64,000 bases of DNA, from positions 1 to 64,000 of the forward strand of contig JAIEMQ010000018.1 in NCBI GenBank assembly GCA_019752015.1, written 5' to 3'. Shown here in pieces: positions 1 to 64,000 of the stretch. The stretch's first letter is position 1. Each line of letters begins with the position of its first letter. The DNA comes from Cyanobacteriota bacterium. GTDB lineage: Bacteria; Acidobacteriota; Vicinamibacteria; Vicinamibacterales; UBA2999. Under the pieces are notes generated by a model, which searched no databases, was not told the origin of the DNA, and saw only the letters and a program-made list of their open reading frames with translations. The translations under genes were made by a program, and so were the position numbers.

Positions 1-40
1 GAGAACGAAGAAAGAACGACGAAGAACTCAAACAGCGTAA

Positions 41-373
41 CTAAACCGTCCACTGAATCGGATCAGGCCTAATCTCGAGGTCACGGTGTGTCACTATCCG
101 CCCGGTACCAGTAAATGGAATAAGGTCGAGCACCGCCTCTTTTCGTACATCAGCTTGAATTGGAAAGGGCGCCCGCTGATCAGTTACGAAACAGTGGTGC
201 ATCTGATTGGCGCGACGCGCACCAAGGCCGGCCTGCGTGTAAAGGCGGCGTTGGACGCCGGCACCTACGAGTTGGGCGTAAAGATTCCTGATGCGGAGAT
301 GGAGCGGCTCAACCTCCGACCACATCGCACGCTGCCGCAATGGAACTACACGCTCAGGCCGCATGAAAAGTAA
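41..373 (+). pseudogene. ISAzo13-family transposase, C-terminal remnant
   Basis: The reading frame is open from 41 (a stop occupies 38-40) to the TAA at 371-373 and encodes about 110 residues. It matches the C-terminal part of ISAzo13-family DDE transposases: an NLEVTVCHYPPGTSKWNKVEH block, then RLFSYISLNWKGRPLISYET, ending in a PQWNYT-like tail. The catalytic core that should lie upstream is missing because the frame is closed at 38-40 and no homologous residues precede about position 41. It is a decayed insertion-sequence end, not an active gene. A GTG at 86 could start a 95-residue peptide, but this falls inside the conserved motif and is unlikely to be a real start. Confidence 0.8.
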
Positions 374-450
374 ACTTTATTTTGTGGTGAGCCCTAAGAG
401 ATTGATAAGTGATTGTTAAGCTCTGCCGATACAGATCGCCTCCGCTGGCA

Positions 451-456
451 TAGAAT
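451..456 (+). promoter_or_regulatory. -10 box TAGAAT, leaderless start
   Basis: TAGAAT ends 6 nt before the ATG at 463 (context TAGAATATCCGGATG). Transcription would begin at or next to the start codon. No Shine-Dalgarno sequence fits in between. Almost the same string precedes the M24 peptidase at 19153 and the M28 peptidase at 27278. Confidence 0.5.
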
Positions 457-462
457 ATCCGG

Positions 463-1365
463 ATGCTTTTGACCCCGAATGATGTCGGGATCCTTGTTGA
501 ACATTCCGTGTGGCGCCGCGGGAAGGTCATCGAGATCATTTCCCCTTACGCAATCATCCACTTCCCCGCCCTCGCCGCCTCGCCGCAGGGGCCGCAGAGG
601 AAGCTCCGCGAAGACGCGCCGCAGCTGACCAAGTCCAGCGTCCAGAGCGATCCCGAGCTCGACGGCGTCGAGACCGGGCCCGCCAAGCCGAAGAAGGTCA
701 CCAAGCGGAAAGTCAAAGACCTCCAGAACATGCTCGACGAGGCCGTCGCGTGGTTCGAGCAGACCTACCCGGCACGGTTCGACGACGAGAAGCTCACCGA
801 CGCCGACTATCGCAACAAGCGCGCGGCGCAGGAAACCTTCGCCGCCAACTTCGCCGGCGGCCGCGGCGCGGCGATGGTCAGCGAGGCGAAGCACGCCGAG
901 ATCGCGGGCCTGCTCGACGGCATCTCGCGCGCGACCAATATCCTCTCGCCCTTCGAAGTGAAGGCCGTGCACAAGGCCTACGTGAAGGGCGATGAGTCGG
1001 CCACGAAAGTGCTCGGCGCCACGCTCGCGTTCGTGGCCAATCCAGGGCACGCCACGTTCAAGGCGATGGGCGAAGCCGTCAGCCAGCTGCCGGCCGACGG
1101 CGGCAAAGTCAACACCTGGCCGATCGTGACGCTGCTGCCGTTCCTCGCGAACCCAGCGAAGTTCGTCGCGCTGAAGCCGACCAACACCGAGCTGATCGCG
1201 GCGCGCATGGCGTTCGACATCAAGTACGATTCGACGCCGAACTGGGAGACCTACGACGCAACGCTGCGGATGGCGAACCAGCTGCTCGAACGGTTGAAGC
1301 CGCTCGGCGCGAAAGACATGATCGACGTGCAGACGTTCATGGTGGTGACCAAAGATCTGAATTAG
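463..1365 (+). CDS. Hypothetical protein with DUF3553-like N-terminus
   Basis: 300 residues. The first about 35 residues (LTPNDVGILVEHSVWRRGKV) resemble the small beta-rich DUF3553-type domain found at the ends of helicase-related proteins, which I call with low certainty. A charged Lys/Pro linker (about 45-85) follows, then a mainly helical domain (about 85-300) with no motif I recognise. There is no signal peptide or membrane segment, so the protein is probably cytoplasmic. The start is fixed by the TAGAAT box directly upstream. The neighbours (IS remnant and a repeat array) give no functional hint. Confidence 0.6.
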   Translation: MLLTPNDVGILVEHSVWRRGKVIEIISPYAIIHFPALAASPQGPQRKLREDAPQLTKSSVQSDPELDGVETGPAKPKKVTKRKVKDLQNMLDEAVAWFEQTYPARFDDEKLTDADYRNKRAAQETFAANFAGGRGAAMVSEAKHAEIAGLLDGISRATNILSPFEVKAVHKAYVKGDESATKVLGATLAFVANPGHATFKAMGEAVSQLPADGGKVNTWPIVTLLPFLANPAKFVALKPTNTELIAARMAFDIKYDSTPNWETYDATLRMANQLLERLKPLGAKDMIDVQTFMVVTKDLN

Positions 1366-1471
1366 GGGCTTGGGACTTGGGGCTTGGGGCTTGGGGCTTG
1401 GGGCTTGGGGCTTGGGGCTTGGGGCTTGGGGCTTGGGGCTTGGGACTTGGGGCTTGGGGCTTGGGGCTTGG
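1366..1471 (+). repeat. G-rich 7-bp tandem array (GGGGCTT)n
   Basis: About 15 consecutive heptamers, GGGGCTT with two GGGACTT variants, start immediately after the stop codon at 1363-1365 and end at the Shine-Dalgarno GGAGG of the next gene. Four or more G-tracts with 3-nt loops fit the G-quadruplex consensus on the coding strand. The array stays in frame with the downstream gene, so apparent upstream extensions of that gene (Gly-Leu-Gly-Ala-Trp repeats) are artefacts. Confidence 0.9.
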
Positions 1472-1478
1472 AGGTTCT

Positions 1479-2747
1479 ATGAATAGACGCGAGTTCCTCG
1501 TTGGTGCCGGCGCCCTTATTTCGACGGTCCGCCTGAAGGCGGATGCCATCCTGCAGGCGCGGCCTGGCGTCTTCCCTCCTTCGGTTCGAGCGGATTTCCC
1601 TTCCGTACTTAAAGAGACTTACCTCAACTCCGCGTCGATGCATCCGGTCGGCACGTTTGCCGCGGATGCGGCGAAGAAACTGATCGACTACCGCATGCTC
1701 GGCGCCGGCAACGGCGCGGACTTCAATGCGCAGGCGCAGCAGGATCTGAAAGCGAAGTTCGGCGCGCTGATTAACGCGAAGGCCAGCGAGATTGCTTTCT
1801 GCGGCAACACCACCGACGCGGAAAACATTGTGGTGCTCGGGGTGCTCGGCACAGGGGCGTCCCAAGGCACAGGGGCGTCTAAAGACGCCCCTCTACGGGG
1901 CATCAACATAGTCATTGACGAACTGCATTTCACGAGCTCGCTCTACATGTATAAGGAGCTCGAGAAAAAAGGCGTCGAGCTCCGCATTGTCAAGCACCGC
2001 AACTGGGCGATCGATCCGGAAGACATGGCAAAGGCGATCGATCGCAACACCAGGCTCGTGTCGATGGCGCTGGTGTCGAACGTCAACGGGTTCATGCACG
2101 ATGCGAAAGCGGTGAGCGCGATCGCCCACGCGCGCGGGGCGCACGTGTTTGCCGACATCATTCAGGCCGCCGGCGCGGTGCCGCTCGACGTCAAGGCGCT
2201 CGGCATCGACTTCGCCGCGTCAGGCACCTACAAGTGGCTGATGGGCGAACGCGGCCTCGGCTTCCTCTACGTGCGCGAAGATCTGCAGGACACGGTGCTG
2301 CCGACGACGAGATACGGGCACTCGCAGATCTATGACTTCAATCGCCGCGAGCTGACGTGGAAGCCGCTGCCGGGCGCGGCGCGCTATCAGACCGGCGGCA
2401 TCCCGGTGGTGGTCGCGGCCATGACCAGCGCCGGCATCGACTACGTGAACAAGTGCGGCATGACCAACATCCGCGCCAACGCCAGGCCGCTGATCGATCG
2501 GCTGCAGAAGGAACTACCGCCGCTGGGCTACAAGCCGATCACGCCAATCGGCACCGAAACGCCGATCGTCGCGTTCGAAGTGAAGGACGCCGCGGCGACG
2601 ACGAAGATGATCCAGGCGGGACATCTCGCGGCGACCGTGATCGCGAATGAGAATCGCATTCGATTCTCGGTCTCGGTGTTCAACAATCACGACGACATCG
2701 ACAGGGCGGTCGCAGTGCTCGGCGGGAAGACTTCCTCGATGATCTGA
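1479..2747 (+). CDS. Class V aminotransferase (PLP, cysteine-desulfurase fold)
   Basis: 422 residues. A twin-arginine-like MNRREFLVGAGALIS leader suggests export. The aminotransferase class V fold follows, with the Schiff-base lysine at residue 252 in SGTYKWLMGERGLGFLYV and the upstream Asp/Gln/His-type residues in FADIIQAAGAVPLDV. Members of this fold include cysteine desulfurases, kynureninases and isopenicillin-N-epimerase-like enzymes. The Tat-leader versions in Acidobacteria are mostly of unknown substrate. GGAGG at 1470-1474 sets the ATG at 1479. A short GTGASQGTGASK insertion (nt 1849-1892) is a captured REP-like palindrome. The kinase gene follows after 3 bp, so the two are probably co-transcribed. 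Confidence 0.85.
   Translation: MNRREFLVGAGALISTVRLKADAILQARPGVFPPSVRADFPSVLKETYLNSASMHPVGTFAADAAKKLIDYRMLGAGNGADFNAQAQQDLKAKFGALINAKASEIAFCGNTTDAENIVVLGVLGTGASQGTGASKDAPLRGINIVIDELHFTSSLYMYKELEKKGVELRIVKHRNWAIDPEDMAKAIDRNTRLVSMALVSNVNGFMHDAKAVSAIAHARGAHVFADIIQAAGAVPLDVKALGIDFAASGTYKWLMGERGLGFLYVREDLQDTVLPTTRYGHSQIYDFNRRELTWKPLPGAARYQTGGIPVVVAAMTSAGIDYVNKCGMTNIRANARPLIDRLQKELPPLGYKPITPIGTETPIVAFEVKDAAATTKMIQAGHLAATVIANENRIRFSVSVFNNHDDIDRAVAVLGGKTSSMI
1849..1892. repeat. REP-like palindrome inside the aminotransferase gene
   Basis: An imperfect 18-bp direct repeat (1849-1866, 1867-1884) overlaps a perfect palindrome at 1871-1892: arm AGGGGCGTCT, loop AA, arm AGACGCCCCT. CTACGG follows directly, as it does after the palindrome at 17009-17030. 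The insertion keeps the reading frame and adds a Gly/Thr/Ala/Ser-rich loop. Confidence 0.8.
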
Positions 2748-2750
2748 CGC

Positions 2751-5297
2751 ATGCGCCGTCCCTGGTGGCTCTGGCTGGCGACGGCGTCCTTCGTTGCATA
2801 CTTCCTGTTCCTGAACGCGTCGCTCAACTACACGCGGCGCGGCACCGGAATGACGACGGCGCCGACCGCCGACGCCATCTTCATCACGCACGTGTTTCCA
2901 AACTCCGCGGCGGCGCGCGCCGGCATGCAGGACGGCGATCGCATCGTGTCGGCGAACGGCCTGGCAGTGACGGATCCGCTCGACGCGATCTCGATGATGG
3001 CGGCGCTGCCGGTCAACACCGCCACGCCGTGGGTGGTCGAGCGCAACGGCGCGCGCCACCAGTTGACCCTGCAGCCACTCCCCCGCCTCTGGATCTGGCC
3101 GCGGCTCTCGTTCCTCATCATCTTCCTCGTCATGCTGGCAACGCTGCTGCTCGGCATTGTGCTGGCGTGGCGCGGCGACGGCACGCCGACGACGATGCTG
3201 GCGGCGTGCCTGCTGGCGGCGCTCGGCTGCTCCACACTGCCGCTGCTGCCGCCGTCGATGGCCGCGGAATGGGCGGCGCTGCCGCTGCCAATCGGGCTGC
3301 TGATCTGGCCGGCCGCGGCCTGCTCCGTCTGCGCGCCGGCATTGATGTTCACCCTCGCGGCGGTGATCCCAAGACCGGTGATGCCGCCGCGCCTGCTCGC
3401 TGTCGCGTTGCTGCCAATCTCCGCGGTGATTGTTTACATCCTCATCTACGTGGGATTGATCGTCTACACGCCGAGCCGCGCCGTCAGCCTGCCGGCGCCG
3501 ATGTGGTTCCTGGTCGCCGGCCCGGCGACCTTCCCCGCGTATTTCATCTCCGCCGCGATGGTGCTGGCGCGGACACTTCACCACACCGCCGACGTGACCG
3601 AACGCCGCCGCGTCCGGACGCTGATGGCGGGCACGATCGCGGGGTCGATCGGGTTGACGCTGATCGCGTCCGGATACGTCCTCCTCAGCTTCGGCCAGCC
3701 GAACCTCACAACAGTGATCATCATCGGCGCGCTGCTGTTCGTGACGCTGCCGATCTGCTTCGCCTACGCGACGCTTCGCCACCGCCTGTTCGACCTGCGC
3801 GTCATTGTCAGGATGGGACTGCAGTACGCGCTCGCCCGCGGCTTCATCGCGCAGATCATCCCGGTCACGATGCTGGTGATGTTCATCAACTTCATGCGCC
3901 AGCGCGAGCGGCCGATCGACGAAGTGATGATGGACAACGCCTGGGTCTATCTCGGCATCCTGGCGATGATCGGCATCGTCCACCAGAATCGCGAGCGCTG
4001 GATGCACGCGCTCGATCGGCGATTCTTCCGCGAGCGCTACGCGGCGCAGCAGATCCTGAAGGACGTGGTCGCCGACATTGGCCGATCGGCGAGCCTTGAA
4101 ACGGCGGCGCAGAAAGTGGTCTCGCGCATTGATTCGGCGCTGCACCCGGTGATGACCGCGGTGATGCTGCGGCCGCGCACCGCGACGGCGTTCTCTTCCG
4201 CGGCGAAGCATCCGGAGACATCGCCGATCTCCTCGCTGCTCGCCGGCCACGCGATCTCGCAAGTGGTGCGCGCGCTGGGACGCCCCGTGGTATTCGGCAC
4301 GCAAGGCCTGCGCGACATGCCCGCAGATCAACAGGCGTGGCTTGCCGAATCAAAAGTCGAAGTCGTGGTGCCGATCGCGACCGATGCATCGAAGGACGAA
4401 GCGCTGCTGGTGCTCGGTCCGCGAAAATCCGAGGAGCCGTACTCGCAGGAAGATCTCGATCTGCTGGCGGCGATCGGCGCGAGCCTCGGCCTGCTGATCG
4501 GACGCGTCACTCCAGCGGATGCGCCGACGATGACTTCCGTGTCGGCGGCGCGCATTGCCAATCGCTATCGCATCGAGCGGCCGATCGGCGAAGGCGGCAT
4601 GGGCGTGGTGTTTGCCGCGATCGACGAGACGCTCGAGCGGCGCGTGGCGATCAAGGTGATCAAGGATCAGCATCTGCACGGCGACAGCCTGGCGCGATTC
4701 CAGCGTGAAGCGCGCACCGCCGCGTCGCTGTCGCATCCGAACATCGTCACCGTTCACGACTTCGGCGTCGACGACACCGGCGCGCCGTTCCTGGTGATGG
4801 AGCTGCTCGAAGGACAGTCGCTGCGCATGGCGATCAAGACGGAAGGACGCATCGCGCAAACGCGAGCGATCGCGATCCTGCGCGGCCTGGCCGCGGCCGT
4901 CGAAGCGGCACACGCGAAGGGCGTGATCCATCGCGACCTGAAGCCGGAGAACGTATTCCTGATCGGCGACACGCACGCGAAGATTCTCGACTACGGCATT
5001 GCGAAAGCCGTGCAATCGAAAACAACGTTTGCGACGCCGGGCGTGCTGGGCACGCTCGCCTATATGGCGCCGGAGCAGGCGGGCGGCGGAGAGGCGTCGC
5101 CGGCGTGGGACATGTGGGCGCTCGCGGTGATTGCCTATGAAATGCTGACCGGCGAGCATCCATTCGGCGGCGGACTGCCGGTGACACGAGCGGCGCCGAT
5201 CAAGACGCGGATGCCGGAGATTGCAGACGATCTGGCGAAGGAAATCGACGGCGCGTTAGCGTTGTCGATCGACCGCGGAACTCTAGCGCTGAGGTAG
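2751..5297 (+). CDS. Membrane Ser/Thr protein kinase with PDZ and GAF modules
   Basis: 848 residues. Order: a TM helix (about 5-25); a PDZ domain (about 40-105) predicted outside the cytoplasm; a polytopic region of about 7-8 helices (about 120-400); a GAF-like module (about 425-585); and a C-terminal Hanks-type kinase (about 606-848). Kinase motifs are complete: glycine loop GEGGMG, catalytic Lys635 in VAIKVIK, HRDLKPEN (Asp729), DYG in place of DFG (Asp747), and APEQ. The architecture suggests that an extracytoplasmic ligand or misfolded protein sensed by PDZ, plus a small molecule sensed by GAF, gates phosphorylation. That is inference. It is spaced 3 bp from the aminotransferase and 11 bp from the next gene. 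The C-lobe is short but reaches the final helix. Confidence 0.9.
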   Translation: MRRPWWLWLATASFVAYFLFLNASLNYTRRGTGMTTAPTADAIFITHVFPNSAAARAGMQDGDRIVSANGLAVTDPLDAISMMAALPVNTATPWVVERNGARHQLTLQPLPRLWIWPRLSFLIIFLVMLATLLLGIVLAWRGDGTPTTMLAACLLAALGCSTLPLLPPSMAAEWAALPLPIGLLIWPAAACSVCAPALMFTLAAVIPRPVMPPRLLAVALLPISAVIVYILIYVGLIVYTPSRAVSLPAPMWFLVAGPATFPAYFISAAMVLARTLHHTADVTERRRVRTLMAGTIAGSIGLTLIASGYVLLSFGQPNLTTVIIIGALLFVTLPICFAYATLRHRLFDLRVIVRMGLQYALARGFIAQIIPVTMLVMFINFMRQRERPIDEVMMDNAWVYLGILAMIGIVHQNRERWMHALDRRFFRERYAAQQILKDVVADIGRSASLETAAQKVVSRIDSALHPVMTAVMLRPRTATAFSSAAKHPETSPISSLLAGHAISQVVRALGRPVVFGTQGLRDMPADQQAWLAESKVEVVVPIATDASKDEALLVLGPRKSEEPYSQEDLDLLAAIGASLGLLIGRVTPADAPTMTSVSAARIANRYRIERPIGEGGMGVVFAAIDETLERRVAIKVIKDQHLHGDSLARFQREARTAASLSHPNIVTVHDFGVDDTGAPFLVMELLEGQSLRMAIKTEGRIAQTRAIAILRGLAAAVEAAHAKGVIHRDLKPENVFLIGDTHAKILDYGIAKAVQSKTTFATPGVLGTLAYMAPEQAGGGEASPAWDMWALAVIAYEMLTGEHPFGGGLPVTRAAPIKTRMPEIADDLAKEIDGALALSIDRGTLALR

Positions 5298-5308
5298 ACT
5301 GACGGCGC

Positions 5309-8300
5309 ATGCGCGCCGTGCGCCCCCTATTCGTTGCCGTCATCTGTCTGCTCTCATTGTTCTGGGCGGAGACGCCCAGTGCGGATCAGTCACGATCAAA
5401 GTCCGCACAAACGAAGACGGCCGATCCGCCAAAGCTGCGGCGCAGTGTTCCGGGCCGCAGAGCGCCCGGCGCCGGGGGCGCGGAGACGACTGCGCCAACG
5501 GTCTTCGAAGAACAGGTCAACGGCCGGCGCGACGAGCGCGCACCGCGTTCGCCGCGCGAGCAGCGCATGCAGCGATCGGGATCGTTCGACGGCGATCTGC
5601 GCACGCTGCCGAACACCGGCCGCGTCAGGAAGCGCGAGCGTCCCGAGCGCCACGGGCCGCGGCCCGCGCCGGTGCGATTGCTGCCGCCGCCCGGCGCGCC
5701 GGCTGATCCCGTTCCATCAGGCATCGATCTTCCCGTGACGCCGCTCGCCGCGGCGCCCAGTCCAAGCGCCAGCTTCGAAGGGCTCGACTTCGCGAACTTC
5801 GGCGCGGGACATCCGCCCGACACCAACGGCGACGTCGGCCCCGAGCACTACATCCAGTCGATCAACTCGTCGATCGGCATCTACGACAAATTCACCGGCG
5901 CGCGCGTGGCGGCGTTCACGTTCGACGCGTTCATGAGCCAGGGCAACTTCGGCAACCTGTGCGACACCGACAACTTCGGCGACCCCGTCGTCCTCTACGA
6001 CACGTTCGAGGATCGCTGGGTGATCAGCGATTTCGCATTCACGGTCGATGCCGGACAGAACGTGATCAACCCGCCGGGCGCGTTCGAATGCTTCGCGGTC
6101 TCGAAGACGGGCGATCCGGTGGCCGGCGGCTGGAATTTCTATTCGGTCAACACCACCGGCGGCCTCGGCGATTATCCGAAGCTCGGCGTCTGGCCCGACG
6201 GCATCTACATGTCGGTGAACATGTTCGACTACGCCGCCAGCGGAAGTTTCCAGAACGTCCGGCTGTATGCGTTCAACAAGGCGCAGATGTACGCGGGCGC
6301 CGCGTCGATCCAGATCGTGTCGTTCGATGTGGCGGATGGCGAGTTCACCCTGCTGCCGGCGAATGCGCGGCTGCAGACGGGAACACCGCCGGCCGGCGCG
6401 CCCAACTATTTCACCTCGGTCTGGAATTTCCTGAACGTCGTCGGCGTGTGGAAGTTCCACGTTGACTGGGACAACATTTCGCTGTCGACGCTGACCGGCC
6501 CGTTCAACAGCATCACCAGCAACAACTGGAGCGAGCTGACCAGCGCCACGGTGCCCTCACCCGGCAATCGCCTGGACTCGCTGTTCCCGCGGCTGATGAT
6601 GCAGAACCAGTACAGCAACATCGCCGGCACCGAGTCGCTCTGGAATGCGCACACCGTTGGTGATGCCGGCGCGACTTCCGCGCGCGCGGCGGTGCGCTAC
6701 TACGAAACGCGAGTGGCCGGCGCGACGACCTTCACGACAGCGCAGGCGTTTACGTTCAACCCCGCGGACACGCTCAATCGGTTCATGCCAAGCGTTGCGG
6801 TGGATCGCGCGGGCAACATGGCGATCGGCTACAGCGCCACGAACGCGACAACGTTCCCGGCGATTCGCTACGCGGGCCGCCTCGCGGCGGATCCGCTGAA
6901 CAGCATCACCCAAACCGAAACCACGCTGATTGCCGGCACCGGTTCGCAGACCGGCAACTGCGGCGGGGGGAGCTGCGAGCGATGGGGCGACTACAGCGCA
7001 ATGTCGCTCGATCCCGACGGCTGCTCGTTCTGGTACACGAACGAGTACTACCTGGCCAACGGACAGAATCATCGAACGCGCATCGGCGCCTTTGCGTTTC
7101 CCGCGTGCACGCCGGCGGGGTTTGGCGCTCTGCAGGGAACGGTGAAGACCACGGGCGCGGTGCCGATCGCCGGAGCAACGGTGATGCTCGGCAGCCGCAC
7201 GACGACCACGGACGCGAGCGGCAATTATTCGTTCGCCGATCTTCCGGCAGGTGCATATCCCATCGTCACTGCGGCTTTCGCCGGGTTCAACTCGTCGACC
7301 TTCACGTCGATCGTGATCAACACGCTGGGCACGACGACCAGGGATTTCACACTCGCCGCGGCGCCGCTGAGCGGGTGCCTGACGGATTCGACGCAGTCCG
7401 ATTTCCAGAGGGGCGTCGTGAGCAACTGCGATCTCACCAGCAGCCCCGGCAACGTGACGCTGCTGAATGCGGCGAACGTCAACCAGCAGAATTTGACGGT
7501 CACTGCGAACGGCTTCGGCATGAACGCGACCAACTGGGCGGGCCAGACCTTCACGCCGTCGGTCACCGGCACCCTGACACGAGTCGATCTCGATCTTTTC
7601 TGCAGCGGCTGCACCGGGACGACGCCGAATCTCACAGTGTCGATCCGCGCTACGACCACCACCGGAAACCGGGTGCCAACCGGCCCCGATCTGGCGACAG
7701 CGACGATTCCCGGATTCTCCAGCGGCGCGGGCGGATACTTCAGCGCCGTCTTCGCCACGCCGCCGGCGCTGACGGCCGGTACCAGGTATGCGGTCATCGT
7801 CCGTCCGGTGAGCAATCCATCTGCCGGCATCTACGCGTACGTGTGCAGCTGCGCCGGAATCGGCGCCGTCGACTCGAATCCGTATCCAAACGGCCAGCGC
7901 GTCATCTCGGCGACCAGCGGCGCCACCTGGGCTGCGGACACGACGGTCGGAGGACGTGACCTCGGTTTCATTACTTACATGCAGACCGGGTTTGCGGGAT
8001 CGGGAACGTTCATCTCGTCGACGAAGGACGCGAACGCGGGCGTTGGCCGCACCGCAACGTGGGGCGCGATTACGTGGACGGCGACGACACCCGCCGGAAC
8101 CACGGCAACATTCCAAGTAGCGGCGAGCAACAACCCGAACGGGCCGTTCAATTTCGTTGGCCCAAGTGGCACCGCGGCAACGTCGTTCACCAACGGCGCC
8201 TCGCTCGCGCAGTTCAACGGCCGTCGATACCTCAAATACAAAATCACGCTCACCACGTCGAACAGCGGCGTGACGCCAACGGTGATGGACGTCCAGGTGT

Positions 8301-9964
8301 GCTTCAACAACGTCTACGACGATCCAACGGTGACGACGTTGTTGCTCTCGGGTGGCAACCGGCTCCAGCAATTGCAGAATCCTGACGGCGGCTGGTATTT
8401 CCGCGCCACCGACACGAGCTGCGGCGCCGGGGCCGGCGTGTCGTGCCCGAACATCATCGGCGTCACGGCGCTCGGCCTGATCAGCGCGTATCAACGCAGC
8501 GGCGATCTCACCGTGCTGGCCGATGCGGTCGCGGCGGGCGAGCTGCTGAAATCGGTTCACACCGCCAGCCCGCTGCAACAGCCATTCAGCCAGGATCTGG
8601 AATTCCTCGTCGCGCTGAGTGATGCGACCGCTGATCCGCAATACGCCGCGCTCGCGTCGAGCTGGTTTGGCACCGTGACGTCGGCGTTCCCGATTGCCGC
8701 CAATCGAGTGACGTGGCAGCTCGATGGCCGCAATACACAGGGCCTGCGCACGCTGGCGGTGTGGGACCTCGCATCGCTGGTTCGCAGCGCCAAGGCCGCG
8801 GGCAACATCGGCTACGCGAGCGGGCTCGCGTCGGCGATCATTGCGCAAGAGGCGCAATGGAAGGACGTCGATGCGTCGCACCGGTGGGATCAATGCGCGA
8901 GCCCGAGCGGCTGCGGCCCGGCCGGCAATGCGCTCGCGTTTGATTACACGCTGCTCGGCATGGGATCGCTGCTGTGGGCGATGCACGATCTGCCTGGCTT
9001 CGACGTGAAGATCAACGAGTATCGATCGTGGCTGCTGTCGCAACAGGATGCGGCAGGCAGCTGGGACGTCGGCGATCTGCAGATCACCTCGTACGTAGCG
9101 ATGGGTCTCGGCGCCGTCGGCGGCACCGGCACGAATGCCGCGATCCAGTCGGCGGTCAGCTTCTTCCTCGCGCATCAACTGCCGGCCGGGGGCTGGCCAT
9201 TCTCGTTCGTGAACGGCGTTGCGGGCCGCGAGTACGCGATGGTCGACTCCGAGGTGATGCGCGCGATTGCCACGCTCTATGGCACGCAGGCCGGCGCAGG
9301 CGTCACCGTGACGCCGTCGCAGCTGGCATCGGTCACGTTCAGCGAAGTGACGACGGCAGGCGAGACGACGGTTGTGGCCCTTGCGGCGGCGGGGACGGTG
9401 CCGGCGGGCTATTCGATCGTCGAGGGCCTGACCTACGAGGTCGAGACGACGGCGAGCATTGCGGGCACGTCCACGATCTGCTTCAGGCCCGCGGTCGTCG
9501 CCGGGCTCAGCAACGTGCGCATCCTCCACAAGGAGGGGGACGCATTCGTCGATCGCACCACCTCGGCGAATTGCGCGGCCACCACGTCGCTGAAGACGTT
9601 TGCGATCGCACGGTTCGATGCGAGCGCGATAGATACCGAGGCGCCCCGCTTGACCGTCACACTGTCGCCGTCAGTGATCCGGCGCGCGAACAACCGGCTG
9701 GTCACGATTAGGGCCACCATCAACGTGACGGACAATGCCGATCCTGCTCCGGCGATCACGCTGGTGTCGATCACCGAGTCAGGTGATAACCGAAACAGGA
9801 AAGCGGACGTCGAGGATGCCGCATTCGGGACCGACGATCGCGTGTTCAGGGTGCGCGCCGAATCAGGCAGGACCGATCACGTCTACACGGTCGTCTATCG
9901 CGCGACCGATCGATCGGGGAATGCTACCGACGTTTCCTCGCGGGTCGTCGTGCGGAAGAACTGA
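5309..9964 (+). CDS. Giant secreted multidomain protein with alpha/alpha-toroid domain
   Basis: 1551 residues with a signal peptide (about 1-25). After a disordered Arg/Pro-rich stretch (about 30-150) comes a PDTNGDVGPEHYIQSIN block typical of large secreted proteins with propeller-like beta structure (to about 600). A carboxypeptidase-regulatory-like domain follows (about 605-690, GTVKTTGAVPIAGATV...DASGNYSF), then jelly-roll-like beta domains (about 690-1000), and an alpha/alpha-toroid resembling prenyltransferase/terpene-cyclase repeats (about 1010-1330, QNPDGGWYF and LPAGGWPFSF). A C-terminal Ig-like domain ends at 1551. No catalytic motif is clear. A structural or glycan/peptide-binding surface role is likely. 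It follows the kinase by 11 bp, which may mean linked expression. Confidence 0.75.
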   Translation: MRAVRPLFVAVICLLSLFWAETPSADQSRSKSAQTKTADPPKLRRSVPGRRAPGAGGAETTAPTVFEEQVNGRRDERAPRSPREQRMQRSGSFDGDLRTLPNTGRVRKRERPERHGPRPAPVRLLPPPGAPADPVPSGIDLPVTPLAAAPSPSASFEGLDFANFGAGHPPDTNGDVGPEHYIQSINSSIGIYDKFTGARVAAFTFDAFMSQGNFGNLCDTDNFGDPVVLYDTFEDRWVISDFAFTVDAGQNVINPPGAFECFAVSKTGDPVAGGWNFYSVNTTGGLGDYPKLGVWPDGIYMSVNMFDYAASGSFQNVRLYAFNKAQMYAGAASIQIVSFDVADGEFTLLPANARLQTGTPPAGAPNYFTSVWNFLNVVGVWKFHVDWDNISLSTLTGPFNSITSNNWSELTSATVPSPGNRLDSLFPRLMMQNQYSNIAGTESLWNAHTVGDAGATSARAAVRYYETRVAGATTFTTAQAFTFNPADTLNRFMPSVAVDRAGNMAIGYSATNATTFPAIRYAGRLAADPLNSITQTETTLIAGTGSQTGNCGGGSCERWGDYSAMSLDPDGCSFWYTNEYYLANGQNHRTRIGAFAFPACTPAGFGALQGTVKTTGAVPIAGATVMLGSRTTTTDASGNYSFADLPAGAYPIVTAAFAGFNSSTFTSIVINTLGTTTRDFTLAAAPLSGCLTDSTQSDFQRGVVSNCDLTSSPGNVTLLNAANVNQQNLTVTANGFGMNATNWAGQTFTPSVTGTLTRVDLDLFCSGCTGTTPNLTVSIRATTTTGNRVPTGPDLATATIPGFSSGAGGYFSAVFATPPALTAGTRYAVIVRPVSNPSAGIYAYVCSCAGIGAVDSNPYPNGQRVISATSGATWAADTTVGGRDLGFITYMQTGFAGSGTFISSTKDANAGVGRTATWGAITWTATTPAGTTATFQVAASNNPNGPFNFVGPSGTAATSFTNGASLAQFNGRRYLKYKITLTTSNSGVTPTVMDVQVCFNNVYDDPTVTTLLLSGGNRLQQLQNPDGGWYFRATDTSCGAGAGVSCPNIIGVTALGLISAYQRSGDLTVLADAVAAGELLKSVHTASPLQQPFSQDLEFLVALSDATADPQYAALASSWFGTVTSAFPIAANRVTWQLDGRNTQGLRTLAVWDLASLVRSAKAAGNIGYASGLASAIIAQEAQWKDVDASHRWDQCASPSGCGPAGNALAFDYTLLGMGSLLWAMHDLPGFDVKINEYRSWLLSQQDAAGSWDVGDLQITSYVAMGLGAVGGTGTNAAIQSAVSFFLAHQLPAGGWPFSFVNGVAGREYAMVDSEVMRAIATLYGTQAGAGVTVTPSQLASVTFSEVTTAGETTVVALAAAGTVPAGYSIVEGLTYEVETTASIAGTSTICFRPAVVAGLSNVRILHKEGDAFVDRTTSANCAATTSLKTFAIARFDASAIDTEAPRLTVTLSPSVIRRANNRLVTIRATINVTDNADPAPAITLVSITESGDNRNRKADVEDAAFGTDDRVFRVRAESGRTDHVYTVVYRATDRSGNATDVSSRVVVRKN

Positions 9965-10268
9965 CGCTCTTGTTCCGCCAGGCCAGCGTCAGCGCCTCGC
10001 CCACCATTTCGGCGTCGGCTGCCAATGCGATCATCGTTGAGCCGCCGCGGCCCCAGGCGCCGGCGGCGGGTTCGAACACGCCGGGCGCGTCCTTCAGAAA
10101 ACCCGCCTGCTGATCCGGCGTCAGCATCACGCAGGCGCGATCTTCCTGTTCCGTCAGCGTCGCGAAGATCTTGCCGTTGGGGGCGCGGAAGTCGGGATGC
10201 TTCATGTGCGAGGCTTCGACGGCGCCGTCGAAGCCGAGCACGATCTTTCGAAATTGAGCTGGTGTCAT
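9924..10268 (-). CDS. MmcQ/YjbR family protein
   Basis: 114 residues. The YjbR-type fold is visible as FRKIVLGFDGAVEASHMKHPDFRAPNGKIFATL followed by MLTPDQQAGFLKDAPGVFEPAAGAWGRGGST, the conserved CyaY-like pattern. The family has been linked to DNA binding, but its molecular function is not settled. The ATG at 10268 is preferred over an in-frame TTG at 10274. Its last 41 nt overlap the 3' end of the convergent giant gene, so the Arg/Lys-rich tail (SSSARRPARKRR) is encoded opposite that gene. Confidence 0.85.
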   Translation of the reverse strand: MTPAQFRKIVLGFDGAVEASHMKHPDFRAPNGKIFATLTEQEDRACVMLTPDQQAGFLKDAPGVFEPAAGAWGRGGSTMIALAADAEMVGEALTLAWRNKSVSSSARRPARKRR

Positions 10269-10273
10269 GAACA

Positions 10274-10291
10274 ATCCGGCTGAAGCCGGAT
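10274..10291. repeat. Short REP-like hairpin ATCCGGC-TGAA-GCCGGAT
   Basis: A perfect 7-bp stem with a TGAA tetraloop fills the 24-bp gap between two minus-strand genes. It has the same short-arm, 4-nt-loop design as the other palindromes in this window and could be a REP relative or a local mRNA hairpin. Confidence 0.6.
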
Positions 10292-10292
10292 G

Positions 10293-10850
10293 CTACTTCT
10301 TTTTTCGCGCGATGACGACCAGCTCGCTGCCGCCAAGCGCGGTCTTGCCGACGGTCAGACCGACGGCGTGATATCCAGCGTCGGCCGCCTCCTTGATCTC
10401 CTTCTCCATTGTCGACGTCTTCGACGTCGCGAGCAGCTTGTATTCGAAGCGCTCTGGGCCGCCCCTGCCCTTCTGCACGATCGCGGCGGTTTCCCGGCCG
10501 CCGAACATGCTCTCGAACACCGTCTGTCCGACGACGCTGAAGCCGGCATCGGCCGCTTCCTGCAATTCCTTTTGGAGCGTGCCCGTGCGGTTGGTGGCGA
10601 GCAGTCGATAGCTGTATGTGGTCTTGTCGCCTTCTGCTTTCTCCATCAGCACGACGACTTCCTTGCCGCCGATTACGGTTTCGCCGCCCATTACCGCGAC
10701 AAAGCGGTATCCCGCTTCACCGGCCTCCTGCATTTCCTTCTGCATCGTCGACGTCTTGCTGGTCGCGAGGACCTTGTAAGTAGGTCCCTGAGCAAGCGCA
10801 GGCACGGCAACCGCCAGGCACAGTGAGATAGCAAGAGCGAATCGGATCAC
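10293..10850 (-). CDS. Secreted protein with three DUF4177-like repeats
   Basis: 185 residues from the GTG at 10850, chosen because GGAGG lies just upstream and a signal peptide (VIRFALAISLCLAVAVPALAQ) starts there. The mature part is three tandem copies of about 45 residues, each with the pattern YKLLATSKTSTMEKE-(I)KEAADAGY-V-G-GGxE-VVI. This resembles the small DUF4177 alpha/beta unit (YKV...L..AGAEGYE). The function is unknown. The repeat suggests a pseudo-symmetric periplasmic fold. It lies 24 bp upstream of the YjbR gene on the same strand, so the two may share a transcript. Confidence 0.7.
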   Translation of the reverse strand: MIRFALAISLCLAVAVPALAQGPTYKVLATSKTSTMQKEMQEAGEAGYRFVAVMGGETVIGGKEVVVLMEKAEGDKTTYSYRLLATNRTGTLQKELQEAADAGFSVVGQTVFESMFGGRETAAIVQKGRGGPERFEYKLLATSKTSTMEKEIKEAADAGYHAVGLTVGKTALGGSELVVIARKKK

Positions 10851-11041
10851 AACTCCTCCAGAGGCTAATGGCTGGGCTGGTTCATTGTCGCTTGCGTGCG
10901 CAGTTTCCGCAACATGGTTTCGAGAGAGACGCCGCAAAAATTGCGACGGTCTGAGCCACCGCGCGCGAATTCATTCGTGATCTGCCCTATTTGCATCGGG
11001 CATCCCGTTCGCAGGATTTCGCTGCGGAGGACGATGCTACG
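10851..11041. other. Divergent intergenic region
   Basis: 191 bp between the DUF4177-like gene (minus) and the coiled-coil gene (plus). I see only the two Shine-Dalgarno sequences (GGAGG at 11026-11030 for the plus-strand gene, and its counterpart just upstream of 10850 for the minus-strand gene). No clear promoter pair or repeat is visible. Confidence 0.4.
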
Positions 11042-11740
11042 ATGAGCGAATACGAAATGCCGATGGAAGAGCAAATCAAGTTGCTGGCGAAGGAGATGCG
11101 CGCGAGCTTCGCCGTAGTCGGAAAACGGTTCGACGCCGTCGACACAAGATTCGACGGAATCGACACGCGACTCGACGGAGTCGACGCGCGACTCGTAGGA
11201 GTCGACACGCGGCTCGACGGGATCGACACGCGACTCGACGGAGTCGACACGCGACTCGGCGGAATCGACACGCGACTCGACGGAGTCGACACGCGACTCG
11301 ACGGAGTCGACACGCGACTCGGCGGAATCGACACGCGACTCGGCGGAATCGACACGCGACTCGACGGAGTCGACACGCGACTCGGCGGAGTCGACACGCG
11401 ACTCGACGTAATTGACACGCGACTCGTAGAAGTCGACACGCAACTCGGCGGAATTGACACGCGACTCGGCGGAATCGACACGCAACTCGGCGGAGTCGAC
11501 ACGCAACTCGGCGACGTCGGCCACAAACTGCACAAGCTGCAGGTCACCCTGGATCAGACCAATGCCATCGCGAAGCTTGGACTCGAGGGACTACAGGGAC
11601 TGCGTGAATCGACGGACGCGAAGTTTGCCGCGGCTGCGAAGAGCAGTGCCCAGCAAACTGAGCTGTTGAAGTCGATGCTGGTCCACGTTCGCAAGCGAGT
11701 CGAACGCGTGGAACGGCCGCAACGCCGGCGCCGGTCCTAG
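11042..11740 (+). CDS. Heptad-repeat coiled-coil protein
   Basis: 232 residues. The start at MSEYEMPMEEQIKLL is preceded by GGAGG. Residues about 29-162 are 19 almost identical heptads of the form L-(D/G)-G-(V/I)-D-T-R, which predicts a long parallel coiled coil with Leu and Val/Ile in the core. A less regular helix (to about 215) and a basic tail (RKRVERVERPQRRRRS) follow. No signal peptide is visible. Similar low-complexity repeats occur in tail-fibre-like and scaffold proteins, but no specific function can be assigned. The 21-bp DNA repeat also keeps antisense frames open; those are shadows. Confidence 0.75.
   Translation: MSEYEMPMEEQIKLLAKEMRASFAVVGKRFDAVDTRFDGIDTRLDGVDARLVGVDTRLDGIDTRLDGVDTRLGGIDTRLDGVDTRLDGVDTRLGGIDTRLGGIDTRLDGVDTRLGGVDTRLDVIDTRLVEVDTQLGGIDTRLGGIDTQLGGVDTQLGDVGHKLHKLQVTLDQTNAIAKLGLEGLQGLRESTDAKFAAAAKSSAQQTELLKSMLVHVRKRVERVERPQRRRRS
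11127..11526 (+). repeat. 21-bp coding tandem repeat
   Basis: About 19 copies of a 21-bp unit of the type GTCGACACGCGACTCGACGG with G/A and A/G variants encode the heptads. The near identity at the nucleotide level, including silent sites, implies recent expansion or gene conversion and probable copy-number variation between strains. Confidence 0.9.
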
Positions 11741-11970
11741 TCCTTGCGGCGTCTCGACGCGAATCGGTTCTTCACATGTTTGCTGATGAACATCGACAGG
11801 CCGTGGCCGGCCTCGGCCAGTTCCTTCATGCGCTCGACGCGCAGCGCCCCCGGCTTTTCATAAGAAAAGCGATAGATCCACCCGGAGGTGAATTCGATGT
11901 CGATGGCGTCCTGCTGAATTTCGTACGCGAGGACGCCATGCCTTTTCCCGTGGCCCCGATACGGCGTCAT
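11737..11970 (-). CDS. KTSC-like small protein
   Basis: 77 residues. The central pattern (HGVLAYEIQQDAIDIEFTSG-WIYRFSYEKPG...MKELAEAGHGLSMFI) resembles the KTSC domain, a short beta-rich domain found alone or fused to nucleic-acid enzymes. There is no signal peptide and the C-terminus is basic (KNRFASRRRKD). A GTATAG-type -10 box sits just before the ATG, so the mRNA is probably leaderless. The gene converges on the coiled-coil gene with a 4-bp overlap. Confidence 0.6.
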   Translation of the reverse strand: MTPYRGHGKRHGVLAYEIQQDAIDIEFTSGWIYRFSYEKPGALRVERMKELAEAGHGLSMFISKHVKNRFASRRRKD

Positions 11971-11993
11971 TACCTATACAGACGGACGCGGTG

Positions 11994-12815
11994 TTATTTT
12001 TTATCAAGGGTCCATCCCGAGTCGGAATGGCGGTAGCGGCCCACGGGCAATGATGTAAATCCCGCAGCGGAATCGTCCCAGGAATAGCGTTCGAGCTCGA
12101 TGCCGGGGCGATGCAGGCGCAGCACGTTGAACGACGGCGCCTGGCCGCCGCGCCCGCGCGTCGAGACGGTGCCGGCCTGCACGATTAATCCGGCATGGCC
12201 GCCGGCCTTGTAGCGATCGGCCACGTGCGAAACGTGACTGATGTGCAAGTGGCCCGAGAGAAACAGATCGGCGCTGGCGGCGGCGAGTCTTTCCATGGCC
12301 ATCGCATAGCGGCCGACCAGGCGGCGTTCGTGCACGCCGGGTGGCAGATCGAACGGATGATGCGTGACGATGACCCGCAGCAGCGACTTCGGGATGTTCT
12401 TCAGCCGCTCGAGGATGCGATCGACCTGCTGCATGCTGAAGCGGCCTTCGCCGAACGGAAACACCATCGAGCGCGCGGTGTTGACGCCGAGGACGATCAT
12501 TTCCTCGTCCTGATATTCGGGCTCGAGATCGGCGGAAATGTATTTGCGGTATCGAGCCAGCGGTGCGGCGAGGCGCTCGACAAAATCATAGAGAGGAATG
12601 TCGTGATTGCCGGGGACCACCAGCGTCTTCGCCTTCAATGAGTCGATGAACGCGCGCGCATCGGCGAATTGCGATCGACGGGCGCGCTGCGTGAAATCGC
12701 CGGAGATTGCGACGAGATCGGGCTGCAGATCGGAGACGGCGCGCCGGAGCGGCTCAACGAGCGCGCGGTCGATTCGTCCGAAATGCAGATCCGAAAGGTG
12801 TACGAGCGTTCTCAT
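11994..12815 (-). CDS. Calcineurin-like metallophosphoesterase
   Basis: 273 residues. All five metal-binding blocks of the family are present in order: HLSDLHFG (Asp, His), SGDFTQ (Asp), PGNHD (Asn, His), THHPFD (His) and SGHLHISH (His). It resembles the Icc/3',5'-cAMP phosphodiesterase-like branch, and the substrate is unknown. It is cytoplasmic, as there is no signal peptide. The ATG at 12815 overlaps the stop of the lipid-kinase-like gene in an ATGA arrangement, which implies translational coupling and a shared pathway. That could be phospholipid-derived phosphoesters, but this is inference. Confidence 0.9.
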   Translation of the reverse strand: MRTLVHLSDLHFGRIDRALVEPLRRAVSDLQPDLVAISGDFTQRARRSQFADARAFIDSLKAKTLVVPGNHDIPLYDFVERLAAPLARYRKYISADLEPEYQDEEMIVLGVNTARSMVFPFGEGRFSMQQVDRILERLKNIPKSLLRVIVTHHPFDLPPGVHERRLVGRYAMAMERLAAASADLFLSGHLHISHVSHVADRYKAGGHAGLIVQAGTVSTRGRGGQAPSFNVLRLHRPGIELERYSWDDSAAGFTSLPVGRYRHSDSGWTLDKK

Positions 12816-13750
12816 GATGCGGGCTTGCCCTGAGCGAGCATTTCGGGAGCTGTGCTCCCGGAATGTGAGTCGAAGGGGACCAGCACGCGAAGTGCGGCGC
12901 GACGGATTTCGAAACGCAGCGGCGATTCCAGCACGCGCACCTCGCCGTCGATGCCCGTCTCGACACGGCGATGACGAAACGTGGCGCTGATCCGATCGGC
13001 GCAGAAGGTTTCGAATCGCTCGTAGGCTTCGAGCTTTCCGATCAGCGCGCGAAACGGTAACGACAGCGCACCGAGGCGTCCGGTTGACGGCGCCACGTAG
13101 AGCGACAGCCGTCCGTCGGAAATCTCGTCGCGCTTGCCAAGCGACAATCCCGAGAGCACATAGCTGCCGTTGCCGATCACAATGAATGGGCTGCGCCGCG
13201 TGATGCGATGGCCATCCATCACGAGATCGGCAGTGAGCTTGCGCAGGTGCCACCACGTTCGTGCGATCGCAATGGCCGTGGCCAGGGTGTGCGACCGTCC
13301 TTTCGACTCGAGGTGATCGCGCTGCTGCACCATGCGCGGATAGCTGCCGAGACTGACGTTGTTGAGGAAGAAGTGATCGTTGACGACGCCGACGTCCATC
13401 GCCCGCTCGATGCCGTTGCGAACGATCGCGATGGCCTCGTCGATACTCGCGGGAATGCCGGCATCGCGCGCGAAATGATTGAGCGTGCCGGCCGGAATGA
13501 TCGCGAGCGTCTTGCCCGCCTTTGCGACCGCGGCGGCAACGGCTGAGACGGTGCCGTCACCACCGGCGGCAACGACGACGTCGTGATCGGCGGCGGCGCG
13601 CTCGAGCATCTCCTCCGCGTTGCCCGCGGGCAGATCGAGAATCGTCGCGGTGAGATCCGCGGCGCTTAACGCCTTTTCAATGGCCGCGGTGTCCGCCGCG
13701 GATCCCGAATGCGGGTTGCGGATGACGGCAAGGCGCGACAGCTCGACCAC
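12812..13750 (-). CDS. Diacylglycerol/sphingosine kinase family protein (YegS/LCB5)
   Basis: 312 residues. A DAGK catalytic domain is evident from NPHSGSAAD (N-terminal phosphate-binding), the hallmark AAGGDGTVSAVA (about 60-70), PAGTLNHFARDAGIP, and the C-terminal DGxxxR/IDGEVR element. Members phosphorylate lipid alcohols such as diacylglycerol or undecaprenol at the inner leaflet. The last about 25 residues (FDSHSGSTAPEMLAQGKPAS) are encoded by a nested repeat element, so the native C-terminus has been replaced or extended. It is coupled to the downstream metallophosphoesterase by a 4-bp overlap. Confidence 0.88.
   Translation of the reverse strand: MVELSRLAVIRNPHSGSAADTAAIEKALSAADLTATILDLPAGNAEEMLERAAADHDVVVAAGGDGTVSAVAAAVAKAGKTLAIIPAGTLNHFARDAGIPASIDEAIAIVRNGIERAMDVGVVNDHFFLNNVSLGSYPRMVQQRDHLESKGRSHTLATAIAIARTWWHLRKLTADLVMDGHRITRRSPFIVIGNGSYVLSGLSLGKRDEISDGRLSLYVAPSTGRLGALSLPFRALIGKLEAYERFETFCADRISATFRHRRVETGIDGEVRVLESPLRFEIRRAALRVLVPFDSHSGSTAPEMLAQGKPAS
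12824..12881. repeat. Nested repeat forming the C-terminus of the DAGK gene
   Basis: The minus strand reads CCCCTTCGACTC ... GCTCAGGGCAAGCC, the two halves of a widespread intergenic palindrome (CTTCGAC/GTCGAAG type). The halves are split by a second hairpin at 12844-12860 (arm CGGGAGC, loop TGT, arm GCTCCCG, flanked by CATTT/GAATG). CTC is repeated at both sides of the inner insert, like a short target duplication. Confidence 0.6.
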
Positions 13751-13772
13751 ACCTCCGGTTATGCATGTCGCG

Positions 13773-13910
13773 TTCCGATACTTGTTCGGGGTTCCGATGC
13801 TTGTTCGGGGTCAGACCCTGAATTCATGCAAATTGCTTGATTGGGGACAGGTCACGTGTGGGAGGTCTGTCCCCGACTCAGCAAATTGCTAAAAATCAGG
13901 GTCTGACCCC
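13773..13910. repeat. Multi-nested inverted repeat element
   Basis: A 19-bp tandem repeat (13773-13791, 13792-13810) leads into a perfect 15-bp inverted repeat, GGGGTCAGACCCTGA at 13807-13821 and its complement at 13896-13910. Inside it are two GCAAATTGC copies (13828-13836, 13881-13889) and an inner GGGGACAG/CTGTCCCC stem. GGGGTCAGACC/GGGGACAG palindromes of this kind occur next to Y1-type transposases in several phyla. The right arm abuts the stop codon of the serine hydrolase. Confidence 0.75.
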
Positions 13911-15190
13911 TATCTAACAAGCGCTTGATAAACCAGGGGTTGGAAGGTGGCGGCGACGGTGGGATTCGGGAATTTCTGCACCATCAGGATCGCGACGAGG
14001 CGTTCCTTCGGATCGACCCAGAAGTTGGTGCCGTAAATCCCCAGCCAGCCATACATGCCGTTCGAGCCGAGCGTCTGTGTTTGCGCGAGATCGGTGACGA
14101 CGCGGAAGCCGAGGCCGAAGTTGACACCGGGACCAAGCAGCTGCAGCGGCGGTGCGAGCTCGGTGGTGTGGCTGATTGTCATCAGCTCGATCGTTTTCGG
14201 GCTGAGCAGCCGCACGCCGTCGAGCGATCCGCCGTTGAGCAGCATGTTGGCGAAGCGCGCGTAATCCGCGGCGGTCGATACGAGCCCGGCGCCGCCGGAG
14301 AAATAGGTGCGCCCGGTCTTGTAGAGCGTCCACGGCGACATGTGCGTGTTGCCGAACGATTCGGGATCGGTCATCTGGCGGATGCCGCCCTTGCCGTCCG
14401 GCGAATACACGGCGACGAAGCGCGGCCACTTCGCTTCGGGAACGATGAAGTCTGTATCGACCATCTTGAGCGGCTTGATGATGCGCTCGCGGAGGAAGAC
14501 ATCGAACGTCTGTCCCGACGCGACTTCGACCACGCGCGCGAGGACATCTGTCGAGAGGCTGTAATTGAATCGATCGCCAGGCTGCGACACCAGCGGCTCG
14601 GCCGCCAGCTTGTTGATGTTCTCTTCGAGGGTGCCCGGCGTGATCGTCAGCCCATCGCTGACGCCGTTCTTGCGATAGCCGGCGCCGACCGCCGCGCCGT
14701 TGAGGAATCCGTAGGTGATGCCCGACTTGTGCGCGAGCAGATCGCGAATCGTGATCGCGCGCCTCGCCGCAACCGGTTTCGCTTCGGCGCCAACGCCTTC
14801 CATCACCATCGAGCTCTTGAAGGCGGGGATGAACTTCGACACCGGGTCGGTGAGGAACAGCTTCCCTTCCTCGAACAGCATCATGATCGCGACGCTGGTC
14901 AGCGGCTTGGTCATCGAGGCGATGCGGAAGATCGAGTCGGTCTTCATCGGCACGTTCTTCTCGACGTCCGCGAAACCGACCGCGTGCAGGTCGACGGTCT
15001 TCCCCTCGCGGGCGATCAGCGTGACGATGCCGGCGGCTTCCTTGCGGTCGACGAAGCCCTTCATCGCGAGATGCAGCCGCTCGAGGCGATCGGCGGCAAC
15101 GCCGACGGATGCCGGAGCAACGGGCGCCTGCGCGGAAATCGCAAGGCTCGCCAGAACGACGAGGACGGACGTACGAAACATGGGCTTCAT
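13910..15190 (-). CDS. Secreted serine hydrolase, beta-lactamase class C fold
   Basis: 426 residues with a signal peptide (MKPMFRTSVLVVLASLAISAQA). The catalytic S92-M-T-K95 (ASMTKPLTS) and the Tyr motif of the second conserved box (FNYSLSTDVLARVVE) fit the class C beta-lactamase/DD-peptidase/esterase EstB superfamily. The substrate cannot be told from sequence. The ATG at 15190 is chosen over upstream ATGs at 15199 and 15202 because a TATGAT box ends 7 nt before it, as in other leaderless genes here. It is divergent from the cysteine-synthase-like pseudogene, with 24 bp between starts. Confidence 0.9.
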   Translation of the reverse strand: MKPMFRTSVLVVLASLAISAQAPVAPASVGVAADRLERLHLAMKGFVDRKEAAGIVTLIAREGKTVDLHAVGFADVEKNVPMKTDSIFRIASMTKPLTSVAIMMLFEEGKLFLTDPVSKFIPAFKSSMVMEGVGAEAKPVAARRAITIRDLLAHKSGITYGFLNGAAVGAGYRKNGVSDGLTITPGTLEENINKLAAEPLVSQPGDRFNYSLSTDVLARVVEVASGQTFDVFLRERIIKPLKMVDTDFIVPEAKWPRFVAVYSPDGKGGIRQMTDPESFGNTHMSPWTLYKTGRTYFSGGAGLVSTAADYARFANMLLNGGSLDGVRLLSPKTIELMTISHTTELAPPLQLLGPGVNFGLGFRVVTDLAQTQTLGSNGMYGWLGIYGTNFWVDPKERLVAILMVQKFPNPTVAATFQPLVYQALVR

Positions 15191-15197
15191 CGGCGGC

Positions 15198-15203
15198 ATC
15201 ATA
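15198..15203 (-). promoter_or_regulatory. -10 box TATGAT, leaderless start of serine hydrolase
   Basis: TATGAT on the minus strand ends 7 nt before the ATG at 15190. The same box-to-ATG spacing occurs at 451, 19153 and 27285. The box lies inside the 24-bp divergent gap, so the opposite gene must use a promoter within the hydrolase coding region or none at all. Confidence 0.45.
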
Positions 15204-15214
15204 ATGAATCAGCC

Positions 15215-15959
15215 ATGACATCTCCAGCTCCCGTCGATTCTGTCCTCCACGCCATCGGCCACACGCCGGTCCTGCGACTCCGCAAAATCGTGCCGCCCAG
15301 CTCCGCCGACGTGGTTGTCAAGCTCGAATACTTCAATCCGACCGGGTCCTACAAAGACCGCATGGCGCTGGCGATGATCGAAGGCGCGGAAAGGCGCGGC
15401 ACGCTTCGCAAAGGCATGCGCGTCGTCGAATACACCGGCGGCAGCACCGGATCGTCGCTCGCCATGGTGTGCGCGATCAAGGGCTACGGGTTTCATCCAC
15501 TCTCATCGGACGCGTTCGCGAAGGAGAAGTTCGATACGATGCGGGCGTTCGGCGCCGATCTCGAAATCATCCAGAGCGATGGCGGCAAGGTGACGCCGGC
15601 GCTGTTCGACAAGTTCAAGGCCCGCATCGCGGAGCTGATGAAGGATCCGAACACCTTCTGGACCGATCAGTTCAACAACGCCGATGCGCTCGATGGTTAC
15701 GCGAACATCGGCCGCGAGCTCGCCGAACAGGTCGGTCACGTCGATGCGTATGTCGGCGCGGTCGGATCAGCGGGCATGCTCGTCGGCGTGTCGAGTGCGC
15801 TGAAGAAGGCCGGCAGCAAGGCGCGCATCATCGCGCTCGAGCGGCGTCAATCTCGTAGCGGCGCTCAACCTCGCGCGCGAGCTCGGACCGGGTAAGGTCG
15901 TTGCGACCGTGGCGGTCGATACGGGTCTGAAGTATCTAGCGGGTGATCTCTACAAATAA
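15215..15959 (+). pseudogene. Cysteine-synthase-like PLP enzyme, internal deletion and frameshift
   Basis: The first about 208 residues are a good fold-type II PLP enzyme: NPTGSYKDRMA with the Schiff-base Lys, then EYTGGSTGSSLAMVCAIKGY. At about 15839-15843 the frame breaks. The correct continuation GVNLVAALNLARELGPGKV...DTGLKYLAGDLYK is in another frame and ends at the TAA at 15957-15959. Compared with the usual about 320-330 residues, roughly 75-80 are missing between IIALE and GVNLVAA. The deletion removes part of the large domain, so the gene is almost certainly inactive. Reading the uninterrupted frame alone gives a nonsense tail ending at 15895. Confidence 0.85.
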
Positions 15960-15991
15960 CGGGAGCGTTCAACATCCATCGACGTTTGGAG

Positions 15992-16013
15992 AGCGACGGC
16001 TTTAGCCGTCGCT
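15992..16013. repeat. REP palindrome, left end of RAYT module
   Basis: Perfect 10-bp stem: AGCGACGGCT, loop TT, AGCCGTCGCT. The head TTTGGAG precedes it. Its last two bases overlap the stop codon of the transposase gene (16012-16014). Confidence 0.9.
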
Positions 16014-16527
16014 AGTGCCACAGCGCTGGATCACCAACGGGCGGTCTGTACGGCATCACAGCTGCAAGCTCCGCAATTGTGGCGGTCTGCGATCCCGCGT
16101 ATGGATACAGCTCTGGTCGCGCGACGAGTCTGGCCTCCACGGGATTCCATACGATGTAAGAGGCGATTCCCGGGACGGGGTCATCATCTCGAAGCGTGTA
16201 GTCCCAGTAACCCTCCTCCCATAGCTGATGGTTCGTCCGGTGCTTCTCCCAGTAGCCGGTGAGTTGGCGAAAGAGATTCAGCCACTTCACAAAGTCAGAG
16301 TCGTCGCGGAGACCTTCGATCAGCACGTGAATGTGGTCCGGCATTAGCACGTACGCAATTATTACGAACCCGTGCTTGCGACAAGCGCGCAACAATTGAT
16401 CGATCGTCATGACGCAAGTCGCAGCATCGCGAAAGCGCTCGCGCCGCATATAAGTGCAAGCCGTCAGGAAATGCTTGCGACGACCGATGTAATGCTCTTT
16501 CGGCAGACGATGGGGATGATTCGCCAT
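16012..16527 (-). CDS. REP-associated tyrosine transposase (RAYT, Y1_Tnp)
   Basis: 171 residues from MANHPHRLPKEHYIG. The Y1-transposase/HUH signature is complete: the metal-binding HIH in VLMPDHIHVLIEG, and the catalytic Tyr in FRQLTGYWEKH about 50 residues later. WEEGYWDYTLRDDD and IVWNPVEARLV follow, which are typical of the RAYT branch. Such enzymes cut and join single-stranded REP hairpins. They are usually single-copy and domesticated rather than aggressively mobile. The start is chosen at the first residue shared with the truncated copy at 19068. The gene looks intact. Confidence 0.9.
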   Translation of the reverse strand: MANHPHRLPKEHYIGRRKHFLTACTYMRRERFRDAATCVMTIDQLLRACRKHGFVIIAYVLMPDHIHVLIEGLRDDSDFVKWLNLFRQLTGYWEKHRTNHQLWEEGYWDYTLRDDDPVPGIASYIVWNPVEARLVARPELYPYAGSQTATIAELAAVMPYRPPVGDPALWH

Positions 16528-16578
16528 ACCGGCGGTAACGCAAGAAGCGATCCGGGCGGTAGTTCGACAGAGGACGGT

Positions 16579-16600
16579 AGCGACGGCTAAAGCCGTCGCT
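16579..16600. repeat. REP palindrome, right end of RAYT module
   Basis: AGCGACGGCT, loop AA, AGCCGTCGCT, i.e. the inverse orientation of the left copy, followed outward by TTCCAAA. It ends 12 bp from the stop codon of the TonB receptor and could double as a 3' hairpin for that mRNA. Confidence 0.9.
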
Positions 16601-16612
16601 TTCCAAACCAAA

Positions 16613-18874
16613 TTAGAACTCGATCAGCACGCCGGCGACCGGCAACAACGGAAACAGACTCTCGATCGGATCGAACACCCGCCGCGTGGTGAGATTCACG
16701 CCGAAGCCGTTCGGGCGATAGTTGTCGCGGTTCATCGCGTTCACGACCTCGAGGAACAGCGTCAGGCGGCTCTTGCGATACGTGAACGTGCGATCGGCGC
16801 GGAGATCGAGCCGCGAGTAGGCGGGCAGGCGGATGCCGTTGCGTTGCGAGCTCAGGAGATAGCCATTCGCGTCCTGCGCGACATAACCGACGATCGGGAA
16901 GTTCGATCCGTAGCGCATCCGCGCCGAGAGGCTCGTGCGGCCCGACCAGCGATACGCGACATAGGCGTTGACGGTGTGGCGTTGATCGTAATCAGACGCG
17001 AATGATTCAGGCGGGTCTGAAGACCCGCCTCTACGGTCTTCGTAGGTTGAGTTGTTCCAGGTATAGGACAGCCAGCCGTTCAAGCCATTCACGGCCCGCC
17101 GCTCGATCGTGATCTCCGCGCCTTTCGTATTGCCCGTCAGCGAATTCTCCCAGTGCGGATTCTGCGGCAAGACGACGCGATTGTTGACGATGCGGATTTC
17201 GTTGTTGACTGCGCGCAGGCCGTGATCCTCGCGGCGATGGTAGGCGGCAAGGTTGACGCGTATTGATGCGCCAAGCCGCTGCTCGATGCCGGCCTCGATC
17301 GTGGTCGCGCGCTGCGGCACCAGCTGCCGGCCGGCCGGCACGAAGAGCGCGTTGTCCAGCGTCGGTGATTGGTGCTGGATGCCGGCGCCAAAACGAATCT
17401 TCGTACCTTCCCGCACTTCGTAATCCGTCAGCAGCCACGGCGAGGCTTTGGTCTGATCGTAGAGCTGCCAGTGCTCGACGCGGACACCGGGCGTCACGGC
17501 AAACCGCGCCGACGGCGTCCATCGATAGTGACCCCAACCGGCGGCGGACCAGGCATCGCCGGTCGCATCGAGCAGCAGTTGCTCGCTCGTGTTCGTGAAG
17601 CGACGATCGAGCCGCGACATGCTCAACGACTGCGCCTGCGCGCCGAATTCGATCAGGTGCGCGCTCTTTGGATTCCACGCTGCGCTGCCGCGCCAGGTGA
17701 CATCGCGGTCGTTGCCCTCCTCGCGCGTGCGTCCGTCCCTGACTCGATTGCGATAGTCCGCGTTGACCAGATACAGCTGTTGCGACGTCGTGAAGGTTGC
17801 AGACGGTGAGAATCGCCAGTGGAGGTTGCCGATCACCGTCGTGTTGGCCGCGGGATCGAGCGTGTTGGCATCAGGAGGATTCTCGTTCTCGCGCAAGAGC
17901 GATCGACCGGCGATCACCGACGCGCGCAGCGTTTGCCTTGGCGTCAGATCAATAGTCACCTTTGCCTGGCCGTCCGTAAATCCAAAAGTGGTGTCCGTCG
18001 TCGAATCGACCTGCCGCAGCAGCCAGTCGATGTAGCTCTTGCGGATCGACACCAACCACGTCGCTTTCGATCCGGTAGGACCCTCGATGACCGTGCTGGC
18101 CGCCGATGCGCTCAGCAATCCGCGCACCCGCAGACGATCGCGCGCGCCGTCGCGCGTGGTGAAGTCGAGGCGCGAGCCGAGATGCGAATTGAGACGCTGC
18201 GGATGCGGCCCGGCGAGGAGCGACGCCGACTCGAGAATGTCGCTGTTGATCAGCGCGAGCGAGCCGGTGTCCTGCACACCGCGCACGGTGTGAAACAGCA
18301 GCGGACTGTCGACGCCATCGATGGAGATGCCGATGTTGCCCGGACCAAGTCCGCGAACAGCAAATTCCGCCCTGAAGTCGTCGCCGGTGCTGACGCCCGG
18401 AAGCACCTGCACGGCGCGGAACGGATCGTCGGCAACCACTCCTCGCAGCGCGAGAATCTCGCGGCTTCCCAATGTGGACTGGCTCGCAACGCCGGGCTCC
18501 GCTTCACGGAAGCGGCTCGCCCCGACTGACACTTCCTCGACGTACGTGCTCGCGCCTTCGTTCACGGGGATCGTCACGTTGACGACATCGGTCAGGCTGA
18601 CCGTCACATCGCGCCGCACCAGGCCGTAGCCGACGACGGACACGAGCAGTGTTTGCCCGCCGGCGGGCACGTCGGCGATCTCGAAGTTGCCTTCGGCGTC
18701 GGAGAACGCCTGCTGTCCTGTGGATTGCACCTTGACGAGAACAGCGGCGAGCGGCGCACCGCTGCGCGCTTCGACGATCGTGCCCGTGATTCTGCCGGTG
18801 GTGCCCTGAAGGAGAGCGGTGAGCAAGAGGACAGTGGTGAGCACGAACTGCTGAGATAGCACAAACCGCGCCAA
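16613..18874 (-). CDS. TonB-dependent receptor with carboxypeptidase-regulatory N-terminus
   Basis: 753 residues. Signal peptide (about 1-25), carboxypeptidase-regulatory-like domain (about 27-105, ITGTIVEARSGAPLAAVLV...DAEGNFEIADVPAG), a plug (about 115-250, AEFAVRGLGPGNIGISIDGVDSP and HLGSRLDF), then a beta-barrel ending in an aromatic-rich C-terminus. It is an outer-membrane active transporter with an unknown ligand. Acidobacterial receptors of this design often handle glycans or peptides. A REP palindrome at 17009-17030 adds RRGGSSDPPES in what should be an extracellular loop. The whole gene lies between two RAYT modules. Confidence 0.9.
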   Translation of the reverse strand: MARFVLSQQFVLTTVLLLTALLQGTTGRITGTIVEARSGAPLAAVLVKVQSTGQQAFSDAEGNFEIADVPAGGQTLLVSVVGYGLVRRDVTVSLTDVVNVTIPVNEGASTYVEEVSVGASRFREAEPGVASQSTLGSREILALRGVVADDPFRAVQVLPGVSTGDDFRAEFAVRGLGPGNIGISIDGVDSPLLFHTVRGVQDTGSLALINSDILESASLLAGPHPQRLNSHLGSRLDFTTRDGARDRLRVRGLLSASAASTVIEGPTGSKATWLVSIRKSYIDWLLRQVDSTTDTTFGFTDGQAKVTIDLTPRQTLRASVIAGRSLLRENENPPDANTLDPAANTTVIGNLHWRFSPSATFTTSQQLYLVNADYRNRVRDGRTREEGNDRDVTWRGSAAWNPKSAHLIEFGAQAQSLSMSRLDRRFTNTSEQLLLDATGDAWSAAGWGHYRWTPSARFAVTPGVRVEHWQLYDQTKASPWLLTDYEVREGTKIRFGAGIQHQSPTLDNALFVPAGRQLVPQRATTIEAGIEQRLGASIRVNLAAYHRREDHGLRAVNNEIRIVNNRVVLPQNPHWENSLTGNTKGAEITIERRAVNGLNGWLSYTWNNSTYEDRRGGSSDPPESFASDYDQRHTVNAYVAYRWSGRTSLSARMRYGSNFPIVGYVAQDANGYLLSSQRNGIRLPAYSRLDLRADRTFTYRKSRLTLFLEVVNAMNRDNYRPNGFGVNLTTRRVFDPIESLFPLLPVAGVLIEF
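17009..17030. repeat. REP-like palindrome inside the TonB receptor gene
   Basis: AGGCGGGTCT, loop GA, AGACCCGCCT (10-bp perfect stem), followed by CTACGG exactly as after the palindrome at 1871-1892. The reading frame is preserved. Confidence 0.85.
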
Positions 18875-18913
18875 CTCCTCGTCACCTTTTTCGTCCCGGG
18901 TGGCGGCCGTGGC

Positions 18914-19138
18914 GTTCGGAGAGCGATGGCTTTAGCCATCGCCCGCCGTCGCCGAGCAGCCTCCGGGTTCGTGAAGACATCGCATCGCTGATACGCGCAG
19001 GCCGTTAAGAAATGCGTGTATTTCCCACGATAGTGCTCCGGACTGAGACGATGGGGATGGTTTGCCATGCTGATATTCACTGCAAGGCGTAATCCGCCGT
19101 TCAGCGACTTCAGCGACGGCTAAAGCCGTCGCTCTCCG
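18914..19138 (-). mobile_element. Shrunken RAYT module with both REP ends
   Basis: About 225 bp. It has the same inverted pair as the intact module: outward heads TTCGGAGAGCGA, palindromes at 18923-18942 (arm GCGATGGCT) and 19112-19133 (arm AGCGACGGCT). Only the first part of the transposase gene remains between them, so it is a MITE-like deletion derivative. Confidence 0.8.
18957..19068 (-). pseudogene. Truncated RAYT transposase
   Basis: About 37 residues (MANHPHRLSPEHYRGKYTHF then LTACAYQRCDVFTNPEAA) align with the first residues of the intact transposase at 16527. The frame then runs into the REP palindrome. The HIH and Tyr motifs are absent, so it cannot be active. Confidence 0.85.
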
Positions 19139-19152
19139 AACGTGCCTGCGGA

Positions 19153-19158
19153 TAGAAT
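19153..19158 (+). promoter_or_regulatory. -10 box TAGAAT, leaderless start of M24 peptidase
   Basis: TAGAATCTTCCGGATG: the box ends 7 nt before the ATG at 19166, with no room for a Shine-Dalgarno sequence. It starts 19 bp after the REP palindrome of the shrunken RAYT module, so the REP may sit at the -35 region. Confidence 0.5.
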
Positions 19159-19165
19159 CTTCCGG

Positions 19166-20494
19166 ATGAACCGCAGATTTGCCCTTGCCGTCTGTGGATT
19201 GCTCGTCGCCTCGACTCTCATCGTCGACGCGCAGTCCGTTCAGTATCCCGATCCCACTCAACGTGTCCTGACGCATCGCGAGCAGAACGCGCTCGTCACG
19301 CCGTGGATCAAGAAGCGGTTCGACACGCTGCTCGGCCCGCTGATGACGCGCGAAGGGATCGACATGTGGATCATCCCGACGCGCGAATACAACGAGGATC
19401 CGGTGTTCGCGTCGATGTCGCCGCTCACCTACTTCGCATCACGCCGCCGCACCATCATCGTCTTCTACAATCCGGGCGGCGGGAAGCCGGTCGAGCGTTA
19501 TTCGATCGGCCGATTCGATTACGACGGCCTCTACACGATGGTGCCGACGCCCAACGACGGCCAGCATGAAGGCCTGCGCAAGCTCGTCGACGAGAAGAAT
19601 CCGAAAGTGATCGGCATCAACGAATCGGATGCGTGGAATCACGCCGACGGCATCACCGCGAATGAAAAGCGGCGCCTCGTCGAGGCGCTCGGTCCGGCGC
19701 ACGCGGCCAAGATCAAATCAGCGGAGATGCTCGCCGTCAGCTGGCTCGAAGTGAAGTTGCCCGAAGAACTCGATGCGTATCGCCACGCGATGAAGGTCGC
19801 GCACATGGTGATCCGCGAAGCGTTCTCGAACAAGGTCATCACCCCCGGCAAGACGACCAATGAAGACGTCGTCTGGTGGATGCGCCAGCGCGTCGTCGAA
19901 ATGGGTCTCGGCAAGTGGTTCCAGCCGTCGGTGACGATCTGGCGGCAGGGCGAGAAGACGAATCCGCGCGGTGTGATTCTTCCCGGCGACATGCTGCACA
20001 CGGACTTCGGCATCGTGTATCTCGGCTTCTCCACCGACACGCAGCACAACGCCTACGTGCTGAAGCCCGGCGAGACCGACGCGCCCGCGGGGTTGAAGGC
20101 GGGCCTCAAAGCCGGCAATCGCCTCCAGGATTTGACCATGCAGTATGCGAGGCTCGAGCGCACGGGCAACCAGGCGCTTGCAGACGCGCTGGCGCATGCG
20201 AAGAAGGAAGGCATTGTGCCGTCGATCTATTGCCATCCGATCGGCTATCACGGCCACGCCGCGGGCCCGCCGATCGGCATGACCGATTATCAGCAGGGTG
20301 TTCCGGTGCGCGGCGACTACGTGTTTCGTCCGAACACGTGGCACTCGATCGAATTGAACGTCACGCACAACGTGCCCGAGTGGGGCAACCAGCCGGTGCG
20401 TTTCGCGCTGGAGGAAGACGCGGCGATCATGCCCGGCGGCAAATGGGACTGGATCGACGGACGCCAGGAAGTGTTCTACTTGATCAAGCCATGA
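19166..20494 (+). CDS. Secreted M24 metallopeptidase (Xaa-Pro aminopeptidase-like)
   Basis: 442 residues with a signal peptide (MNRRFALAVCGLLVASTLIVDA). A creatinase/prolidase fold: N-terminal domain (about 30-190) and a pita-bread domain with the metal ligands visible in LHTDFG (Asp), STDTQHNAY (Asp), CHPIGYHGHAAGP (His), SIELNVTH (Glu) and FALEED (Glu). The family removes N-terminal residues next to proline or cleaves X-Pro dipeptides. The stop overlaps the next start as ATGA, so it is translationally coupled to glutaminyl cyclotransferase; both act on peptide N-termini. Confidence 0.9.
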   Translation: MNRRFALAVCGLLVASTLIVDAQSVQYPDPTQRVLTHREQNALVTPWIKKRFDTLLGPLMTREGIDMWIIPTREYNEDPVFASMSPLTYFASRRRTIIVFYNPGGGKPVERYSIGRFDYDGLYTMVPTPNDGQHEGLRKLVDEKNPKVIGINESDAWNHADGITANEKRRLVEALGPAHAAKIKSAEMLAVSWLEVKLPEELDAYRHAMKVAHMVIREAFSNKVITPGKTTNEDVVWWMRQRVVEMGLGKWFQPSVTIWRQGEKTNPRGVILPGDMLHTDFGIVYLGFSTDTQHNAYVLKPGETDAPAGLKAGLKAGNRLQDLTMQYARLERTGNQALADALAHAKKEGIVPSIYCHPIGYHGHAAGPPIGMTDYQQGVPVRGDYVFRPNTWHSIELNVTHNVPEWGNQPVRFALEEDAAIMPGGKWDWIDGRQEVFYLIKP

Positions 20495-21273
20495 GACTTA
20501 CTGCTGTCGTCGCCGGCGTCACAATGCTCGCGTGCGCGCCGACGCCGAAAGAAGCTATAGAGGCCCAACGAAGACCCGCGCCCGTGCAGTCCTACAAAGT
20601 CATCGCTACGTTTCCGCACGACACGACGTCGTTCACGCAGGGACTGGTGTTCGCGTCCGACGGACAGATGTACGAAAGCACCGGACTGCAGGGCGAATCC
20701 ACGCTGCGGCGCGTCGACATCAAGACCGGGCAAACGCTGCAGCGCATCGACGTGCCGTCGCAGTATTTTGCCGAAGGCCTCGCGATGGTCGGCGATGAAT
20801 TGCTGCAACTGACATGGCAGCACAAACTCGGATTCGTCTACGACCGCCACACCTTCAAGCAGAAGCGAACCTTCTCGTACAAGACCGAAGGCTGGGGCAT
20901 CGCGTATGACGATGCGGGTGGGCTGGTGATGAGCGATGGCAGCGACACGCTGACGTTCCTCGATCCGAAATCGCTGGCGCCGGCGAAGACACTGCGCGTG
21001 ATGGATGCCGGCCGCGCGATTCAGAATCTCAACGAGCTCGAATGGATCGAAGGCGAGATCTGGGCGAACGTGTGGATGACCGACCGCATCGCGCGCATTT
21101 CGCCGAACACCGGCCAGGTCAACGCGTGGATCGATCTGTCAACGCTGTTTCCGCGCTCGCAGCGCATGCCGCCCGCCGATGAACTGAACGGCATCGCGTA
21201 CGACAGGGCCACCCGCCGGATCTACATCACCGGCAAGAAGTGGCCCCGCCTGTATCAGATCACCGTGTCTTGA
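20491..21273 (+). CDS. Glutaminyl-peptide cyclotransferase (plant/bacterial type)
   Basis: 260 residues. A lipoprotein-like leader (MRLTAVVAGVTMLACAPTP, candidate lipobox Cys at 15) suggests a periplasmic lipoprotein. The rest is the five-bladed propeller family of glutamine cyclotransferases: FPHDTTSFTQGLVF, ESTGLQGESTLRRV, FAEGLAM, LQLTWQ, TEGWGIAYD, LNELEWI, WANVWMTDRIARI, and LNGIAYD. It converts N-terminal Gln of peptides to pyroglutamate. ATGA overlap with the M24 gene. The 3' end overlaps the convergent M14 gene by 14 bp. Confidence 0.92.
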   Translation: MRLTAVVAGVTMLACAPTPKEAIEAQRRPAPVQSYKVIATFPHDTTSFTQGLVFASDGQMYESTGLQGESTLRRVDIKTGQTLQRIDVPSQYFAEGLAMVGDELLQLTWQHKLGFVYDRHTFKQKRTFSYKTEGWGIAYDDAGGLVMSDGSDTLTFLDPKSLAPAKTLRVMDAGRAIQNLNELEWIEGEIWANVWMTDRIARISPNTGQVNAWIDLSTLFPRSQRMPPADELNGIAYDRATRRIYITGKKWPRLYQITVS

Positions 21274-22918
21274 TCGCGCGCGAATCGATGACCCGGTAAA
21301 TCGGATAGGTCTGCCCCGCCGCCAGGCCCTCGTCGATCACATTCCACGTGACGAGGCCGTCGTCGCTCTCGGGCTCGATCAGATAGAACGCCAACCGCGC
21401 GAGCGGCTGATTCGCGGGAACGAACAGCGAGGCGGCGTCGATGGTCAGCTGAATCTTGTCGAAGGCACCCTTCAGGCGCGCCTCCTGGTGGCCCTGGAAC
21501 GGACGCGGCGCCTTGGTGATGTCGGCGATCGTGAACCGCTCGACCGGCACCTGCGATTCCTCCGACACTTCCTCGATCTTGACGCCGTGCCAGCGCAGGT
21601 GCTGGATCGCCGGCGCCAGGCGCGGGCTTTCCGCGAGCGCCTTTGGAATCACCCAGCCCTTCGGCATCTCGAGCAGGCGCGTCGGCGCGAACGTGATGTA
21701 CTCCTTCATCATCACCGGGGTCGCCACCGGCGCCATCACCGACATCTCGCGCCCTGACTTCGGATTCGGCACCCTGGTGACGTCTCCGACCATGATCTCG
21801 ACTTTGTCCGTGGACGACGCAATCGAGATGTCGACGCCGAGCTCGACGGGCTTGCTGTTCGCCGGCGCGGTGAAGACGCGATCGGCCTGCGCCGTCAGCG
21901 TCATGATCTGCTTGGCGTTGGCCTGCACCGACTTGTAGATCTCCTCGACAAAGTGCTCGGTCACGTCGATGCGGCCCTTGAAGTCGAGATAGCTGTAGGC
22001 CTCGGACAGGATCGCGATCCGATTGCGCAAGCCGGCGTAGTTGTTGCCGAAGCGCGGGCGATGATCGAACGTCCGCCACGTGACGTTGCCGGGATTGGCG
22101 GGATCGACGCGCGAGCTCTCGCGGCCGCCGCCGTCTTCGGGAGCGAAGTTGCCGTAGTCGTAGATGCGCCAGCTGTGCGTCTTGGCCATCGCCTGGCGGA
22201 TCGGCGCCAGCATCTTGCTCTTCGTGAATTCGATCAGCCGCGGATCGGCGTTGGGATTCAGGATCGGCGAGTAGGTCAGGTGATACGCGTGATACGAGCC
22301 GTTGGTGGTGTGGAGATCGACCAGCACGTGCGGATCCCACTTGTTCATCAGGCCGACGAGCGACCGCGCCTCGGCGGTGTCGAGCTTCATGTAGTCGCGA
22401 TTGAGATCGAAGCCCTTGCCGTTCTCGCGCGTGCCGACGCCGTTGACCGGACCGTTCTGCGCGGTCCGGTTCATGACGCTGATCTTCTCGTTGCCGTCGG
22501 CGTTGTAATCGGGCGCGATCAAAAACACCATCTGCCGCGTCATCGCGCGCAGATCGCCGGACACCAGCCGGCGCGCCAGCTTCATGACCGCTTCCTTGCC
22601 TTCGACCTCGCCGGCATGAATGTTCGCCTGCACGAACACCAGCGGACGTCCCAGCTTGTGCGCCGCGGCCGGCGTGGTCACCTTCGGATCCGAGATGACG
22701 AGGAGCGGCAGGTCGCGGCCTTCTTCCGTCTTGCCGAAGCTTTCGCCGTGCACGAGCGTCGGCGCGATCGCCATCAACCCGTTGCCGATGCGTTGCAGGT
22801 CCTCGTAGGTGCTGGTCGCTTCGTAGTTCGCCATCTCCGCGCGTGTGCGCAGGTCGGCGGTTTGCGCCGACATAGCGGTACTCGCGGCAACCAGGAGCAG
22901 AGCGATTCGTAGTCTCAT
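21260..22918 (-). CDS. Secreted M14 zinc carboxypeptidase
   Basis: 552 residues with a signal peptide (MRLRIALLLVAASTAMSAQ). Zinc ligands of the M14 family appear as NIHAGEVEGKE (HxxE, about 103-106) and DLHTTNGSYH (His). NRDYMK and LSEAYSY supply other conserved residues of the domain. A C-terminal beta-rich extension (about 370-552) is typical of the secreted Acidobacteria/Bacteroidetes form. The start overlaps the stop of the S9 peptidase gene as ATGA, so the two peptidases form an operon that would break peptides from both ends. Confidence 0.9.
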   Translation of the reverse strand: MRLRIALLLVAASTAMSAQTADLRTRAEMANYEATSTYEDLQRIGNGLMAIAPTLVHGESFGKTEEGRDLPLLVISDPKVTTPAAAHKLGRPLVFVQANIHAGEVEGKEAVMKLARRLVSGDLRAMTRQMVFLIAPDYNADGNEKISVMNRTAQNGPVNGVGTRENGKGFDLNRDYMKLDTAEARSLVGLMNKWDPHVLVDLHTTNGSYHAYHLTYSPILNPNADPRLIEFTKSKMLAPIRQAMAKTHSWRIYDYGNFAPEDGGGRESSRVDPANPGNVTWRTFDHRPRFGNNYAGLRNRIAILSEAYSYLDFKGRIDVTEHFVEEIYKSVQANAKQIMTLTAQADRVFTAPANSKPVELGVDISIASSTDKVEIMVGDVTRVPNPKSGREMSVMAPVATPVMMKEYITFAPTRLLEMPKGWVIPKALAESPRLAPAIQHLRWHGVKIEEVSEESQVPVERFTIADITKAPRPFQGHQEARLKGAFDKIQLTIDAASLFVPANQPLARLAFYLIEPESDDGLVTWNVIDEGLAAGQTYPIYRVIDSRAIKTR

Positions 22919-24990
22919 CGTTGGCTGGCCGTCGTCGTCGTGCCCGGCTGCAGATACTTGTTGAACCAGTTGAGATACCGCTGCAAGCGATCGCGCTCGT
23001 AGCTTGGAATCGTCAGGCCGTGGAACTGTCCGGGATAGATCACGAGCTGCGTGTCGACGCCGAGGCTCTTCAGCGCCTGATACATCTGCTCGCCGCCGGC
23101 GATCGGCACGTTGAAGTCCTTCTCGCCGCCCATGAACAGCGTCGGCGTCTTGATCTTGTCGGCGTTGAAGAACGCGTACGAGCTGCGCATCCATTTCTCG
23201 GCGTTGCCCTTGACCCAGGGCTGGCCCAGCTCGTTGTCATATTGATGAATGTACTGATCGACGCCGTACAGCGACATCACCAGCGCGACGCCGGCGCCGC
23301 TGACGGCCGCCTTGAAGCGCTGATCTCTCGCAATGATGTTGTCGGTCGAGATGCCGCCGTAGCTCCAGCCGCCAAGACCGAGCCGCGCCGGATCGGCAAT
23401 GCCCTGCCGGATCGCCTCGTCGACCGCGCCGATGAGATCCTGCGACTCGAGGTTGCCCCAATCCGAGTGGATCGCCTTCTGAAAAGCATTGCCGCGCCCC
23501 GCGCTGCCGCGGTAGTTGATCGCGAGCACCACGTAGCCGTTCGCGGCCAGGAACTCTCGATCGAATGAGAACGAGTGCTGATCCTGTCCGTTCGGGCCCC
23601 CGTGAATGATCAGGAGCGTCGGATACTTCGTGCCGGCCTTATAGCCCGCGGGCTTGACGATCAATCCGCGAACGTCGGTGCCGTCCTTGCTCTTCGACTG
23701 GAAGTCTTCGGTCGTGGCGAGCTGGAGCTCGTCGAGGAGCTTCTGATTGTGCTTCGTCAGCTGGCGAAGGTTTGATCCTTCGAGCGCGTAGACCTCGGTG
23801 AACTTGTTGGCCTCACTGGCGAGGACCGCGAAGTTGCCGTCCTTGCCGGGGTTGATCGTTTGAATGACGCGGCGGCCGCTCGTCCGCCGCTGCACGGCGC
23901 CGTTGGGATTTTCGGCAGGCACGCTCGCGACGTGGTTGGTGCGATCGTCCTGCAGCAGGAACGTAATGTTCTGTCCGTCGGCCGACCACGCAATGCTCGA
24001 CACCGCGCGATCGAGCTGCGGCATGTAGATCGTCGGCCGCGTCGTCGCGCCAATCTGCGCCGGCGGATTGGACGGGACGACGATCAGCTTGTTCATCGAG
24101 TACTGGGCGTTCGCATCGGTGTCGCCCATGCCGAGCGCGATGCGGCTGCCGTCGGGGCTCCACGCGGGACGCCCGCCTTCGCCGGACTCCGTCTTCGTCA
24201 GCTGTCGCGGTTCCGCGCCTTCGCGCGCGTCGACGACAAATAGATCTTCATTCGACGTGCGATCCGGATCCGCATGACCGCGCTTGCTGATGAAGGCGAT
24301 CAGCCTGCCGTCCGGCGACCACGACGGCGACGCATCATCGGTGTTGCCCCTGGTGATCATCTTCGTCGTCTTCGTGGCGACGTCGAAGATGCCGATGTGC
24401 GAGTAGTAGTTGCCGAGATAGCCGGTGCGATCGCGCTTGAACTGATAGCGATCGATCACGATCGGCGGCGCGGTCTTGCGCTTCCAGCCGTCCATCTTCT
24501 CGGGCTCGTCGCGCGGATCCTCATCGTCGTGCGTGAACGCGATGCGCGTGCTGTCCGGCGACCACTGGATGTCGCCGAGCCCGCCCTTGAGGTCGCTGAC
24601 CTTCTGCGCTTCGCCGCCGGCGCGGTTCAGCAGCCAGATCTGCCCGCCCTTCTTCTTCTCCTCCTCGGTGCCGCGCGACGCCACGAACGCGAGGTACTTG
24701 TTGTCGGGACTCCATCGCGGCGACGATTCGCCATCCGGCGACGACGTGAGCTGCAGCTGCTCGCTGCCGTCCCACTTCACCATCCAGATGTCGGTGTTGC
24801 GGCGATCCTTCTCGGCATCGATCGTCGTCACGGTGTAGGCGACCCACACGCCGTCAGGCGATCGCTGCGGATCGCCGACGCTGATGATGCGCGAATGATC
24901 ATCGAGTGTGATCGCGCGCTTGGTTTGTCCGTGGAGAGACACGGCGCCGGCCGACGCCAGGACGACGAGAGAGAAAAGGAGGTTGCGCAT
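22915..24990 (-). CDS. Secreted S9 peptidase (dipeptidyl/acylaminoacyl peptidase type)
   Basis: 691 residues with a signal peptide (MRNLLFSLVVLASAGAVSLHG). An N-terminal beta-propeller of WD40/PD40-like blades (for example SPRWSPDNKYLAFVAS, DASPSWSPDGRLIAF) is followed by an alpha/beta-hydrolase domain with the nucleophile in LGGWSYGGIS (about 543), the Asp in LFMGGEKDFNVP, and the His in YPGQFHGL. Such enzymes release dipeptides or blocked amino acids. It heads a two-gene operon with the M14 peptidase, and is divergent from a cytochrome c gene 43 bp away. Confidence 0.93.
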   Translation of the reverse strand: MRNLLFSLVVLASAGAVSLHGQTKRAITLDDHSRIISVGDPQRSPDGVWVAYTVTTIDAEKDRRNTDIWMVKWDGSEQLQLTSSPDGESSPRWSPDNKYLAFVASRGTEEEKKKGGQIWLLNRAGGEAQKVSDLKGGLGDIQWSPDSTRIAFTHDDEDPRDEPEKMDGWKRKTAPPIVIDRYQFKRDRTGYLGNYYSHIGIFDVATKTTKMITRGNTDDASPSWSPDGRLIAFISKRGHADPDRTSNEDLFVVDAREGAEPRQLTKTESGEGGRPAWSPDGSRIALGMGDTDANAQYSMNKLIVVPSNPPAQIGATTRPTIYMPQLDRAVSSIAWSADGQNITFLLQDDRTNHVASVPAENPNGAVQRRTSGRRVIQTINPGKDGNFAVLASEANKFTEVYALEGSNLRQLTKHNQKLLDELQLATTEDFQSKSKDGTDVRGLIVKPAGYKAGTKYPTLLIIHGGPNGQDQHSFSFDREFLAANGYVVLAINYRGSAGRGNAFQKAIHSDWGNLESQDLIGAVDEAIRQGIADPARLGLGGWSYGGISTDNIIARDQRFKAAVSGAGVALVMSLYGVDQYIHQYDNELGQPWVKGNAEKWMRSSYAFFNADKIKTPTLFMGGEKDFNVPIAGGEQMYQALKSLGVDTQLVIYPGQFHGLTIPSYERDRLQRYLNWFNKYLQPGTTTTASQR

Positions 24991-25033
24991 AGCCCGTATC
25001 CTACATGGTATTCTCTGCCGCCCAGGAGGCTAC

Positions 25034-25456
25034 ATGCGCGTATCCCGTGTTCTTATGGCGGCCGGATTGGCCGTTTTAGTCAGCGTTGGATCGGTAGCAG
25101 TTCTTTCGGCCCAGGCCAAGACGGATGAGGATTACGACAAGTTGATGAAGGCGGTCGGCGCCGCGAACGGCGCCATGCGCAAGGCGCCTGATGCCGCCGC
25201 CACCGGCGCCGAGGCCGCGAAGCTGGTCGCGCTGTTCAAGGATGCGCAGCAGTTCTGGACCGCGCGCAGCAACAAGGAAGCCGCCGACTGGGCCGCCGCC
25301 GCCGGCACGCACGCCGCGGAGATCGAAAAGGCCGCCAAGGCCGGGAACGCCGAAGGCATCGCCGCGCATCAGAAGGAACTCGGCGGCACGTGCATGACCT
25401 GCCACACGAAATACCGGGAAAAGACTGAAGCTGGATTCGTAATTAAGAAGGGATAG
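25034..25456 (+). CDS. Cytochrome c' -like periplasmic protein
   Basis: 140 residues. Signal peptide (MRVSRVLMAAGLAVLVSVGSVAVLSAQA), then a helical bundle with a single heme-binding CMTCH close to the C-terminus, the position used by cytochrome c' (class II). Many Ala/Lys-rich helices precede it. Class II cytochromes bind gases or act in electron transfer, and the partner here is not evident. AGGAGG at 25024-25029 fixes the ATG at 25034. Confidence 0.85.
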   Translation: MRVSRVLMAAGLAVLVSVGSVAVLSAQAKTDEDYDKLMKAVGAANGAMRKAPDAAATGAEAAKLVALFKDAQQFWTARSNKEAADWAAAAGTHAAEIEKAAKAGNAEGIAAHQKELGGTCMTCHTKYREKTEAGFVIKKG

Positions 25457-25480
25457 CCGGCTCCCGGCTCCCGGCTCCCG
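25457..25480. repeat. 8-bp tandem repeat (CCGGCTCC)x3
   Basis: Three exact copies fill the gap between the stop codons of the convergent cytochrome gene and the PCuAC-like gene. Confidence 0.85.
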
Positions 25481-25867
25481 TTATTTGACAACGGCGGCGA
25501 TCGCGATTGCGACGCCGCCGTCCGTCATCAGCTTCAGATTGATCGTATCGCCCGCCTTCGGCTGACCTTTTAGCTCCGTAATCAACACCACCGGGCCACC
25601 GGCTTTCAACTCGACGGATCCGTAGGCCGGAATCGTCAGGTTGTTCGTGACCTTGTTGCTTTCATCACGCAGCTCGATCTTCCCGGCGTCCGACGTTCCC
25701 GATTGGACGTAAGCGTCGTACATCGTTGGATTGGTCAGCAGCGCGAAGATCGCAATGCCGCCCGGCACGATCGCCGCGGATACATCTGAGGCGTCGGGAT
25801 TCTTCCCCTGTGTATGAATCGTCAGATTCAGCAAAGTAAAGATGAGAGCGGTACGCAGTAATGTCAT
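25481..25867 (-). CDS. PCuAC-like protein lacking copper ligands
   Basis: 128 residues with a signal peptide. The second half (SVELKAGGPVVLITELKGQPKAGDTINLKL) matches the cupredoxin-like PCu(A)C fold closely. In true PCuAC copper chaperones the stretch after GG is H-V-M-L-M-G-L, and earlier His/Met residues complete the H-M(x)nHxM site. Here these positions are P-V-V-L-I-T-E-L and no suitable His is present. Copper binding is therefore unlikely. The fold may be retained for another ligand or as an adaptor. The ATG at 25867 is preferred to a TTG at 25870. Confidence 0.7.
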   Translation of the reverse strand: MTLLRTALIFTLLNLTIHTQGKNPDASDVSAAIVPGGIAIFALLTNPTMYDAYVQSGTSDAGKIELRDESNKVTNNLTIPAYGSVELKAGGPVVLITELKGQPKAGDTINLKLMTDGGVAIAIAAVVK

Positions 25868-25907
25868 CAAAAACCTATGGCGCGATGTCAGTCTTCGTTA
25901 CAAATCG

Positions 25908-27278
25908 CTATTTCGGCAATGCCTGCGGCATATCCGCCACCACATAGATCATCGTCGCAAGCGAAGCGGCGGCTTTTGATACTTCCTGCGGATCAATGCG
26001 ATCCACGGTGTCCGCGGGGGTGTGGTGGATCGTGAAGTACTTATTCGAATCGCCCGAGTAGGCCATCATCGGCACCTTGCCGAGCGCGGAAATCGGGCCG
26101 ATGTCGGCGCCGCCGCCGCCACCGGAAATCTGCTGCATGCCGAGCGGCGCCAGCAGCGTCGCGATCTCGCCGATGATCCTGCGCGCGGCTTCGGAGCCGC
26201 TGAAGCCGATGCGCGCCGGCGCGAAGACGCCGGAGTCCGATTCCACCGACATGATGTGCTTCGAGGCTTCCGCCGCATGCTGATCGCGATACCCGTTGCC
26301 GCCGCGCGCGCCGTTCTCCTCATTGGTGAACAGCACCACGCGCACGGTGCGCTTCGGGCGGATGTTCAGCTTCTTCATCAGGCGCCCCGCCTCCCAGGTC
26401 ACCACGCATCCCACGCCGTCGTCGGATGCGCCCATGCCGGGATCCCATGAATCGAAGTGACCGCCAACGAGCACGATCTCGCCGGGAAACTCGCTGCCCT
26501 TGATCTCGCCGACCACGTTGAACGATTCGACGTCGGCCTCGAACTTCGCTTCCATCTTCAGGCGCAGGCGGACCTTGACGCCGCGATTGACGAGACGCTG
26601 GATGCGATTGGCGTCTTCAGCGGGAATCGCCGCGGTTGGAATCTTCGCGACTTCGTTCGCGTAGTTCATGCCGCCGGTGTGCGGCGTGCGCAAACCCATT
26701 GGGCCGACGGCGCGCACCAGCGACGCGACGGCGCCGTGACGCGCGGCCATCGAGGCGCCATTGCCTCGATACTGCACCGTCTCGCCGTAGTTCGTGTACG
26801 GCACGTTGAAGAGGACGATCTTGCCCTTCGCTTCCGCGGCGCGCTTGTTCAGATCGTCACCGTTCGAGACGACCATGACTTCAGCTTCAATCCCCGCGGG
26901 TGGCGTGGCAATGCTGCCGCCGAGGCCAAGCATCGGCACGTGGTGATGCGGCGGATTGGTGATCTCGAGGCTCTCGTTGCCGCGCACCCAGCGCGGCACC
27001 ATCACGCGCTCGGTGTGGACGTTCTCGAGACCGTCCTTCTTCATGGTCTCGACCGCCCACGCGATGGCGCGATTGAGGTTGTCGGAGCCGCTCAGCCGCT
27101 GGCCGTAGGTGTCGGTCAGCTCGGCGAGGCGGTCCCACGCGAATTGATCCGCCTGCGCGGCGGCGATGATCTTTTCCACGTTGCCGCGATACGGATCGAG
27201 CCATCCCGGCCGATTCTGCGCAGACGGATAGGCGGAAAAGAGCGCAACCAATAGAAAGATGCTGAGCGAACGCGACAT
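25908..27278 (-). CDS. Secreted M28 aminopeptidase with PA domain
   Basis: 456 residues from MSRSLSIFLLVALFSAYPSAQ (signal peptide). A PA-domain insert (about 125-260) is followed by the M28 catalytic core: GGHFDSWDPGMGASDDG (His, Asp), FTNEENGARGG (catalytic Glu and zinc Glu), VESDSG (Asp), and FTIHHTPADTVD (His). It resembles plasma glutamate carboxypeptidase/aminopeptidase enzymes that trim dipeptides. TATAAT at 27285-27290 lies 6 nt before the ATG, which marks a leaderless start and rules out the longer upstream frame. Confidence 0.92.
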   Translation of the reverse strand: MSRSLSIFLLVALFSAYPSAQNRPGWLDPYRGNVEKIIAAAQADQFAWDRLAELTDTYGQRLSGSDNLNRAIAWAVETMKKDGLENVHTERVMVPRWVRGNESLEITNPPHHHVPMLGLGGSIATPPAGIEAEVMVVSNGDDLNKRAAEAKGKIVLFNVPYTNYGETVQYRGNGASMAARHGAVASLVRAVGPMGLRTPHTGGMNYANEVAKIPTAAIPAEDANRIQRLVNRGVKVRLRLKMEAKFEADVESFNVVGEIKGSEFPGEIVLVGGHFDSWDPGMGASDDGVGCVVTWEAGRLMKKLNIRPKRTVRVVLFTNEENGARGGNGYRDQHAAEASKHIMSVESDSGVFAPARIGFSGSEAARRIIGEIATLLAPLGMQQISGGGGGADIGPISALGKVPMMAYSGDSNKYFTIHHTPADTVDRIDPQEVSKAAASLATMIYVVADMPQALPK

Positions 27279-27284
27279 CCGGGA

Positions 27285-27290
27285 ATTATA
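27285..27290 (-). promoter_or_regulatory. -10 box TATAAT, leaderless start of M28 peptidase
   Basis: The minus strand reads TATAATTCCCGGATG, a consensus -10 box 6 nt before the start codon at 27278. The gap to the divergent alpha/beta-hydrolase start (27301) is only 22 bp. Confidence 0.55.
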
Positions 27291-27300
27291 GTCTCGGCTC

Positions 27301-28527
27301 ATGACCAGACGAGAGCTGCTCCAGTCACTGGCCGTCAGTCCCCTCTTCATCCGTGCCGCCGCGCAAGGCCCGGCCAACGCGGATGTTGCCTACGGGTCGA
27401 CGACGATTCCGATTGGAATCCGATCCCGGATGGTGACCGGCGTCAACGGCATCACGATGCATGCGCTCGAAGCGGGATTCGAGACACCGGGCAGGCCCGC
27501 GGTGTTGCTGATCCATGGATTCCCGGAGCTCGCTTACAGCTGGCGTCACGTGATGCTGCCGCTCGCCAAGGCCGGCTATCACGTGATCGCGCCCGATCAA
27601 CGAGGTTACGGAAAGAGCGGCGGCACCGATGTGAAGTTCGATGACGACCTCACGCCGTTCTCGACGTTGAATCGCGTGCGCGACATGATGTCGCTCGTCA
27701 ATGCGCTCGGCCATCGCGACGTCGCCATGGTGGTCGGTCACGATTTCGGATCGCCGGTGGCAGGCTGGTGCGCGCTGACGCGCGGCGATGTGTTTCGATC
27801 GGTCGTGATGATGAGCGCGCCGTTCGGCGGCGGTGGCGCGCTGCCGTTCAACACGGCGAATGAACCGCCGAAGCCTTCAGCACCGGCGCCCAACGCGGAC
27901 GACGAGCTCGCAAAGCTGTCGCCGCCGCGTAAGCACTATCAGACCTACTACACGACGCGCGAAGCCAACGAGAACATGTGGCATGCGAAGCAGGGCGTGC
28001 ACGATTTCCTGCGCGCCTACTACCACATGAAAAGCGCGGACTGGACCGCGAACAAACCGTTCCCGCTCGCATCGAATGCGGCATCCGAGCAAGCGAAGCT
28101 GCCGCGCTACTACGTGATGGATCTCGATAAAGGAATGGCGGAACAAGTCGCGAGCGAAATGCCCACGGCCGCGCAGATCGCCGGTTGCAAATGGCTCACC
28201 GACGAAGAGCTCAAGGTCTACAGCTCCGAATACGGACGCAACAGTTTCCAGGGCGGCCTGCAGTCGTATCGCATCGGACGTTTTCCGCGACTCGCCGCCG
28301 AGACGCAGCTGTTCGCCGGCCGCACGATCGATGTGCCGTCGCTGTTCCTCTCAGGCAAGAGCGACTGGGGCGTTTATCAGCGTGCCGGCAGTCTCGACGG
28401 CATGAAGCGCGCGTGCACGAAGTTCGAGGGCGTCGAGCTGGTCGACGGCGCCGGTCATTGGGTGCAGCAGGAACAGTCGGCGAAGGTCGCCGATCGCCTG
28501 ATCGCCTTTGCGCGGCAGCATTCTTAA
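27301..28527 (+). CDS. Alpha/beta hydrolase, epoxide-hydrolase-like
   Basis: 408 residues. MTRRELLQSLAVSPLFIRAAA is a twin-arginine-like export signal. The oxyanion motif HGFPE, the nucleophile Asp in VGHDFGSP, and the closing His in GAGHWVQQEQ match the epoxide hydrolase/dehalogenase branch, where the nucleophile is Asp rather than Ser. A cap domain lies between about 200 and 330. The natural substrate is unknown. The gene is divergent from the M28 peptidase with a 22-bp gap. Confidence 0.85.
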   Translation: MTRRELLQSLAVSPLFIRAAAQGPANADVAYGSTTIPIGIRSRMVTGVNGITMHALEAGFETPGRPAVLLIHGFPELAYSWRHVMLPLAKAGYHVIAPDQRGYGKSGGTDVKFDDDLTPFSTLNRVRDMMSLVNALGHRDVAMVVGHDFGSPVAGWCALTRGDVFRSVVMMSAPFGGGGALPFNTANEPPKPSAPAPNADDELAKLSPPRKHYQTYYTTREANENMWHAKQGVHDFLRAYYHMKSADWTANKPFPLASNAASEQAKLPRYYVMDLDKGMAEQVASEMPTAAQIAGCKWLTDEELKVYSSEYGRNSFQGGLQSYRIGRFPRLAAETQLFAGRTIDVPSLFLSGKSDWGVYQRAGSLDGMKRACTKFEGVELVDGAGHWVQQEQSAKVADRLIAFARQHS

Positions 28528-28583
28528 GCTGCGAACACGTCTCATCTTTGGAGGATTCCGGACGCCTCTCAAATAATTCGACG

Positions 28584-29413
28584 GTGAATCCGGTCCTGCT
28601 GGCCTTGACTCTCGCGCTGGGGAGCCAGACGCAGCCGACAACTATTCCTGAAATGTGGGGGGTGTGGTGCGCGCGGTGCCATGCCGCCGACGGCACCGGC
28701 CAGATCGACGAGCCGACGGTCACTGTCGTGCCGATGGACTTCACCGATTGCAAACTGACGACGGGCGAGCCCGATGCCTCACCGAGAAGGCGTTTCCGGA
28801 AAACGAATTCCTGATCCTGCCGGTGATCAGCCACGATCGCGAAGAGATTGAATTCACGGCGCTCTATGAACAGCGCCTCGGCAAGCGATCGATGTACGAA
28901 ATCGGGGTGCCGGTCACCAACAGCGGCGTGCACGAGGTCGAGATCGCGGTGAAGCACGCGCTCTTCAGCAGTAACACCAGCATTTTCTCGCTGGGCTTCG
29001 AAACGGCCCTGTCGCAGGTCACCACGATGTTCGAGCCGTTCATCAGCGCCGGCACGATGCTGCGCGACTGGTACGTGCAGACGCAGATCAAATACGGGAT
29101 TCCCGCGGATCGAACGAAAGCGGATCGCACCTTCGTCTACAACACCTACGTGGGACGCGATACCAGCCAGGCGCCGGACACCTGGACGATCGGCGTCGAG
29201 CTGAACGGCGAGAATCACGTGGTCGCCGTGACACCGCAAGTTCGCAAGGGACTAACCGGCACGGGCGCGCTCGCCGCGTCGATCGGCGCCACGGTGCCGA
29301 TTTACGGGCCGTGGCGGCAAACCGGGAAGTTTGATCGCCCGGAAAAAGAGGGAGTGAAATGGGTCGGCTACTTGCTGTGGGAATACTTGGAACCCTTGCG
29401 TGCGCGCAAATAG
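28584..29413 (+). pseudogene. Cytochrome c-like secreted protein, internal deletion and frameshift
   Basis: From a GTG at 28584 a signal peptide and a CARCH heme site (MWGVWCARCHAADGTGQ) are encoded. At about 28777-28780 the frame changes. EKAFPENEFLILPVISHDREE onwards continues in a second frame to the stop at 29413 and looks like a conserved beta-barrel-like outer-membrane or surface domain of about 205 residues. The rest of the cytochrome domain (distal Met region) is missing, so a deletion that also shifted the frame is the simplest reading. The last 55 nt overlap the next gene. Confidence 0.75.
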
Positions 29414-30021
29414 CTGCAGCACAGGGCTCGATCACCGGGACGGTCACCACCAGCGCGAAAGGCACCGCGCCGCTGCGCGTCACGATCGATCAGAAGGTCT
29501 GCGGCAACGAGTTGCCTGACGAGGCCATTGTCGTCGATGCACAGGGACGTCTTGCGAATGCGGTGGTGATCCTCACGGGCGTCAAGCGTGCGGCGGCGGC
29601 GGAAACCGTCGTGATGAACGAGAAGTGTAGATTTGGTCCGCGCGTGCAACTGGCGCGGCCGAATGCGAACGTGCGCACGACGAGCACGGACCCGGTCCTT
29701 CACACCGCGCAGGCACAGCTCGAAAGCGGCCGCACCATCTTCAACGTCGCGCTGCCGGTGCCCGGCATTCACATCACCAAGCCGATCGGCGCCGCGGGCA
29801 CGGTGCGATTGAACTGCAACACGCATCCGTGGATGCGCGGCTGGGTGATCGTGACGGATGAAGCGGCGGCGATCTCAGGCGCCGACGGTCGATTCACGAT
29901 TGACAACGTGCCACCAGGCACCTACGAGCTGCGCGTGTGGCACGAGTCGCTGAAAGGCGCACCCCAGAAGATCACGGTGACCGCCGGCAATGCAACTTCT
30001 GCCAACTTTCAGCTGAAATAG
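29359..30021 (+). CDS. Secreted cupredoxin-like/carboxypeptidase-regulatory protein
   Basis: 220 residues with a signal peptide (MGRLLAVGILGTLACAQIAAA). The domain order is a plastocyanin-like beta-sandwich ending in TVRLNCNTHPWMRGWVIV, where Cys, His and Met are spaced like a type-1 copper site, then a regulatory-like module (DGRFTIDNVPPGTYELRVWHES). Proteins of this kind accompany extracellular cytochromes in Acidobacteria, and copper or heme redox chemistry is plausible but unproven. It starts inside the upstream broken cytochrome gene (55-nt overlap), which suggests the two once worked together. Confidence 0.75.
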   Translation: MGRLLAVGILGTLACAQIAAAQGSITGTVTTSAKGTAPLRVTIDQKVCGNELPDEAIVVDAQGRLANAVVILTGVKRAAAAETVVMNEKCRFGPRVQLARPNANVRTTSTDPVLHTAQAQLESGRTIFNVALPVPGIHITKPIGAAGTVRLNCNTHPWMRGWVIVTDEAAAISGADGRFTIDNVPPGTYELRVWHESLKGAPQKITVTAGNATSANFQLK

Positions 30022-30330
30022 CACCGTCAACAGGTGCCACCGTCAACCACCGTCAACAGGTGCCAGGCACCCGGCACTACCGTCAACAGGTGCCAGGCAC
30101 CCGGCACCACCGTCAACAGGTGCCAGGCACCCGGCACCACCGTCAACAGGTGCCAGGCACCCGGCACCACCGTCAACAGGTGCCAGGCACCCGGCACCAC
30201 CGTCAACGGGTGCCAGGCACCCGGCACCACCGTTAACGGGTGCCAGCACCCGGCAACACCGTTAACGGGTGCCAGGCACGCGGCAATACCGTCAACGGGT
30301 GCCAGGCACCCGGCGCCACCCGTTAACGGA
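30022..30330. repeat. 30-bp tandem repeat array with GGTGCCAGGCACC palindrome
   Basis: About ten units of 29-31 bp with the pattern ACCGTCAACAGGTGCCAGGCA then CCCGGCACC. The first copies are partial and the last ones carry GTTAACGG instead of GTCAACAG. It fills the gap between two convergent genes, and the stop codon of the PQQ-like gene (30323-30325) lies in the final unit. Units are nearly identical throughout, with no unique spacers, so this is not CRISPR. Confidence 0.95.
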
Positions 30331-31576
30331 TTGCGCGGAGCGAAGAGGCGGTGCGCCAATACCAGGTGCCGTCGACGAGCGCGGGAGATGCGAGCGTCTG
30401 TTCGCCGAGCTCGTTCACATGCAGCAGCTTGAACGCTCTCCCCGCCTCGACGACGAACGTCTGCCCATCATCGTTGGTCAGGAAGATCTTGCCGTTGACG
30501 TGAACCGGCGACGCCGAGAAGCCTTCGCGCACGGCGGTCCCCAATCGATCCTGATACACGAGCTTCCCCGTTGCCGCTTCATACACGGTGAGGATGCTCT
30601 GCATGTCGTTGATCAGATACAGCAAATCGCCGACAACGATCCCTGAGGGAACGAACGGTGATCCTCTCGGCGAGCTCCACGCCACGTGCGTGCTGGTGAC
30701 GTCGCCGCTGCCGCCGGGCCGAATCGCGATCGTCGGACCGGCGCGCCCTGACGATGCGAACACGAGGCCGTGCGCGACGACCGGCGTCGGGATCACTTCA
30801 TAGGTATTGCCGCGAACCGTCCACAACTCCTTGCCGCTGTCCGGATCGTACGCCGCCACGCGATACTGACTGCTGACGATCAGCTCGTCGCGCTCGCCGG
30901 TGTTGATCACGATCGCGGTGCCCCAGCCGACCGATTCCCGCCGCGGCGTCTGCCAGATCGGCTTGCCGGTTGCCTTCTCGAACGCGCCGACGAACGCCGT
31001 CTGCCCCGGCGCCGGATTCGCATCCTGGAAGATGAAGATCCGATCCTTGTAGAGCACCGGCGATCCCGCGGGGCCGTGATAGTTGTCGATGATGCCGAAC
31101 TTGTGCTGCCACGCGATCTTGCCGTTGAAGTCGAACGCAAACAGACCGTGACGGCCGAACGACGCATACACCAGCTGACCGTCCGTCGCCGGCGTCGCCG
31201 ACGCGAAGCCGTTCTTGTAGTGCACGTACTCGACGCCGTTCTGCGGGATGAACGTCTCCCACAACTTCTTTCCGTCCGCGCGCGAATACGCGAGCATCGA
31301 CAACCGCTCGCCGTTGCCGTAGCCCGTGGTCAGGAAAATGCGATCGCCCCAGACGATCGGCGAGGAGTTGCCGCGGCCCGGCACGCTCACCTTCCAGACG
31401 CTCGCGGTTGGCGACCACTTGTCGGCGTATTGGCCGCCGGCGACGTGGCCCTGTCCCGACGGTCCGCGCCAGCGCGGCCAGTATTTCGCGCCTTCGCCCA
31501 CGACCTCGACCATGCGGACATCGGCGGGCGCGCTGAAAAACGCGGCCGCGAGGACTAGCACCAGCAGGCGTGACAT
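30323..31576 (-). CDS. Secreted PQQ-type beta-propeller protein
   Basis: 417 residues with a signal peptide (MSRLLVLVLAAAFFSAPA). Blades of the PQQ/quinoprotein ADH-like type repeat across the protein: ANPAPGQTAFVGAFEKATGKPIWQT, YDPDSGKELWTV, YEAATGKLVYQD, each with the A-x-D-x-x-TGK-x-W tryptophan-docking motif. Catalytic PQQ-dehydrogenase residues are not apparent, so a BamB-like scaffold or binding role is more likely than an enzyme. It shares a 33-bp divergent intergenic region with the TolB-like gene. Confidence 0.85.
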   Translation of the reverse strand: MSRLLVLVLAAAFFSAPADVRMVEVVGEGAKYWPRWRGPSGQGHVAGGQYADKWSPTASVWKVSVPGRGNSSPIVWGDRIFLTTGYGNGERLSMLAYSRADGKKLWETFIPQNGVEYVHYKNGFASATPATDGQLVYASFGRHGLFAFDFNGKIAWQHKFGIIDNYHGPAGSPVLYKDRIFIFQDANPAPGQTAFVGAFEKATGKPIWQTPRRESVGWGTAIVINTGERDELIVSSQYRVAAYDPDSGKELWTVRGNTYEVIPTPVVAHGLVFASSGRAGPTIAIRPGGSGDVTSTHVAWSSPRGSPFVPSGIVVGDLLYLINDMQSILTVYEAATGKLVYQDRLGTAVREGFSASPVHVNGKIFLTNDDGQTFVVEAGRAFKLLHVNELGEQTLASPALVDGTWYWRTASSLRAIR

Positions 31577-31582
31577 GGGGAT

Positions 31583-31588
31583 TAGAAT
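31583..31588 (+). promoter_or_regulatory. -10 box TAGAAT upstream of TolB-like gene
   Basis: TAGAAT lies in the 33-bp gap between divergent starts (31576 and 31610). It is 21 nt before the ATG, so this mRNA would have a short leader. Confidence 0.4.
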
Positions 31589-31609
31589 AGACGTTTCCTT
31601 CCTGCCGGG

Positions 31610-32791
31610 ATGAGGTTTCGGATGAAGCGCGTGACGAGTGTTCCTGCGGTGTTTGCTGTGATCCTGGTGGCCGTGGTGTCGGTGGCCGGACAGTCACAGC
31701 CGCAATCCGGGGCCCCCCCCACGCGGACTGTGCGTGGTGGGGTGGAATCACAGGAGCGGAACTTCCTCAATCGCATCCGGCGGCTGACCGTTGACGGCAA
31801 GCGCGCCGGCGAGGGCTACTGGTCGCCCGACGGCAAGCGCCTCGTCTTCCAGAGCGAGCGCGACGCCGCCAATCCGTTCTACCAAATCTACGTGCTCGAT
31901 CTCTCGACGGGCGACACCAGGCGCATTTCGCCCGGCATGGGCAAGACGACGTGCGCGTTCTTCCGGCCGAACAGCACCGAGATCGAATTCGCGTCCACCC
32001 ATCTCGATCCGAACTCGCTCAAGTATCAGAAGGACGAGCTCGACTTCCGCGCCTCGGGCAAGGAGCGCCGCTACGCGTGGGATTACGACGCGTCGATGGA
32101 CATCTTCACCTACGACGAAAAGACCGGCGCGATCAAACAGCTGACGACGGCGAAGGGATACGACGCCGAGGGCGGCTACTCGCCTGACGGCCAGTGGATC
32201 GCGTTCTCGTCGATGCGCGACGCCTACAACCGCACGCTGTCGGCCGCGGAACGGAAACAGCTCGAGCTCGATCCGTCGTACTTCGCCGAGGTCTACATCA
32301 TGAAGGCCGACGGCTCGGGACAGAAACGGTTGACGACCGAGAACGGCTACGACGGCGGCACGTTCTTCACCCGGGACGGCCGCATTGTGTGGCGTCACTT
32401 CGAAGAGAACGGTCTGATCGCCAACGTCTGGACGATGAAGCCGGATGGCACCGACAAGAAGCAGATCACCGACTTCGGATCGATGAGCTGGGCGCCCTAC
32501 GAGCATCCGTCGGGTGAGTACTTCCTGTTCGCATCCAACAAGCTCGGCTTCGAAAACTTCGAAGTGTTCATGGTGGACAAGGCTGGATTGAAGGAGCCGG
32601 TGCGCATCACCTACTCCGAAGGATTCGATGGATTACCGGTGCCGTCACCGGATGGCACGCAGCTGGCGTGGACATCGAGCCGCGCCGGCGGCACCGGCGC
32701 GGCCGGGCAGATTTACCTCGCGCAGTGGAATCACGAAGCGGCGATGGCCGCATTGAAAGCCGCGGGCCCGCGCGTAAAACATACGAAATAA
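31610..32791 (+). CDS. TolB-like PD40 beta-propeller protein
   Basis: 393 residues with a signal peptide (MRFRMKRVTSVPAVFAVILVAVVSVAGQ). At least five PD40 blades are visible: GYWSPDGKRLVFQSER, GGYSPDGQWIAFSSMRD, TFFTRDGRIVWRHF, APYEHPSGEYFLFASNK, VPSPDGTQLAWTSSR. Family members bind peptides or act as periplasmic scaffolds. It lies 22 bp before an M28-PDZ peptidase on the same strand. The two domains often occur together in Acidobacteria and Bacteroidetes, and the propeller may present substrate to the peptidase. Confidence 0.85.
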   Translation: MRFRMKRVTSVPAVFAVILVAVVSVAGQSQPQSGAPPTRTVRGGVESQERNFLNRIRRLTVDGKRAGEGYWSPDGKRLVFQSERDAANPFYQIYVLDLSTGDTRRISPGMGKTTCAFFRPNSTEIEFASTHLDPNSLKYQKDELDFRASGKERRYAWDYDASMDIFTYDEKTGAIKQLTTAKGYDAEGGYSPDGQWIAFSSMRDAYNRTLSAAERKQLELDPSYFAEVYIMKADGSGQKRLTTENGYDGGTFFTRDGRIVWRHFEENGLIANVWTMKPDGTDKKQITDFGSMSWAPYEHPSGEYFLFASNKLGFENFEVFMVDKAGLKEPVRITYSEGFDGLPVPSPDGTQLAWTSSRAGGTGAAGQIYLAQWNHEAAMAALKAAGPRVKHTK

Positions 32792-32813
32792 CAAATAACG
32801 AAGAACAAAAGAA

Positions 32814-34610
32814 ATGCGCAAAACATTTGCTCTCGCTCTCGCCGTCGCTCTCGTTGCCGTTCCGTCGTTCGCGCAGTCGCGAACGAAAACGCATGTGACG
32901 ACGCTCGCGTCGGACAAGTTCGAAGGACGCCTCACCGGATCGCCTGGCGAGAAGCTCGCCGCGGACTATTTGATCAGCGAGCTGAAACGCATCGGCGCGA
33001 AGCCGCTGCCGGGCATGACCGACTTCCGCATGCCGTTCACGTTCACGGCGGGATCGAAGGACGGCGGCTCGAAGCTGACCGTGCAGCACGGCACCACCGT
33101 CACCAACTTCGACGGTCCCGGCAACATTCTCGCGACGTCGTTCTCGGACAACGGCTCAACGAGCGGCACAATCGTCTTCGCCGGCTACGGCATTGTCGTT
33201 CCGGACTCGCAGGGCTTCGGCTACGACAGCTACCAGGGGCTCGACGTGAAGGACAAGATCGTGGTGGTCCTTCGCTATTTCCCTGAAGATGCCGATCAGA
33301 AAACGCGCGCGATCCTCGCGCGCTATGCGGACCTCCGCTACAAGGCGCAGGCGGCGCGCCAGCGCGGCGCCAGGGGACTGATCGTCGTGACCGGTCCGCG
33401 CTCTCCGAACGCGGGCGAGGTCGTGCCGATGAGTTTCGATACCGCGATCGCCGGCTCCGGCATTGTGGCCGCCAGCATTGCGGGCCGCGCCGCGGCGCCG
33501 ATCTTCGCAGCCGCGAAGAAGGAGCTCGAGGCCGTTCAGAAGGAGCTCGACAGCGGCAACCCGCACGTCGCCGGCTTCGCGATTCCCGAAGCCAGCGTCA
33601 CCATTACGACCAACGTGATTCGCGAACAACAGACGGGTCACAACGTGGTTGCTTATCTACCGGCGACCGGACGCGTCGTTGGCGTCGGCAAGCCGTGGAT
33701 CGGCGTCGGCGCGCATTACGATCATTTGGGCAAGGGCGGCGCGGGCAACTCTCTCGCTGATAAAGCCGATCTCAACAAGATCCATCACGGCGCCGACGAC
33801 AATGCGTCCGGCACCGCAACGGTGCTTGCGATCGGCGAGGCATTCAGCAAGCTCCAGCGTCGGCGCAATTTGTTGCTGGCGTTCTGGTCGGGTGAAGAGC
33901 TCGGCCTGCTCGGCTCCAACGCGTTCGTCACCAGGCCGCCGGTGCCGCTCGATGAATTTGCCGCCTACCTGAACTTCGACATGGTCGGCCGCGTCAACGA
34001 CAACAAGCTCACCGTGCAGGCCACCGGCACGAGCGCCATGTGGCCGAAGCTGCTCGAGCAGGCCAACGTCGCGGCCGGATTCGATCTGACGCTGCAGGAA
34101 GATCCGTATCAGCCGACCGACGTCGGCAGCTTCAACACGGCGAGCGTGCCGTGCCTCACCTTCTTCACCGGCGCGCACCAGGAGTACCACAAGCCGAGCG
34201 ACACGGCCGACAAGATCAACTACGAAGATCTCGATCGCGTCGTCGAATTCGCGACGGCGATCGTCAAGCGCCTGTCTGATTCGGTCGAAGCGCCGCAGTT
34301 CACCAAGGTCGAACAGAAGACCGACACCGGCGGCCGCGCCGGGCTGCGCCTCTTCACCGGCACGATCCCGGACTACGCATCCGACGTGAAGGGACTGTTG
34401 CTGGGCGGCGTGATCGGCGGCGGTCCTGCGGAGCAGGCGGGACTCGCGAAGGGCGATGTGATCATCGAGATCGCCGGACAGTCGATCACCAACATCTACG
34501 ACTACACCTACGCGCTCGAGCTCCTGAAGATCGGCCAGCCCGCGAGGGTCGTCTACATGCGCGGCAAGGAACGCCGCGAGACGATGCTCACTCCCGCTGC
34601 GCGCAAGTGA
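32814..34610 (+). CDS. Secreted M28 aminopeptidase with PA and PDZ domains
   Basis: 598 residues. Signal peptide (MRKTFALALAVALVAVPSFAQ), PA-like domain (about 85-270), M28 core with GAHYDHLGKG, HHGADDNASGTA, FWSGEELGLLGS, LNFDMVGR and EYHKPSDTADKI (all metal and catalytic residues present), and a C-terminal PDZ domain (about 505-590, GLLLGGVIGGGPAEQAGLAKGDVI). The PDZ domain may hold C-terminal tails of substrates or partners. It follows the TolB-like propeller and overlaps the Rieske gene start by 4 bp (GTGA). Confidence 0.93.
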   Translation: MRKTFALALAVALVAVPSFAQSRTKTHVTTLASDKFEGRLTGSPGEKLAADYLISELKRIGAKPLPGMTDFRMPFTFTAGSKDGGSKLTVQHGTTVTNFDGPGNILATSFSDNGSTSGTIVFAGYGIVVPDSQGFGYDSYQGLDVKDKIVVVLRYFPEDADQKTRAILARYADLRYKAQAARQRGARGLIVVTGPRSPNAGEVVPMSFDTAIAGSGIVAASIAGRAAAPIFAAAKKELEAVQKELDSGNPHVAGFAIPEASVTITTNVIREQQTGHNVVAYLPATGRVVGVGKPWIGVGAHYDHLGKGGAGNSLADKADLNKIHHGADDNASGTATVLAIGEAFSKLQRRRNLLLAFWSGEELGLLGSNAFVTRPPVPLDEFAAYLNFDMVGRVNDNKLTVQATGTSAMWPKLLEQANVAAGFDLTLQEDPYQPTDVGSFNTASVPCLTFFTGAHQEYHKPSDTADKINYEDLDRVVEFATAIVKRLSDSVEAPQFTKVEQKTDTGGRAGLRLFTGTIPDYASDVKGLLLGGVIGGGPAEQAGLAKGDVIIEIAGQSITNIYDYTYALELLKIGQPARVVYMRGKERRETMLTPAARK

Positions 34611-34921
34611 GAGAGTTTCGCGCCGTCGGGCGCATTGACGACTTCGTCTCGCGACAGGGCAGGATGGTGACCGTTGACGGCCGCCATGTTGCCCTGTTCC
34701 GTCTCGGGGACGATTTTTACGCCATCGACAATCTGTGCCTGCACAAGGCCGGTCCGTTATGCGAAGGCCAGATCGACGGCAACGATGTCGTGACGTGCCC
34801 GTGGCACGGCTGGTCGTACGAAATCAGGACCGGGACCCTCGTGCAGGATCCGCGCGTCGGCGTCTCCACGCATGACGTTCGCATTGAAGGTGACGCGATC
34901 TTCGTGCGGCTGTCGGATTGA
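34607..34921 (+). CDS. Rieske [2Fe-2S] ferredoxin-like protein
   Basis: 104 residues. The Rieske cluster site is complete: C-L-H-K-A-G (Cys, His) and C-P-W-H-G-W (Cys, His), spaced as in NirD/BphF-type ferredoxins. There is no signal peptide, so it is cytoplasmic and soluble. It probably donates electrons to an oxygenase or reductase, none of which is in the window. The GTG start overlaps the TGA of the M28-PDZ gene. It converges on the SBP/TonB fusion gene with only 3 bp between the stops. Confidence 0.9.
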   Translation: MREFRAVGRIDDFVSRQGRMVTVDGRHVALFRLGDDFYAIDNLCLHKAGPLCEGQIDGNDVVTCPWHGWSYEIRTGTLVQDPRVGVSTHDVRIEGDAIFVRLSD

Positions 34922-34924
34922 TCC

Positions 34925-37900
34925 TCAGAACGAATATCGCATTGTGAGATGGGCGTTGCGCCCGGGCTCTGGAAACCCTTCCCAGTAATAGTAGTCGGCG
35001 TCGAAGAGGTTCTTGACGCCGGCCTGGATGCGCAAGCCTTTTCGAATCGGCGCGCTGGCACCGGCATCGACGGTCGTCAAGCGCGCGCCCGGCAGCGGCA
35101 CACCGTTGTCGCTGATCGCGATGATTCCGCTCTGATGACGCAGCGTCACGATCGCGATCACCCTGCGTGGCAAGGCGATCGTGCCGCTGGCAACTCCCTT
35201 GTGTTTTGGTGTGCCCTGCGCGATGGCGCCAACCAGACCCGTGATGTTGCGATGCAGGTAACTGTAATTGGCATCGACGGTCAACCGTGGCACCACGCTC
35301 GATCGGATTGACACGCTGCCGCCGTACTGAATTTCGGCGCCGACGTTGACCGCCTGCTGGCACGTGCCGGCGCCGCCGCGGCCGCCGCCCGAACACAGCG
35401 GCGATAGAAAGAAGATGTTTTCGATCTCATCGGTCACGTGGCTGCGATACCAGTCGATTTGCGCGATCGTGCGCGACGCGATCGTTCTCGAGTATCCGGC
35501 CGTCCAGGTGCGCGCGCGCTCCGGCCGTAGGAACGGGTTGGGGAGGGCGCGGCCGGCGCGATACGAGTAACGGTCCTTGATGGTGGGAAAACGGCTCTTT
35601 CCCGCGCCGGTAACGAAGAACGTGCCCGCCGATCCCGGCGTAAACGTCAATGTTCCGACCGGATTGATCGCCCAAATCGGAGGGCCGATGGCAAATGGCG
35701 TCGTCGCTGTCCGATCGCTGGTCAGGTCGTCGGCACCGAGCGGATCGAGTCGATCGGCGCTGACTCCCAATGTGGCACGCAGCTGTGACGTCACGCCGAT
35801 GGCATCCTGCAGTCCAAACGACGATTGCCGATCTCGATCCGTTTGCCGAGGCGTCACCATCGCGTCATTGGCCCTTGAAAACGTGGTCGTCTGCTCCGCA
35901 TGAATGTCTTGCTTGACGAAGAACGATGCCGCAATGGCGTGCCGGCCGAAGCGGCGCGCCTCCAGCGCACCTGAGAGTCCGGATGACCGATCGTCATTGT
36001 CGAGAATGCCGGACGACGCCGCGAGGTTCATCGACGTAAACGTTACGTCGTCGAACATCTGCTGGCGGTTGCTGAATCTGCTGTAAAACGCCCGCAGACG
36101 CAACGCCCCCACACCGCCAAGCGCCGTGTGCGAGTTGAAATAATAGCTGGTCGTGTCCCACTGCGGCCACTTCCAGAAGCGCGGCGTGACGCACGGTACG
36201 CCGCTCGCCGTGGCGTTGCCCGCCGAACATGGACGAAACTGGCCGGCATAGGGCGGAATGCCGTTGACGCCCTGCTGATTCGACGAGCTGACGACGTAGA
36301 GATCGGACGCGCGCGGCGCCCACGCCATGCGCACGCGATAGCGCTGGTCACGCTGGGCTGAATTGACGCGGCGGCTGTCACGCTGGATGTCGGTCGGCGT
36401 GAAGGACGACGCGACTGAAAAGAAATCGCTCTGCAGTCGATCCGCGTGTGCAGTTGCGGAGAGCGAGCGCCATTTGCCGGCGACCATCAGGCCAGCATTG
36501 AGCTGGCGGCCGCTGGCGGTCCCGAGCAACAGGTCGCCCTCCAGCGCACTCTGCGGCTGGCGAGTGACCACATTCACCACGCCGCCCAGAAGGTTGGGCC
36601 CCAGCAGCGGCGACGCGTATCCCTTCGCGACTTGCACCTCGACAACGTCGCTGGTCAGGTAGCGCGCGAGATCGACGTAGCCGTCGAACGGCAGGTAGGC
36701 GGGGATGCCGTCGAAATAGAGCGGCACCTGCCGGCTGTCGAACCCACCCAGCGCAATGCCCGTCTGGTTGCGCGGCGATTTGTGATCGAGTGCGACGCCC
36801 GGAAGAAATTCGAGGGCGTCCTTGACGGTCAATGCCTGACGATTGCGGATCGCCGTGCCGTCGATCGAGTGCGTCATCGGTGCGAGCTCCGACGGGGGTG
36901 CGCCGACACTGACCTCGACGACGCCCAGATCGAAGCGCTCCATCTGATCGAGGACATAGTCGGCTGCCCGGACCTTCGTGAAGTCAGGCATGGTGGGGCG
37001 CGCCGGGTAGAGCCTGGAGTTTCGCTCGATCAATTCGGCCAACACGCGCGGGGTGATCGGCACAGCGGCACGATACAGTTCGACGATCGTCTCGAGGTGC
37101 CGCGCGCTGGGCTCGGCTATGCCGGCGCGGGTGAGCGCATCGGCAGCGGCTTTCGGACTGTCGCGAATCAGCTGCTGCGCCTTCGCAATCGCGCGCGTCA
37201 GCTTTCTGATCACGTCCGGATTCGCGGCCGCGTATTCGCGAGTTGCGCCTAGTGTGTGAATCTGACCGCCGCGAAGCGCCGCGACTTCGCCCCCTGACTG
37301 GTTTACGAGCATCATGGCTCCGAGGCGCACCAGCGCATCCTCGAGAAACGGCGAATGGGTGTAGAGCGCATCAACAGAGCCGCTGGTCAGGGCTTCGATC
37401 TGATCTTCCGCCCGGCGGATGACGATCTGCACGTCCTGATCGGCGTTCATGCCGGCTTCGGCAAAGAGGATTCGGAGCCGCCGCGGCGGCTCCGGCGCGA
37501 CGCCGATTTTCAGGCCCTTGATCGCCTTGAGCCGATCGGCCAGAGGCGCGCGCGGATCGAGCTTGAGCTTCGCCGCGACATCGCCGCGCACGATCAGGTT
37601 GATCGGATCGTTGGCGAGCAGGCTGGCGAACAACACGAACGGATGCTGCTCCGCGATCAAACCCAGATACACCGGCGGCTGCAACAGCGACACATCGACG
37701 CGGCGCTGCATCAAGATCATGCCGCTCATGTTCGCGGCATCCGGCACGACGACCTCGATGTCGAGTCCTTCGCCGGCGAAGAGACCGGCTCCCTGGGCGA
37801 CCCAGAACGAGATGTACTGGAGGTTGCCCCGCTCCGGAATGCCGATTCTGACCGTCTCGGCGGAGGCGCCGGCAGCCGCGAGAACGACCGCGCAGGCCAC

Positions 37901-37927
37901 GGCCACGCCGGTTCGCACTATGGGCAT
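34925..37927 (-). CDS. Fusion: periplasmic substrate-binding protein + TonB-dependent receptor
   Basis: 1000 residues in one uninterrupted frame. Signal peptide (about 1-23). Residues about 24-335 form an NMT1/THI5-like (SsuA/taurine type) ABC substrate-binding domain: RIGIPERGNLQYISFWVAQG, AANMSGMILMQRRVDVSLLQ, LKGLKIGVAPEP. Residues about 350-470 are a TonB receptor plug: AIRNRQALTVKDALEFLPGV, GGFDSRQVPLYFDGIPAY, LLGPNLLGGVVNVVTRQP. The remainder is a barrel ending in the canonical aromatic terminus RNAHLTMRYSF. Binding proteins normally sit free in the periplasm. Here one replaces the usual regulatory-like or STN domain, tethered to the plug. No ABC permease or ATPase lies in the window. 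The ligand is unknown; the family binds sulfonates, nitrate or thiamine-pyrimidine precursors. Confidence 0.88.
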   Translation of the reverse strand: MPIVRTGVAVACAVVLAAAGASAETVRIGIPERGNLQYISFWVAQGAGLFAGEGLDIEVVVPDAANMSGMILMQRRVDVSLLQPPVYLGLIAEQHPFVLFASLLANDPINLIVRGDVAAKLKLDPRAPLADRLKAIKGLKIGVAPEPPRRLRILFAEAGMNADQDVQIVIRRAEDQIEALTSGSVDALYTHSPFLEDALVRLGAMMLVNQSGGEVAALRGGQIHTLGATREYAAANPDVIRKLTRAIAKAQQLIRDSPKAAADALTRAGIAEPSARHLETIVELYRAAVPITPRVLAELIERNSRLYPARPTMPDFTKVRAADYVLDQMERFDLGVVEVSVGAPPSELAPMTHSIDGTAIRNRQALTVKDALEFLPGVALDHKSPRNQTGIALGGFDSRQVPLYFDGIPAYLPFDGYVDLARYLTSDVVEVQVAKGYASPLLGPNLLGGVVNVVTRQPQSALEGDLLLGTASGRQLNAGLMVAGKWRSLSATAHADRLQSDFFSVASSFTPTDIQRDSRRVNSAQRDQRYRVRMAWAPRASDLYVVSSSNQQGVNGIPPYAGQFRPCSAGNATASGVPCVTPRFWKWPQWDTTSYYFNSHTALGGVGALRLRAFYSRFSNRQQMFDDVTFTSMNLAASSGILDNDDRSSGLSGALEARRFGRHAIAASFFVKQDIHAEQTTTFSRANDAMVTPRQTDRDRQSSFGLQDAIGVTSQLRATLGVSADRLDPLGADDLTSDRTATTPFAIGPPIWAINPVGTLTFTPGSAGTFFVTGAGKSRFPTIKDRYSYRAGRALPNPFLRPERARTWTAGYSRTIASRTIAQIDWYRSHVTDEIENIFFLSPLCSGGGRGGAGTCQQAVNVGAEIQYGGSVSIRSSVVPRLTVDANYSYLHRNITGLVGAIAQGTPKHKGVASGTIALPRRVIAIVTLRHQSGIIAISDNGVPLPGARLTTVDAGASAPIRKGLRIQAGVKNLFDADYYYWEGFPEPGRNAHLTMRYSF

Positions 37928-38050
37928 CCGGCGAGGCTACCATTTGCTACTGTCCAATTCAAAACGAGTCGAACAGGTGAGTCGATTCAAGACGATTCGG
38001 CAGCCTCGTCTGCGAGACGTGCTATTGTCGGGTTTTCCAGGAGGACAGGC

Positions 38051-38410
38051 ATGTTGCGAATTTGTTCGGCGGTGCTCGCCCTTGGTCTGCTCGTGTCCGG
38101 AAGTGCTTACGCGCAGGCCGGCGTCGCCGGCGCGTGGGACCTCGCGATTAACGGACCCGAGGGTCCGATCAATGCGACCGCCACGTTGAAGCAGGACGGC
38201 GAGAACGTCACGGGATCGATCGACACGCCCCAGGGCAAGGCGGAAATGAAGGGCACCTATAAAGGCAAGACCCTCAACCTGGCGTTCTCGATCCAGGGTC
38301 CGCAGGGGCCGATCGACATCAAGGTCAACGGCGAAGTCGACGGCGCCTCGATGAAAGGCGTCATCGACTTCGGCATGGGCATGGCGGACTTCACGGCTAA
38401 AAAGAAGTAA
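38051..38410 (+). CDS. Small secreted beta-rich protein, function unknown
   Basis: 119 residues. Signal peptide (MLRICSAVLALGLLVSGSAYA), then an all-beta domain with alternating short strands: GAWDLAINGPEGPINATATL, VTGSIDTPQGKAEMKGTYKG, TLNLAFSIQGPQGPIDIKVN. The pattern is lipocalin/THAP4-like in appearance, but I cannot assign a family. GGAGG just upstream fixes the ATG. It ends at an AT-rich terminator shared with the convergent gene. Confidence 0.7.
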   Translation: MLRICSAVLALGLLVSGSAYAQAGVAGAWDLAINGPEGPINATATLKQDGENVTGSIDTPQGKAEMKGTYKGKTLNLAFSIQGPQGPIDIKVNGEVDGASMKGVIDFGMGMADFTAKKK

Positions 38411-38475
38411 TTAAAAGTGCAAAGTCAAAAATTAAAAACGCTTTTACGTTTTAATTTTTAATTTTTAACTTCTTT
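38401..38475. terminator. AT-rich bidirectional terminator/cruciform
   Basis: An AT-rich inverted repeat in a GC-rich context. Outer arms AAAGAAGT (38401-38408) and ACTTCTTT (38468-38475), inner arms AAAAATTAAAAACG (38427-38440) and CGTTTTAATTTTTA (38447-38460), loop CTTTTA. The oligo-A and oligo-T stretches give U-runs on both strands, as expected for two convergent genes. Confidence 0.7.
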
Positions 38476-39504
38476 AAACCCCGTGGGGATCGCGACGGAC
38501 GCCGCATCGACGTCCGTCGTGAGCTTCAGCATCTCGATGGACGTCGACATCACGATGGTGCGCTGCGGCTTCGCGTTGCTGTTCTGATTCTTCTCCGCCT
38601 GCTCAGCCATTTTCTTCAAGCCGCCGAGCATTCCGCCAAGGCCTTTCTTCTTCGGCTCTTCGGGTGCGGGGAGCGCATCAGCGGCTTGATTCGCCGTGCC
38701 GGGCGGCACTGACTCCATTCGCATCTCGGTGAGGATCGCGGTTCCGGGCGGCATCTTGCTGCCTTCTTTGGCCATGCGATCGAGGGCGGGCTTCATCTGC
38801 GGATACATCGCCATCGCCATCGCCATGTCCTGCGCGGAGGCGCCGGTGACGGTCAGGCCGTAAACCTTTTCGGCGTACTTGCGATCGAAGTCGGCGAGGT
38901 CCTTGGTTGACGGCGCGCCCGGCGTCATCCACATGTCGGTCGTCATCACCAGGCCGCCGGCGTCGTTGAGCGTCTTGCCCTTTTCGCGGACGGTGATCGT
39001 CATCACGCCCTTGGTGGTGTTGAAGCCGTTGATGGTCCTGGTCTCGCCGGTGTTCTTAATGTCGAAGTCGACGTCGAGTTCCTTCTCATTGGGATCTTTT
39101 TGGGCCGGCGTTTCGGCTCCGCCCCCGCCGGCCGTCTCGCGCTGCATTTCTTTGGCGTTCTTCTCCGCCTCGCGCTGCGCTTCCTGCATCTGGCGGCGAA
39201 GCTCGGCGAACGTGGTGACCTTGTAGGTCTTCTTCTTGAGGTCGAGGTCGTAGATCTTCTCTTCCGACAGGTCGATGATCTGGCCGCTGGTATCGCCGTT
39301 CATCGTCGCCTTGCGGTTGCCTTTCACCGCCACGGTCGACACGACACCCTCGCGGGCGCCCTTGCTGAACATGTTGACCATCTTGCCGAGCATGCCGCCC
39401 AGCTGGAACTTCACGCGCTGATCGCTGCGCACATCGGCGGACAACCCGGACGTCACACCAACCAGACCGACACACAACGCAAGCAGAAAGGGCGAACGGC
39501 GCAT
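38458..39504 (-). CDS. Secreted hypothetical protein with Gly/Met-rich segments
   Basis: 348 residues with a signal peptide (MRRSPFLLALCVGLVGVTSGLSA). A beta-rich domain (KATMNGDTSGQIIDLSEEKIYDLDLKKKTYKVTTFAEL) that looks like a DUF4412-type outer-membrane-lipoprotein fold is followed by a charged helix, a second domain (about 135-260) and a Gly/Lys-rich helix (PEEPKKKGLGGMLGGLKKMAEQ). The function is unknown. A TATAGAAT box lies upstream, and GGAGG precedes the start codon, so this gene has a normal leader. Confidence 0.6.
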   Translation of the reverse strand: MRRSPFLLALCVGLVGVTSGLSADVRSDQRVKFQLGGMLGKMVNMFSKGAREGVVSTVAVKGNRKATMNGDTSGQIIDLSEEKIYDLDLKKKTYKVTTFAELRRQMQEAQREAEKNAKEMQRETAGGGGAETPAQKDPNEKELDVDFDIKNTGETRTINGFNTTKGVMTITVREKGKTLNDAGGLVMTTDMWMTPGAPSTKDLADFDRKYAEKVYGLTVTGASAQDMAMAMAMYPQMKPALDRMAKEGSKMPPGTAILTEMRMESVPPGTANQAADALPAPEEPKKKGLGGMLGGLKKMAEQAEKNQNSNAKPQRTIVMSTSIEMLKLTTDVDAASVAIPTGFKEVKN

Positions 39505-39543
39505 TGGGGGACACCTCCGGGATGGATTCTATAACGATAGCGG

Positions 39544-42036
39544 CTAGTACTGGCTCAACAGTCGCGCGGACTTCAGTATGTCTGATTCACTGACAAGGAA
39601 GAACTCTTCAAGTGGCGGAGAGTATGGCACCGGCGCATCGAGCGCGCCGAGAATCCGGATTGGCGCATCGAGCGATTCGAACGCTTCTTCCTGGATGATC
39701 GCGGCAAGGCTCTCGCCAATGCCGCCGGTGCGTGAATCCTCGTGCACGATCAGCACGCGATTGCAGTGACGCGTCACGGCGAGGATTGCATCCTTGTCGA
39801 GCGGTGAGAGCGTGCGCAAATCGAGCACCGCGGCTTCAATGCCCTCGGCCGACAACTGCCCGGCGACGCGCATGCAGTGATGCACGTAGGCGCCGTACGA
39901 AATCATCGCGAGGTCGCTACCCGTTCTCCTCAACGCTGCCTTACCAATCGGCGTTGGCGCCGGCGCATCGACAGGCAGTGCCTGCTTCACACGCGGATCG
40001 CGATAGAGCGCGATGTGTTCGTAGAACAGCACCGGATCAGGATCGGCAACCGCGGCGGCCATCAGTCCGCGCGCATCTTCGGGCGTGGACGGCACGACAA
40101 TCTTCAAGCCGGGTGTGCGATAGAACCAGGGCTCGGTGTTCTGGCTGTGGTAGGGACCCGCGTGACGCAGCCCGCCCCACGGCATGCGCACCACCATCGG
40201 CACTTCCCCGCCCCAGCGATAACGAATCTTCGCGGCGTTGTTGACGAGCTGATTGAATCCCGTCGCGACGAAATCGTTGAATTGCATCTCGCCGATCGGA
40301 CGTAAGCCCGCGAGCGCGGCGCCGACACACACACCGAGCACGGCGCTTTCGGCGAGCGGCGAATTGCGAATGCGATCGCCGTAGTCCTTGAGCAGCGGCC
40401 GCAGCAGGAGAAAGGCGTTGCCGTACTGGCCGCCAACGTCCTCGCCGTAAACGAAGACGCGCGGATCGTTTTTCAAGGCGTCGCCGACGCCGAGCATTAC
40501 CGCTTCGAGGAACGTGTTGCCCTTCTTGTCGAACGCCAATCCGGTGTCGAGCGGCGGCAGATCGGCGGAGACCGGCTGGGCGAGACGGCGCGCGGGTTCG
40601 AGCACTTCGACGCGGGTGCGCGGCGTGTCGTCCTTGAAGACGCCGACCCCGGCCTGCTCCGGTTTCGGCCACGGTTCGGTGATGACGAGCTGCGCGGCGC
40701 GGTCGACGAGCTCGTCGGCCCACTTCTTCAGCGCATCGAGATGCGTGGCATCGATCACGCCGTCGTCTTCGAGGCGGCGGGCGTACATCGGAATCGGATC
40801 GCGCTTCGCCCAGTAGTCATAGAGCTCGCGATTCGCATAGCCGGTGTCGTGCAGCTGGTGATAGTCCCACGATGGCGGCTGGTCCTTGCCGAGATACAGC
40901 ATGTCGTCGTGATGCGCGTGGCCGCACATGCGCATCGCGATGATCTCGATCAGCGTCGGGCCGTCGCCGGCGCGGGCGCGCTCGGCGGCCCACGTGAACG
41001 CCGCGGCGACCTCGTCGGGGTCGGTGCCGTCGATCGTCAGGCCTGGAATGCCGTAACCGGCGGCTTTGTCGGCAAAGACGCGTGCGGCGGAGTTGTCGCG
41101 TACCGGCGTCGAGAGCGCGGTCTGGTTGTTCTGCAGGCAGAAGATCGCCGGCAGCTTCGCGGCGGCGCAGGCGTTGATCGCCTCGTGCCATTCGCCGAGC
41201 GACGAGCCGCCTTCGCCGATGAACGACAGCGCGATGCGCTCGCTCTTCTGGATCGCAAACGCCATCGCCATGCCGGCCATCGACAGCGATCCGACGGCGA
41301 GCGGCGCGGCCGCGGGCAGCACGCCCCACGCGAAATCGCCGGTGTGGAGATCCTTGCCCGACATCGGCGGCCCGGCCTTGCCCATCTGCGCGCGCAGGAT
41401 CATCGCGACGGCTTCCTCGTCGTGGCGCATCGCCAGCACCATGCCGAGATCGCGAATCACCGGCGCCAGCACGTCGCCGTTCCACGAGCCGTCCGCGTTC
41501 TTGTAATTGGCGCCGCGCTTCAAGCGGATCGCGCCGGCGTAGATCGCTTCCTGTCCGAGCGAGCGGAAACCCTTGCCCTGGAACGCCATGTCGCCCCAGC
41601 GCACTTCACCGCCCATGAAGAACTGCTTCAGGCGGTTGTCGACGCTGCGCGTCAGGCACATGCCTCTGAGAATTTCCTTGCGCTCGTCTTTGGTCAGCGA
41701 CGCTTCGATCGCGGCCCGGCGCAGGAAGCCGTCGCACGCGTCCACGACCTCAGCGCGCGCCTGCTCGAGACGTTTCAGCGCGGAGGTGCCGGGCGTAGTG
41801 TCGGTAATCCCCTCCGGCGCGACGATCGATTCGTACAGCGCCTTGGCGAGCGCGCGGCGCATCACCGCGCGCGCCGCATCGAGCTTCACCGCATCCTTGC
41901 CCTTGATCGCCGGCAGGCCGGCCTTCTCGAACGCCTCCAGCGCGAACGTCAGCGCGAAAGGATGACGCTCGGCCACGAAGGCCGCGAAGCGGCTTCCGAG
42001 TCCGGACAACTTAACGAGATCGTTCGTGCGCGGCAT
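39544..42036 (-). CDS. Fused alpha-beta thiamine-dependent 2-oxoacid dehydrogenase E1
   Basis: 830 residues. The N-terminal half carries the alpha-subunit TPP motif GEGGSSLGEWHEAINACAAAK (about 268-288) ending in FCLQNN. The C-terminal half is the beta subunit with the transketolase-type pyrimidine-binding domain (KGNTFLEAVMLGVGDALKND...RVFVYGEDVGGQYGN) and the transketolase C-terminal domain (VLIVHEDSRTGGIGESLAA). It fits branched-chain (2-oxoisovalerate) or pyruvate E1, decarboxylating the 2-oxoacid and passing the acyl group to an E2. E2 and E3 are not in the window. The single-chain form is a known variant. It is monocistronic here. Confidence 0.9.
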   Translation of the reverse strand: MPRTNDLVKLSGLGSRFAAFVAERHPFALTFALEAFEKAGLPAIKGKDAVKLDAARAVMRRALAKALYESIVAPEGITDTTPGTSALKRLEQARAEVVDACDGFLRRAAIEASLTKDERKEILRGMCLTRSVDNRLKQFFMGGEVRWGDMAFQGKGFRSLGQEAIYAGAIRLKRGANYKNADGSWNGDVLAPVIRDLGMVLAMRHDEEAVAMILRAQMGKAGPPMSGKDLHTGDFAWGVLPAAAPLAVGSLSMAGMAMAFAIQKSERIALSFIGEGGSSLGEWHEAINACAAAKLPAIFCLQNNQTALSTPVRDNSAARVFADKAAGYGIPGLTIDGTDPDEVAAAFTWAAERARAGDGPTLIEIIAMRMCGHAHHDDMLYLGKDQPPSWDYHQLHDTGYANRELYDYWAKRDPIPMYARRLEDDGVIDATHLDALKKWADELVDRAAQLVITEPWPKPEQAGVGVFKDDTPRTRVEVLEPARRLAQPVSADLPPLDTGLAFDKKGNTFLEAVMLGVGDALKNDPRVFVYGEDVGGQYGNAFLLLRPLLKDYGDRIRNSPLAESAVLGVCVGAALAGLRPIGEMQFNDFVATGFNQLVNNAAKIRYRWGGEVPMVVRMPWGGLRHAGPYHSQNTEPWFYRTPGLKIVVPSTPEDARGLMAAAVADPDPVLFYEHIALYRDPRVKQALPVDAPAPTPIGKAALRRTGSDLAMISYGAYVHHCMRVAGQLSAEGIEAAVLDLRTLSPLDKDAILAVTRHCNRVLIVHEDSRTGGIGESLAAIIQEEAFESLDAPIRILGALDAPVPYSPPLEEFFLVSESDILKSARLLSQY

Positions 42037-42149
42037 TCTCCTGATTATAGGTTGGCGACCGGCAAGCCCTGCCGTTGCCTACGTCACGACCACGCAAATT
42101 CCGGCCACGGCCGCGGTGACGTGACCCGGAATTCAGCATCTAAAACGAT

Positions 42150-43217
42150 GTGAGGTTTGTCCACATGCTGATCGCCCTCACGTTGCTGAGCGCATGCACA
42201 GCGGCATCAATGGCGATCGCCCGTCCCGAAACGGCTCCTGACCCGACTATTCCCGCCACCTGCGCCGCGCGTGATGACGCCGCTGAAATCGAATGGCGCG
42301 TGAGTGACCAGGCAGACGCGCGCGAATTGTCGCGCTGGTGCCGCGCGGTCGGTCAGCTGGTGTTCGTCGAGGCGCCGGCGGCGGTATCTGCCGAGGCTCC
42401 TGCTCTCGACCAGCTCGTCGTGCTGTCGTGGAACGCGCACCTGGCTGACGGTGAGCTCCGCAATCTGATCGCGAAACTGCGTGCCGGCGAATTGACCAAC
42501 GGCCGCCCGGTCGCGCATTTCGTGCTGCTCGTGCAGGAGCTGTATCGCCGCGGCGGTGCGGTGCCGGAGTTCGACGCGCGCGATCGATCGGCGTTTGCGA
42601 TCCTGCCGCGAGATCCTGATTCATTCGACGTCGACGATCACGCTGCGTCGCTCGGCTTGTCGATTCTTTACGTCCCGTCGATGCGCAACGGCCCGGAGCT
42701 GCGTGAGGATCGCGGCAACGCGATCATCTCGACCGAGCCGCTGCTGGATCCGTTCGCGCTCGAGTTGCCGCTCGCGCGGCAGCGGCGCGTTGCGCTTGGC
42801 GCCGCCGTGATGGTCAGGACGGCAGAAGGCCCGAAGCGTCTCGAAGTCCTCGACGCGCACCTCGAGCCGCTCAGCTCTCCCAAAACCTTGTGGGTGTTCA
42901 AGAACCCGCGCGCCGGACAGGTCCGCGCGATTCTGGATGTCCTCGACACGCCTCGCTATGAAAGTGACGCGATTGCCGGCGTCGTGCTCGGCGGCGACTT
43001 CAACACCGTCCGCGCCGGCGCGCGCGAAGATGCGTATCGGCTCGCCCGCGCGTGGTCGACGAGCCTGCACCGCGAAGACCGCCGCGACACGCACATGATG
43101 GGCCGGCTCGACTACCTCTTCTTCAAGCTGAATTCGGGTTGGAAAGGGTCCACCTATCGGCTCGAAGAGCGGTTCGGGTCCGACCACCACCCGGTGATCG
43201 GCACCTTTTCACGCTGA
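42150..43217 (+). CDS. Endonuclease/exonuclease/phosphatase-family lipoprotein
   Basis: 355 residues starting with GTG, or ATG at 42165. The leader ends in LTLLSACTAAS with a lipobox Cys, so it is a periplasmic or outer-membrane lipoprotein. The EEP-fold residues are visible: LSWNAHL (Asn), VQELYRRG (Glu), LDAHLEP (Asp, His), GGDFNTVR (Asp, Asn), and FGSDHHPVIG (Asp, His). Family members are DNases, inositol phosphatases or sphingomyelinases, and the secreted location favours a DNase or phosphodiesterase role. Confidence 0.85.
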   Translation: MRFVHMLIALTLLSACTAASMAIARPETAPDPTIPATCAARDDAAEIEWRVSDQADARELSRWCRAVGQLVFVEAPAAVSAEAPALDQLVVLSWNAHLADGELRNLIAKLRAGELTNGRPVAHFVLLVQELYRRGGAVPEFDARDRSAFAILPRDPDSFDVDDHAASLGLSILYVPSMRNGPELREDRGNAIISTEPLLDPFALELPLARQRRVALGAAVMVRTAEGPKRLEVLDAHLEPLSSPKTLWVFKNPRAGQVRAILDVLDTPRYESDAIAGVVLGGDFNTVRAGAREDAYRLARAWSTSLHREDRRDTHMMGRLDYLFFKLNSGWKGSTYRLEERFGSDHHPVIGTFSR

Positions 43218-43244
43218 GGGCGGTAGCCTGTTACGATAGACACG

Positions 43245-43586
43245 TTGCGATTCCGATCGAAGCCGCTTGTCGCACTGTCGATCGTCCTGGTCCTGGCGAG
43301 CGCGCTGGGCAGCTGGCACGCGCCCGACGATCAGGATGAGTACGCCGCCCCGGCGATCCATCATCATGCCGATCACGACGCGCGCTTCACGGACGCCACT
43401 CAGCCCGCCGCCCCGGAGCATTGCGCGTTTTGTCACTGGCTTCGCGCCTTCGGCAACGGCGCTCCGGCCGCGACGCACGTGTTCGCGGCGCAGTCAGTTC
43501 CGCTCGTTCGCGTCGCCGGCGTCGCCGGTCGCGTCAGCAAGTCTGTCCGGCTCGCACTTCCGTCTCGCGCACCGCCGCTCGTCTGA
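43245..43586 (+). CDS. DUF2946-like His/Cys-rich small secreted protein
   Basis: 113 residues from a TTG directly after a TACGAT box (7 nt). A signal segment (about 5-25) is followed by IHHHADHDARF and EHCAFCHWLRAF, a His cluster and a C-x2-C-H metal-binding motif like those of DUF2946 proteins, which often accompany copper or zinc genes. It lies just upstream of a ZnuD-like TonB receptor, so a periplasmic metal-binding role is likely. The C-terminal 40 residues look less conserved. Confidence 0.55.
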   Translation: MRFRSKPLVALSIVLVLASALGSWHAPDDQDEYAAPAIHHHADHDARFTDATQPAAPEHCAFCHWLRAFGNGAPAATHVFAAQSVPLVRVAGVAGRVSKSVRLALPSRAPPLV

Positions 43587-43682
43587 TTACCTCCCGGTTC
43601 TCATTTCATTGAAATAACGCCGCCGGTGTAGCCGGCGCGATCGCACGTGCTGAATATGGCGCGCGGGTATTGGGAGATCAGC
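43587..43682. other. Short intergenic region with REP-like hairpin
   Basis: 96 bp between the DUF2946-like gene and the receptor. It holds a small hairpin CGCCGG/CCGGCG at 43621-43637 of the type also seen in REP elements, then a GGGAG Shine-Dalgarno before the ATG at 43683. Confidence 0.5.
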
Positions 43683-45854
43683 ATGCGAGTATCCGGATCA
43701 GCGTTAGCTATGGCCGTGGCGGTACTGCTGCCGTCGCTGAACGCGGCCGCTCAGACCGCGGCGGGGACGTCACTGAGCGGAGTCATCACCCGGACGGAAA
43801 ACAATCAGCCGCTGTCAGGCGCGCTGGTGGTGATCGACGAGCTCCGCCGGGAAGTCCGCGCCGGTGACGATGGGGCGTACCGTTTTGAGAATGTGCCGCC
43901 GGGTCAATATCACGTCGGCGTTCGCGCCGAAGGCTACAGCACCAAGCGCACTGAAGTGACGGTGGGCGCCACGCCGGCGACATTGAATCTTTCGATAGAT
44001 TTCGATTTGCACTTCGAAGAGGTGTTGTCCGTCAGTCCGACGGCGCGGCCGCAGTTCGAGTCATATCAGCCGACCACCGTTCTCGACGGACAGGAGCTCA
44101 CGAAGAATCTTGAAGCCACCATCGGCGCAACACTGTCCGAGGCGCCGGGCGTCGCGCTGCGCGAGTTCGGCGCGGCGCCGGCGCGACCCATCATTCGCGG
44201 CCTCGACGGCGATCGCATTTCCGTGCTCGAGGACGGCCAGCGCATGGGCGATTTGTCGAGCCAGTCGGGCGATCACGCGGTGCCCACCAATCCGGCGGCG
44301 GCGCGGCGAATCGAGGTGGTGCGCGGACCGGCGACCCTGCTGTACGGAGCCAATGCCATCGGCGGCCTCGTCAACGTCATCACCGACTCGATTCCGTCGC
44401 AGCGCACGCAAGGCGCGTCGGGCAACTTCACATTCAACTTCGGCAGCAATGGCGGCGCCGCCGGCGCCGCCGGCGACATCCACGTTGGCAACGGCAAGTA
44501 CGCGCTGCACGTCGGCGGCGCCGGCAACCGCTCGGGCAATTACGACACGCCCGATGGCGAAGTCGACAACTCGCGGATGCGGACCGGCATGGCGCAGATG
44601 GGCGTCTCGCGCACGGGCGAGAAGCATTACGTCGGCGCCAGTTACGGTTACGACGATTCGAAATACGGCATTCCAATCGTCGACCAAGGCCGGATTGCGT
44701 TGACGCCGAAGCGCCACTCGCTGAGCGCGCGCGCCGGCGGACAGAATCTCGACGGCTGGTTGCAGTCGTATCGTGCCACCCTTGGCGTTCGCAGGTACCG
44801 CCACTCGGAGCTCGAGGGCAGCGAGATCGGCACCACGTTCTATAACGACACCGTCGAGGGCGAAGTGCTGCTGTCACACCGGCGGAGCGGGCAGCTGGTC
44901 GGGAGCTTTGGCGGCTGGTTCCTCGATCGCGCGTTCGACGTGGTCGGCGCCGAGGCGCTGTCGCCGCCGGTCGATCAGCGCGCCGCGGCGGCGTTCGTTT
45001 ATGAAGAGATCGAGTCGCCGCACGCGACGCTGCAGTTCGGCGGCCGAATCGATCACTCGAACTACACGCCAATCGATGCCCGCGCGCGCACCTTCAACGA
45101 ATGGTCGGCCTCGGCCGGCGCGCTGTTCAAGCCGGTCGCCGCGAAGGACAATGTCGTGATCGCGATCAATCTGGCGCGAGCGTCACGCTACCCGTCGCTC
45201 CAGGAGTTGTATTACTTCGGTCGGCATCCGGGCAATCTGTCATTCGAGATCGGCAACGCGGACCTTGGCGCTGAACACGCGTTGGGACTGGACGTATCGC
45301 TGCGCGGCCGCGGCACGCGCTTCGAGGCAGAAGTCACGCTGTTCCGCAACGACATCAGCAAGTACATTTTCCGCCGGCCGACGGGCGGCATCGCGGACGG
45401 TTTTCCGATCGTCCGCAATCTTGCCGCTGACAGCGTGCTGAGGGGCGTCGAGGCTCATGCCGACGTGAAACTGACGCCGGACATCACCGCCGAGGTGACG
45501 TATGACATGGTGCGCGGTGAATTGAAGGACGATGGTGGAGCGCTTCCGCGCATTCCGCCGCAGCGAGTGATTGCCGGCCTGACCTATCAGAAGAACGCCT
45601 TCCAGTTCGGCGGCAGCGCGCAGTTCGTTGCCGATCAGCCTCGCGTGTTCGGCGCGGAGTTGCCGACCGATGGCTATACGACCGCGAAGTTGTTCGCCTC
45701 GTATTCGTTCCAGAGCGGCGGGGTGCTGAACACGATTACGGCCCGCCTCGACAACGCGACGGATAGGTTGTATCGGAACCATCTCAACTACCTCAAAGAC
45801 GTGCTGGCGGAAACCGGTCGCAGCTTCAAGGTGGTGTATTCGACCGGATTCTGA
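43683..45854 (+). CDS. ZnuD-like TonB-dependent receptor with regulatory-like domain
   Basis: 723 residues. Signal peptide (MRVSGSALAMAVAVLLPSLNAAAQ), carboxypeptidase-regulatory-like domain (about 30-110), plug with the strongly conserved VALREFGAAPARPIIRGLDG and the box RIEVVRGPATLLYGANAIGG, then the barrel. The plug matches the zinc/heme-type ZnuD group more than siderophore receptors. The preceding His/Cys-rich protein supports metal uptake. The GGGAG ahead of ATG 43683 favours this start over one at 43647. Confidence 0.88.
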   Translation: MRVSGSALAMAVAVLLPSLNAAAQTAAGTSLSGVITRTENNQPLSGALVVIDELRREVRAGDDGAYRFENVPPGQYHVGVRAEGYSTKRTEVTVGATPATLNLSIDFDLHFEEVLSVSPTARPQFESYQPTTVLDGQELTKNLEATIGATLSEAPGVALREFGAAPARPIIRGLDGDRISVLEDGQRMGDLSSQSGDHAVPTNPAAARRIEVVRGPATLLYGANAIGGLVNVITDSIPSQRTQGASGNFTFNFGSNGGAAGAAGDIHVGNGKYALHVGGAGNRSGNYDTPDGEVDNSRMRTGMAQMGVSRTGEKHYVGASYGYDDSKYGIPIVDQGRIALTPKRHSLSARAGGQNLDGWLQSYRATLGVRRYRHSELEGSEIGTTFYNDTVEGEVLLSHRRSGQLVGSFGGWFLDRAFDVVGAEALSPPVDQRAAAAFVYEEIESPHATLQFGGRIDHSNYTPIDARARTFNEWSASAGALFKPVAAKDNVVIAINLARASRYPSLQELYYFGRHPGNLSFEIGNADLGAEHALGLDVSLRGRGTRFEAEVTLFRNDISKYIFRRPTGGIADGFPIVRNLAADSVLRGVEAHADVKLTPDITAEVTYDMVRGELKDDGGALPRIPPQRVIAGLTYQKNAFQFGGSAQFVADQPRVFGAELPTDGYTTAKLFASYSFQSGGVLNTITARLDNATDRLYRNHLNYLKDVLAETGRSFKVVYSTGF

Positions 45855-45868
45855 TCTAGTCTGTCGCC

Positions 45869-47050
45869 ATGCAAATCAGGCTGACGGCCGTACTGGGCTT
45901 TCTCGTGCTGGCATCGGGCGTTGGCGCGCAGGACTTCACGGCGCGCGCCGCAGCGATTCACCGGCAATCGCCCCTGATCGACGGGCACAACGACTACCCG
46001 TGGGCGCTGCGCGAGCTCGATCCCAGCCGCGACTTCAACAGCGCCGACATCTCGAAGCCGGTCCCGAAGCTGATGACCGACGTTCCACGGCTGCGCCACG
46101 GCGGCGTCGGCGGGCAGTTCTGGTCCGTCTACACGCCGTCGACGATGATGGACAAGGAAGCGACGCGCGTGACGATCGAGCAGATCGACACGGTCCATCG
46201 CATGACGAAGCAGTGGGGCGAGACCTTCCAGATGGCGCTCACCGCGGACGATGTGGATCGCGCGTTCAAGAACGGCAAGATTGCGTCGATGATCGGCATG
46301 GAAGGCGGCCACTCGATCGACAATTCGCTCCCGGCCCTGCGCATGTTCTATGCGCTCGGCGCCCGCTACATGACGCTCACGCATAACGGCAACCTGCGCT
46401 GGGCCGATGCGGCCGCGGACAAGCCGGCTCACGGCGGGCTGACGAAGTTCGGCGAAGAGGTCGTTCGCGAGATGAATCGCCTCGGCATGCTGGTCGATTT
46501 GAGCCACGTCTCGCCGGACACGATGGAAGACGCGCTGCGCGTCACCGAAGCGCCGGTGATCTTCTCGCATTCGTCGGCCCGCGCGATCTGCAACGTGCCT
46601 CGTAATGTGCCGGACAACATCCTGCAGATCGTCGCGAAGAACGGTGGCGTCGTGATGGTGACGTTCGTGCCCGGATTCATTTCGCAGGCGGTCGCGGATT
46701 TCAACGCGAAGCCGGAGGCCGAGCGCAAAGGCATGATGGCGCCGAAGGCGACGCTGTCGCAGGTTGCCGATCACATCGACCACATCCGCAAGGTCGCCGG
46801 CATCGACCACATCGGACTTGGCGGCGACTTCGACGGCATCACCGACGTCGTCGAAGGACTCGAGGATGTGTCGAAGTATCCCGACCTGACCGCGGAGCTG
46901 CTGAAGCGCGGCTACCAGGACGACGACATCAAGAAGATCCTGGGATTGAACGTGATGCGCGTGATGCGCCAGGCGGAGAAGGTGGCGGCGGGTCTGCAGA
47001 AGACCCGCCGGCCATCAACCGCAACCATCGAGCAGCTCGATGGCAGGTAA
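45869..47050 (+). CDS. Secreted M19 membrane dipeptidase
   Basis: 393 residues with a signal peptide (MQIRLTAVLGFLVLASGVGAQ). The dinuclear zinc site of renal dipeptidases is intact: DGHNDYPW (His, Asp), IGMEGGHS (Glu), VDLSHVSP (His), FSHSSAR (His) and GGDFDG (Asp). It hydrolyses dipeptides, including D-amino-acid-containing ones, in the periplasm. It lies 14 bp after the TonB receptor on the same strand. The C-terminal LQKTRRPST segment is coded by a REP-like palindrome. Confidence 0.92.
   Translation: MQIRLTAVLGFLVLASGVGAQDFTARAAAIHRQSPLIDGHNDYPWALRELDPSRDFNSADISKPVPKLMTDVPRLRHGGVGGQFWSVYTPSTMMDKEATRVTIEQIDTVHRMTKQWGETFQMALTADDVDRAFKNGKIASMIGMEGGHSIDNSLPALRMFYALGARYMTLTHNGNLRWADAAADKPAHGGLTKFGEEVVREMNRLGMLVDLSHVSPDTMEDALRVTEAPVIFSHSSARAICNVPRNVPDNILQIVAKNGGVVMVTFVPGFISQAVADFNAKPEAERKGMMAPKATLSQVADHIDHIRKVAGIDHIGLGGDFDGITDVVEGLEDVSKYPDLTAELLKRGYQDDDIKKILGLNVMRVMRQAEKVAAGLQKTRRPSTATIEQLDGR
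46986..47010. repeat. REP-like palindrome in the dipeptidase C-terminus
   Basis: CGGCGGGTCT, loop GCAGA, AGACCCGCCG. The arms share GGCGGGTCT/AGACCCGCC with the palindrome at 17009-17030. It encodes residues near the C-terminus in frame. Confidence 0.65.
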
Positions 47051-47062
47051 CCGTTTATTGTC

Positions 47063-48421
47063 CTACTGACGGCACGCGTTCAGCGCGTTGACCCAGCCCT
47101 TGCCGTGGAACGGATCGTTGCCCGGCTTGCCGCGATCGAGCGCAGTCTGCGCCAGCGCGTTCTTCCAGGCGCCGAACGAAATGTTCGGATTCTTCGCCTT
47201 GATGATCGCCGCCACCGCTGACGCCGCCGGCGCCGCCATGCTGGTGCCTGCCGCCCACGCCCACCCGCCAACGTTGGTGCTGAGCACCATGTCGAACACC
47301 CAGCACGCCGTGGTCACCGGCGCGCCGTTCGTCGTCGGCAGCGTGCACAGTTCATTGGTCGGGTAAGCGAAATCTCCACCGGGAGCGGAGACGTTGATTG
47401 CCGACTGGCCGAAGTTGGTGTACGACGCGGGCCGATCGAAATTGGCGGCACCGTAGGCAAAGCCGACCGGGCCGGTCGCCGACACGGCAATGCTCGATCC
47501 CGATTCCGCGGGCACCGAGACGAGCTTCGTGTGCTGAAGGTCGACGGCGTCGTTGCCGGCGGCTGACACCACGAGCACGCCGCGCCTGGTCGCGTACTGA
47601 ACGGCCTTCTTCATCGCGTTCAACAGGCCCTTCGATTCCTTGTCTTTCTTGTCGATCAGCGCGCCCAGGCTCATGTTGATGATGTCGGCGCCGGCGCCAC
47701 CTTCGGCGATCGGCGTCGCCGCGTAGACGATGCCCGACATCACCGCGCCGAAGGAGCCGGTGCCGCCGTGCAGGACCTTGACGCCGATCAGCGTCGCTTT
47801 CGGCGCGATGCCGATCACGCCGGAGTTCACGTTGCCGATGTTGTCGACCGCGGCAATGATTCCGGCGACGTGCGTGCCGTGCCAGAACGTGCCGATGTCG
47901 GTGTTGAATGGCTGTCCCGGCACGAACGACGCGGAGCGTGCCACGTCGAAGTTCGGCGCGAGATCCGGGTGGACGTTCCAGATGCCGCCGTCAAGAACGG
48001 CGACGCGCACGCCCTGGCCCGTGCATCCTTCCGCCCACGCCGCCGGCGCGTCAATGGCCTGAGGCGCCCACTGCACGCGGTTGAAATAACGATCGTTGTT
48101 CGGAGGATTGGTGAAGTTGCCCTCGATGATGCCGCCGACTCGCGGCTCGACCCACCTCGCGAGCGTGTCCTCCTGCATGTCCTCGATCGCGCCGCTCTGG
48201 CGCAGGCGAGCCTCGAAATCCGGCACGGTCGACCGCACCAGTGCGACGCCAGCTTCGTTGTGCGAGAAGACTACGTTGCCGCCGGCAGACGCGACGGCTT
48301 GCGTCTGGGCGGCGCCCCACCCGGCGGCTGAGACAACGTAATCGGCACTCTGGGCTGAAGCGGTCAAGGGAAGGGAGGCAAGAACAGCGAACAAACCAAC
48401 GCGTACAAACAGCATCCGCAT
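47063..48421 (-). CDS. Secreted S8 subtilisin-like serine peptidase
   Basis: 452 residues with a signal peptide (MRMLFVRVGLFAVLASLPLTASAQ) and an I9-like propeptide (about 30-110). The catalytic triad is visible: Asp in VAVLDGGIWNVHPDL, His in HGTHVAGIIAA and Ser in GTSMAAPAASAVAA. It is a broad-specificity extracellular protease. The start codon lies in the 3' arm of a perfect 12-bp inverted repeat (48416-48458), which suggests control of translation or an operator. An in-frame ATG two codons later (48415) is an alternative start. Confidence 0.93.
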   Translation of the reverse strand: MRMLFVRVGLFAVLASLPLTASAQSADYVVSAAGWGAAQTQAVASAGGNVVFSHNEAGVALVRSTVPDFEARLRQSGAIEDMQEDTLARWVEPRVGGIIEGNFTNPPNNDRYFNRVQWAPQAIDAPAAWAEGCTGQGVRVAVLDGGIWNVHPDLAPNFDVARSASFVPGQPFNTDIGTFWHGTHVAGIIAAVDNIGNVNSGVIGIAPKATLIGVKVLHGGTGSFGAVMSGIVYAATPIAEGGAGADIINMSLGALIDKKDKESKGLLNAMKKAVQYATRRGVLVVSAAGNDAVDLQHTKLVSVPAESGSSIAVSATGPVGFAYGAANFDRPASYTNFGQSAINVSAPGGDFAYPTNELCTLPTTNGAPVTTACWVFDMVLSTNVGGWAWAAGTSMAAPAASAVAAIIKAKNPNISFGAWKNALAQTALDRGKPGNDPFHGKGWVNALNACRQ

Positions 48422-48458
48422 AAAAGTGACGCTCCTTTTGCCATCAACTTTTATGCGG
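48416..48458 (-). promoter_or_regulatory. Perfect hairpin/operator over the subtilase start codon
   Basis: Arms CCGCATAAAAGT (48416-48427) and ACTTTTATGCGG (48447-48458), 19-nt spacer. In the mRNA the AAGGAG Shine-Dalgarno is in the loop, and the AUG is paired within the 3' arm. Confidence 0.75.
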
Positions 48459-48541
48459 ACTGATCGCTGAAAACAATCCGTTCAACACTCAATTCAGGCT
48501 GCTTACCTCATAATCTGTGCAGCCAGCACCTAAGGCCGCGC

Positions 48542-49194
48542 TTATTCGCCTCCAGCGAGTTCCACCAGCTGATGCGCGTCCGGCAGGTGGCCCTTGACGT
48601 GCGCGCCGTTCATGCCGCTTCGGCGCCGGTGAATTCCGAATCGGGCCGCGCGTCGAGCAGCGTCATTTTTTCCGACGAGAGGCGCTCCTTGATCCAGTCG
48701 GCGCTGACGACGCGATCGGGTTGCGGCTTCGACGTCAGCGTGCCGATCCCGACCTCCGGCGGCGCTGCGACTTCGATCGCGCCGCCGTTCGCCTTCCAGG
48801 CGTTGCGGCCGCCGTTCAGCAGCTTCGCATTGGGGGCCGATGTAATCGAGCGTGAAGAACAGCCGCGCGGCGGGAATCGCGGCGCCGTAGATCACCACTT
48901 TCGATTTGTCGCTGATGCCAGCGGCGCTCATCACCTTGCGCAGCTGCTCGATCGACGGCAGCTCCGACGAGAGGCCATCGGCGTCGATGGCGTAATCGCC
49001 GTAACGCACGAATCGCGCTCCCGGAATGTGCCCGGCGATGAAATCGGCTTCGCTCGGGCCCGCGGGGACGGCGACGGTGGCGGGATCCTTCAGTGCGGCC
49101 GCGAGCTCCGCCGGCGACACGAGGAAGCCCGGCGTGATGGCGGCCAGAACGGCGAGGGCGGCGAGTCAACAGGAGGGGTTGAATCGGCTGTCAT
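48542..49194 (-). pseudogene. Rhodanese (thiosulfate sulfurtransferase), frameshifted
   Basis: The middle frame encodes a rhodanese N-domain (MSPAELAAALKDP...EADFIAGHIPGARFVRYGDY, SDKSKVVIYGAAIPAARLFF, DYIG). A 1-nt shift near 48838 moves the continuation to another frame: GPNAKLLNGGRNAWKANGGA, then VVSADWIKERLSSEKMTLLDARPDSEFTGAEAA. A second break near 48623 moves the end, MNGAHVKGHLPDAHQLVELA. The upstream signal-peptide frame also ends in a stop without a usable start. The catalytic Cys loop is absent. It is a truncated, multiply broken gene. Confidence 0.75.
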
Positions 49195-49206
49195 GAACCG
49201 CGGCGG

Positions 49207-49779
49207 CTAGTAAATGAAGGGGATCATCCGCCAGGTCTTCTTGCGGAGTTGCGCGTACTCGGCCGCTCGCGGGCCCGCGGCCAGCAGGCGCTCTTCCTCA
49301 CGCGCCGAAATCACGTAGCACGTCGTCATGAACGCCGCGGTGATGCCGAGCATGATGCTGTGCATGGCGACCGGCGCGGCAAACCACGCGAGCGCATACG
49401 AGAGATAGATCGGGTGACGGATGAGGCGGTAAGGGCCCTGCGTGAGGATCGTGTCGCACCTCGGCTGGTAGACGAACGTGCGCGTCATCGGCACGCGGCG
49501 GGCCGCCTCGAGGGCGGCGAGAAACAGCGCGAGCGCGATCGAGTACATCGCAATGCCGATCGCGGTCCAGAAATCGCCGGCGGTGTTGAAGGCGATCAGC
49601 GCCAGGCCATGCGTGACGCCGACCAGGACGCTGAGATCCTGGAAGAGCCGCTGCATGCGCGACAGCACCGGCGGCTGCACGAAAAAATTCTGGAGCGCGA
49701 CCGCGAAAACGATCAGCGTGGCCCCGCCGGCGCCGGCGAGGATCCATTCGAGAACGGTATCTGGGGGCTGAGCCTGCAC
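49207..49779 (-). CDS. Isoprenylcysteine-carboxylmethyltransferase-like membrane protein 1
   Basis: 190 residues from the GTG at 49779. Four to five TM helices and the ICMT/phospholipid-methyltransferase signature: YRLIRHPIYLSYALAW plus REEERLLAAGPRAAEYAQLRKKTWRMIP, which binds S-adenosylmethionine. The family methylates lipids or small thiols at the inner membrane. A TATACT box lies 12 nt before the GTG. It is the last of three tandem paralogs. Confidence 0.8.
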   Translation of the reverse strand: MQAQPPDTVLEWILAGAGGATLIVFAVALQNFFVQPPVLSRMQRLFQDLSVLVGVTHGLALIAFNTAGDFWTAIGIAMYSIALALFLAALEAARRVPMTRTFVYQPRCDTILTQGPYRLIRHPIYLSYALAWFAAPVAMHSIMLGITAAFMTTCYVISAREEERLLAAGPRAAEYAQLRKKTWRMIPFIY

Positions 49780-49791
49780 GAGCGCTGGAAA

Positions 49792-49797
49792 AGTATA
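49792..49797 (-). promoter_or_regulatory. -10 box TATACT before methyltransferase 1
   Basis: TATACT ends 12 nt before the GTG at 49779 on the minus strand. This gives the gene its own promoter even though two paralogs lie upstream on the same strand. Confidence 0.4.
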
Positions 49798-49858
49798 CCG
49801 CCGAGGTAGGACGGCGAGCGCCGTTTTTCCCGCCTTCGCCGGGCTTCGACGGGGCAGG

Positions 49859-50434
49859 CTAGCCGCGGCCGATGAACGGCACGAACATCCCGGTGCGGCG
49901 GCGATACGCGCGGTAGTCTTCGCCGCGGCCGCTGGCGAGCCACACGCGCTCTTCTCGCACCGCGGCATAGACGGTCATCGCGACGAGCGGCAACGCGAGC
50001 AGCACCATTCGCAGATCATCGATCCCGACCGGCGCGGCGAGCGCGCCGAGCAGATAACCTGTGCCGAATGGATGTCGCACCCAGCGATAGGGGCCGTCGG
50101 TGATCAATCGATCCGGCAACGGGTGGTCGATAAACGATCGCTGCAGGCGCGTGCGCCGGGCCGCTTCGATCGCCGAGAGGAACAGCAGGATCGCCACCGT
50201 GTACATCACAATGCCGGCCGCGACGAACGGGTCGGAACGCGGCGGCAGGAAGAACACGCCGGCGACCTGCAGCAGCGCCAGCACCATCGACGAATAGTGC
50301 GCGGTAATTACCCAGCGCGGCCGCGGCGATCGCTCGAAGTAGAGCGTCAGTCCAACAGCGAAGAAGGTGACCGCGGCAGCGGCCGCTCCGGCGAGCAGCA
50401 GATGAATGAGTGTCTGGGGCGGCTGCAGAGTCAA
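49859..50434 (-). CDS. Isoprenylcysteine-carboxylmethyltransferase-like membrane protein 2
   Basis: 191 residues. Five TM helices and the family C-terminal box with variations: YRWVRHPFGTGYLLGALAAPVG and REERVWLASGRGEDYRAYRRRTGMFVP. It is about as similar to paralog 3 as to paralog 1. It overlaps the upstream paralog by 4 bp (ATGA). Confidence 0.8.
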   Translation of the reverse strand: MTLQPPQTLIHLLLAGAAAAAVTFFAVGLTLYFERSPRPRWVITAHYSSMVLALLQVAGVFFLPPRSDPFVAAGIVMYTVAILLFLSAIEAARRTRLQRSFIDHPLPDRLITDGPYRWVRHPFGTGYLLGALAAPVGIDDLRMVLLALPLVAMTVYAAVREERVWLASGRGEDYRAYRRRTGMFVPFIGRG

Positions 50435-51024
50435 TTCGACGATCGGCCCGCGAACAGGCGGCCCAGGGATGGCAGCACCATGCCGGTGCCGAGCTTGTAG
50501 GTGCGATACAGCTCGCCGAAGCGATCCTCGAGCTGCCGCTCCTCGCGGCGCGCCGCGACGGCATAGCCGGTGATTGCGATCAGCGCGAATACCGTGACCA
50601 TCGGGCCATGCGTCGCCACCGGCGTCGCCAGCCAGGCGATCGAATAGGCGACATAAAACGGATGGCGGATGAGCGCGAACGGACCGGTCGTGACGAGGGC
50701 CTTCGGCAGCGGATCCTCGACGAATGTCCTCGGCAACTGAACGCGCCGCGCCGCTTCGAGCGCGCTGAGGAACAACAAGGTGGCGGCGACGTACATCCCG
50801 ATGCCCGCGATCGCCCAGTTCGGGCCCGCCGATCCGCGCAGCACGATCACGCCAAAGTGCGACACCGCGAACACCACGCTGACATCCTGCATCGCGCGAA
50901 CGCGTGGACTGGCGACCCGCGACTCGAGGAAGAAATCCTGCATGGCCACCGCGATGATGATCGCCGTCGCCAGGCCCACAGCAAGCAGCACCCAGTCAAG
51001 AGGTGTTTGCGGCAAAAGGTGCAT
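50431..51024 (-). CDS. Isoprenylcysteine-carboxylmethyltransferase-like membrane protein 3
   Basis: 197 residues, the first gene of the tandem group. TM helices and the box FALIRHPFYVAYSIAWLATP, with REERQLEDRFGELYRTYKLGTGMVLP. TATAGAAT on the minus strand ends about 12 nt before the ATG, so this is the operon promoter. It overlaps paralog 2 by 4 bp. The substrate is unknown for the set. Confidence 0.8.
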   Translation of the reverse strand: MHLLPQTPLDWVLLAVGLATAIIIAVAMQDFFLESRVASPRVRAMQDVSVVFAVSHFGVIVLRGSAGPNWAIAGIGMYVAATLLFLSALEAARRVQLPRTFVEDPLPKALVTTGPFALIRHPFYVAYSIAWLATPVATHGPMVTVFALIAITGYAVAARREERQLEDRFGELYRTYKLGTGMVLPSLGRLFAGRSSN

Positions 51025-51186
51025 TCAGACAAGGAATTCTATAGAAACTGTGCAAGACCCCGGTAAGCAATAGATGAGATGCACAATCTTTCCCGGATTG
51101 TAACCTCAGTGTCGGTTTACGTCGTATATTGTCGTATAATCCGGACAGGGCTCGAGCCGTCAAGAAGAGTAAGCAGGCTCATCACG
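51025..51186. other. Intergenic region with direct repeat and -10 box
   Basis: Between the methyltransferase operon and a small ORF. Contains two copies of GTCGTATA (51121-51128, 51131-51138), the second running into TATAAT at 51135-51140, and on the other strand the TATAGAAT promoter of the methyltransferases. I see nothing else here. Confidence 0.5.
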
Positions 51187-51294
51187 ATGCGAAGATTGAT
51201 GCTCTTCGTCCGGACATATCGGAAGGCGCGGCGGCTGGGGTTCACCCTGGTCGACGCCATGCGCGCCGCGGCCGTCAACTCGCGCGCGGCCTAG
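51187..51294 (+). CDS. Possible 35-residue peptide
   Basis: MRRLMLFVRTYRKARRLGFT-LVDAMRAAAVNSRAA, a basic, amphipathic peptide. TATAAT lies 47 nt upstream. No Shine-Dalgarno is clear, and I recognise no family. It is offered as a candidate only. Confidence 0.3.
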   Translation: MRRLMLFVRTYRKARRLGFTLVDAMRAAAVNSRAA

Positions 51295-51332
51295 GCGCTG
51301 CTCCCTCTCCACACAATTCAGGATTGTTTCGC

Positions 51333-51557
51333 TCAGGCCGCGTGCGAGCGAAGCACGTAAATCGCGAGCGCCACGCGTCCGCTGACCGCCAGCTTGCCGT
51401 AGATCGAGGCGAGGTGGCGCTTGACGGTTTCGGCGCTGATGCCGAGCTCCTCGGCGATCTGCTTGTTGCGTAATCCGCGGGCAACGGCCGCCGCCACTTC
51501 ACGCTCGCGGACGGTCAACGGCTCGGCGAACACGGTTTCCGTCGTTGGGATGGTCAT
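51333..51557 (-). CDS. Orphan LuxR-type helix-turn-helix protein
   Basis: 74 residues, only a GerE/LuxR HTH domain: LTVREREVAAAVARGLRNKQ then IAEELGISAETVKRHLASIY-GKLAVSGR, with no receiver or autoinducer domain. Such stand-alone modules may act as constitutive or partner-controlled regulators. GGAAGG precedes the ATG. It lies downstream of the hydrolase/M14/beta-lactamase genes on the same strand and could regulate them. Confidence 0.88.
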   Translation of the reverse strand: MTIPTTETVFAEPLTVREREVAAAVARGLRNKQIAEELGISAETVKRHLASIYGKLAVSGRVALAIYVLRSHAA

Positions 51558-51602
51558 GATGTGCCTTCCACCCCAACAGACGGCCCCGCTTTCTTGTTTT
51601 CC

Positions 51603-52766
51603 CTACATCGTCCCGGGCTTGATGGCGGCGACGACGCGCGAGGCGAAATCCGCGGCGCTGCCGCGGTGCCAGCGCCAGACGACCACGAGGTCATGGTCGG
51701 GTGAAACGGTGATCGTGTTGCTGCCGGCGCCGTTCGCTGAAAACGCGTTGGTCGGCAGCCCCGGCAGCGCCTTGCCGGTGGTGTTCAGCCACCACAGGTA
51801 GCCATAGCCGTTCTGCGGAGAGTTCGCCGCGCCGCCCGCCGTCAGCGCTTCCTTCACGTAGGCCGCGGGAATGATCTGCCGGTCGGCCCACTTGCCGTTG
51901 CGCAGCCAGAGATAGCCAAAGCGCGCCATGTCCATCGCGTTGATCCACACGCCGCCGCCCCATCGCGTGCCGCCGCTGACCGACGCGACCTTGCGGCCGT
52001 TCAGGTCGACCCAGCTGTTGTGATACGGAATCCAGCGCCACGTGTTGGACGCGCCGATCGGATTCATGATCTCGTCGCGGAACACGTCGGGCACCGGCTT
52101 GTTGAAGACGCGCAGCAGCGACAGCGAGAAGCGGTTGATGCGCACGTTGTTGTATTCGTAATAGGTGCCGGGCCGCATCTGCTCGCGCGGCTTCATCTCG
52201 CCTTCGCCGAACGCCTCGTGGCCGATGAAGTTATCCGGCTTGCCGAACATGGTGCCTTCCCACTCGCTGACCTGCTGCAGGTGATGCTTCCACGTGATCT
52301 GCGCGTTGCGCGGCGACTCGTAGCCGCCGTCCTTCACCTTCACGCTCACCGGTTCGTTGAGATTGGTGATCAGGCCGTCGCGCACGGCGATGCCGAGCAC
52401 CGACGACAGCATGCTCTTCGCGACCGAGTAAGTCGGATCCACCCAGGTGTTGTCGCCGAACTCGGCGACGACATAGCCCTTGTAGATCACGACGCCGTTC
52501 GTCTTGGCGCGAATGTTCGGGACCGATCCGAGCAGCGTGCCGAAGATGCGCTCCTGATCGGAGAAATCCATCTCGCGTGATGACTCGCGCGTCAGCGCGA
52601 AGTCGACCGCTTCCTTGAGCTTGGCCGGATCCATGCCGAGCTCGGCCGGCGACTTCTTCGCCCACGCGCCGGGCGGCGGATAGTAAGTGGATGACTGCTG
52701 CGCGGCCGTTGTAACGACCAGCGCGCCGACCAACACCGCACATACCGTGATTAGCTTCTTCATCAT
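51603..52766 (-). CDS. Secreted serine hydrolase, beta-lactamase class C fold
   Basis: 387 residues with a signal peptide (MMKKLITVCAVLVGALVVTTAAQ). Catalytic S-V-A-K in TYSVAKSMLSSVLG and the Tyr motif YEYNNVRIN (Y-x-N). WGGGVWINAMDMARFGYLWL is the family helix. It is similar to EstB/6-aminohexanoate-dimer-hydrolase types. AGGAG of its Shine-Dalgarno overlaps the stop codon of the upstream M14 gene, so translation is coupled. Confidence 0.88.
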   Translation of the reverse strand: MMKKLITVCAVLVGALVVTTAAQQSSTYYPPPGAWAKKSPAELGMDPAKLKEAVDFALTRESSREMDFSDQERIFGTLLGSVPNIRAKTNGVVIYKGYVVAEFGDNTWVDPTYSVAKSMLSSVLGIAVRDGLITNLNEPVSVKVKDGGYESPRNAQITWKHHLQQVSEWEGTMFGKPDNFIGHEAFGEGEMKPREQMRPGTYYEYNNVRINRFSLSLLRVFNKPVPDVFRDEIMNPIGASNTWRWIPYHNSWVDLNGRKVASVSGGTRWGGGVWINAMDMARFGYLWLRNGKWADRQIIPAAYVKEALTAGGAANSPQNGYGYLWWLNTTGKALPGLPTNAFSANGAGSNTITVSPDHDLVVVWRWHRGSAADFASRVVAAIKPGTM

Positions 52767-52772
52767 CAACTC

Positions 52773-55415
52773 CTAATAACCGGGCCCAAGCATAACGGCA
52801 TTCATGAACAACAGCATGGTCGATTCGGTGAACGCACGATAGTTCGGCTCTTCGGCAAACGCAATGACGTGGCCCTGGCCGAAGGGCTGGTGCATCAGGA
52901 AGGCCTTCTGCACGAGGATGTCCTGCGCATCGGGCCAGATCAGGCCTGAAGCAATCAGTTTGTCCTTCGCGGCGTAGATGCCGACGTTGCGCCCGCTGTT
53001 CAGCTTGAGCGGCGCAAACACGCGGTTGCCCTCGATCATCACCTGTGTTTCAGCGTCGTTGCCGGCGGTCAGCCAGTGATTGGTGTCGAGCGTGACGCGC
53101 AGAATCGCGCCGGGCTGCGAGGCCGGGCGTTCGCGATCGGGTTGAATCGCCGTGTCGTAATCGAACTCGCCCGGCTTCGGCGCGTTGTTGTTGCCGCCAC
53201 CGCCGCCGCTCGGCGGAGGGACGTCGGGACGGCCGTCTTTCAGCAGACCGGTCGTATCCAGCAAGCCGACGTTCGAGCCCGTCGCCCAACGCGATGCTTC
53301 CGCGAGCGTCACGAGCGTACCGCCGCCGCGCAGCCAATCCTTGATGCGATTGAGCAGCGCGTCGTTGATCTGCGCGCCGTAGTTGCCGGACGGCAGCACC
53401 ATCACGTCGTAGTCGTTGAAGGTGGCGCGGCCGAGCGAGCTCGCGCGCACCGCCGTGACCGGCACGCGAAAGCGGCGCTCGAGCACGAATCGCGTCCACC
53501 CGGCCGACAGCGTGTTCGTGGGTGTGTCCCACACCAGCAGCACCTTCGGCGTCTTCAACGCGGGGACGTTGCTGCTGCCGAGCGAATTGCCTTCCTCGGA
53601 CCACGTGGAGTCGATCGGGATGACCTCGGCGCCGTGTTTGGCGGCCAGCGCCGACAACCGGGCATGAAGATCGGCGGGATTGCCGGCATTGCGAATGAAC
53701 GCCGTGCCGATCGGATACTTGCGGCCGTTGTGCGTGAACGGGCCGCCGACGTTGCGGACGCTGATGCCGCCGGCCAGCGCTTCGGCTGACAGCGCGACGG
53801 CGCCCGTTCCCCACGGCATCAGGTAACCGACCTTGCCTTGCGCCAGCGGGCGCTGTGGCGGCGGCGCATCGTACTGACTCGAGACCGGCGTGGTCTTGAC
53901 GCCGATCGGCGACGGGCTCGTCACCATCTCCACGTCGAACAGCATCGGCAGGTTCCACGCGGTGATGTCGTAGATCTCGTCGTTCAACCGCAGCTTGCGG
54001 CGCTCTTCCTGCCGCTTGATGAACTCCGCCGACTGCTCGGTCTTCGGATCGAGCAGGTTGCGCACCAGCCGCGCGCCCGGCTGTGCGTTCGACACGAGGT
54101 AGGCGCCCGCCAGGATCGTGCGCGAGGCGATCTTGATCGGCTCTTCGGCGCGGCGCACCTCGATGCCCTGGGTCGCGAGATTCTTCGCCAGCAGATCGGC
54201 GCGCGAGATGTCCTGTCCCGGCACCAGCACGTACTCGCGGATTGGCGCCTTCTCGCCCTCCGCGATCGCGCTGCGGCGGTAGTCGAGGTAGTTACGCATC
54301 AGCAGTTCGCGGTTTCTCGCCGCGGTCATGCAGGTGACGATGGCGGCGTTGAAGTGGTGCATGACGCCGTCGCGATAGGTCATCGTGGTGTGGTCGCTGC
54401 GCGCGAACGCCAGGCCTCGCGCCGACGCCTGCTCGTAGGTGTTGCCGATCGATCCCTGGAGGGTCGGCCACGAATCGCCGTAGCCGGGATAGAACGCGTC
54501 GTAGGTGTCGCGCACGAAATAGCCCCAGCCGCGCTCGTCGAATCGTGCCGCATTGGCGCGGCCGAGCAGCTCCCACCCCGCGATCTGATTCTTCGTGATG
54601 TGCGGATTGATCGCTTCTGCCGGCGGCGAGAAGTAGTAGGTGTTGTCGCCACCCTGTTCGTGGAGATCGACGGTGATCTGCGGCAGGTAGTCGAGGCCGA
54701 TCTTGATGCGGCCGCGCGTCTCCGGCTGCGACTGCGCGAACCAGTCACGGTTCATGTCGAAGAGGTAGTGATTGCTGCGCCCGCCGGGCCACGGCTCGTC
54801 GTGCTCGGCGGAATACGGCGCCGGGTCGGGCTCGGCGGCGCGGCCCTGCGAATTGGTGGCGATGAACCGCGCGCGGCCGTCGGGATTCTGCATCGGGTCG
54901 ATCAGCACGAGCGCGTTCTGCAGCACGGCGTCGACGCCGGCGTCGCCTTGCGCGGCCAGCAGGTGATACGCCTCGGCGAGCGCCGCATCGCTGGACGAGA
55001 TCTCGTTGCCGTGCACGCCGTGGATCAACCACACGACCACCGGCAGCTCACGCGCCAGACGATCGCCTTCGCCCGACGGCGTGGCGCGCGGATCGCCGAA
55101 GCGCTTGATGTCCGCCTTGATCTGATCGAGTTTGCCGATGCGATCGGGACTGCCGATCACGAACAGCCACAGCGGCCGTCCCTCCCACGTGGTGGCGTAT
55201 TGAATCAGCCGCGTCTTCGTTGGCGCCGCCTTCTGCAGCGCCTGCAGATACTGCGCGATGCCTTCAGGCGGGGTGATGACCTCGCCGTGATCGTGGCCAA
55301 GCACCGACTTAATCGTGGGGATCGCGGGGTCGTATTTCGCTCCGGGCCATAAATCCTGGGCGCCCGCCAAGGCAGAAGGCAAAAGGCATAAGGCAAAAAG
55401 AAGAACGCGTTTCAT
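52773..55415 (-). CDS. Large secreted M14 zinc carboxypeptidase
   Basis: 880 residues. Signal peptide (MKRVLLFALCLLPSALAGAQ) encoded largely by a 7-bp microsatellite. M14 zinc ligands: GVHGNEISSSD (HxxE) and VDLHEQGGD (His). NPDGRARF and FDMNRDWFAQSQPE complete the domain. From about 480 a long C-terminal part of beta-rich and class-I glutamine-amidotransferase-like segments (VLLVWDTPTNTLSAGWTRF, YDVMVLPSGNYGAQIND) follows, which is known in large secreted M14 proteins. It is coupled by ATGA to the upstream beta-lactamase-like gene and by stop/Shine-Dalgarno overlap to the hydrolase. Confidence 0.9.
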   Translation of the reverse strand: MKRVLLFALCLLPSALAGAQDLWPGAKYDPAIPTIKSVLGHDHGEVITPPEGIAQYLQALQKAAPTKTRLIQYATTWEGRPLWLFVIGSPDRIGKLDQIKADIKRFGDPRATPSGEGDRLARELPVVVWLIHGVHGNEISSSDAALAEAYHLLAAQGDAGVDAVLQNALVLIDPMQNPDGRARFIATNSQGRAAEPDPAPYSAEHDEPWPGGRSNHYLFDMNRDWFAQSQPETRGRIKIGLDYLPQITVDLHEQGGDNTYYFSPPAEAINPHITKNQIAGWELLGRANAARFDERGWGYFVRDTYDAFYPGYGDSWPTLQGSIGNTYEQASARGLAFARSDHTTMTYRDGVMHHFNAAIVTCMTAARNRELLMRNYLDYRRSAIAEGEKAPIREYVLVPGQDISRADLLAKNLATQGIEVRRAEEPIKIASRTILAGAYLVSNAQPGARLVRNLLDPKTEQSAEFIKRQEERRKLRLNDEIYDITAWNLPMLFDVEMVTSPSPIGVKTTPVSSQYDAPPPQRPLAQGKVGYLMPWGTGAVALSAEALAGGISVRNVGGPFTHNGRKYPIGTAFIRNAGNPADLHARLSALAAKHGAEVIPIDSTWSEEGNSLGSSNVPALKTPKVLLVWDTPTNTLSAGWTRFVLERRFRVPVTAVRASSLGRATFNDYDVMVLPSGNYGAQINDALLNRIKDWLRGGGTLVTLAEASRWATGSNVGLLDTTGLLKDGRPDVPPPSGGGGGNNNAPKPGEFDYDTAIQPDRERPASQPGAILRVTLDTNHWLTAGNDAETQVMIEGNRVFAPLKLNSGRNVGIYAAKDKLIASGLIWPDAQDILVQKAFLMHQPFGQGHVIAFAEEPNYRAFTESTMLLFMNAVMLGPGY
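55370..55398. repeat. 7-bp microsatellite in M14 signal peptide
   Basis: On the plus strand AAGGCAGAAGGCAAAAGGCA then TAAGGCAAA. On the coding strand it gives LFALCLLPSALAG, the hydrophobic core of the signal peptide. Confidence 0.75.
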
Positions 55416-56332
55416 TTATCGATGTACTCCACGAGTTGTTGCGCGAAACGGCCGATGCGGTCCTCGGCTTCACCGTAGTTGCCGGTGATCGCATTGCCGA
55501 GGAATGACACGACCATCGGGCCCGAACGCGAATAGATGATGCCGACGTCGTTGGCCAGCACCGGCGGGAAGTCGCCGGTCTTGTGCGCGACGGGGACGGT
55601 GATGAAATGCGGCAGCCGTCGCGACCCGGCCTGCTGCGCGCGCATCATGCGCAGCATGTCGTTGCAGGCGGCCGTCGACGCGATGGTCTTTTTCTCGATC
55701 GCTTCGATCATCAGGCCGACGCCGCGAGGTGTGATCTCGCCGAGCCAGTACGCTCGATCGCTGTTGGTCTTCGCGTTGCGCTCATTAGGAGACGCTGCGC
55801 TCGGTCCCAGCGCGGCGTACTTCGCGAACAGCTCACCTGTCGTTTGCACCAGGCGCTGGCCGTCAGCGTAGCCCTGCTCCTTCAGCCACGCATTGACACG
55901 TGCAACGCCGCCGACCTTTGCGATCGCAAGATCGGTCGCGGTGTTGTCGCTCGTGATCACCATCTGCAACAACACGTCGCGGAACGTCGGCTGCAGCCCT
56001 GCATCGTGGTACCGGAAAATGCCCGAGCCGCCGCGGATGTCTTCCTTGCGGATCGTGATGCGCTCGTCGAGATTGATCGTGCCCTTGTCGGCCATCTGGA
56101 ACGCGAGGACGAGCACTGGGATCTTGATCACGCTGGCGCTGTTGAAGATCTCGCCGTCGCGAACGCCGGCGGTTTCTCCTGTCGTGAGGTGCTTGACCCA
56201 GATGCCGGCCTTGCCGGGAAACTCCGCGGCGGATCTTGTCAGCAGGTTGTGTAACGCGGACGGCTGCGCTTGCAGAAGGCAGAAGGCAAAAGGCAGAAGG
56301 CAAAAGGCTAGTGCTAGTAGTAACCGTTTCAC
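55412..56332 (-). CDS. Class A beta-lactamase-like serine hydrolase
   Basis: 306 residues. The signal peptide MKRLLLALAFCLLPFAFCLL is encoded by a 7-bp repeat. Active-site motifs of class A enzymes are in order: S67-V-I-K70, S128-D-N130, K251-T-G253 (AHKTGDFP). A Glu166-like omega-loop residue is less clear, so activity on beta-lactams is not certain. A DD-peptidase-like function is possible. It heads an overlapping operon with the M14 peptidase and a second serine hydrolase, which points to cell-wall peptide processing. Confidence 0.88.
   Translation of the reverse strand: MKRLLLALAFCLLPFAFCLLQAQPSALHNLLTRSAAEFPGKAGIWVKHLTTGETAGVRDGEIFNSASVIKIPVLVLAFQMADKGTINLDERITIRKEDIRGGSGIFRYHDAGLQPTFRDVLLQMVITSDNTATDLAIAKVGGVARVNAWLKEQGYADGQRLVQTTGELFAKYAALGPSAASPNERNAKTNSDRAYWLGEITPRGVGLMIEAIEKKTIASTAACNDMLRMMRAQQAGSRRLPHFITVPVAHKTGDFPPVLANDVGIIYSRSGPMVVSFLGNAITGNYGEAEDRIGRFAQQLVEYIDK
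56267..56308. repeat. 7-bp microsatellite encoding a signal peptide core
   Basis: Units GCAGAAG and GCAAAAG alternate (6 copies). On the coding strand this reads FCLLPFAFCLL, the entire hydrophobic region of the class A beta-lactamase-like signal peptide. Confidence 0.85.
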
Positions 56333-56527
56333 GACTGATTAGCTTACGTCACAACCAGCCTCGTTGCCGCGCCGGGCGGGCGGCTTCGATACGATTCGTC
56401 ACGCCCAGCTTCGCGATGGATTGCGGTACGCCATCGTCCTGCACTTCCATCAGCGCCGATCCATCCTGCGCGGTGAACTTCCCGTAACGGTGCAACCCTC
56501 AGTCCGCTGAGACCGACCAAGTCGGGC

Positions 56528-58292
56528 ATGGACCGCCTTGCCCAGAACCTTCGCCATGCCATCGCCCGACTCGTTCGCGATCGCGGATTCGCCGCCATCA
56601 CGATCGTGACACTCGCACTCGGCATCGGCGCGAATACGGCGGTGTTCAGCCTGGTCAAGGCGACGCTGCTCAGCCCGTTGCCTTACGGCGATGCCGATCG
56701 CTTGACCGCCATCTGGGGTCCCGATCGCGCGGAGACGACCCACCTGTCGTTGCGCGAGGTCTACACGTATCCACGAGAGACGCAAAGGTTCGTGGGCATC
56801 GCCGGCTACCGGGAGGCCGACGTCAGCTTCACCGGAGGACAAGAGCCAGAGTTGATTCGCGGCGGATCGGCGACCCCGAACCTGTTCGAAGTGACTCGCA
56901 GTTCGGCGATGCTGGGCCGCACGTTCAAGGCGGCGGATACCGCCGGCGGCGCCAGCAACGTGATCGTGATCAGTCACGCCGATGTGCGGCGTCGTGAAGT
57001 GGCCGTGCGCACCGCGCTCGGCGCCGGCGAACCTGCCGCGGCTCGATGAGACCACGCTGGACGCATCTGTGCTCGTATTCACGGCGGTCCTCGCGATCGC
57101 CGCCGGCATCCTGTCCGGATTGCTGCCGGCGATGCAGCTCTCTCGTCCGGACGTCACGGGTGTGTTGAAAGACGGCGGACGCACCGGAACAGCGGGACGG
57201 TCACGACAACTCACACGTCGCGCCCTGGCCGTCCTTCAGCTTGCATCTTCGGTGGTCCTCGCACTCGCGGCCGGTCTGCTGATTCGCAGCCTGATCGGGC
57301 TCAACCGCATCGATCTCGGCTTCAATCCGTCGAACGTGTTGACGGCGCAGCTGCAGATCCCGGCGACCGTTCCTGCGACAGATCGGTGACTGGTCGATCA
57401 AGATCGAGGGCCGTCCGTACGTGCCCGAGGAAACCCGAACGGCGATTACCAGGCGGTGACGCCAGGCTATTTCGAAGCCATGGGCCTGAAGCTCGTTCGC
57501 GGACGCTTCCTCACCGATGCCGACCGCGAAGAGACAATGCCCGCAGTCGTGATCAACGACACGATGGCGGAGCGCTACTGGCCGGGTGAAGACGCGATCG
57601 GCCGGAAATGCATGACGGGCACCGACGACAAGCCGTGGCTGACGATTGTCGGCATTGTCGGAACCGTCCGGCACAATGCCGTCGTCGAAGAACCGCGCAA
57701 CGAGATGTATCTCGCGCACGCGCAGCTGCCGGCGCACATCGGTTCCACGCCGCGCGGCATGACGCTCGTCGTCAAGACCGACGGCAATCCGATCGCACTC
57801 GCGGGACAGGTGCGTGAGGCGGTCAGGTCGATCGATGGCAATCTTCCTGTCTCGGACATTCGCACGATGGACGCCGTGACGGCATCGGCGCTGTCGCAGC
57901 CGCGCTTCATCACGTTCCTGCTTGCGTTGTTTGCGGGCACGGCATTGACGCTTGCCGCGATCGGGATCTACGGAACGATCTCGCTGCTCGTCGCGGAGCG
58001 GACGCAGGAGATGGGCATTCGTCTCGCGCTCGGCGCGAATCCGCCGGAGATCCTCAAGCTGGTGCTGGGCCAGGGCATGACGCTCACCGCCATCGGCGTC
58101 GGCCTCGGGCTCGCCGGAGCCGCGCTCCTGACGCGCACGCTCGCCGGATTGATTTACGGCGTCGGCACGCTCGATCCGCTGACGTTCGTCGCCGTGCCTG
58201 CGTTGCTCTGTCTCGTCGCGCTCGCGGCCCGTTTCATCCCGGCGCGGCGGGCGGCGTCGGTGGACCCGATCACGACGCTCCGGGCAGGGTAG
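56528..58292 (+). pseudogene. ADOP-family ABC permease, multiple frameshifts and deletions
   Basis: Three frames carry consecutive parts of an acidobacterial duplicated orphan permease (MacB/FtsX type). The N-terminus (LRHAIARLVRDRGFAAITIV then TLALGIGANTAVF) and a truncated periplasmic domain are in one frame. The second FtsX region (REVAVRTALGA; LASSVVLALAAGLLIRSLIG) is in another. The last part, from VTPGYFEAMGLKLVRGRF to AARFIPARRAASVDPITTLR, is in a third. Breaks lie near 56990-57050 and 57380-57460. About half of the periplasmic domain and several TM helices are gone, so it cannot function. ADOP permeases are a hallmark of Acidobacteria. Confidence 0.85.
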
Positions 58293-58353
58293 GAGGGCTA
58301 CGGTTGAGATTCGATCCCGGCGATCCCTGATAGGCTGCGATCAGGAGGTCGAC

Positions 58354-58821
58354 ATGCGTCTACTGGCTCTCCTGCTTGCGACTGCGCTGCAATCCGCGGC
58401 GCCGGACTTTAGCGGCACCTGGACGATGGTGCCGGATCGAAGCGGCTCGCCTCAACAATCCGAGCCGATCACCATGATGACGTTCGTGATCACCCAGGCC
58501 GGTGATGTGATCCGCATCGAGTCCACGAGCGGCAACAACAAACCAATCCTGGCAACGTATCCGTTCGGACCCGTGCCGAGGCAGCCGGCGGAACCGCTCA
58601 GCGCCGATCAATCGCGCGCCTACTGGCAGGGACAACGGTTGATCGTCGAGCGCGGCGGAACGATCAACGGCCAGACGGTCTCCGCGAAACAGACGCTGTC
58701 GCTGAATCCGGATCGCTCGGAGCTGACCGTCGAACGGCTCGTGATCGTGCAGCACGGCTACACGTTGAAAGGGACGCCGAACTACGCGACCGTCACCGAC
58801 GTCTTCGTCCGCGCACGGTAA
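58354..58821 (+). CDS. Small secreted lipocalin-like protein, unknown function
   Basis: 155 residues. Signal peptide (MRLLALLLATALQSAAP), then DFSGTWTMVPDRSGS, a sequence that opens many lipocalin-like domains of Acidobacteria (D/N-FSGTWxLxxxKS). Nine or more beta strands are predicted, ending in YATVTDVFVRAR. AGGAGG before the ATG. The ligand is unknown. The 30-bp repeat array starts right after its stop. Confidence 0.75.
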   Translation: MRLLALLLATALQSAAPDFSGTWTMVPDRSGSPQQSEPITMMTFVITQAGDVIRIESTSGNNKPILATYPFGPVPRQPAEPLSADQSRAYWQGQRLIVERGGTINGQTVSAKQTLSLNPDRSELTVERLVIVQHGYTLKGTPNYATVTDVFVRAR

Positions 58822-58822
58822 T

Positions 58823-58934
58823 TGGTGCCTGGCACCCGTTGCCACCGGCAGTGGGTGCCAGGCACCCGTCGCCACCGGCAGTGGGTGCCAGGCACCCGTC
58901 GCCACCGGCAGTGGGTGCCAGGCACCCGGTGCCA
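58823..58934. repeat. 30-bp tandem repeat array with GGTGCCAGGCACC palindrome
   Basis: Three 30-bp units (GTGGGTGCCAGGCACCCGTC then GCCACCGGCA) after a variant first unit. The same palindrome and 30-bp period occur in the 30022-30330 array, but with different linker sequence. It fills the gap between two convergent genes. Confidence 0.9.
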
Positions 58935-59834
58935 CTACTCGGCGATGTAGCGCCAGGCGCCGTTGGCATTGCGCCGCCAGATGGTGAAGAACGGCTGGCG
59001 TGTCGGAGCGCCGGCCTGCCCTGAGCTTGTCGAAGGGTCAGGGCCGGGCTTGTTCAGCGTGATGTAGCCGATCGTCACGCCGAAATCTCCGCTCACCGCG
59101 ACGATCGCTTTTTCAGGGCCCCAGTTCACCGAGCTGCCGGTGGCAGGCTCGCCCTGCCCCACGCCGACTGAAATCGCATCGTTGCCCCACAGGAACCCGG
59201 GCGTTCCGCCGCCTCCGAGGTTGATCGCGTCAGGACTGCCGTATTTCTTGAACGCGGCGCCAAGTCCGATCTTCTGCGCTTCGGCGGCGAACGACTTCTC
59301 CGCATCCGACAGACTCGCGACATCGCGCTCGTGCTTTTCCGGCGACAGCATCGAGACCATGATTTGTTCCGGGAGCAGGTAGGTCACCTTCGTTTCGGGC
59401 GCGGCCTCTTTCGCCGCCAAACGCCGGTACGCGAGCACGCGCCAGCCGTCACGCTGTTTTTCCCAGTAGGACAGGTACTTCGCGGGATTGATCGATCCAT
59501 CCGCGCGCTTGATCGTCATGAAGCCGGCGGTGAAGCCGTGGAACCCGTCGCGCGAGATGGCGACGCGGGCCGGAGTCCACGTCGCGGTCGCGCCGGTGTT
59601 CGCCTGGCTCGCGCGCAACGCGTCGATCGCCTTCTGCGATCCGTATGCGACCCCGCCGGGCGCCGGCATCGCCACATCGGACGCGAACATTGCCGAGATG
59701 CCGGTGATCAGATCGGTCTTCGCACTGGCCGCCGCAAACGCGCGATCGGCGGCGAGCAATTCGTCCGCGACTTGTTGAGGGGTCTGGGTCTGAGCAGTGA
59801 CGAGCAGTGTGACAAACGCGAGTAGTAGTTTCAC
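58935..59834 (-). CDS. Secreted double SnoaL/DUF4440-like protein
   Basis: 299 residues from the GTG at 59834, which follows TTATCA by a few nt. Signal peptide ([17 protein letters not shown]). Two SnoaL-like (NTF2-fold) units are seen: [20 protein letters not shown] to WRVLAYRRL (about 20-145), and [20 protein letters not shown] to [18 protein letters not shown] (about 175-299). The pairing is typical of secreted DUF4440 proteins of unknown substrate. The second unit contains [11 protein letters not shown], the translation of a repeat element at 59014-59042. Confidence 0.78.
59014..59042. repeat. CCCTGAGC-TTGTCGAAGGG repeat in the SnoaL gene
   Basis: A palindrome-like element of the CTTCGACAAGCTCAGGG class, common in many bacterial genomes. 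Read on the minus strand it gives the tell-tale PSTSSGQA peptide in frame. The split element at 12824-12881 is a relative. Confidence 0.75.
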
Positions 59835-59883
59835 GTTTGATAATTTGCTTGCCGATTCGAAAGGTGTCTTGCCACGACCTTTT

Positions 59884-61920
59884 TCAAACGCCGTACTTAT
59901 CCGGATCCCACTGCAACCCGAGCTCAGTCGGCGGCGCCATGTAACCAGCGAGCGCCGACGCGGCGACCACGGACGGCGATGCGAGATAACCTTCGCCGCC
60001 GAGGCCCATGCGATTCTGCCAGTTGCGATTGAACGACGTGATCGCCCGCTCGCCCTTCGCCAGTGCGTCCGGTCCCTGACCAAAACACGGTCCGCACCAC
60101 GACGCGCGGATCTCTCCGCCAACACCGCGGAAGACATCGGCGATGGATTCGCCATTGAGCCGCTGATCGGGCCGCTCGATCAACGTCTTGACGCCGCCCG
60201 ATCCCGGGAACACGACGAACTCCTTCTGGACTTTCGTCAGGCCCTTCTGGCGCGCGGCCATCAGCACCAGCGCCGCCGACAGCAGGTCGTCGTAGCTGCC
60301 GTTGGTGCACGACCCGATCATCGCCTTGTCGAATTCGATCCGCTCGCGCGCCACGTCCTCGGCGGGAAACGCATTGCCGGGACTGAACGGCTTGGCGATC
60401 ATCGGCGCCACGTCGGCGAGATCGAACGCCTCGTCGATCTCGAAGCGGGCATCCGCACCGCAGCCGAATTTCGGATACGGCAGCTCATTGATGCCTTTCA
60501 GCCGGTACCACTCGTACGTGATCTCATCGGGCGCGAAAATGCCGTTCAGCGCTTCGGCCTCCGCCATCATGTTCGCAATCGTGTTGCGAAACGCGATCGG
60601 CAGCTGCTTGTCCGCATCGACGAGCTCCACGGACATGCCTTGCGATTGCTTCGCGCCCCACCGCCGCAGCAACTCGAGCACGATGTCCTTGCCGGTGACC
60701 CACGGACTCAGCTTGCCGCGGAACGTGACGCGGCGCTCCTTCGCCATCGTGAAATAGATGTAGCCCGTCGACCAGCCGAAGCCGAGCGTCGTCGATCCGA
60801 CGCCCATGCCGACGGCGCCGTAGGCGCCGTAGGCGCGGCTGTGCGAGTCGGCGCCGGGGATGAATTGCCCCGGCAGCACCAGGCCCTGCTCGGGAAAATA
60901 GAAATGGAAAATGCCGTCGCCGGGCGTGGCGTAGTACGGCTTCTCGATCTGGTGGAACCCCGCAAACTGGCGGCCGATCGCCGTCTGCTTGTCGTCGTCC
61001 TGCTTGCCGGTGAACACGAAGTGATCGTTGGCGACCGCCGCCTGCCGCGGAAAGATCGTGTTGCCGCCGGTGATCTGATTGAACGTGTGGATCGAGAACG
61101 GCGCCGTGCCGTCGGACGCGGGCAGCAGATCCGCATAAACGCGCAACGTCGCGCCCGGCGCGACTTCGGCGTCCTTGTCCACGCGATGCGCCCACACGAT
61201 CTGCGCGGTCGACGACATTGTCCGCGCGCGATCGGGATCGGGAAACTCAACAACGGGCTTCCGCAGCACCGACGACACGAACTCCCGCCGGCCGACCGCG
61301 AAAATGCCGCCGCTCTGGCGAATCTCGTCTTCCTTCGCGCTCAACGGCACCGGCGTGTAGCGCTTGCCCTGCGTGACGTTGTTGATCTCGCGCGAGACCG
61401 GATCGAACGTGAACTCATCGCCGTCGCGCGCGTCGGCGACCGCCTCGGGACTCTGCACGACGTGCAGGCCGAGATTGAACGCGTTGCGGCGGAAGATGTC
61501 GCCCATGTTGTTCCCGCAGATGATCACCATCTCGAGACCAACTTCTTCCGCAATCGCCTTGAGTCCGGCCGGCGACATTTCGCGCGAGCTGCCGATCGCA
61601 AAGCGATCACCGGCAATCACGAACGTCTCGCCGCGATGCACGCGGGCGCGGAAATCCGGCATCAGGTAGCGGAACGATCCCGCTTTCCACCGCTCGTCGA
61701 GCGTTTCCAGGCTCTCGGACACGCAATCCGCAGCGGGAGTGATCTGATCGGTATCGATCGCATCGCGCTTTTTCGATGGATCTTTCGAATCCCAGAGGAT
61801 CAGCGCCTTGCCGCGAATCAGCGGTGCGGGGCCGGAAACGGCCACATCGGATTCCCTCGGACCGGGCAGCGACTCAACCGTGACCGCGGGCTTGAGGACC
61901 GCGGGTTTCGCAACCTGCAT
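59884..61920 (-). CDS. Aconitase-family hydro-lyase with permuted domains
   Basis: 678 residues. The order is reversed relative to aconitase: residues about 30-230 form the swivel (LeuD-like) domain ([33 protein letters not shown]). The 4Fe-4S-bearing LeuC-like part follows, with [35 protein letters not shown], cluster cysteines in [13 protein letters not shown], and the CGPCFG pair. All three cluster Cys are present. It is probably a (de)hydratase of a tricarboxylate such as citrate, isopropylmalate or homocitrate. The substrate cannot be read from sequence. It is monocistronic, without a neighbouring isopropylmalate synthase or dehydrogenase. Confidence 0.9.
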
Positions 61921-61951
61921 AACTTTTCAATTGTACCTTTCTGCGCGGGCA

Positions 61952-61957
61952 TACAAT
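61952..61957 (+). promoter_or_regulatory. -10 box TACAAT, leaderless start of M28 peptidase
   Basis: TACAAT ends 8 nt before the ATG at 61966, in a 45-bp gap to the divergent aconitase-family gene. Confidence 0.45.
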
Positions 61958-61965
61958 ACGCGTCC

Positions 61966-63549
61966 ATGAAGAAGCAGCTTTTTTGCCTGACGCTCGTCGC
62001 CGTCGTCACGGTCGTCTCCACGCCGCTGGCGCAGGAGAAGATCGACAAGGACGTGCAGTGGAAGATTCGTCGCGAAGCGACGGAGAACTCCCAGATCATG
62101 CGCACCATGCACTTCCTGACGGACGTCTATGGACCGCGCCTGACCGGCTCGCCCAACCTCAAGGCCGCGCAGGACTGGATCGTCAAGGAGACGACGCGCT
62201 GGGGATTGAAGAACGCGCACCTCGAGCCGTGGTCGTTCGGGCATCCCGGCTGGGTCAACGAGCGGCTGTCGGTGCACGCGATCTCGCCGTTCAAGGACGC
62301 CCTTGTGGTTGAAGCGCTGGCGTGGACGCCGGGCACCAACGGCGCCGTCACCGCGCAGGTGGCGCAGCTCACCTTGCCGTCATCGCCGACGAAAGACGTG
62401 CTCGCGAAGTTCTTCGACGACAACCGGGCGAAGGTCAAGGGCAAGATCGTGATCGTCGGCGCGCCGGCGGTGGTGCCGGTGACGATTCTCACGCCGCAGA
62501 AGCGCCGTGAAGACAACGACGTGCGCGCGCAGTACGACGCCGTCAATCCGCAGCAGCCGAACTTCGGCGGCGGCGGCGGGCCCCAGCCGTCGAACCCGAA
62601 CATCGTGCCCGCGGGCCAGGTCGCCGAGCAGCTCGATCAGTTCCTGGTCACGGCCGGCGCCGTCGGCCGCGTCAACGATGCCGGCCGCGAGCACGGACAG
62701 ATCCGCGCGTTCAACAACCGCACCTTCGACGTGGCGAAGGCGGTGCCGACCGTCGTGATGCGCAATGAGGACTTCGGCCGCATCTCGCGCATTCTCGCCG
62801 ACGGCACGCCCGTCGAGCTCGAGATGCACATCGTCAACCGCACGATCCCGGAGGGCTCCACCGTCTATAACGTCGTTGCCGACATTCCCGGCAGCGACAA
62901 GGCGCAGGAAGTGGTGATGCTCGGCGGCCACATCGATTCATGGCACTCTGCGACGGGCGCGACCGACAACGCGATCGGGTCGGCGACAATGCTCGAGGCG
63001 ATTCGGATCCTGCAGGCGATCGGCGTCAAGCCGCGCCGCACGATTCGCGTGGCGCTGTGGAGCGGCGAGGAGCAGGGCCTGCTCGGATCGCAGGCGTATG
63101 TGCGCGAGCACTTCGGCATGGTGGAGAATCCGAAGCCCGAGCACGCGAGCTTCGCCGGCTACTTCAACATCGATTCGGGCACGGGCCGCGCCCGCGGCGC
63201 GTCGGTGTTCGGTCCGCCGGAGGCCGCGGCGATTCTTCGCGAGGCGACGAAGCCGTTCGCCGACAACGGATTCTTCGGCGTCAACGCCACGCAGAGCCGC
63301 CGCCGCGGCGGCACGGATTCAACCTCGTTCAACGAGGCGGGCCTGCCGGGCATCGGCATCCAGCAGGATCCGATCGAGTACAACTCGCACACCTGGCACA
63401 CCAACCTCGATACCTACGAGCGCATCATCGAAGGCGACGCGCAGCAGTCGGCGATGGTGATCGCCGCGGCCGTGTATCACCTCGCCATGCGCGAGCAGAT
63501 GCTGCCGCGGCTGGCGAAGGACAAGATGCCGCCGTTGCCGACGCCGTAA
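61966..63549 (+). CDS. Secreted M28 aminopeptidase with PA-like domain
   Basis: 527 residues. Signal peptide ([23 protein letters not shown]), a PA-like insert (about 110-300) with a Gly-rich [12 protein letters not shown] loop, and the M28 core: [40 protein letters not shown], and [16 protein letters not shown] carrying the last zinc His. It is the third M28 peptidase in the window. Its start follows a TACAAT box by 8 nt. Confidence 0.92.
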
Positions 63550-63586
63550 ATCACCAGATCACCAGATCACCAGATCACCAGATCAT
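63550..63586. repeat. 8-bp tandem repeat (ATCACCAG)x4
   Basis: Four exact copies plus a degenerate fifth occupy almost the whole gap between the M28 stop codon and the next start. Confidence 0.85.
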
Positions 63587-63592
63587 AAGGGT

Positions 63593-64000
63593 ATGCCCAT
63601 GTTTCGTCTGTCCCCGGCGCTGGTCGTTTGCACACTTCTCCTGTCCTTCCAGCCCACCGCGCAAAGTCCGCGCGGCGGGGACCCCGGCTCGGCCGACGGC
63701 GCGAGCGCACAAGGCTCGATGACTTGCGACGCTGCGTTGATCAAACGCGACAGCTATCGGCTCTCCACCGACGCGCAGGCCTTGAACGTGACGCGCCCGC
63801 GCACCAACTGGTGGGATGGCTTCGATGCCTCGCTGCGCACGCATCAGGATGCGCTCGGCGATCTCAACGATGCGGCATTGACCATTGCCGAGCGCGCGCT
63901 CGACATCGATCCGCGCAACCAGATGGCGCGATCGCAGCTGGCGCGCCAGCTGGTGATCCTCGGTGAAGACGGCGCGCGGGCGCGCGCCGAGATCAAGACG
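63593..64000 (+). CDS. Secreted protein with TPR-like region, cut by the window end
   Basis: The first 136 residues are present and the gene continues past 64000. MPMFRLSPALVVCTLLLSFQ is a signal peptide, then a low-complexity Gly/Ser stretch, then LNDAALTIAERALDIDPRNQ with helix-turn-helix spacing like a tetratricopeptide repeat. An in-frame ATG also occurs at 63599. No function can be assigned from this part. Confidence 0.65.
   Translation, partial: MPMFRLSPALVVCTLLLSFQPTAQSPRGGDPGSADGASAQGSMTCDAALIKRDSYRLSTDAQALNVTRPRTNWWDGFDASLRTHQDALGDLNDAALTIAERALDIDPRNQMARSQLARQLVILGEDGARARAEIKT

What the first reader, a model, noticed from the sequence alone, without database searches (positions are those of the whole stretch)
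34925..37927. Substrate-binding protein fused to a TonB-dependent receptor
One open frame of 1000 residues joins an ABC-type NMT1/THI5-like binding domain (about 24-335) to a full TonB plug and barrel (about 350-1000). The binding domain would hang from the plug on the periplasmic side, so a ligand entering the barrel could be captured at once. This is a physical outer-membrane-to-periplasm handoff. The usual N-terminal modules of such receptors are STN or carboxypeptidase-regulatory domains. I know of no described transporter built like this, so it is the best candidate here for a new system. Sequence shows the fusion; the handoff model is inference.
Basis: partly seen in the sequence, partly recalled or inferred. 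Interest (0 to 1): 0.88.

Follow-up and report, generated by a model that had tools for sequence, protein, structure and literature searches.

The report
Binding protein fused to membrane receptor
One bacterial gene joins a periplasmic nutrient-catching protein end to end with an outer-membrane uptake receptor, a join that looks real but was seen in only one genome, and whose work as a hand-over device is plausible but unproven.

Summary
One intact 1000-residue frame carries a signal peptide, an NMT1/THI5-type substrate-binding domain (24 to about 325), a TonB-box-like segment (332-345), a TonB plug and a barrel ending in Phe. The two homologies meet within about seven residues: a complete secreted binding protein is spliced onto the mature start of a receptor. 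The one close relative of the binding half (59%) is a stand-alone gene in one genome of the same family. The receptor half belongs to a subfamily whose relatives often sit beside molybdate genes (modABC, modE, modD).

The fusion is a single-gene insertion into a conserved block; 0 of 7 examined same-genus relatives have it. It was found in 1 of 193 class genomes and 0 of 398 Pseudomonadota.

The hand-off model is only partly supported. No ABC permease or ATPase lies beside the gene, and the one related permease found in the genome has its own binding protein. The receptor half lost 9 of 49 columns invariant in 21 relatives, including the plug RG arginine. Structure prediction failed, so cleft orientation is untested. 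Capture is my best guess; a sensor/gate role is the main rival. Ten literature searches showed no such fusion.

The parts
34925..37927 (-). fused gene, 1000 codons plus stop (P0001)
   Evidence: codon-position G+C
37859..37927 (-). residues 1-23, Sec-type signal peptide ending ASA|E (by eye)
   Evidence: sequence; homology to the G120 binding protein begins inside it (residue 9)
36953..37858 (-). residues 24-325, NMT1/THI5-type substrate-binding domain
   Evidence: Pfam NMT1_2 and NMT1 over cut-off; 59-60% identity to stand-alone L021:318-1379; profile match to PDB 3qsl
36935..36952 (-). residues 326-331 (LDQMER), what lies between the two pairwise homologies
36893..36934 (-). residues 332-345, FDLGVVEVSVGAPP: mature N-terminus and TonB-box-like segment of the receptor
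   Evidence: aligned with FSLGVVEVIGIPP of G940, FTLGEIVVTAP of Methylophilus and others
36578..36874 (-). residues 352-450, TonB-dependent receptor plug
   Evidence: Pfam PF07715 6.7e-15
34928..36562 (-). residues 456-1000, beta-barrel ending in Phe
   Evidence: Pfam PF00593 1.4e-22 over 583-974; ends MRYSF
34607..34921 (+). flank: Rieske [2Fe-2S] gene, convergent with the fusion; start approximate
   Evidence: Pfam PF00355 5.8e-18; full-length-like match in 5 of 7 same-genus stretches, shortened in 1, none in 1
38051..38410 (+). flank: small secreted-looking protein, no Pfam match
   Evidence: match in 7 of 7 same-genus stretches; no family

Best explanation
A real in-frame gene fusion. SHOWN: a complete NMT1/THI5-type substrate-binding protein, with its own signal peptide, is spliced almost without linker onto the mature N-terminus of a TonB-dependent receptor of a subfamily often found beside molybdate (Mo/W) genes. 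The gene sits alone in a genus-conserved block where the relatives examined lack it. INFERRED: it is exported as one chain (calculated 105.8 kDa after signal removal). The barrel sits in the outer membrane and the binding domain hangs at the periplasmic mouth of the plug. TonB engages the TonB-box right after the binding domain, and ligand let through is caught at once by the binding domain, concentrating it at the periplasmic face. Release to an inner-membrane carrier would then be by diffusion, or to a permease encoded elsewhere, because none is linked. Ligand unknown: the receptor half points to a Mo/W-type oxyanion or chelate, the binding half to a nitrate/sulfonate/pyrimidine-type small anion or heterocycle.
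For: Domain hits over curated cut-offs. Homology borders near 325-328 and 331/332. TonB-box-like segment shared with most relatives. The binding half aligns to a stand-alone secreted-type protein including its signal peptide. 40 of 49 family-invariant receptor residues kept, including the plug GG/N and C-terminal residues. M28 and E1 flanks present and the fusion absent in 7 of 7 examined same-genus stretches. The binding-protein family belongs to ABC import cassettes elsewhere: ATPase, permease and NMT1-type SBP in L077 and L128. Some receptor relatives sit beside separate binding-protein genes of other families: Peripla_BP_2 in L025, L042, L044; SBP_bac_6 in L007, L046; ModA in L041. So receptor plus binding protein is a recurring neighbour pair.
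Against: No linked permease or ATPase. The one related permease found in the genome (a single query, E 0.001) is fused to an ATPase next to its own NMT1-type SBP. The fusion is a singleton, so evolution gives no test of function. The receptor half has the longest branch of 22 (1.66 against 0.11-0.80) and lost 9 of 49 invariant residues, among them plug R394, which CirA and BtuB also have. None of the 7 class genomes with a receptor relative has an NMT1_2 gene on the same contig; only G118 and G129 have one at all. A tblastn of the SBP half on the receptor neighbourhoods found one weak hit (E 0.004). G120, which has the stand-alone SBP, shows only weak plug-level receptor matches (1.5e-10 and 6.5e-4). 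Not all relatives show Mo genes or a binding protein nearby. Structure models failed.
Confidence: 0.48

Rival explanations
1. Sensor or gate, not relay: the binding domain senses periplasmic ligand and, being fused with no linker to the TonB-box, controls whether TonB can engage (substrate feedback), as SBP-like domains are thought to do in the NrtC/CmpC transport ATPases, or as STN domains signal in other receptors.
For: The binding domain's profile matches the SBP-like domains of NrtC and CmpC chains in the PDB; [quoted passage not shown] STN modules have an established role in signalling and NTE modules precede the TonB-box (PMC7782687, passages). No linked permease. Only a few residues between domain and TonB-box-like segment. 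Loss of conserved charged residues in both plug and barrel would fit a changed gate.
Against: No STN match. Anti-sigma/sigma genes nearby were not searched for beyond reading the frame list. The SBP's best PDB match is an exported binding-protein-like chain (3qsl), ahead of NrtC/CmpC; regulatory fusions of this family are known to me only on ATPases.
Confidence: 0.26
2. The receptor half is losing or has lost transport; the protein is now mainly an outer-membrane-anchored periplasmic binding protein.
For: Longest branch of 22. 9 of 49 invariant positions lost, against at most 5 of 45 in any other row (for the other rows the invariant set includes the fusion itself, which shrinks it), including E388Q, R394G, E543L, E707Q. 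The barrel is 23-33% identical to relatives, the plug 34-50%. The receptor half has the least typical codon usage of the genes compared.
Against: The frame is intact over 1000 codons with coding composition. 40 of 49 invariant positions, the TonB-box-like segment and the terminal Phe are kept. A drifting frame on so long a branch would be expected to gain stops (inference).
Confidence: 0.13
3. A precursor cut after export into a free binding protein and a normal receptor, so that the fusion only ensures equal amounts.
For: The junction lies at the natural C-terminus of one protein and the natural mature N-terminus of the other.
Against: No second signal-peptide-like cleavage region in 326-345 (by eye); no protease partner suggested or searched for.
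Confidence: 0.07
4. Assembly or sequencing artefact that joined two genes.
For: Singleton; the searches hold one genome per species, so no second isolate could be checked.
Against: It lies inside a 114.7-kb contig of a genome rated 100% complete with 0.87% contamination, with both flanks in genus order. The splice falls in frame at two natural domain ends. Neither half occurs again in the genome as a close copy.
Confidence: 0.05

Closest known systems
TonB-dependent receptors with N-terminal STN or carboxypeptidase-regulatory (NTE) domains
   Same: An extra periplasmic domain before the TonB-box, plug and barrel (PMC7782687, passages).
   Different: Here the extra domain is a roughly 300-residue substrate-binding protein, not a roughly 9-kDa STN/NTE; neither family matches.
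Mo/W-associated TonB-dependent receptor subfamily (my label; relatives beside modABC, modE, modD, DUF2478, AFOR)
   Same: Receptor half is homologous over its whole length, 27-37% identity.
   Different: Relatives seen have only a signal peptide or a roughly 110-residue leader without SBP homology; their neighbouring binding proteins are separate genes of other families; no Mo gene lies beside the fusion.
NMT1/THI5-type (SsuA/NitT/TauT-like) ABC binding proteins
   Same: Pfam NMT1_2 and NMT1; 59% to a stand-alone member.
   Different: In L077 and L128 a separate protein in an ATPase-permease-SBP cassette; here covalently joined to a receptor with no cassette.
NrtC/CmpC ATPases with an SBP-like regulatory domain
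   Same: An SBP domain of the same superfamily fused to another transport component (PMC11349869, passages).
   Different: Fused to a cytoplasmic ATPase at its C-terminus, not to an outer-membrane receptor at its N-terminus.
CirA and BtuB (solved structures)
   Same: Best sequence-profile matches of the receptor subfamily in the PDB.
   Different: No fused domain; the plug RG arginine is present there and absent in the fusion.

Membership tests
TonB-dependent receptor | plug and barrel domains | tested here: met
   PF07715 and PF00593 over cut-off
TonB-dependent receptor | TonB-box before the plug | tested here: met
   FDLGVVEVSVG aligned with relatives' mature N-termini; box recognised by alignment and recalled consensus, binding to TonB not tested
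TonB-dependent receptor | export signal and C-terminal Phe | tested here: met
   by eye: signal 1-23, ends MRYSF
TonB-dependent receptor | conserved plug RG arginine | tested here: not met
   position 394 is Gly; Arg in 21 of 21 relatives and in CirA and BtuB. A single residue, so not taken as excluding membership by homology
TonB-dependent receptor | TonB-driven uptake | not testable with these tools
   needs an experiment
NMT1/THI5-type substrate-binding protein | domain homology over nearly its full length | tested here: met
   PF13379 profile positions 17-247 of 252
NMT1/THI5-type substrate-binding protein | linked ABC permease and ATPase | tested here: not met
   none beside the ORF; the one related permease found is on contig C7 with its own SBP
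NMT1/THI5-type substrate-binding protein | ligand binding in the cleft | not testable with these tools
   models failed, mean pLDDT 35.5 and 27.8
STN-type signalling receptor | STN domain before the TonB-box | tested here: not met
   no STN match at E 0.001
Mo/W-associated receptor subfamily | sequence homology of the receptor half | tested here: met
   E 2e-99 to 2e-60 in 9 of 398 Pseudomonadota, 6e-98 to 7e-62 in 7 of 193 class genomes
Mo/W-associated receptor subfamily | molybdate genes beside the receptor | tested here: not met
   none recognised in 28000-46000 (by eye; six proteins); a modA homologue lies elsewhere in the genome
SBP-receptor fusion family | a second protein with the same order | tested here: not met
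   1 of 193 class genomes (own only), 1 of 396 phylum genomes (own), 0 of 398 Pseudomonadota; of 23 plasmid records 0 cover 80% of the query, the 20 listed start at residue 306 or later, 3 were not listed. First looks score only a few candidates per genome

The most novel reading that the evidence does not exclude
A one-chain outer-membrane-to-periplasm capture gate: the first TonB-dependent receptor whose periplasmic module is a true substrate-binding protein. Its ligand-driven closure, coupled without linker to the TonB-box, replaces the plug's own gating (the plug RG arginine and conserved acidic residues were lost), so that import is rectified at the outer membrane without a dedicated ABC partner.
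Probability: 0.17. Interest if true: 0.82.

Novelty: new variant of a known kind. Interest (0 to 1): 0.55.

Why it matters
How a ligand let in by a TonB-dependent receptor reaches its periplasmic binding protein is, to my knowledge, still open; a protein in which evolution has tied the two together makes it directly testable by structure and by cutting the tie. It also gives gene-fusion evidence that receptor and binding protein work as a pair. The side finding that this receptor subfamily recurs beside modABC, modE and modD suggests a class of outer-membrane Mo/W (chelate) receptors that could be tested in culturable Pseudomonadota. The weight is reduced by the fusion being a singleton with a divergent receptor half.

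Tried and rejected
Other long frames: apart from the window's own, seven NMT1_2 genes of the class lie in open frames of 770-930 aa. I fetched and read all seven. They look like GC-rich read-through upstream of the gene, one runs into a stretch of N, one has an OmpA-like tail (by eye); tblastn of the receptor half finds nothing on them at 1e-4. G072's match, reported as 216-1000 in a 1076-aa open frame, looked like a second fusion; its N-terminal part is read-through plus a leader, and the SBP half finds no hit there.

MauG link: the stand-alone SBP of G120 is divergent from a MauG-like gene cut by the contig end, and some receptor relatives sit beside MauG (L026, L027, L028). But the G120 fragment is closer to MauG genes that are not beside these receptors, so I gave the link little weight. 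Structure: single-sequence and three-row AlphaFold2 models were useless, so no fold search was run. Mobile element: no convincing terminal repeats round the insertion. Promoter-like sites: 0 found, 0.7 expected from shuffles. Rfam: no hit in 27000-45000.

Literature: ten searches. I saw listings only; three returned nothing and two showed part of what matched (15 of 35, 20 of 107). No listing names an SBP-receptor fusion. Passages were read in PMC5343134, PMC9542535, PMC11349869 and PMC7782687; the first two gave nothing on a fusion. Subscription papers and UniProt/InterPro architectures were not searchable, so absence from print is not claimed beyond these searches.
Full report
WHAT IS THERE. 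The frame at 34925-37927 is real and is on the minus strand. It encodes 1000 residues: a signal peptide (1-23, by eye), an NMT1/THI5-type substrate-binding domain (Pfam NMT1_2 37-264, NMT1 36-261), a TonB plug (352-450) and a TonB-dependent barrel (583-974), each over its curated cut-off; it ends in Phe, and the chain without the signal weighs 105.8 kDa. Codon position 3 has the highest G+C in 16 of 17 blocks, the junction block included. Codon usage of both halves, the receptor half most, is less typical than that of nine neighbouring genes taken together, but nearer to them than the antisense frame.

WHERE THE SEAM LIES. The closest relative of the binding half is a stand-alone 353-aa protein in one genome of the same family (G120; 59-60% identity). 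Its alignment runs from inside the signal peptide (residue 9) to residue 325 (to 328). The receptor half aligns pairwise with ordinary receptors from residue 331/332, where FDLGVVEVSVGAPP faces FSLGVVEVIGIPP (G940) and FTLGEIVVTAP (Methylophilus), close after those receptors' signal peptides. In the genome searches some alignments run further back, to 302 at most among normal relatives, and to 216 in one read-through case. Thus a whole binding protein replaces the receptor's leader with hardly any linker, directly before the TonB-box-like segment.

HOW WIDESPREAD. In 193 genomes of the class, 9 matched the fused protein at 1e-30: its own genome, 7 with the receptor half only and 1 (G120) with the binding half only. 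The binding half alone at 1e-15 was found in 1 of 396 phylum genomes, its own; G120, which would pass that threshold, was evidently not among those drawn. In 398 Pseudomonadota, 9 had the receptor half at 1e-30 and none both. In plasmids 23 records matched; none covers 80% of the query and the 20 listed start at residue 306 or later. NMT1_2 occurs in 66 of 193 class genomes; apart from the window's copy, the seven in open frames of 770 aa or more were read and are not receptors. A three-row profile of the binding family found 1 of 398 Pseudomonadota at 1e-25. These searches score only a handful of candidates per genome and one genome per species, so rare relatives may be missed. The one scan of genome contigs found a single relative, the Methylophilus receptor.

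LOCUS HISTORY. All 9 genomes of the genus, its own included, have the neighbouring E1-type dehydrogenase. I took 7 of the other 8 (the eighth match starts at base 137 of its contig). All 7 have the M28-peptidase gene in the same stretch, and none has either half of the fusion at 1e-4. In 5 of 7 the Rieske gene and the small secreted-looking gene are next to each other (20-72 nt between tblastn ends; in one the small gene is inverted), one has only a 19-residue Rieske match, and one (G110) has no Rieske match and carries another insert of about 6 kb (carbon-nitrogen hydrolase, FG-GAP/ASPIC, cytochrome c554-TPR). The DUF gene at 38458-39504 was matched in 5 of 7. In the window the Rieske and small genes are separated by 3.1 kb holding only the fusion. 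It is a lineage-specific single-gene insertion. No mobile-element ends were recognised.

WHAT THE TWO HALVES USUALLY DO. Binding half: relatives sit in ATPase-permease-SBP cassettes (L077 in G118, 28-29% identity; L128 in G559). Profile matches in the PDB are 3qsl (putative exported protein), yeast THI5/THI13, a formyl-pyrimidine binding protein and the SBP-like domains of NrtC/CmpC. Receptor half: neighbours of relatives include modA, modB and a modC-like ATPase (L041, the best-scoring relative; modA and modB over their NCBIfam cut-offs, modC below its own), ModE with two Mop/TOBE domains (L044), ModD (L019), DUF2478 with Peripla_BP_2 genes (L042, L044) and FecCD/ATPase genes (L042), a molybdopterin-binding small protein with MauG (L026, L027, L028), an aldehyde-ferredoxin-oxidoreductase gene (L025), and in other branches SBP_bac_6 plus a di-haem oxidoreductase (L007, L046; L017 annotated likewise). 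NRPS genes follow one (L023). I infer a Mo/W-linked receptor subfamily. This is context, not proof: these loci were looked at one by one, without a control for chance, and several show no Mo gene (for example Paracoccus L016, Methylophilus L007). The window's own locus has none; a modA homologue lies elsewhere in its genome.

STATE OF THE RECEPTOR HALF. In a 22-row tree it groups with three receptors of the same class (support 90/94) on a branch of 1.66; other tips are 0.11-0.80; its place is therefore unsure. Of 49 columns invariant in the 21 other rows it keeps 40 and loses 9 (E388Q, R394G, L505V, E543L, K555N, L622Q, S642L, Y644N, E707Q); the next worst row loses 5 of 45. R394 is the arginine of the plug RG motif, present in CirA and BtuB too. 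From memory, this arginine and barrel glutamates form a plug-barrel lock in solved receptors; whether E543 and E707 are those glutamates was not shown. The pattern fits either a changed gate or decay.

HOW IT MOST LIKELY WORKS. Shown: one frame, one signal peptide (by eye), domain order, hardly any linker, no linked ABC partner. Inferred: export as one chain, barrel in the outer membrane, binding domain at the periplasmic mouth, TonB engaging between binding domain and plug, capture of the incoming ligand. The weakest step is what happens next: no permease is linked, and the one related permease found in the genome (an ATPase-permease fusion on contig C7) lies beside its own NMT1-type SBP, so a direct relay to an ABC importer is unsupported. 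A sensor/gate role is the main rival, with a precedent for SBP-like domains fused to transport ATPases (PMC11349869, passages). In the class, the receptor relatives and NMT1_2 genes are not on the same contigs, so gene neighbourhood does not support this particular pairing. Both structure models failed (mean pLDDT 35.5 and 27.8), so geometry is untested.

KNOWN OR NEW. Receptors with STN or NTE modules are known (PMC7782687, passages). Ten full-text searches of open-licence papers showed no receptor with a substrate-binding-protein module in their listings. I call it a new variant of a known kind: a TonB-dependent receptor with a new kind of periplasmic module, seen once.

Noticed in passing
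L041:6841-11652; L044:7993-12583; L019:3416-9842; L025:9857-14250: A TonB-dependent receptor subfamily recurs beside modAB(C), ModE, ModD, DUF2478 with Peripla_BP_2 genes, or an AFOR gene: candidate outer-membrane Mo/W (chelate) receptors.
   Followed up: partly
L026:6891-10680; L027:7869-11754; L028:9713-13517: Triad in three genomes of the class: receptor, small molybdopterin-binding-domain protein, MauG-like di-haem peroxidase.
   Followed up: partly
L007:7911-12542; L046:6137-11012; L017:5033-9866: Receptor next to an SBP_bac_6-type or annotated extracellular binding protein and a di-haem oxidoreductase (DHOR) in Pseudomonadota.
   Followed up: partly
window 30046-30320 and 58824-58935: Tandem 30-nt repeats (9.2 and 3.7 copies) that share the palindrome GGTGCCAGGCACC at two distant places.
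   Followed up: no
window 11130-11513: 21/63-nt tandem repeat array, unit like TCGACGGAGTCGACACGCGAC.
   Followed up: no
window 43647-45854 (+): An ordinary TonB-dependent receptor with a carboxypeptidase-regulatory domain, matched in 4 of 7 same-genus stretches.
   Followed up: partly
L066:3956-10140 (G110): In another same-genus genome the same site holds a different insert of about 6 kb (carbon-nitrogen hydrolase, FG-GAP/ASPIC protein, cytochrome c554-TPR protein), so the site may be insertion-prone.
   Followed up: partly
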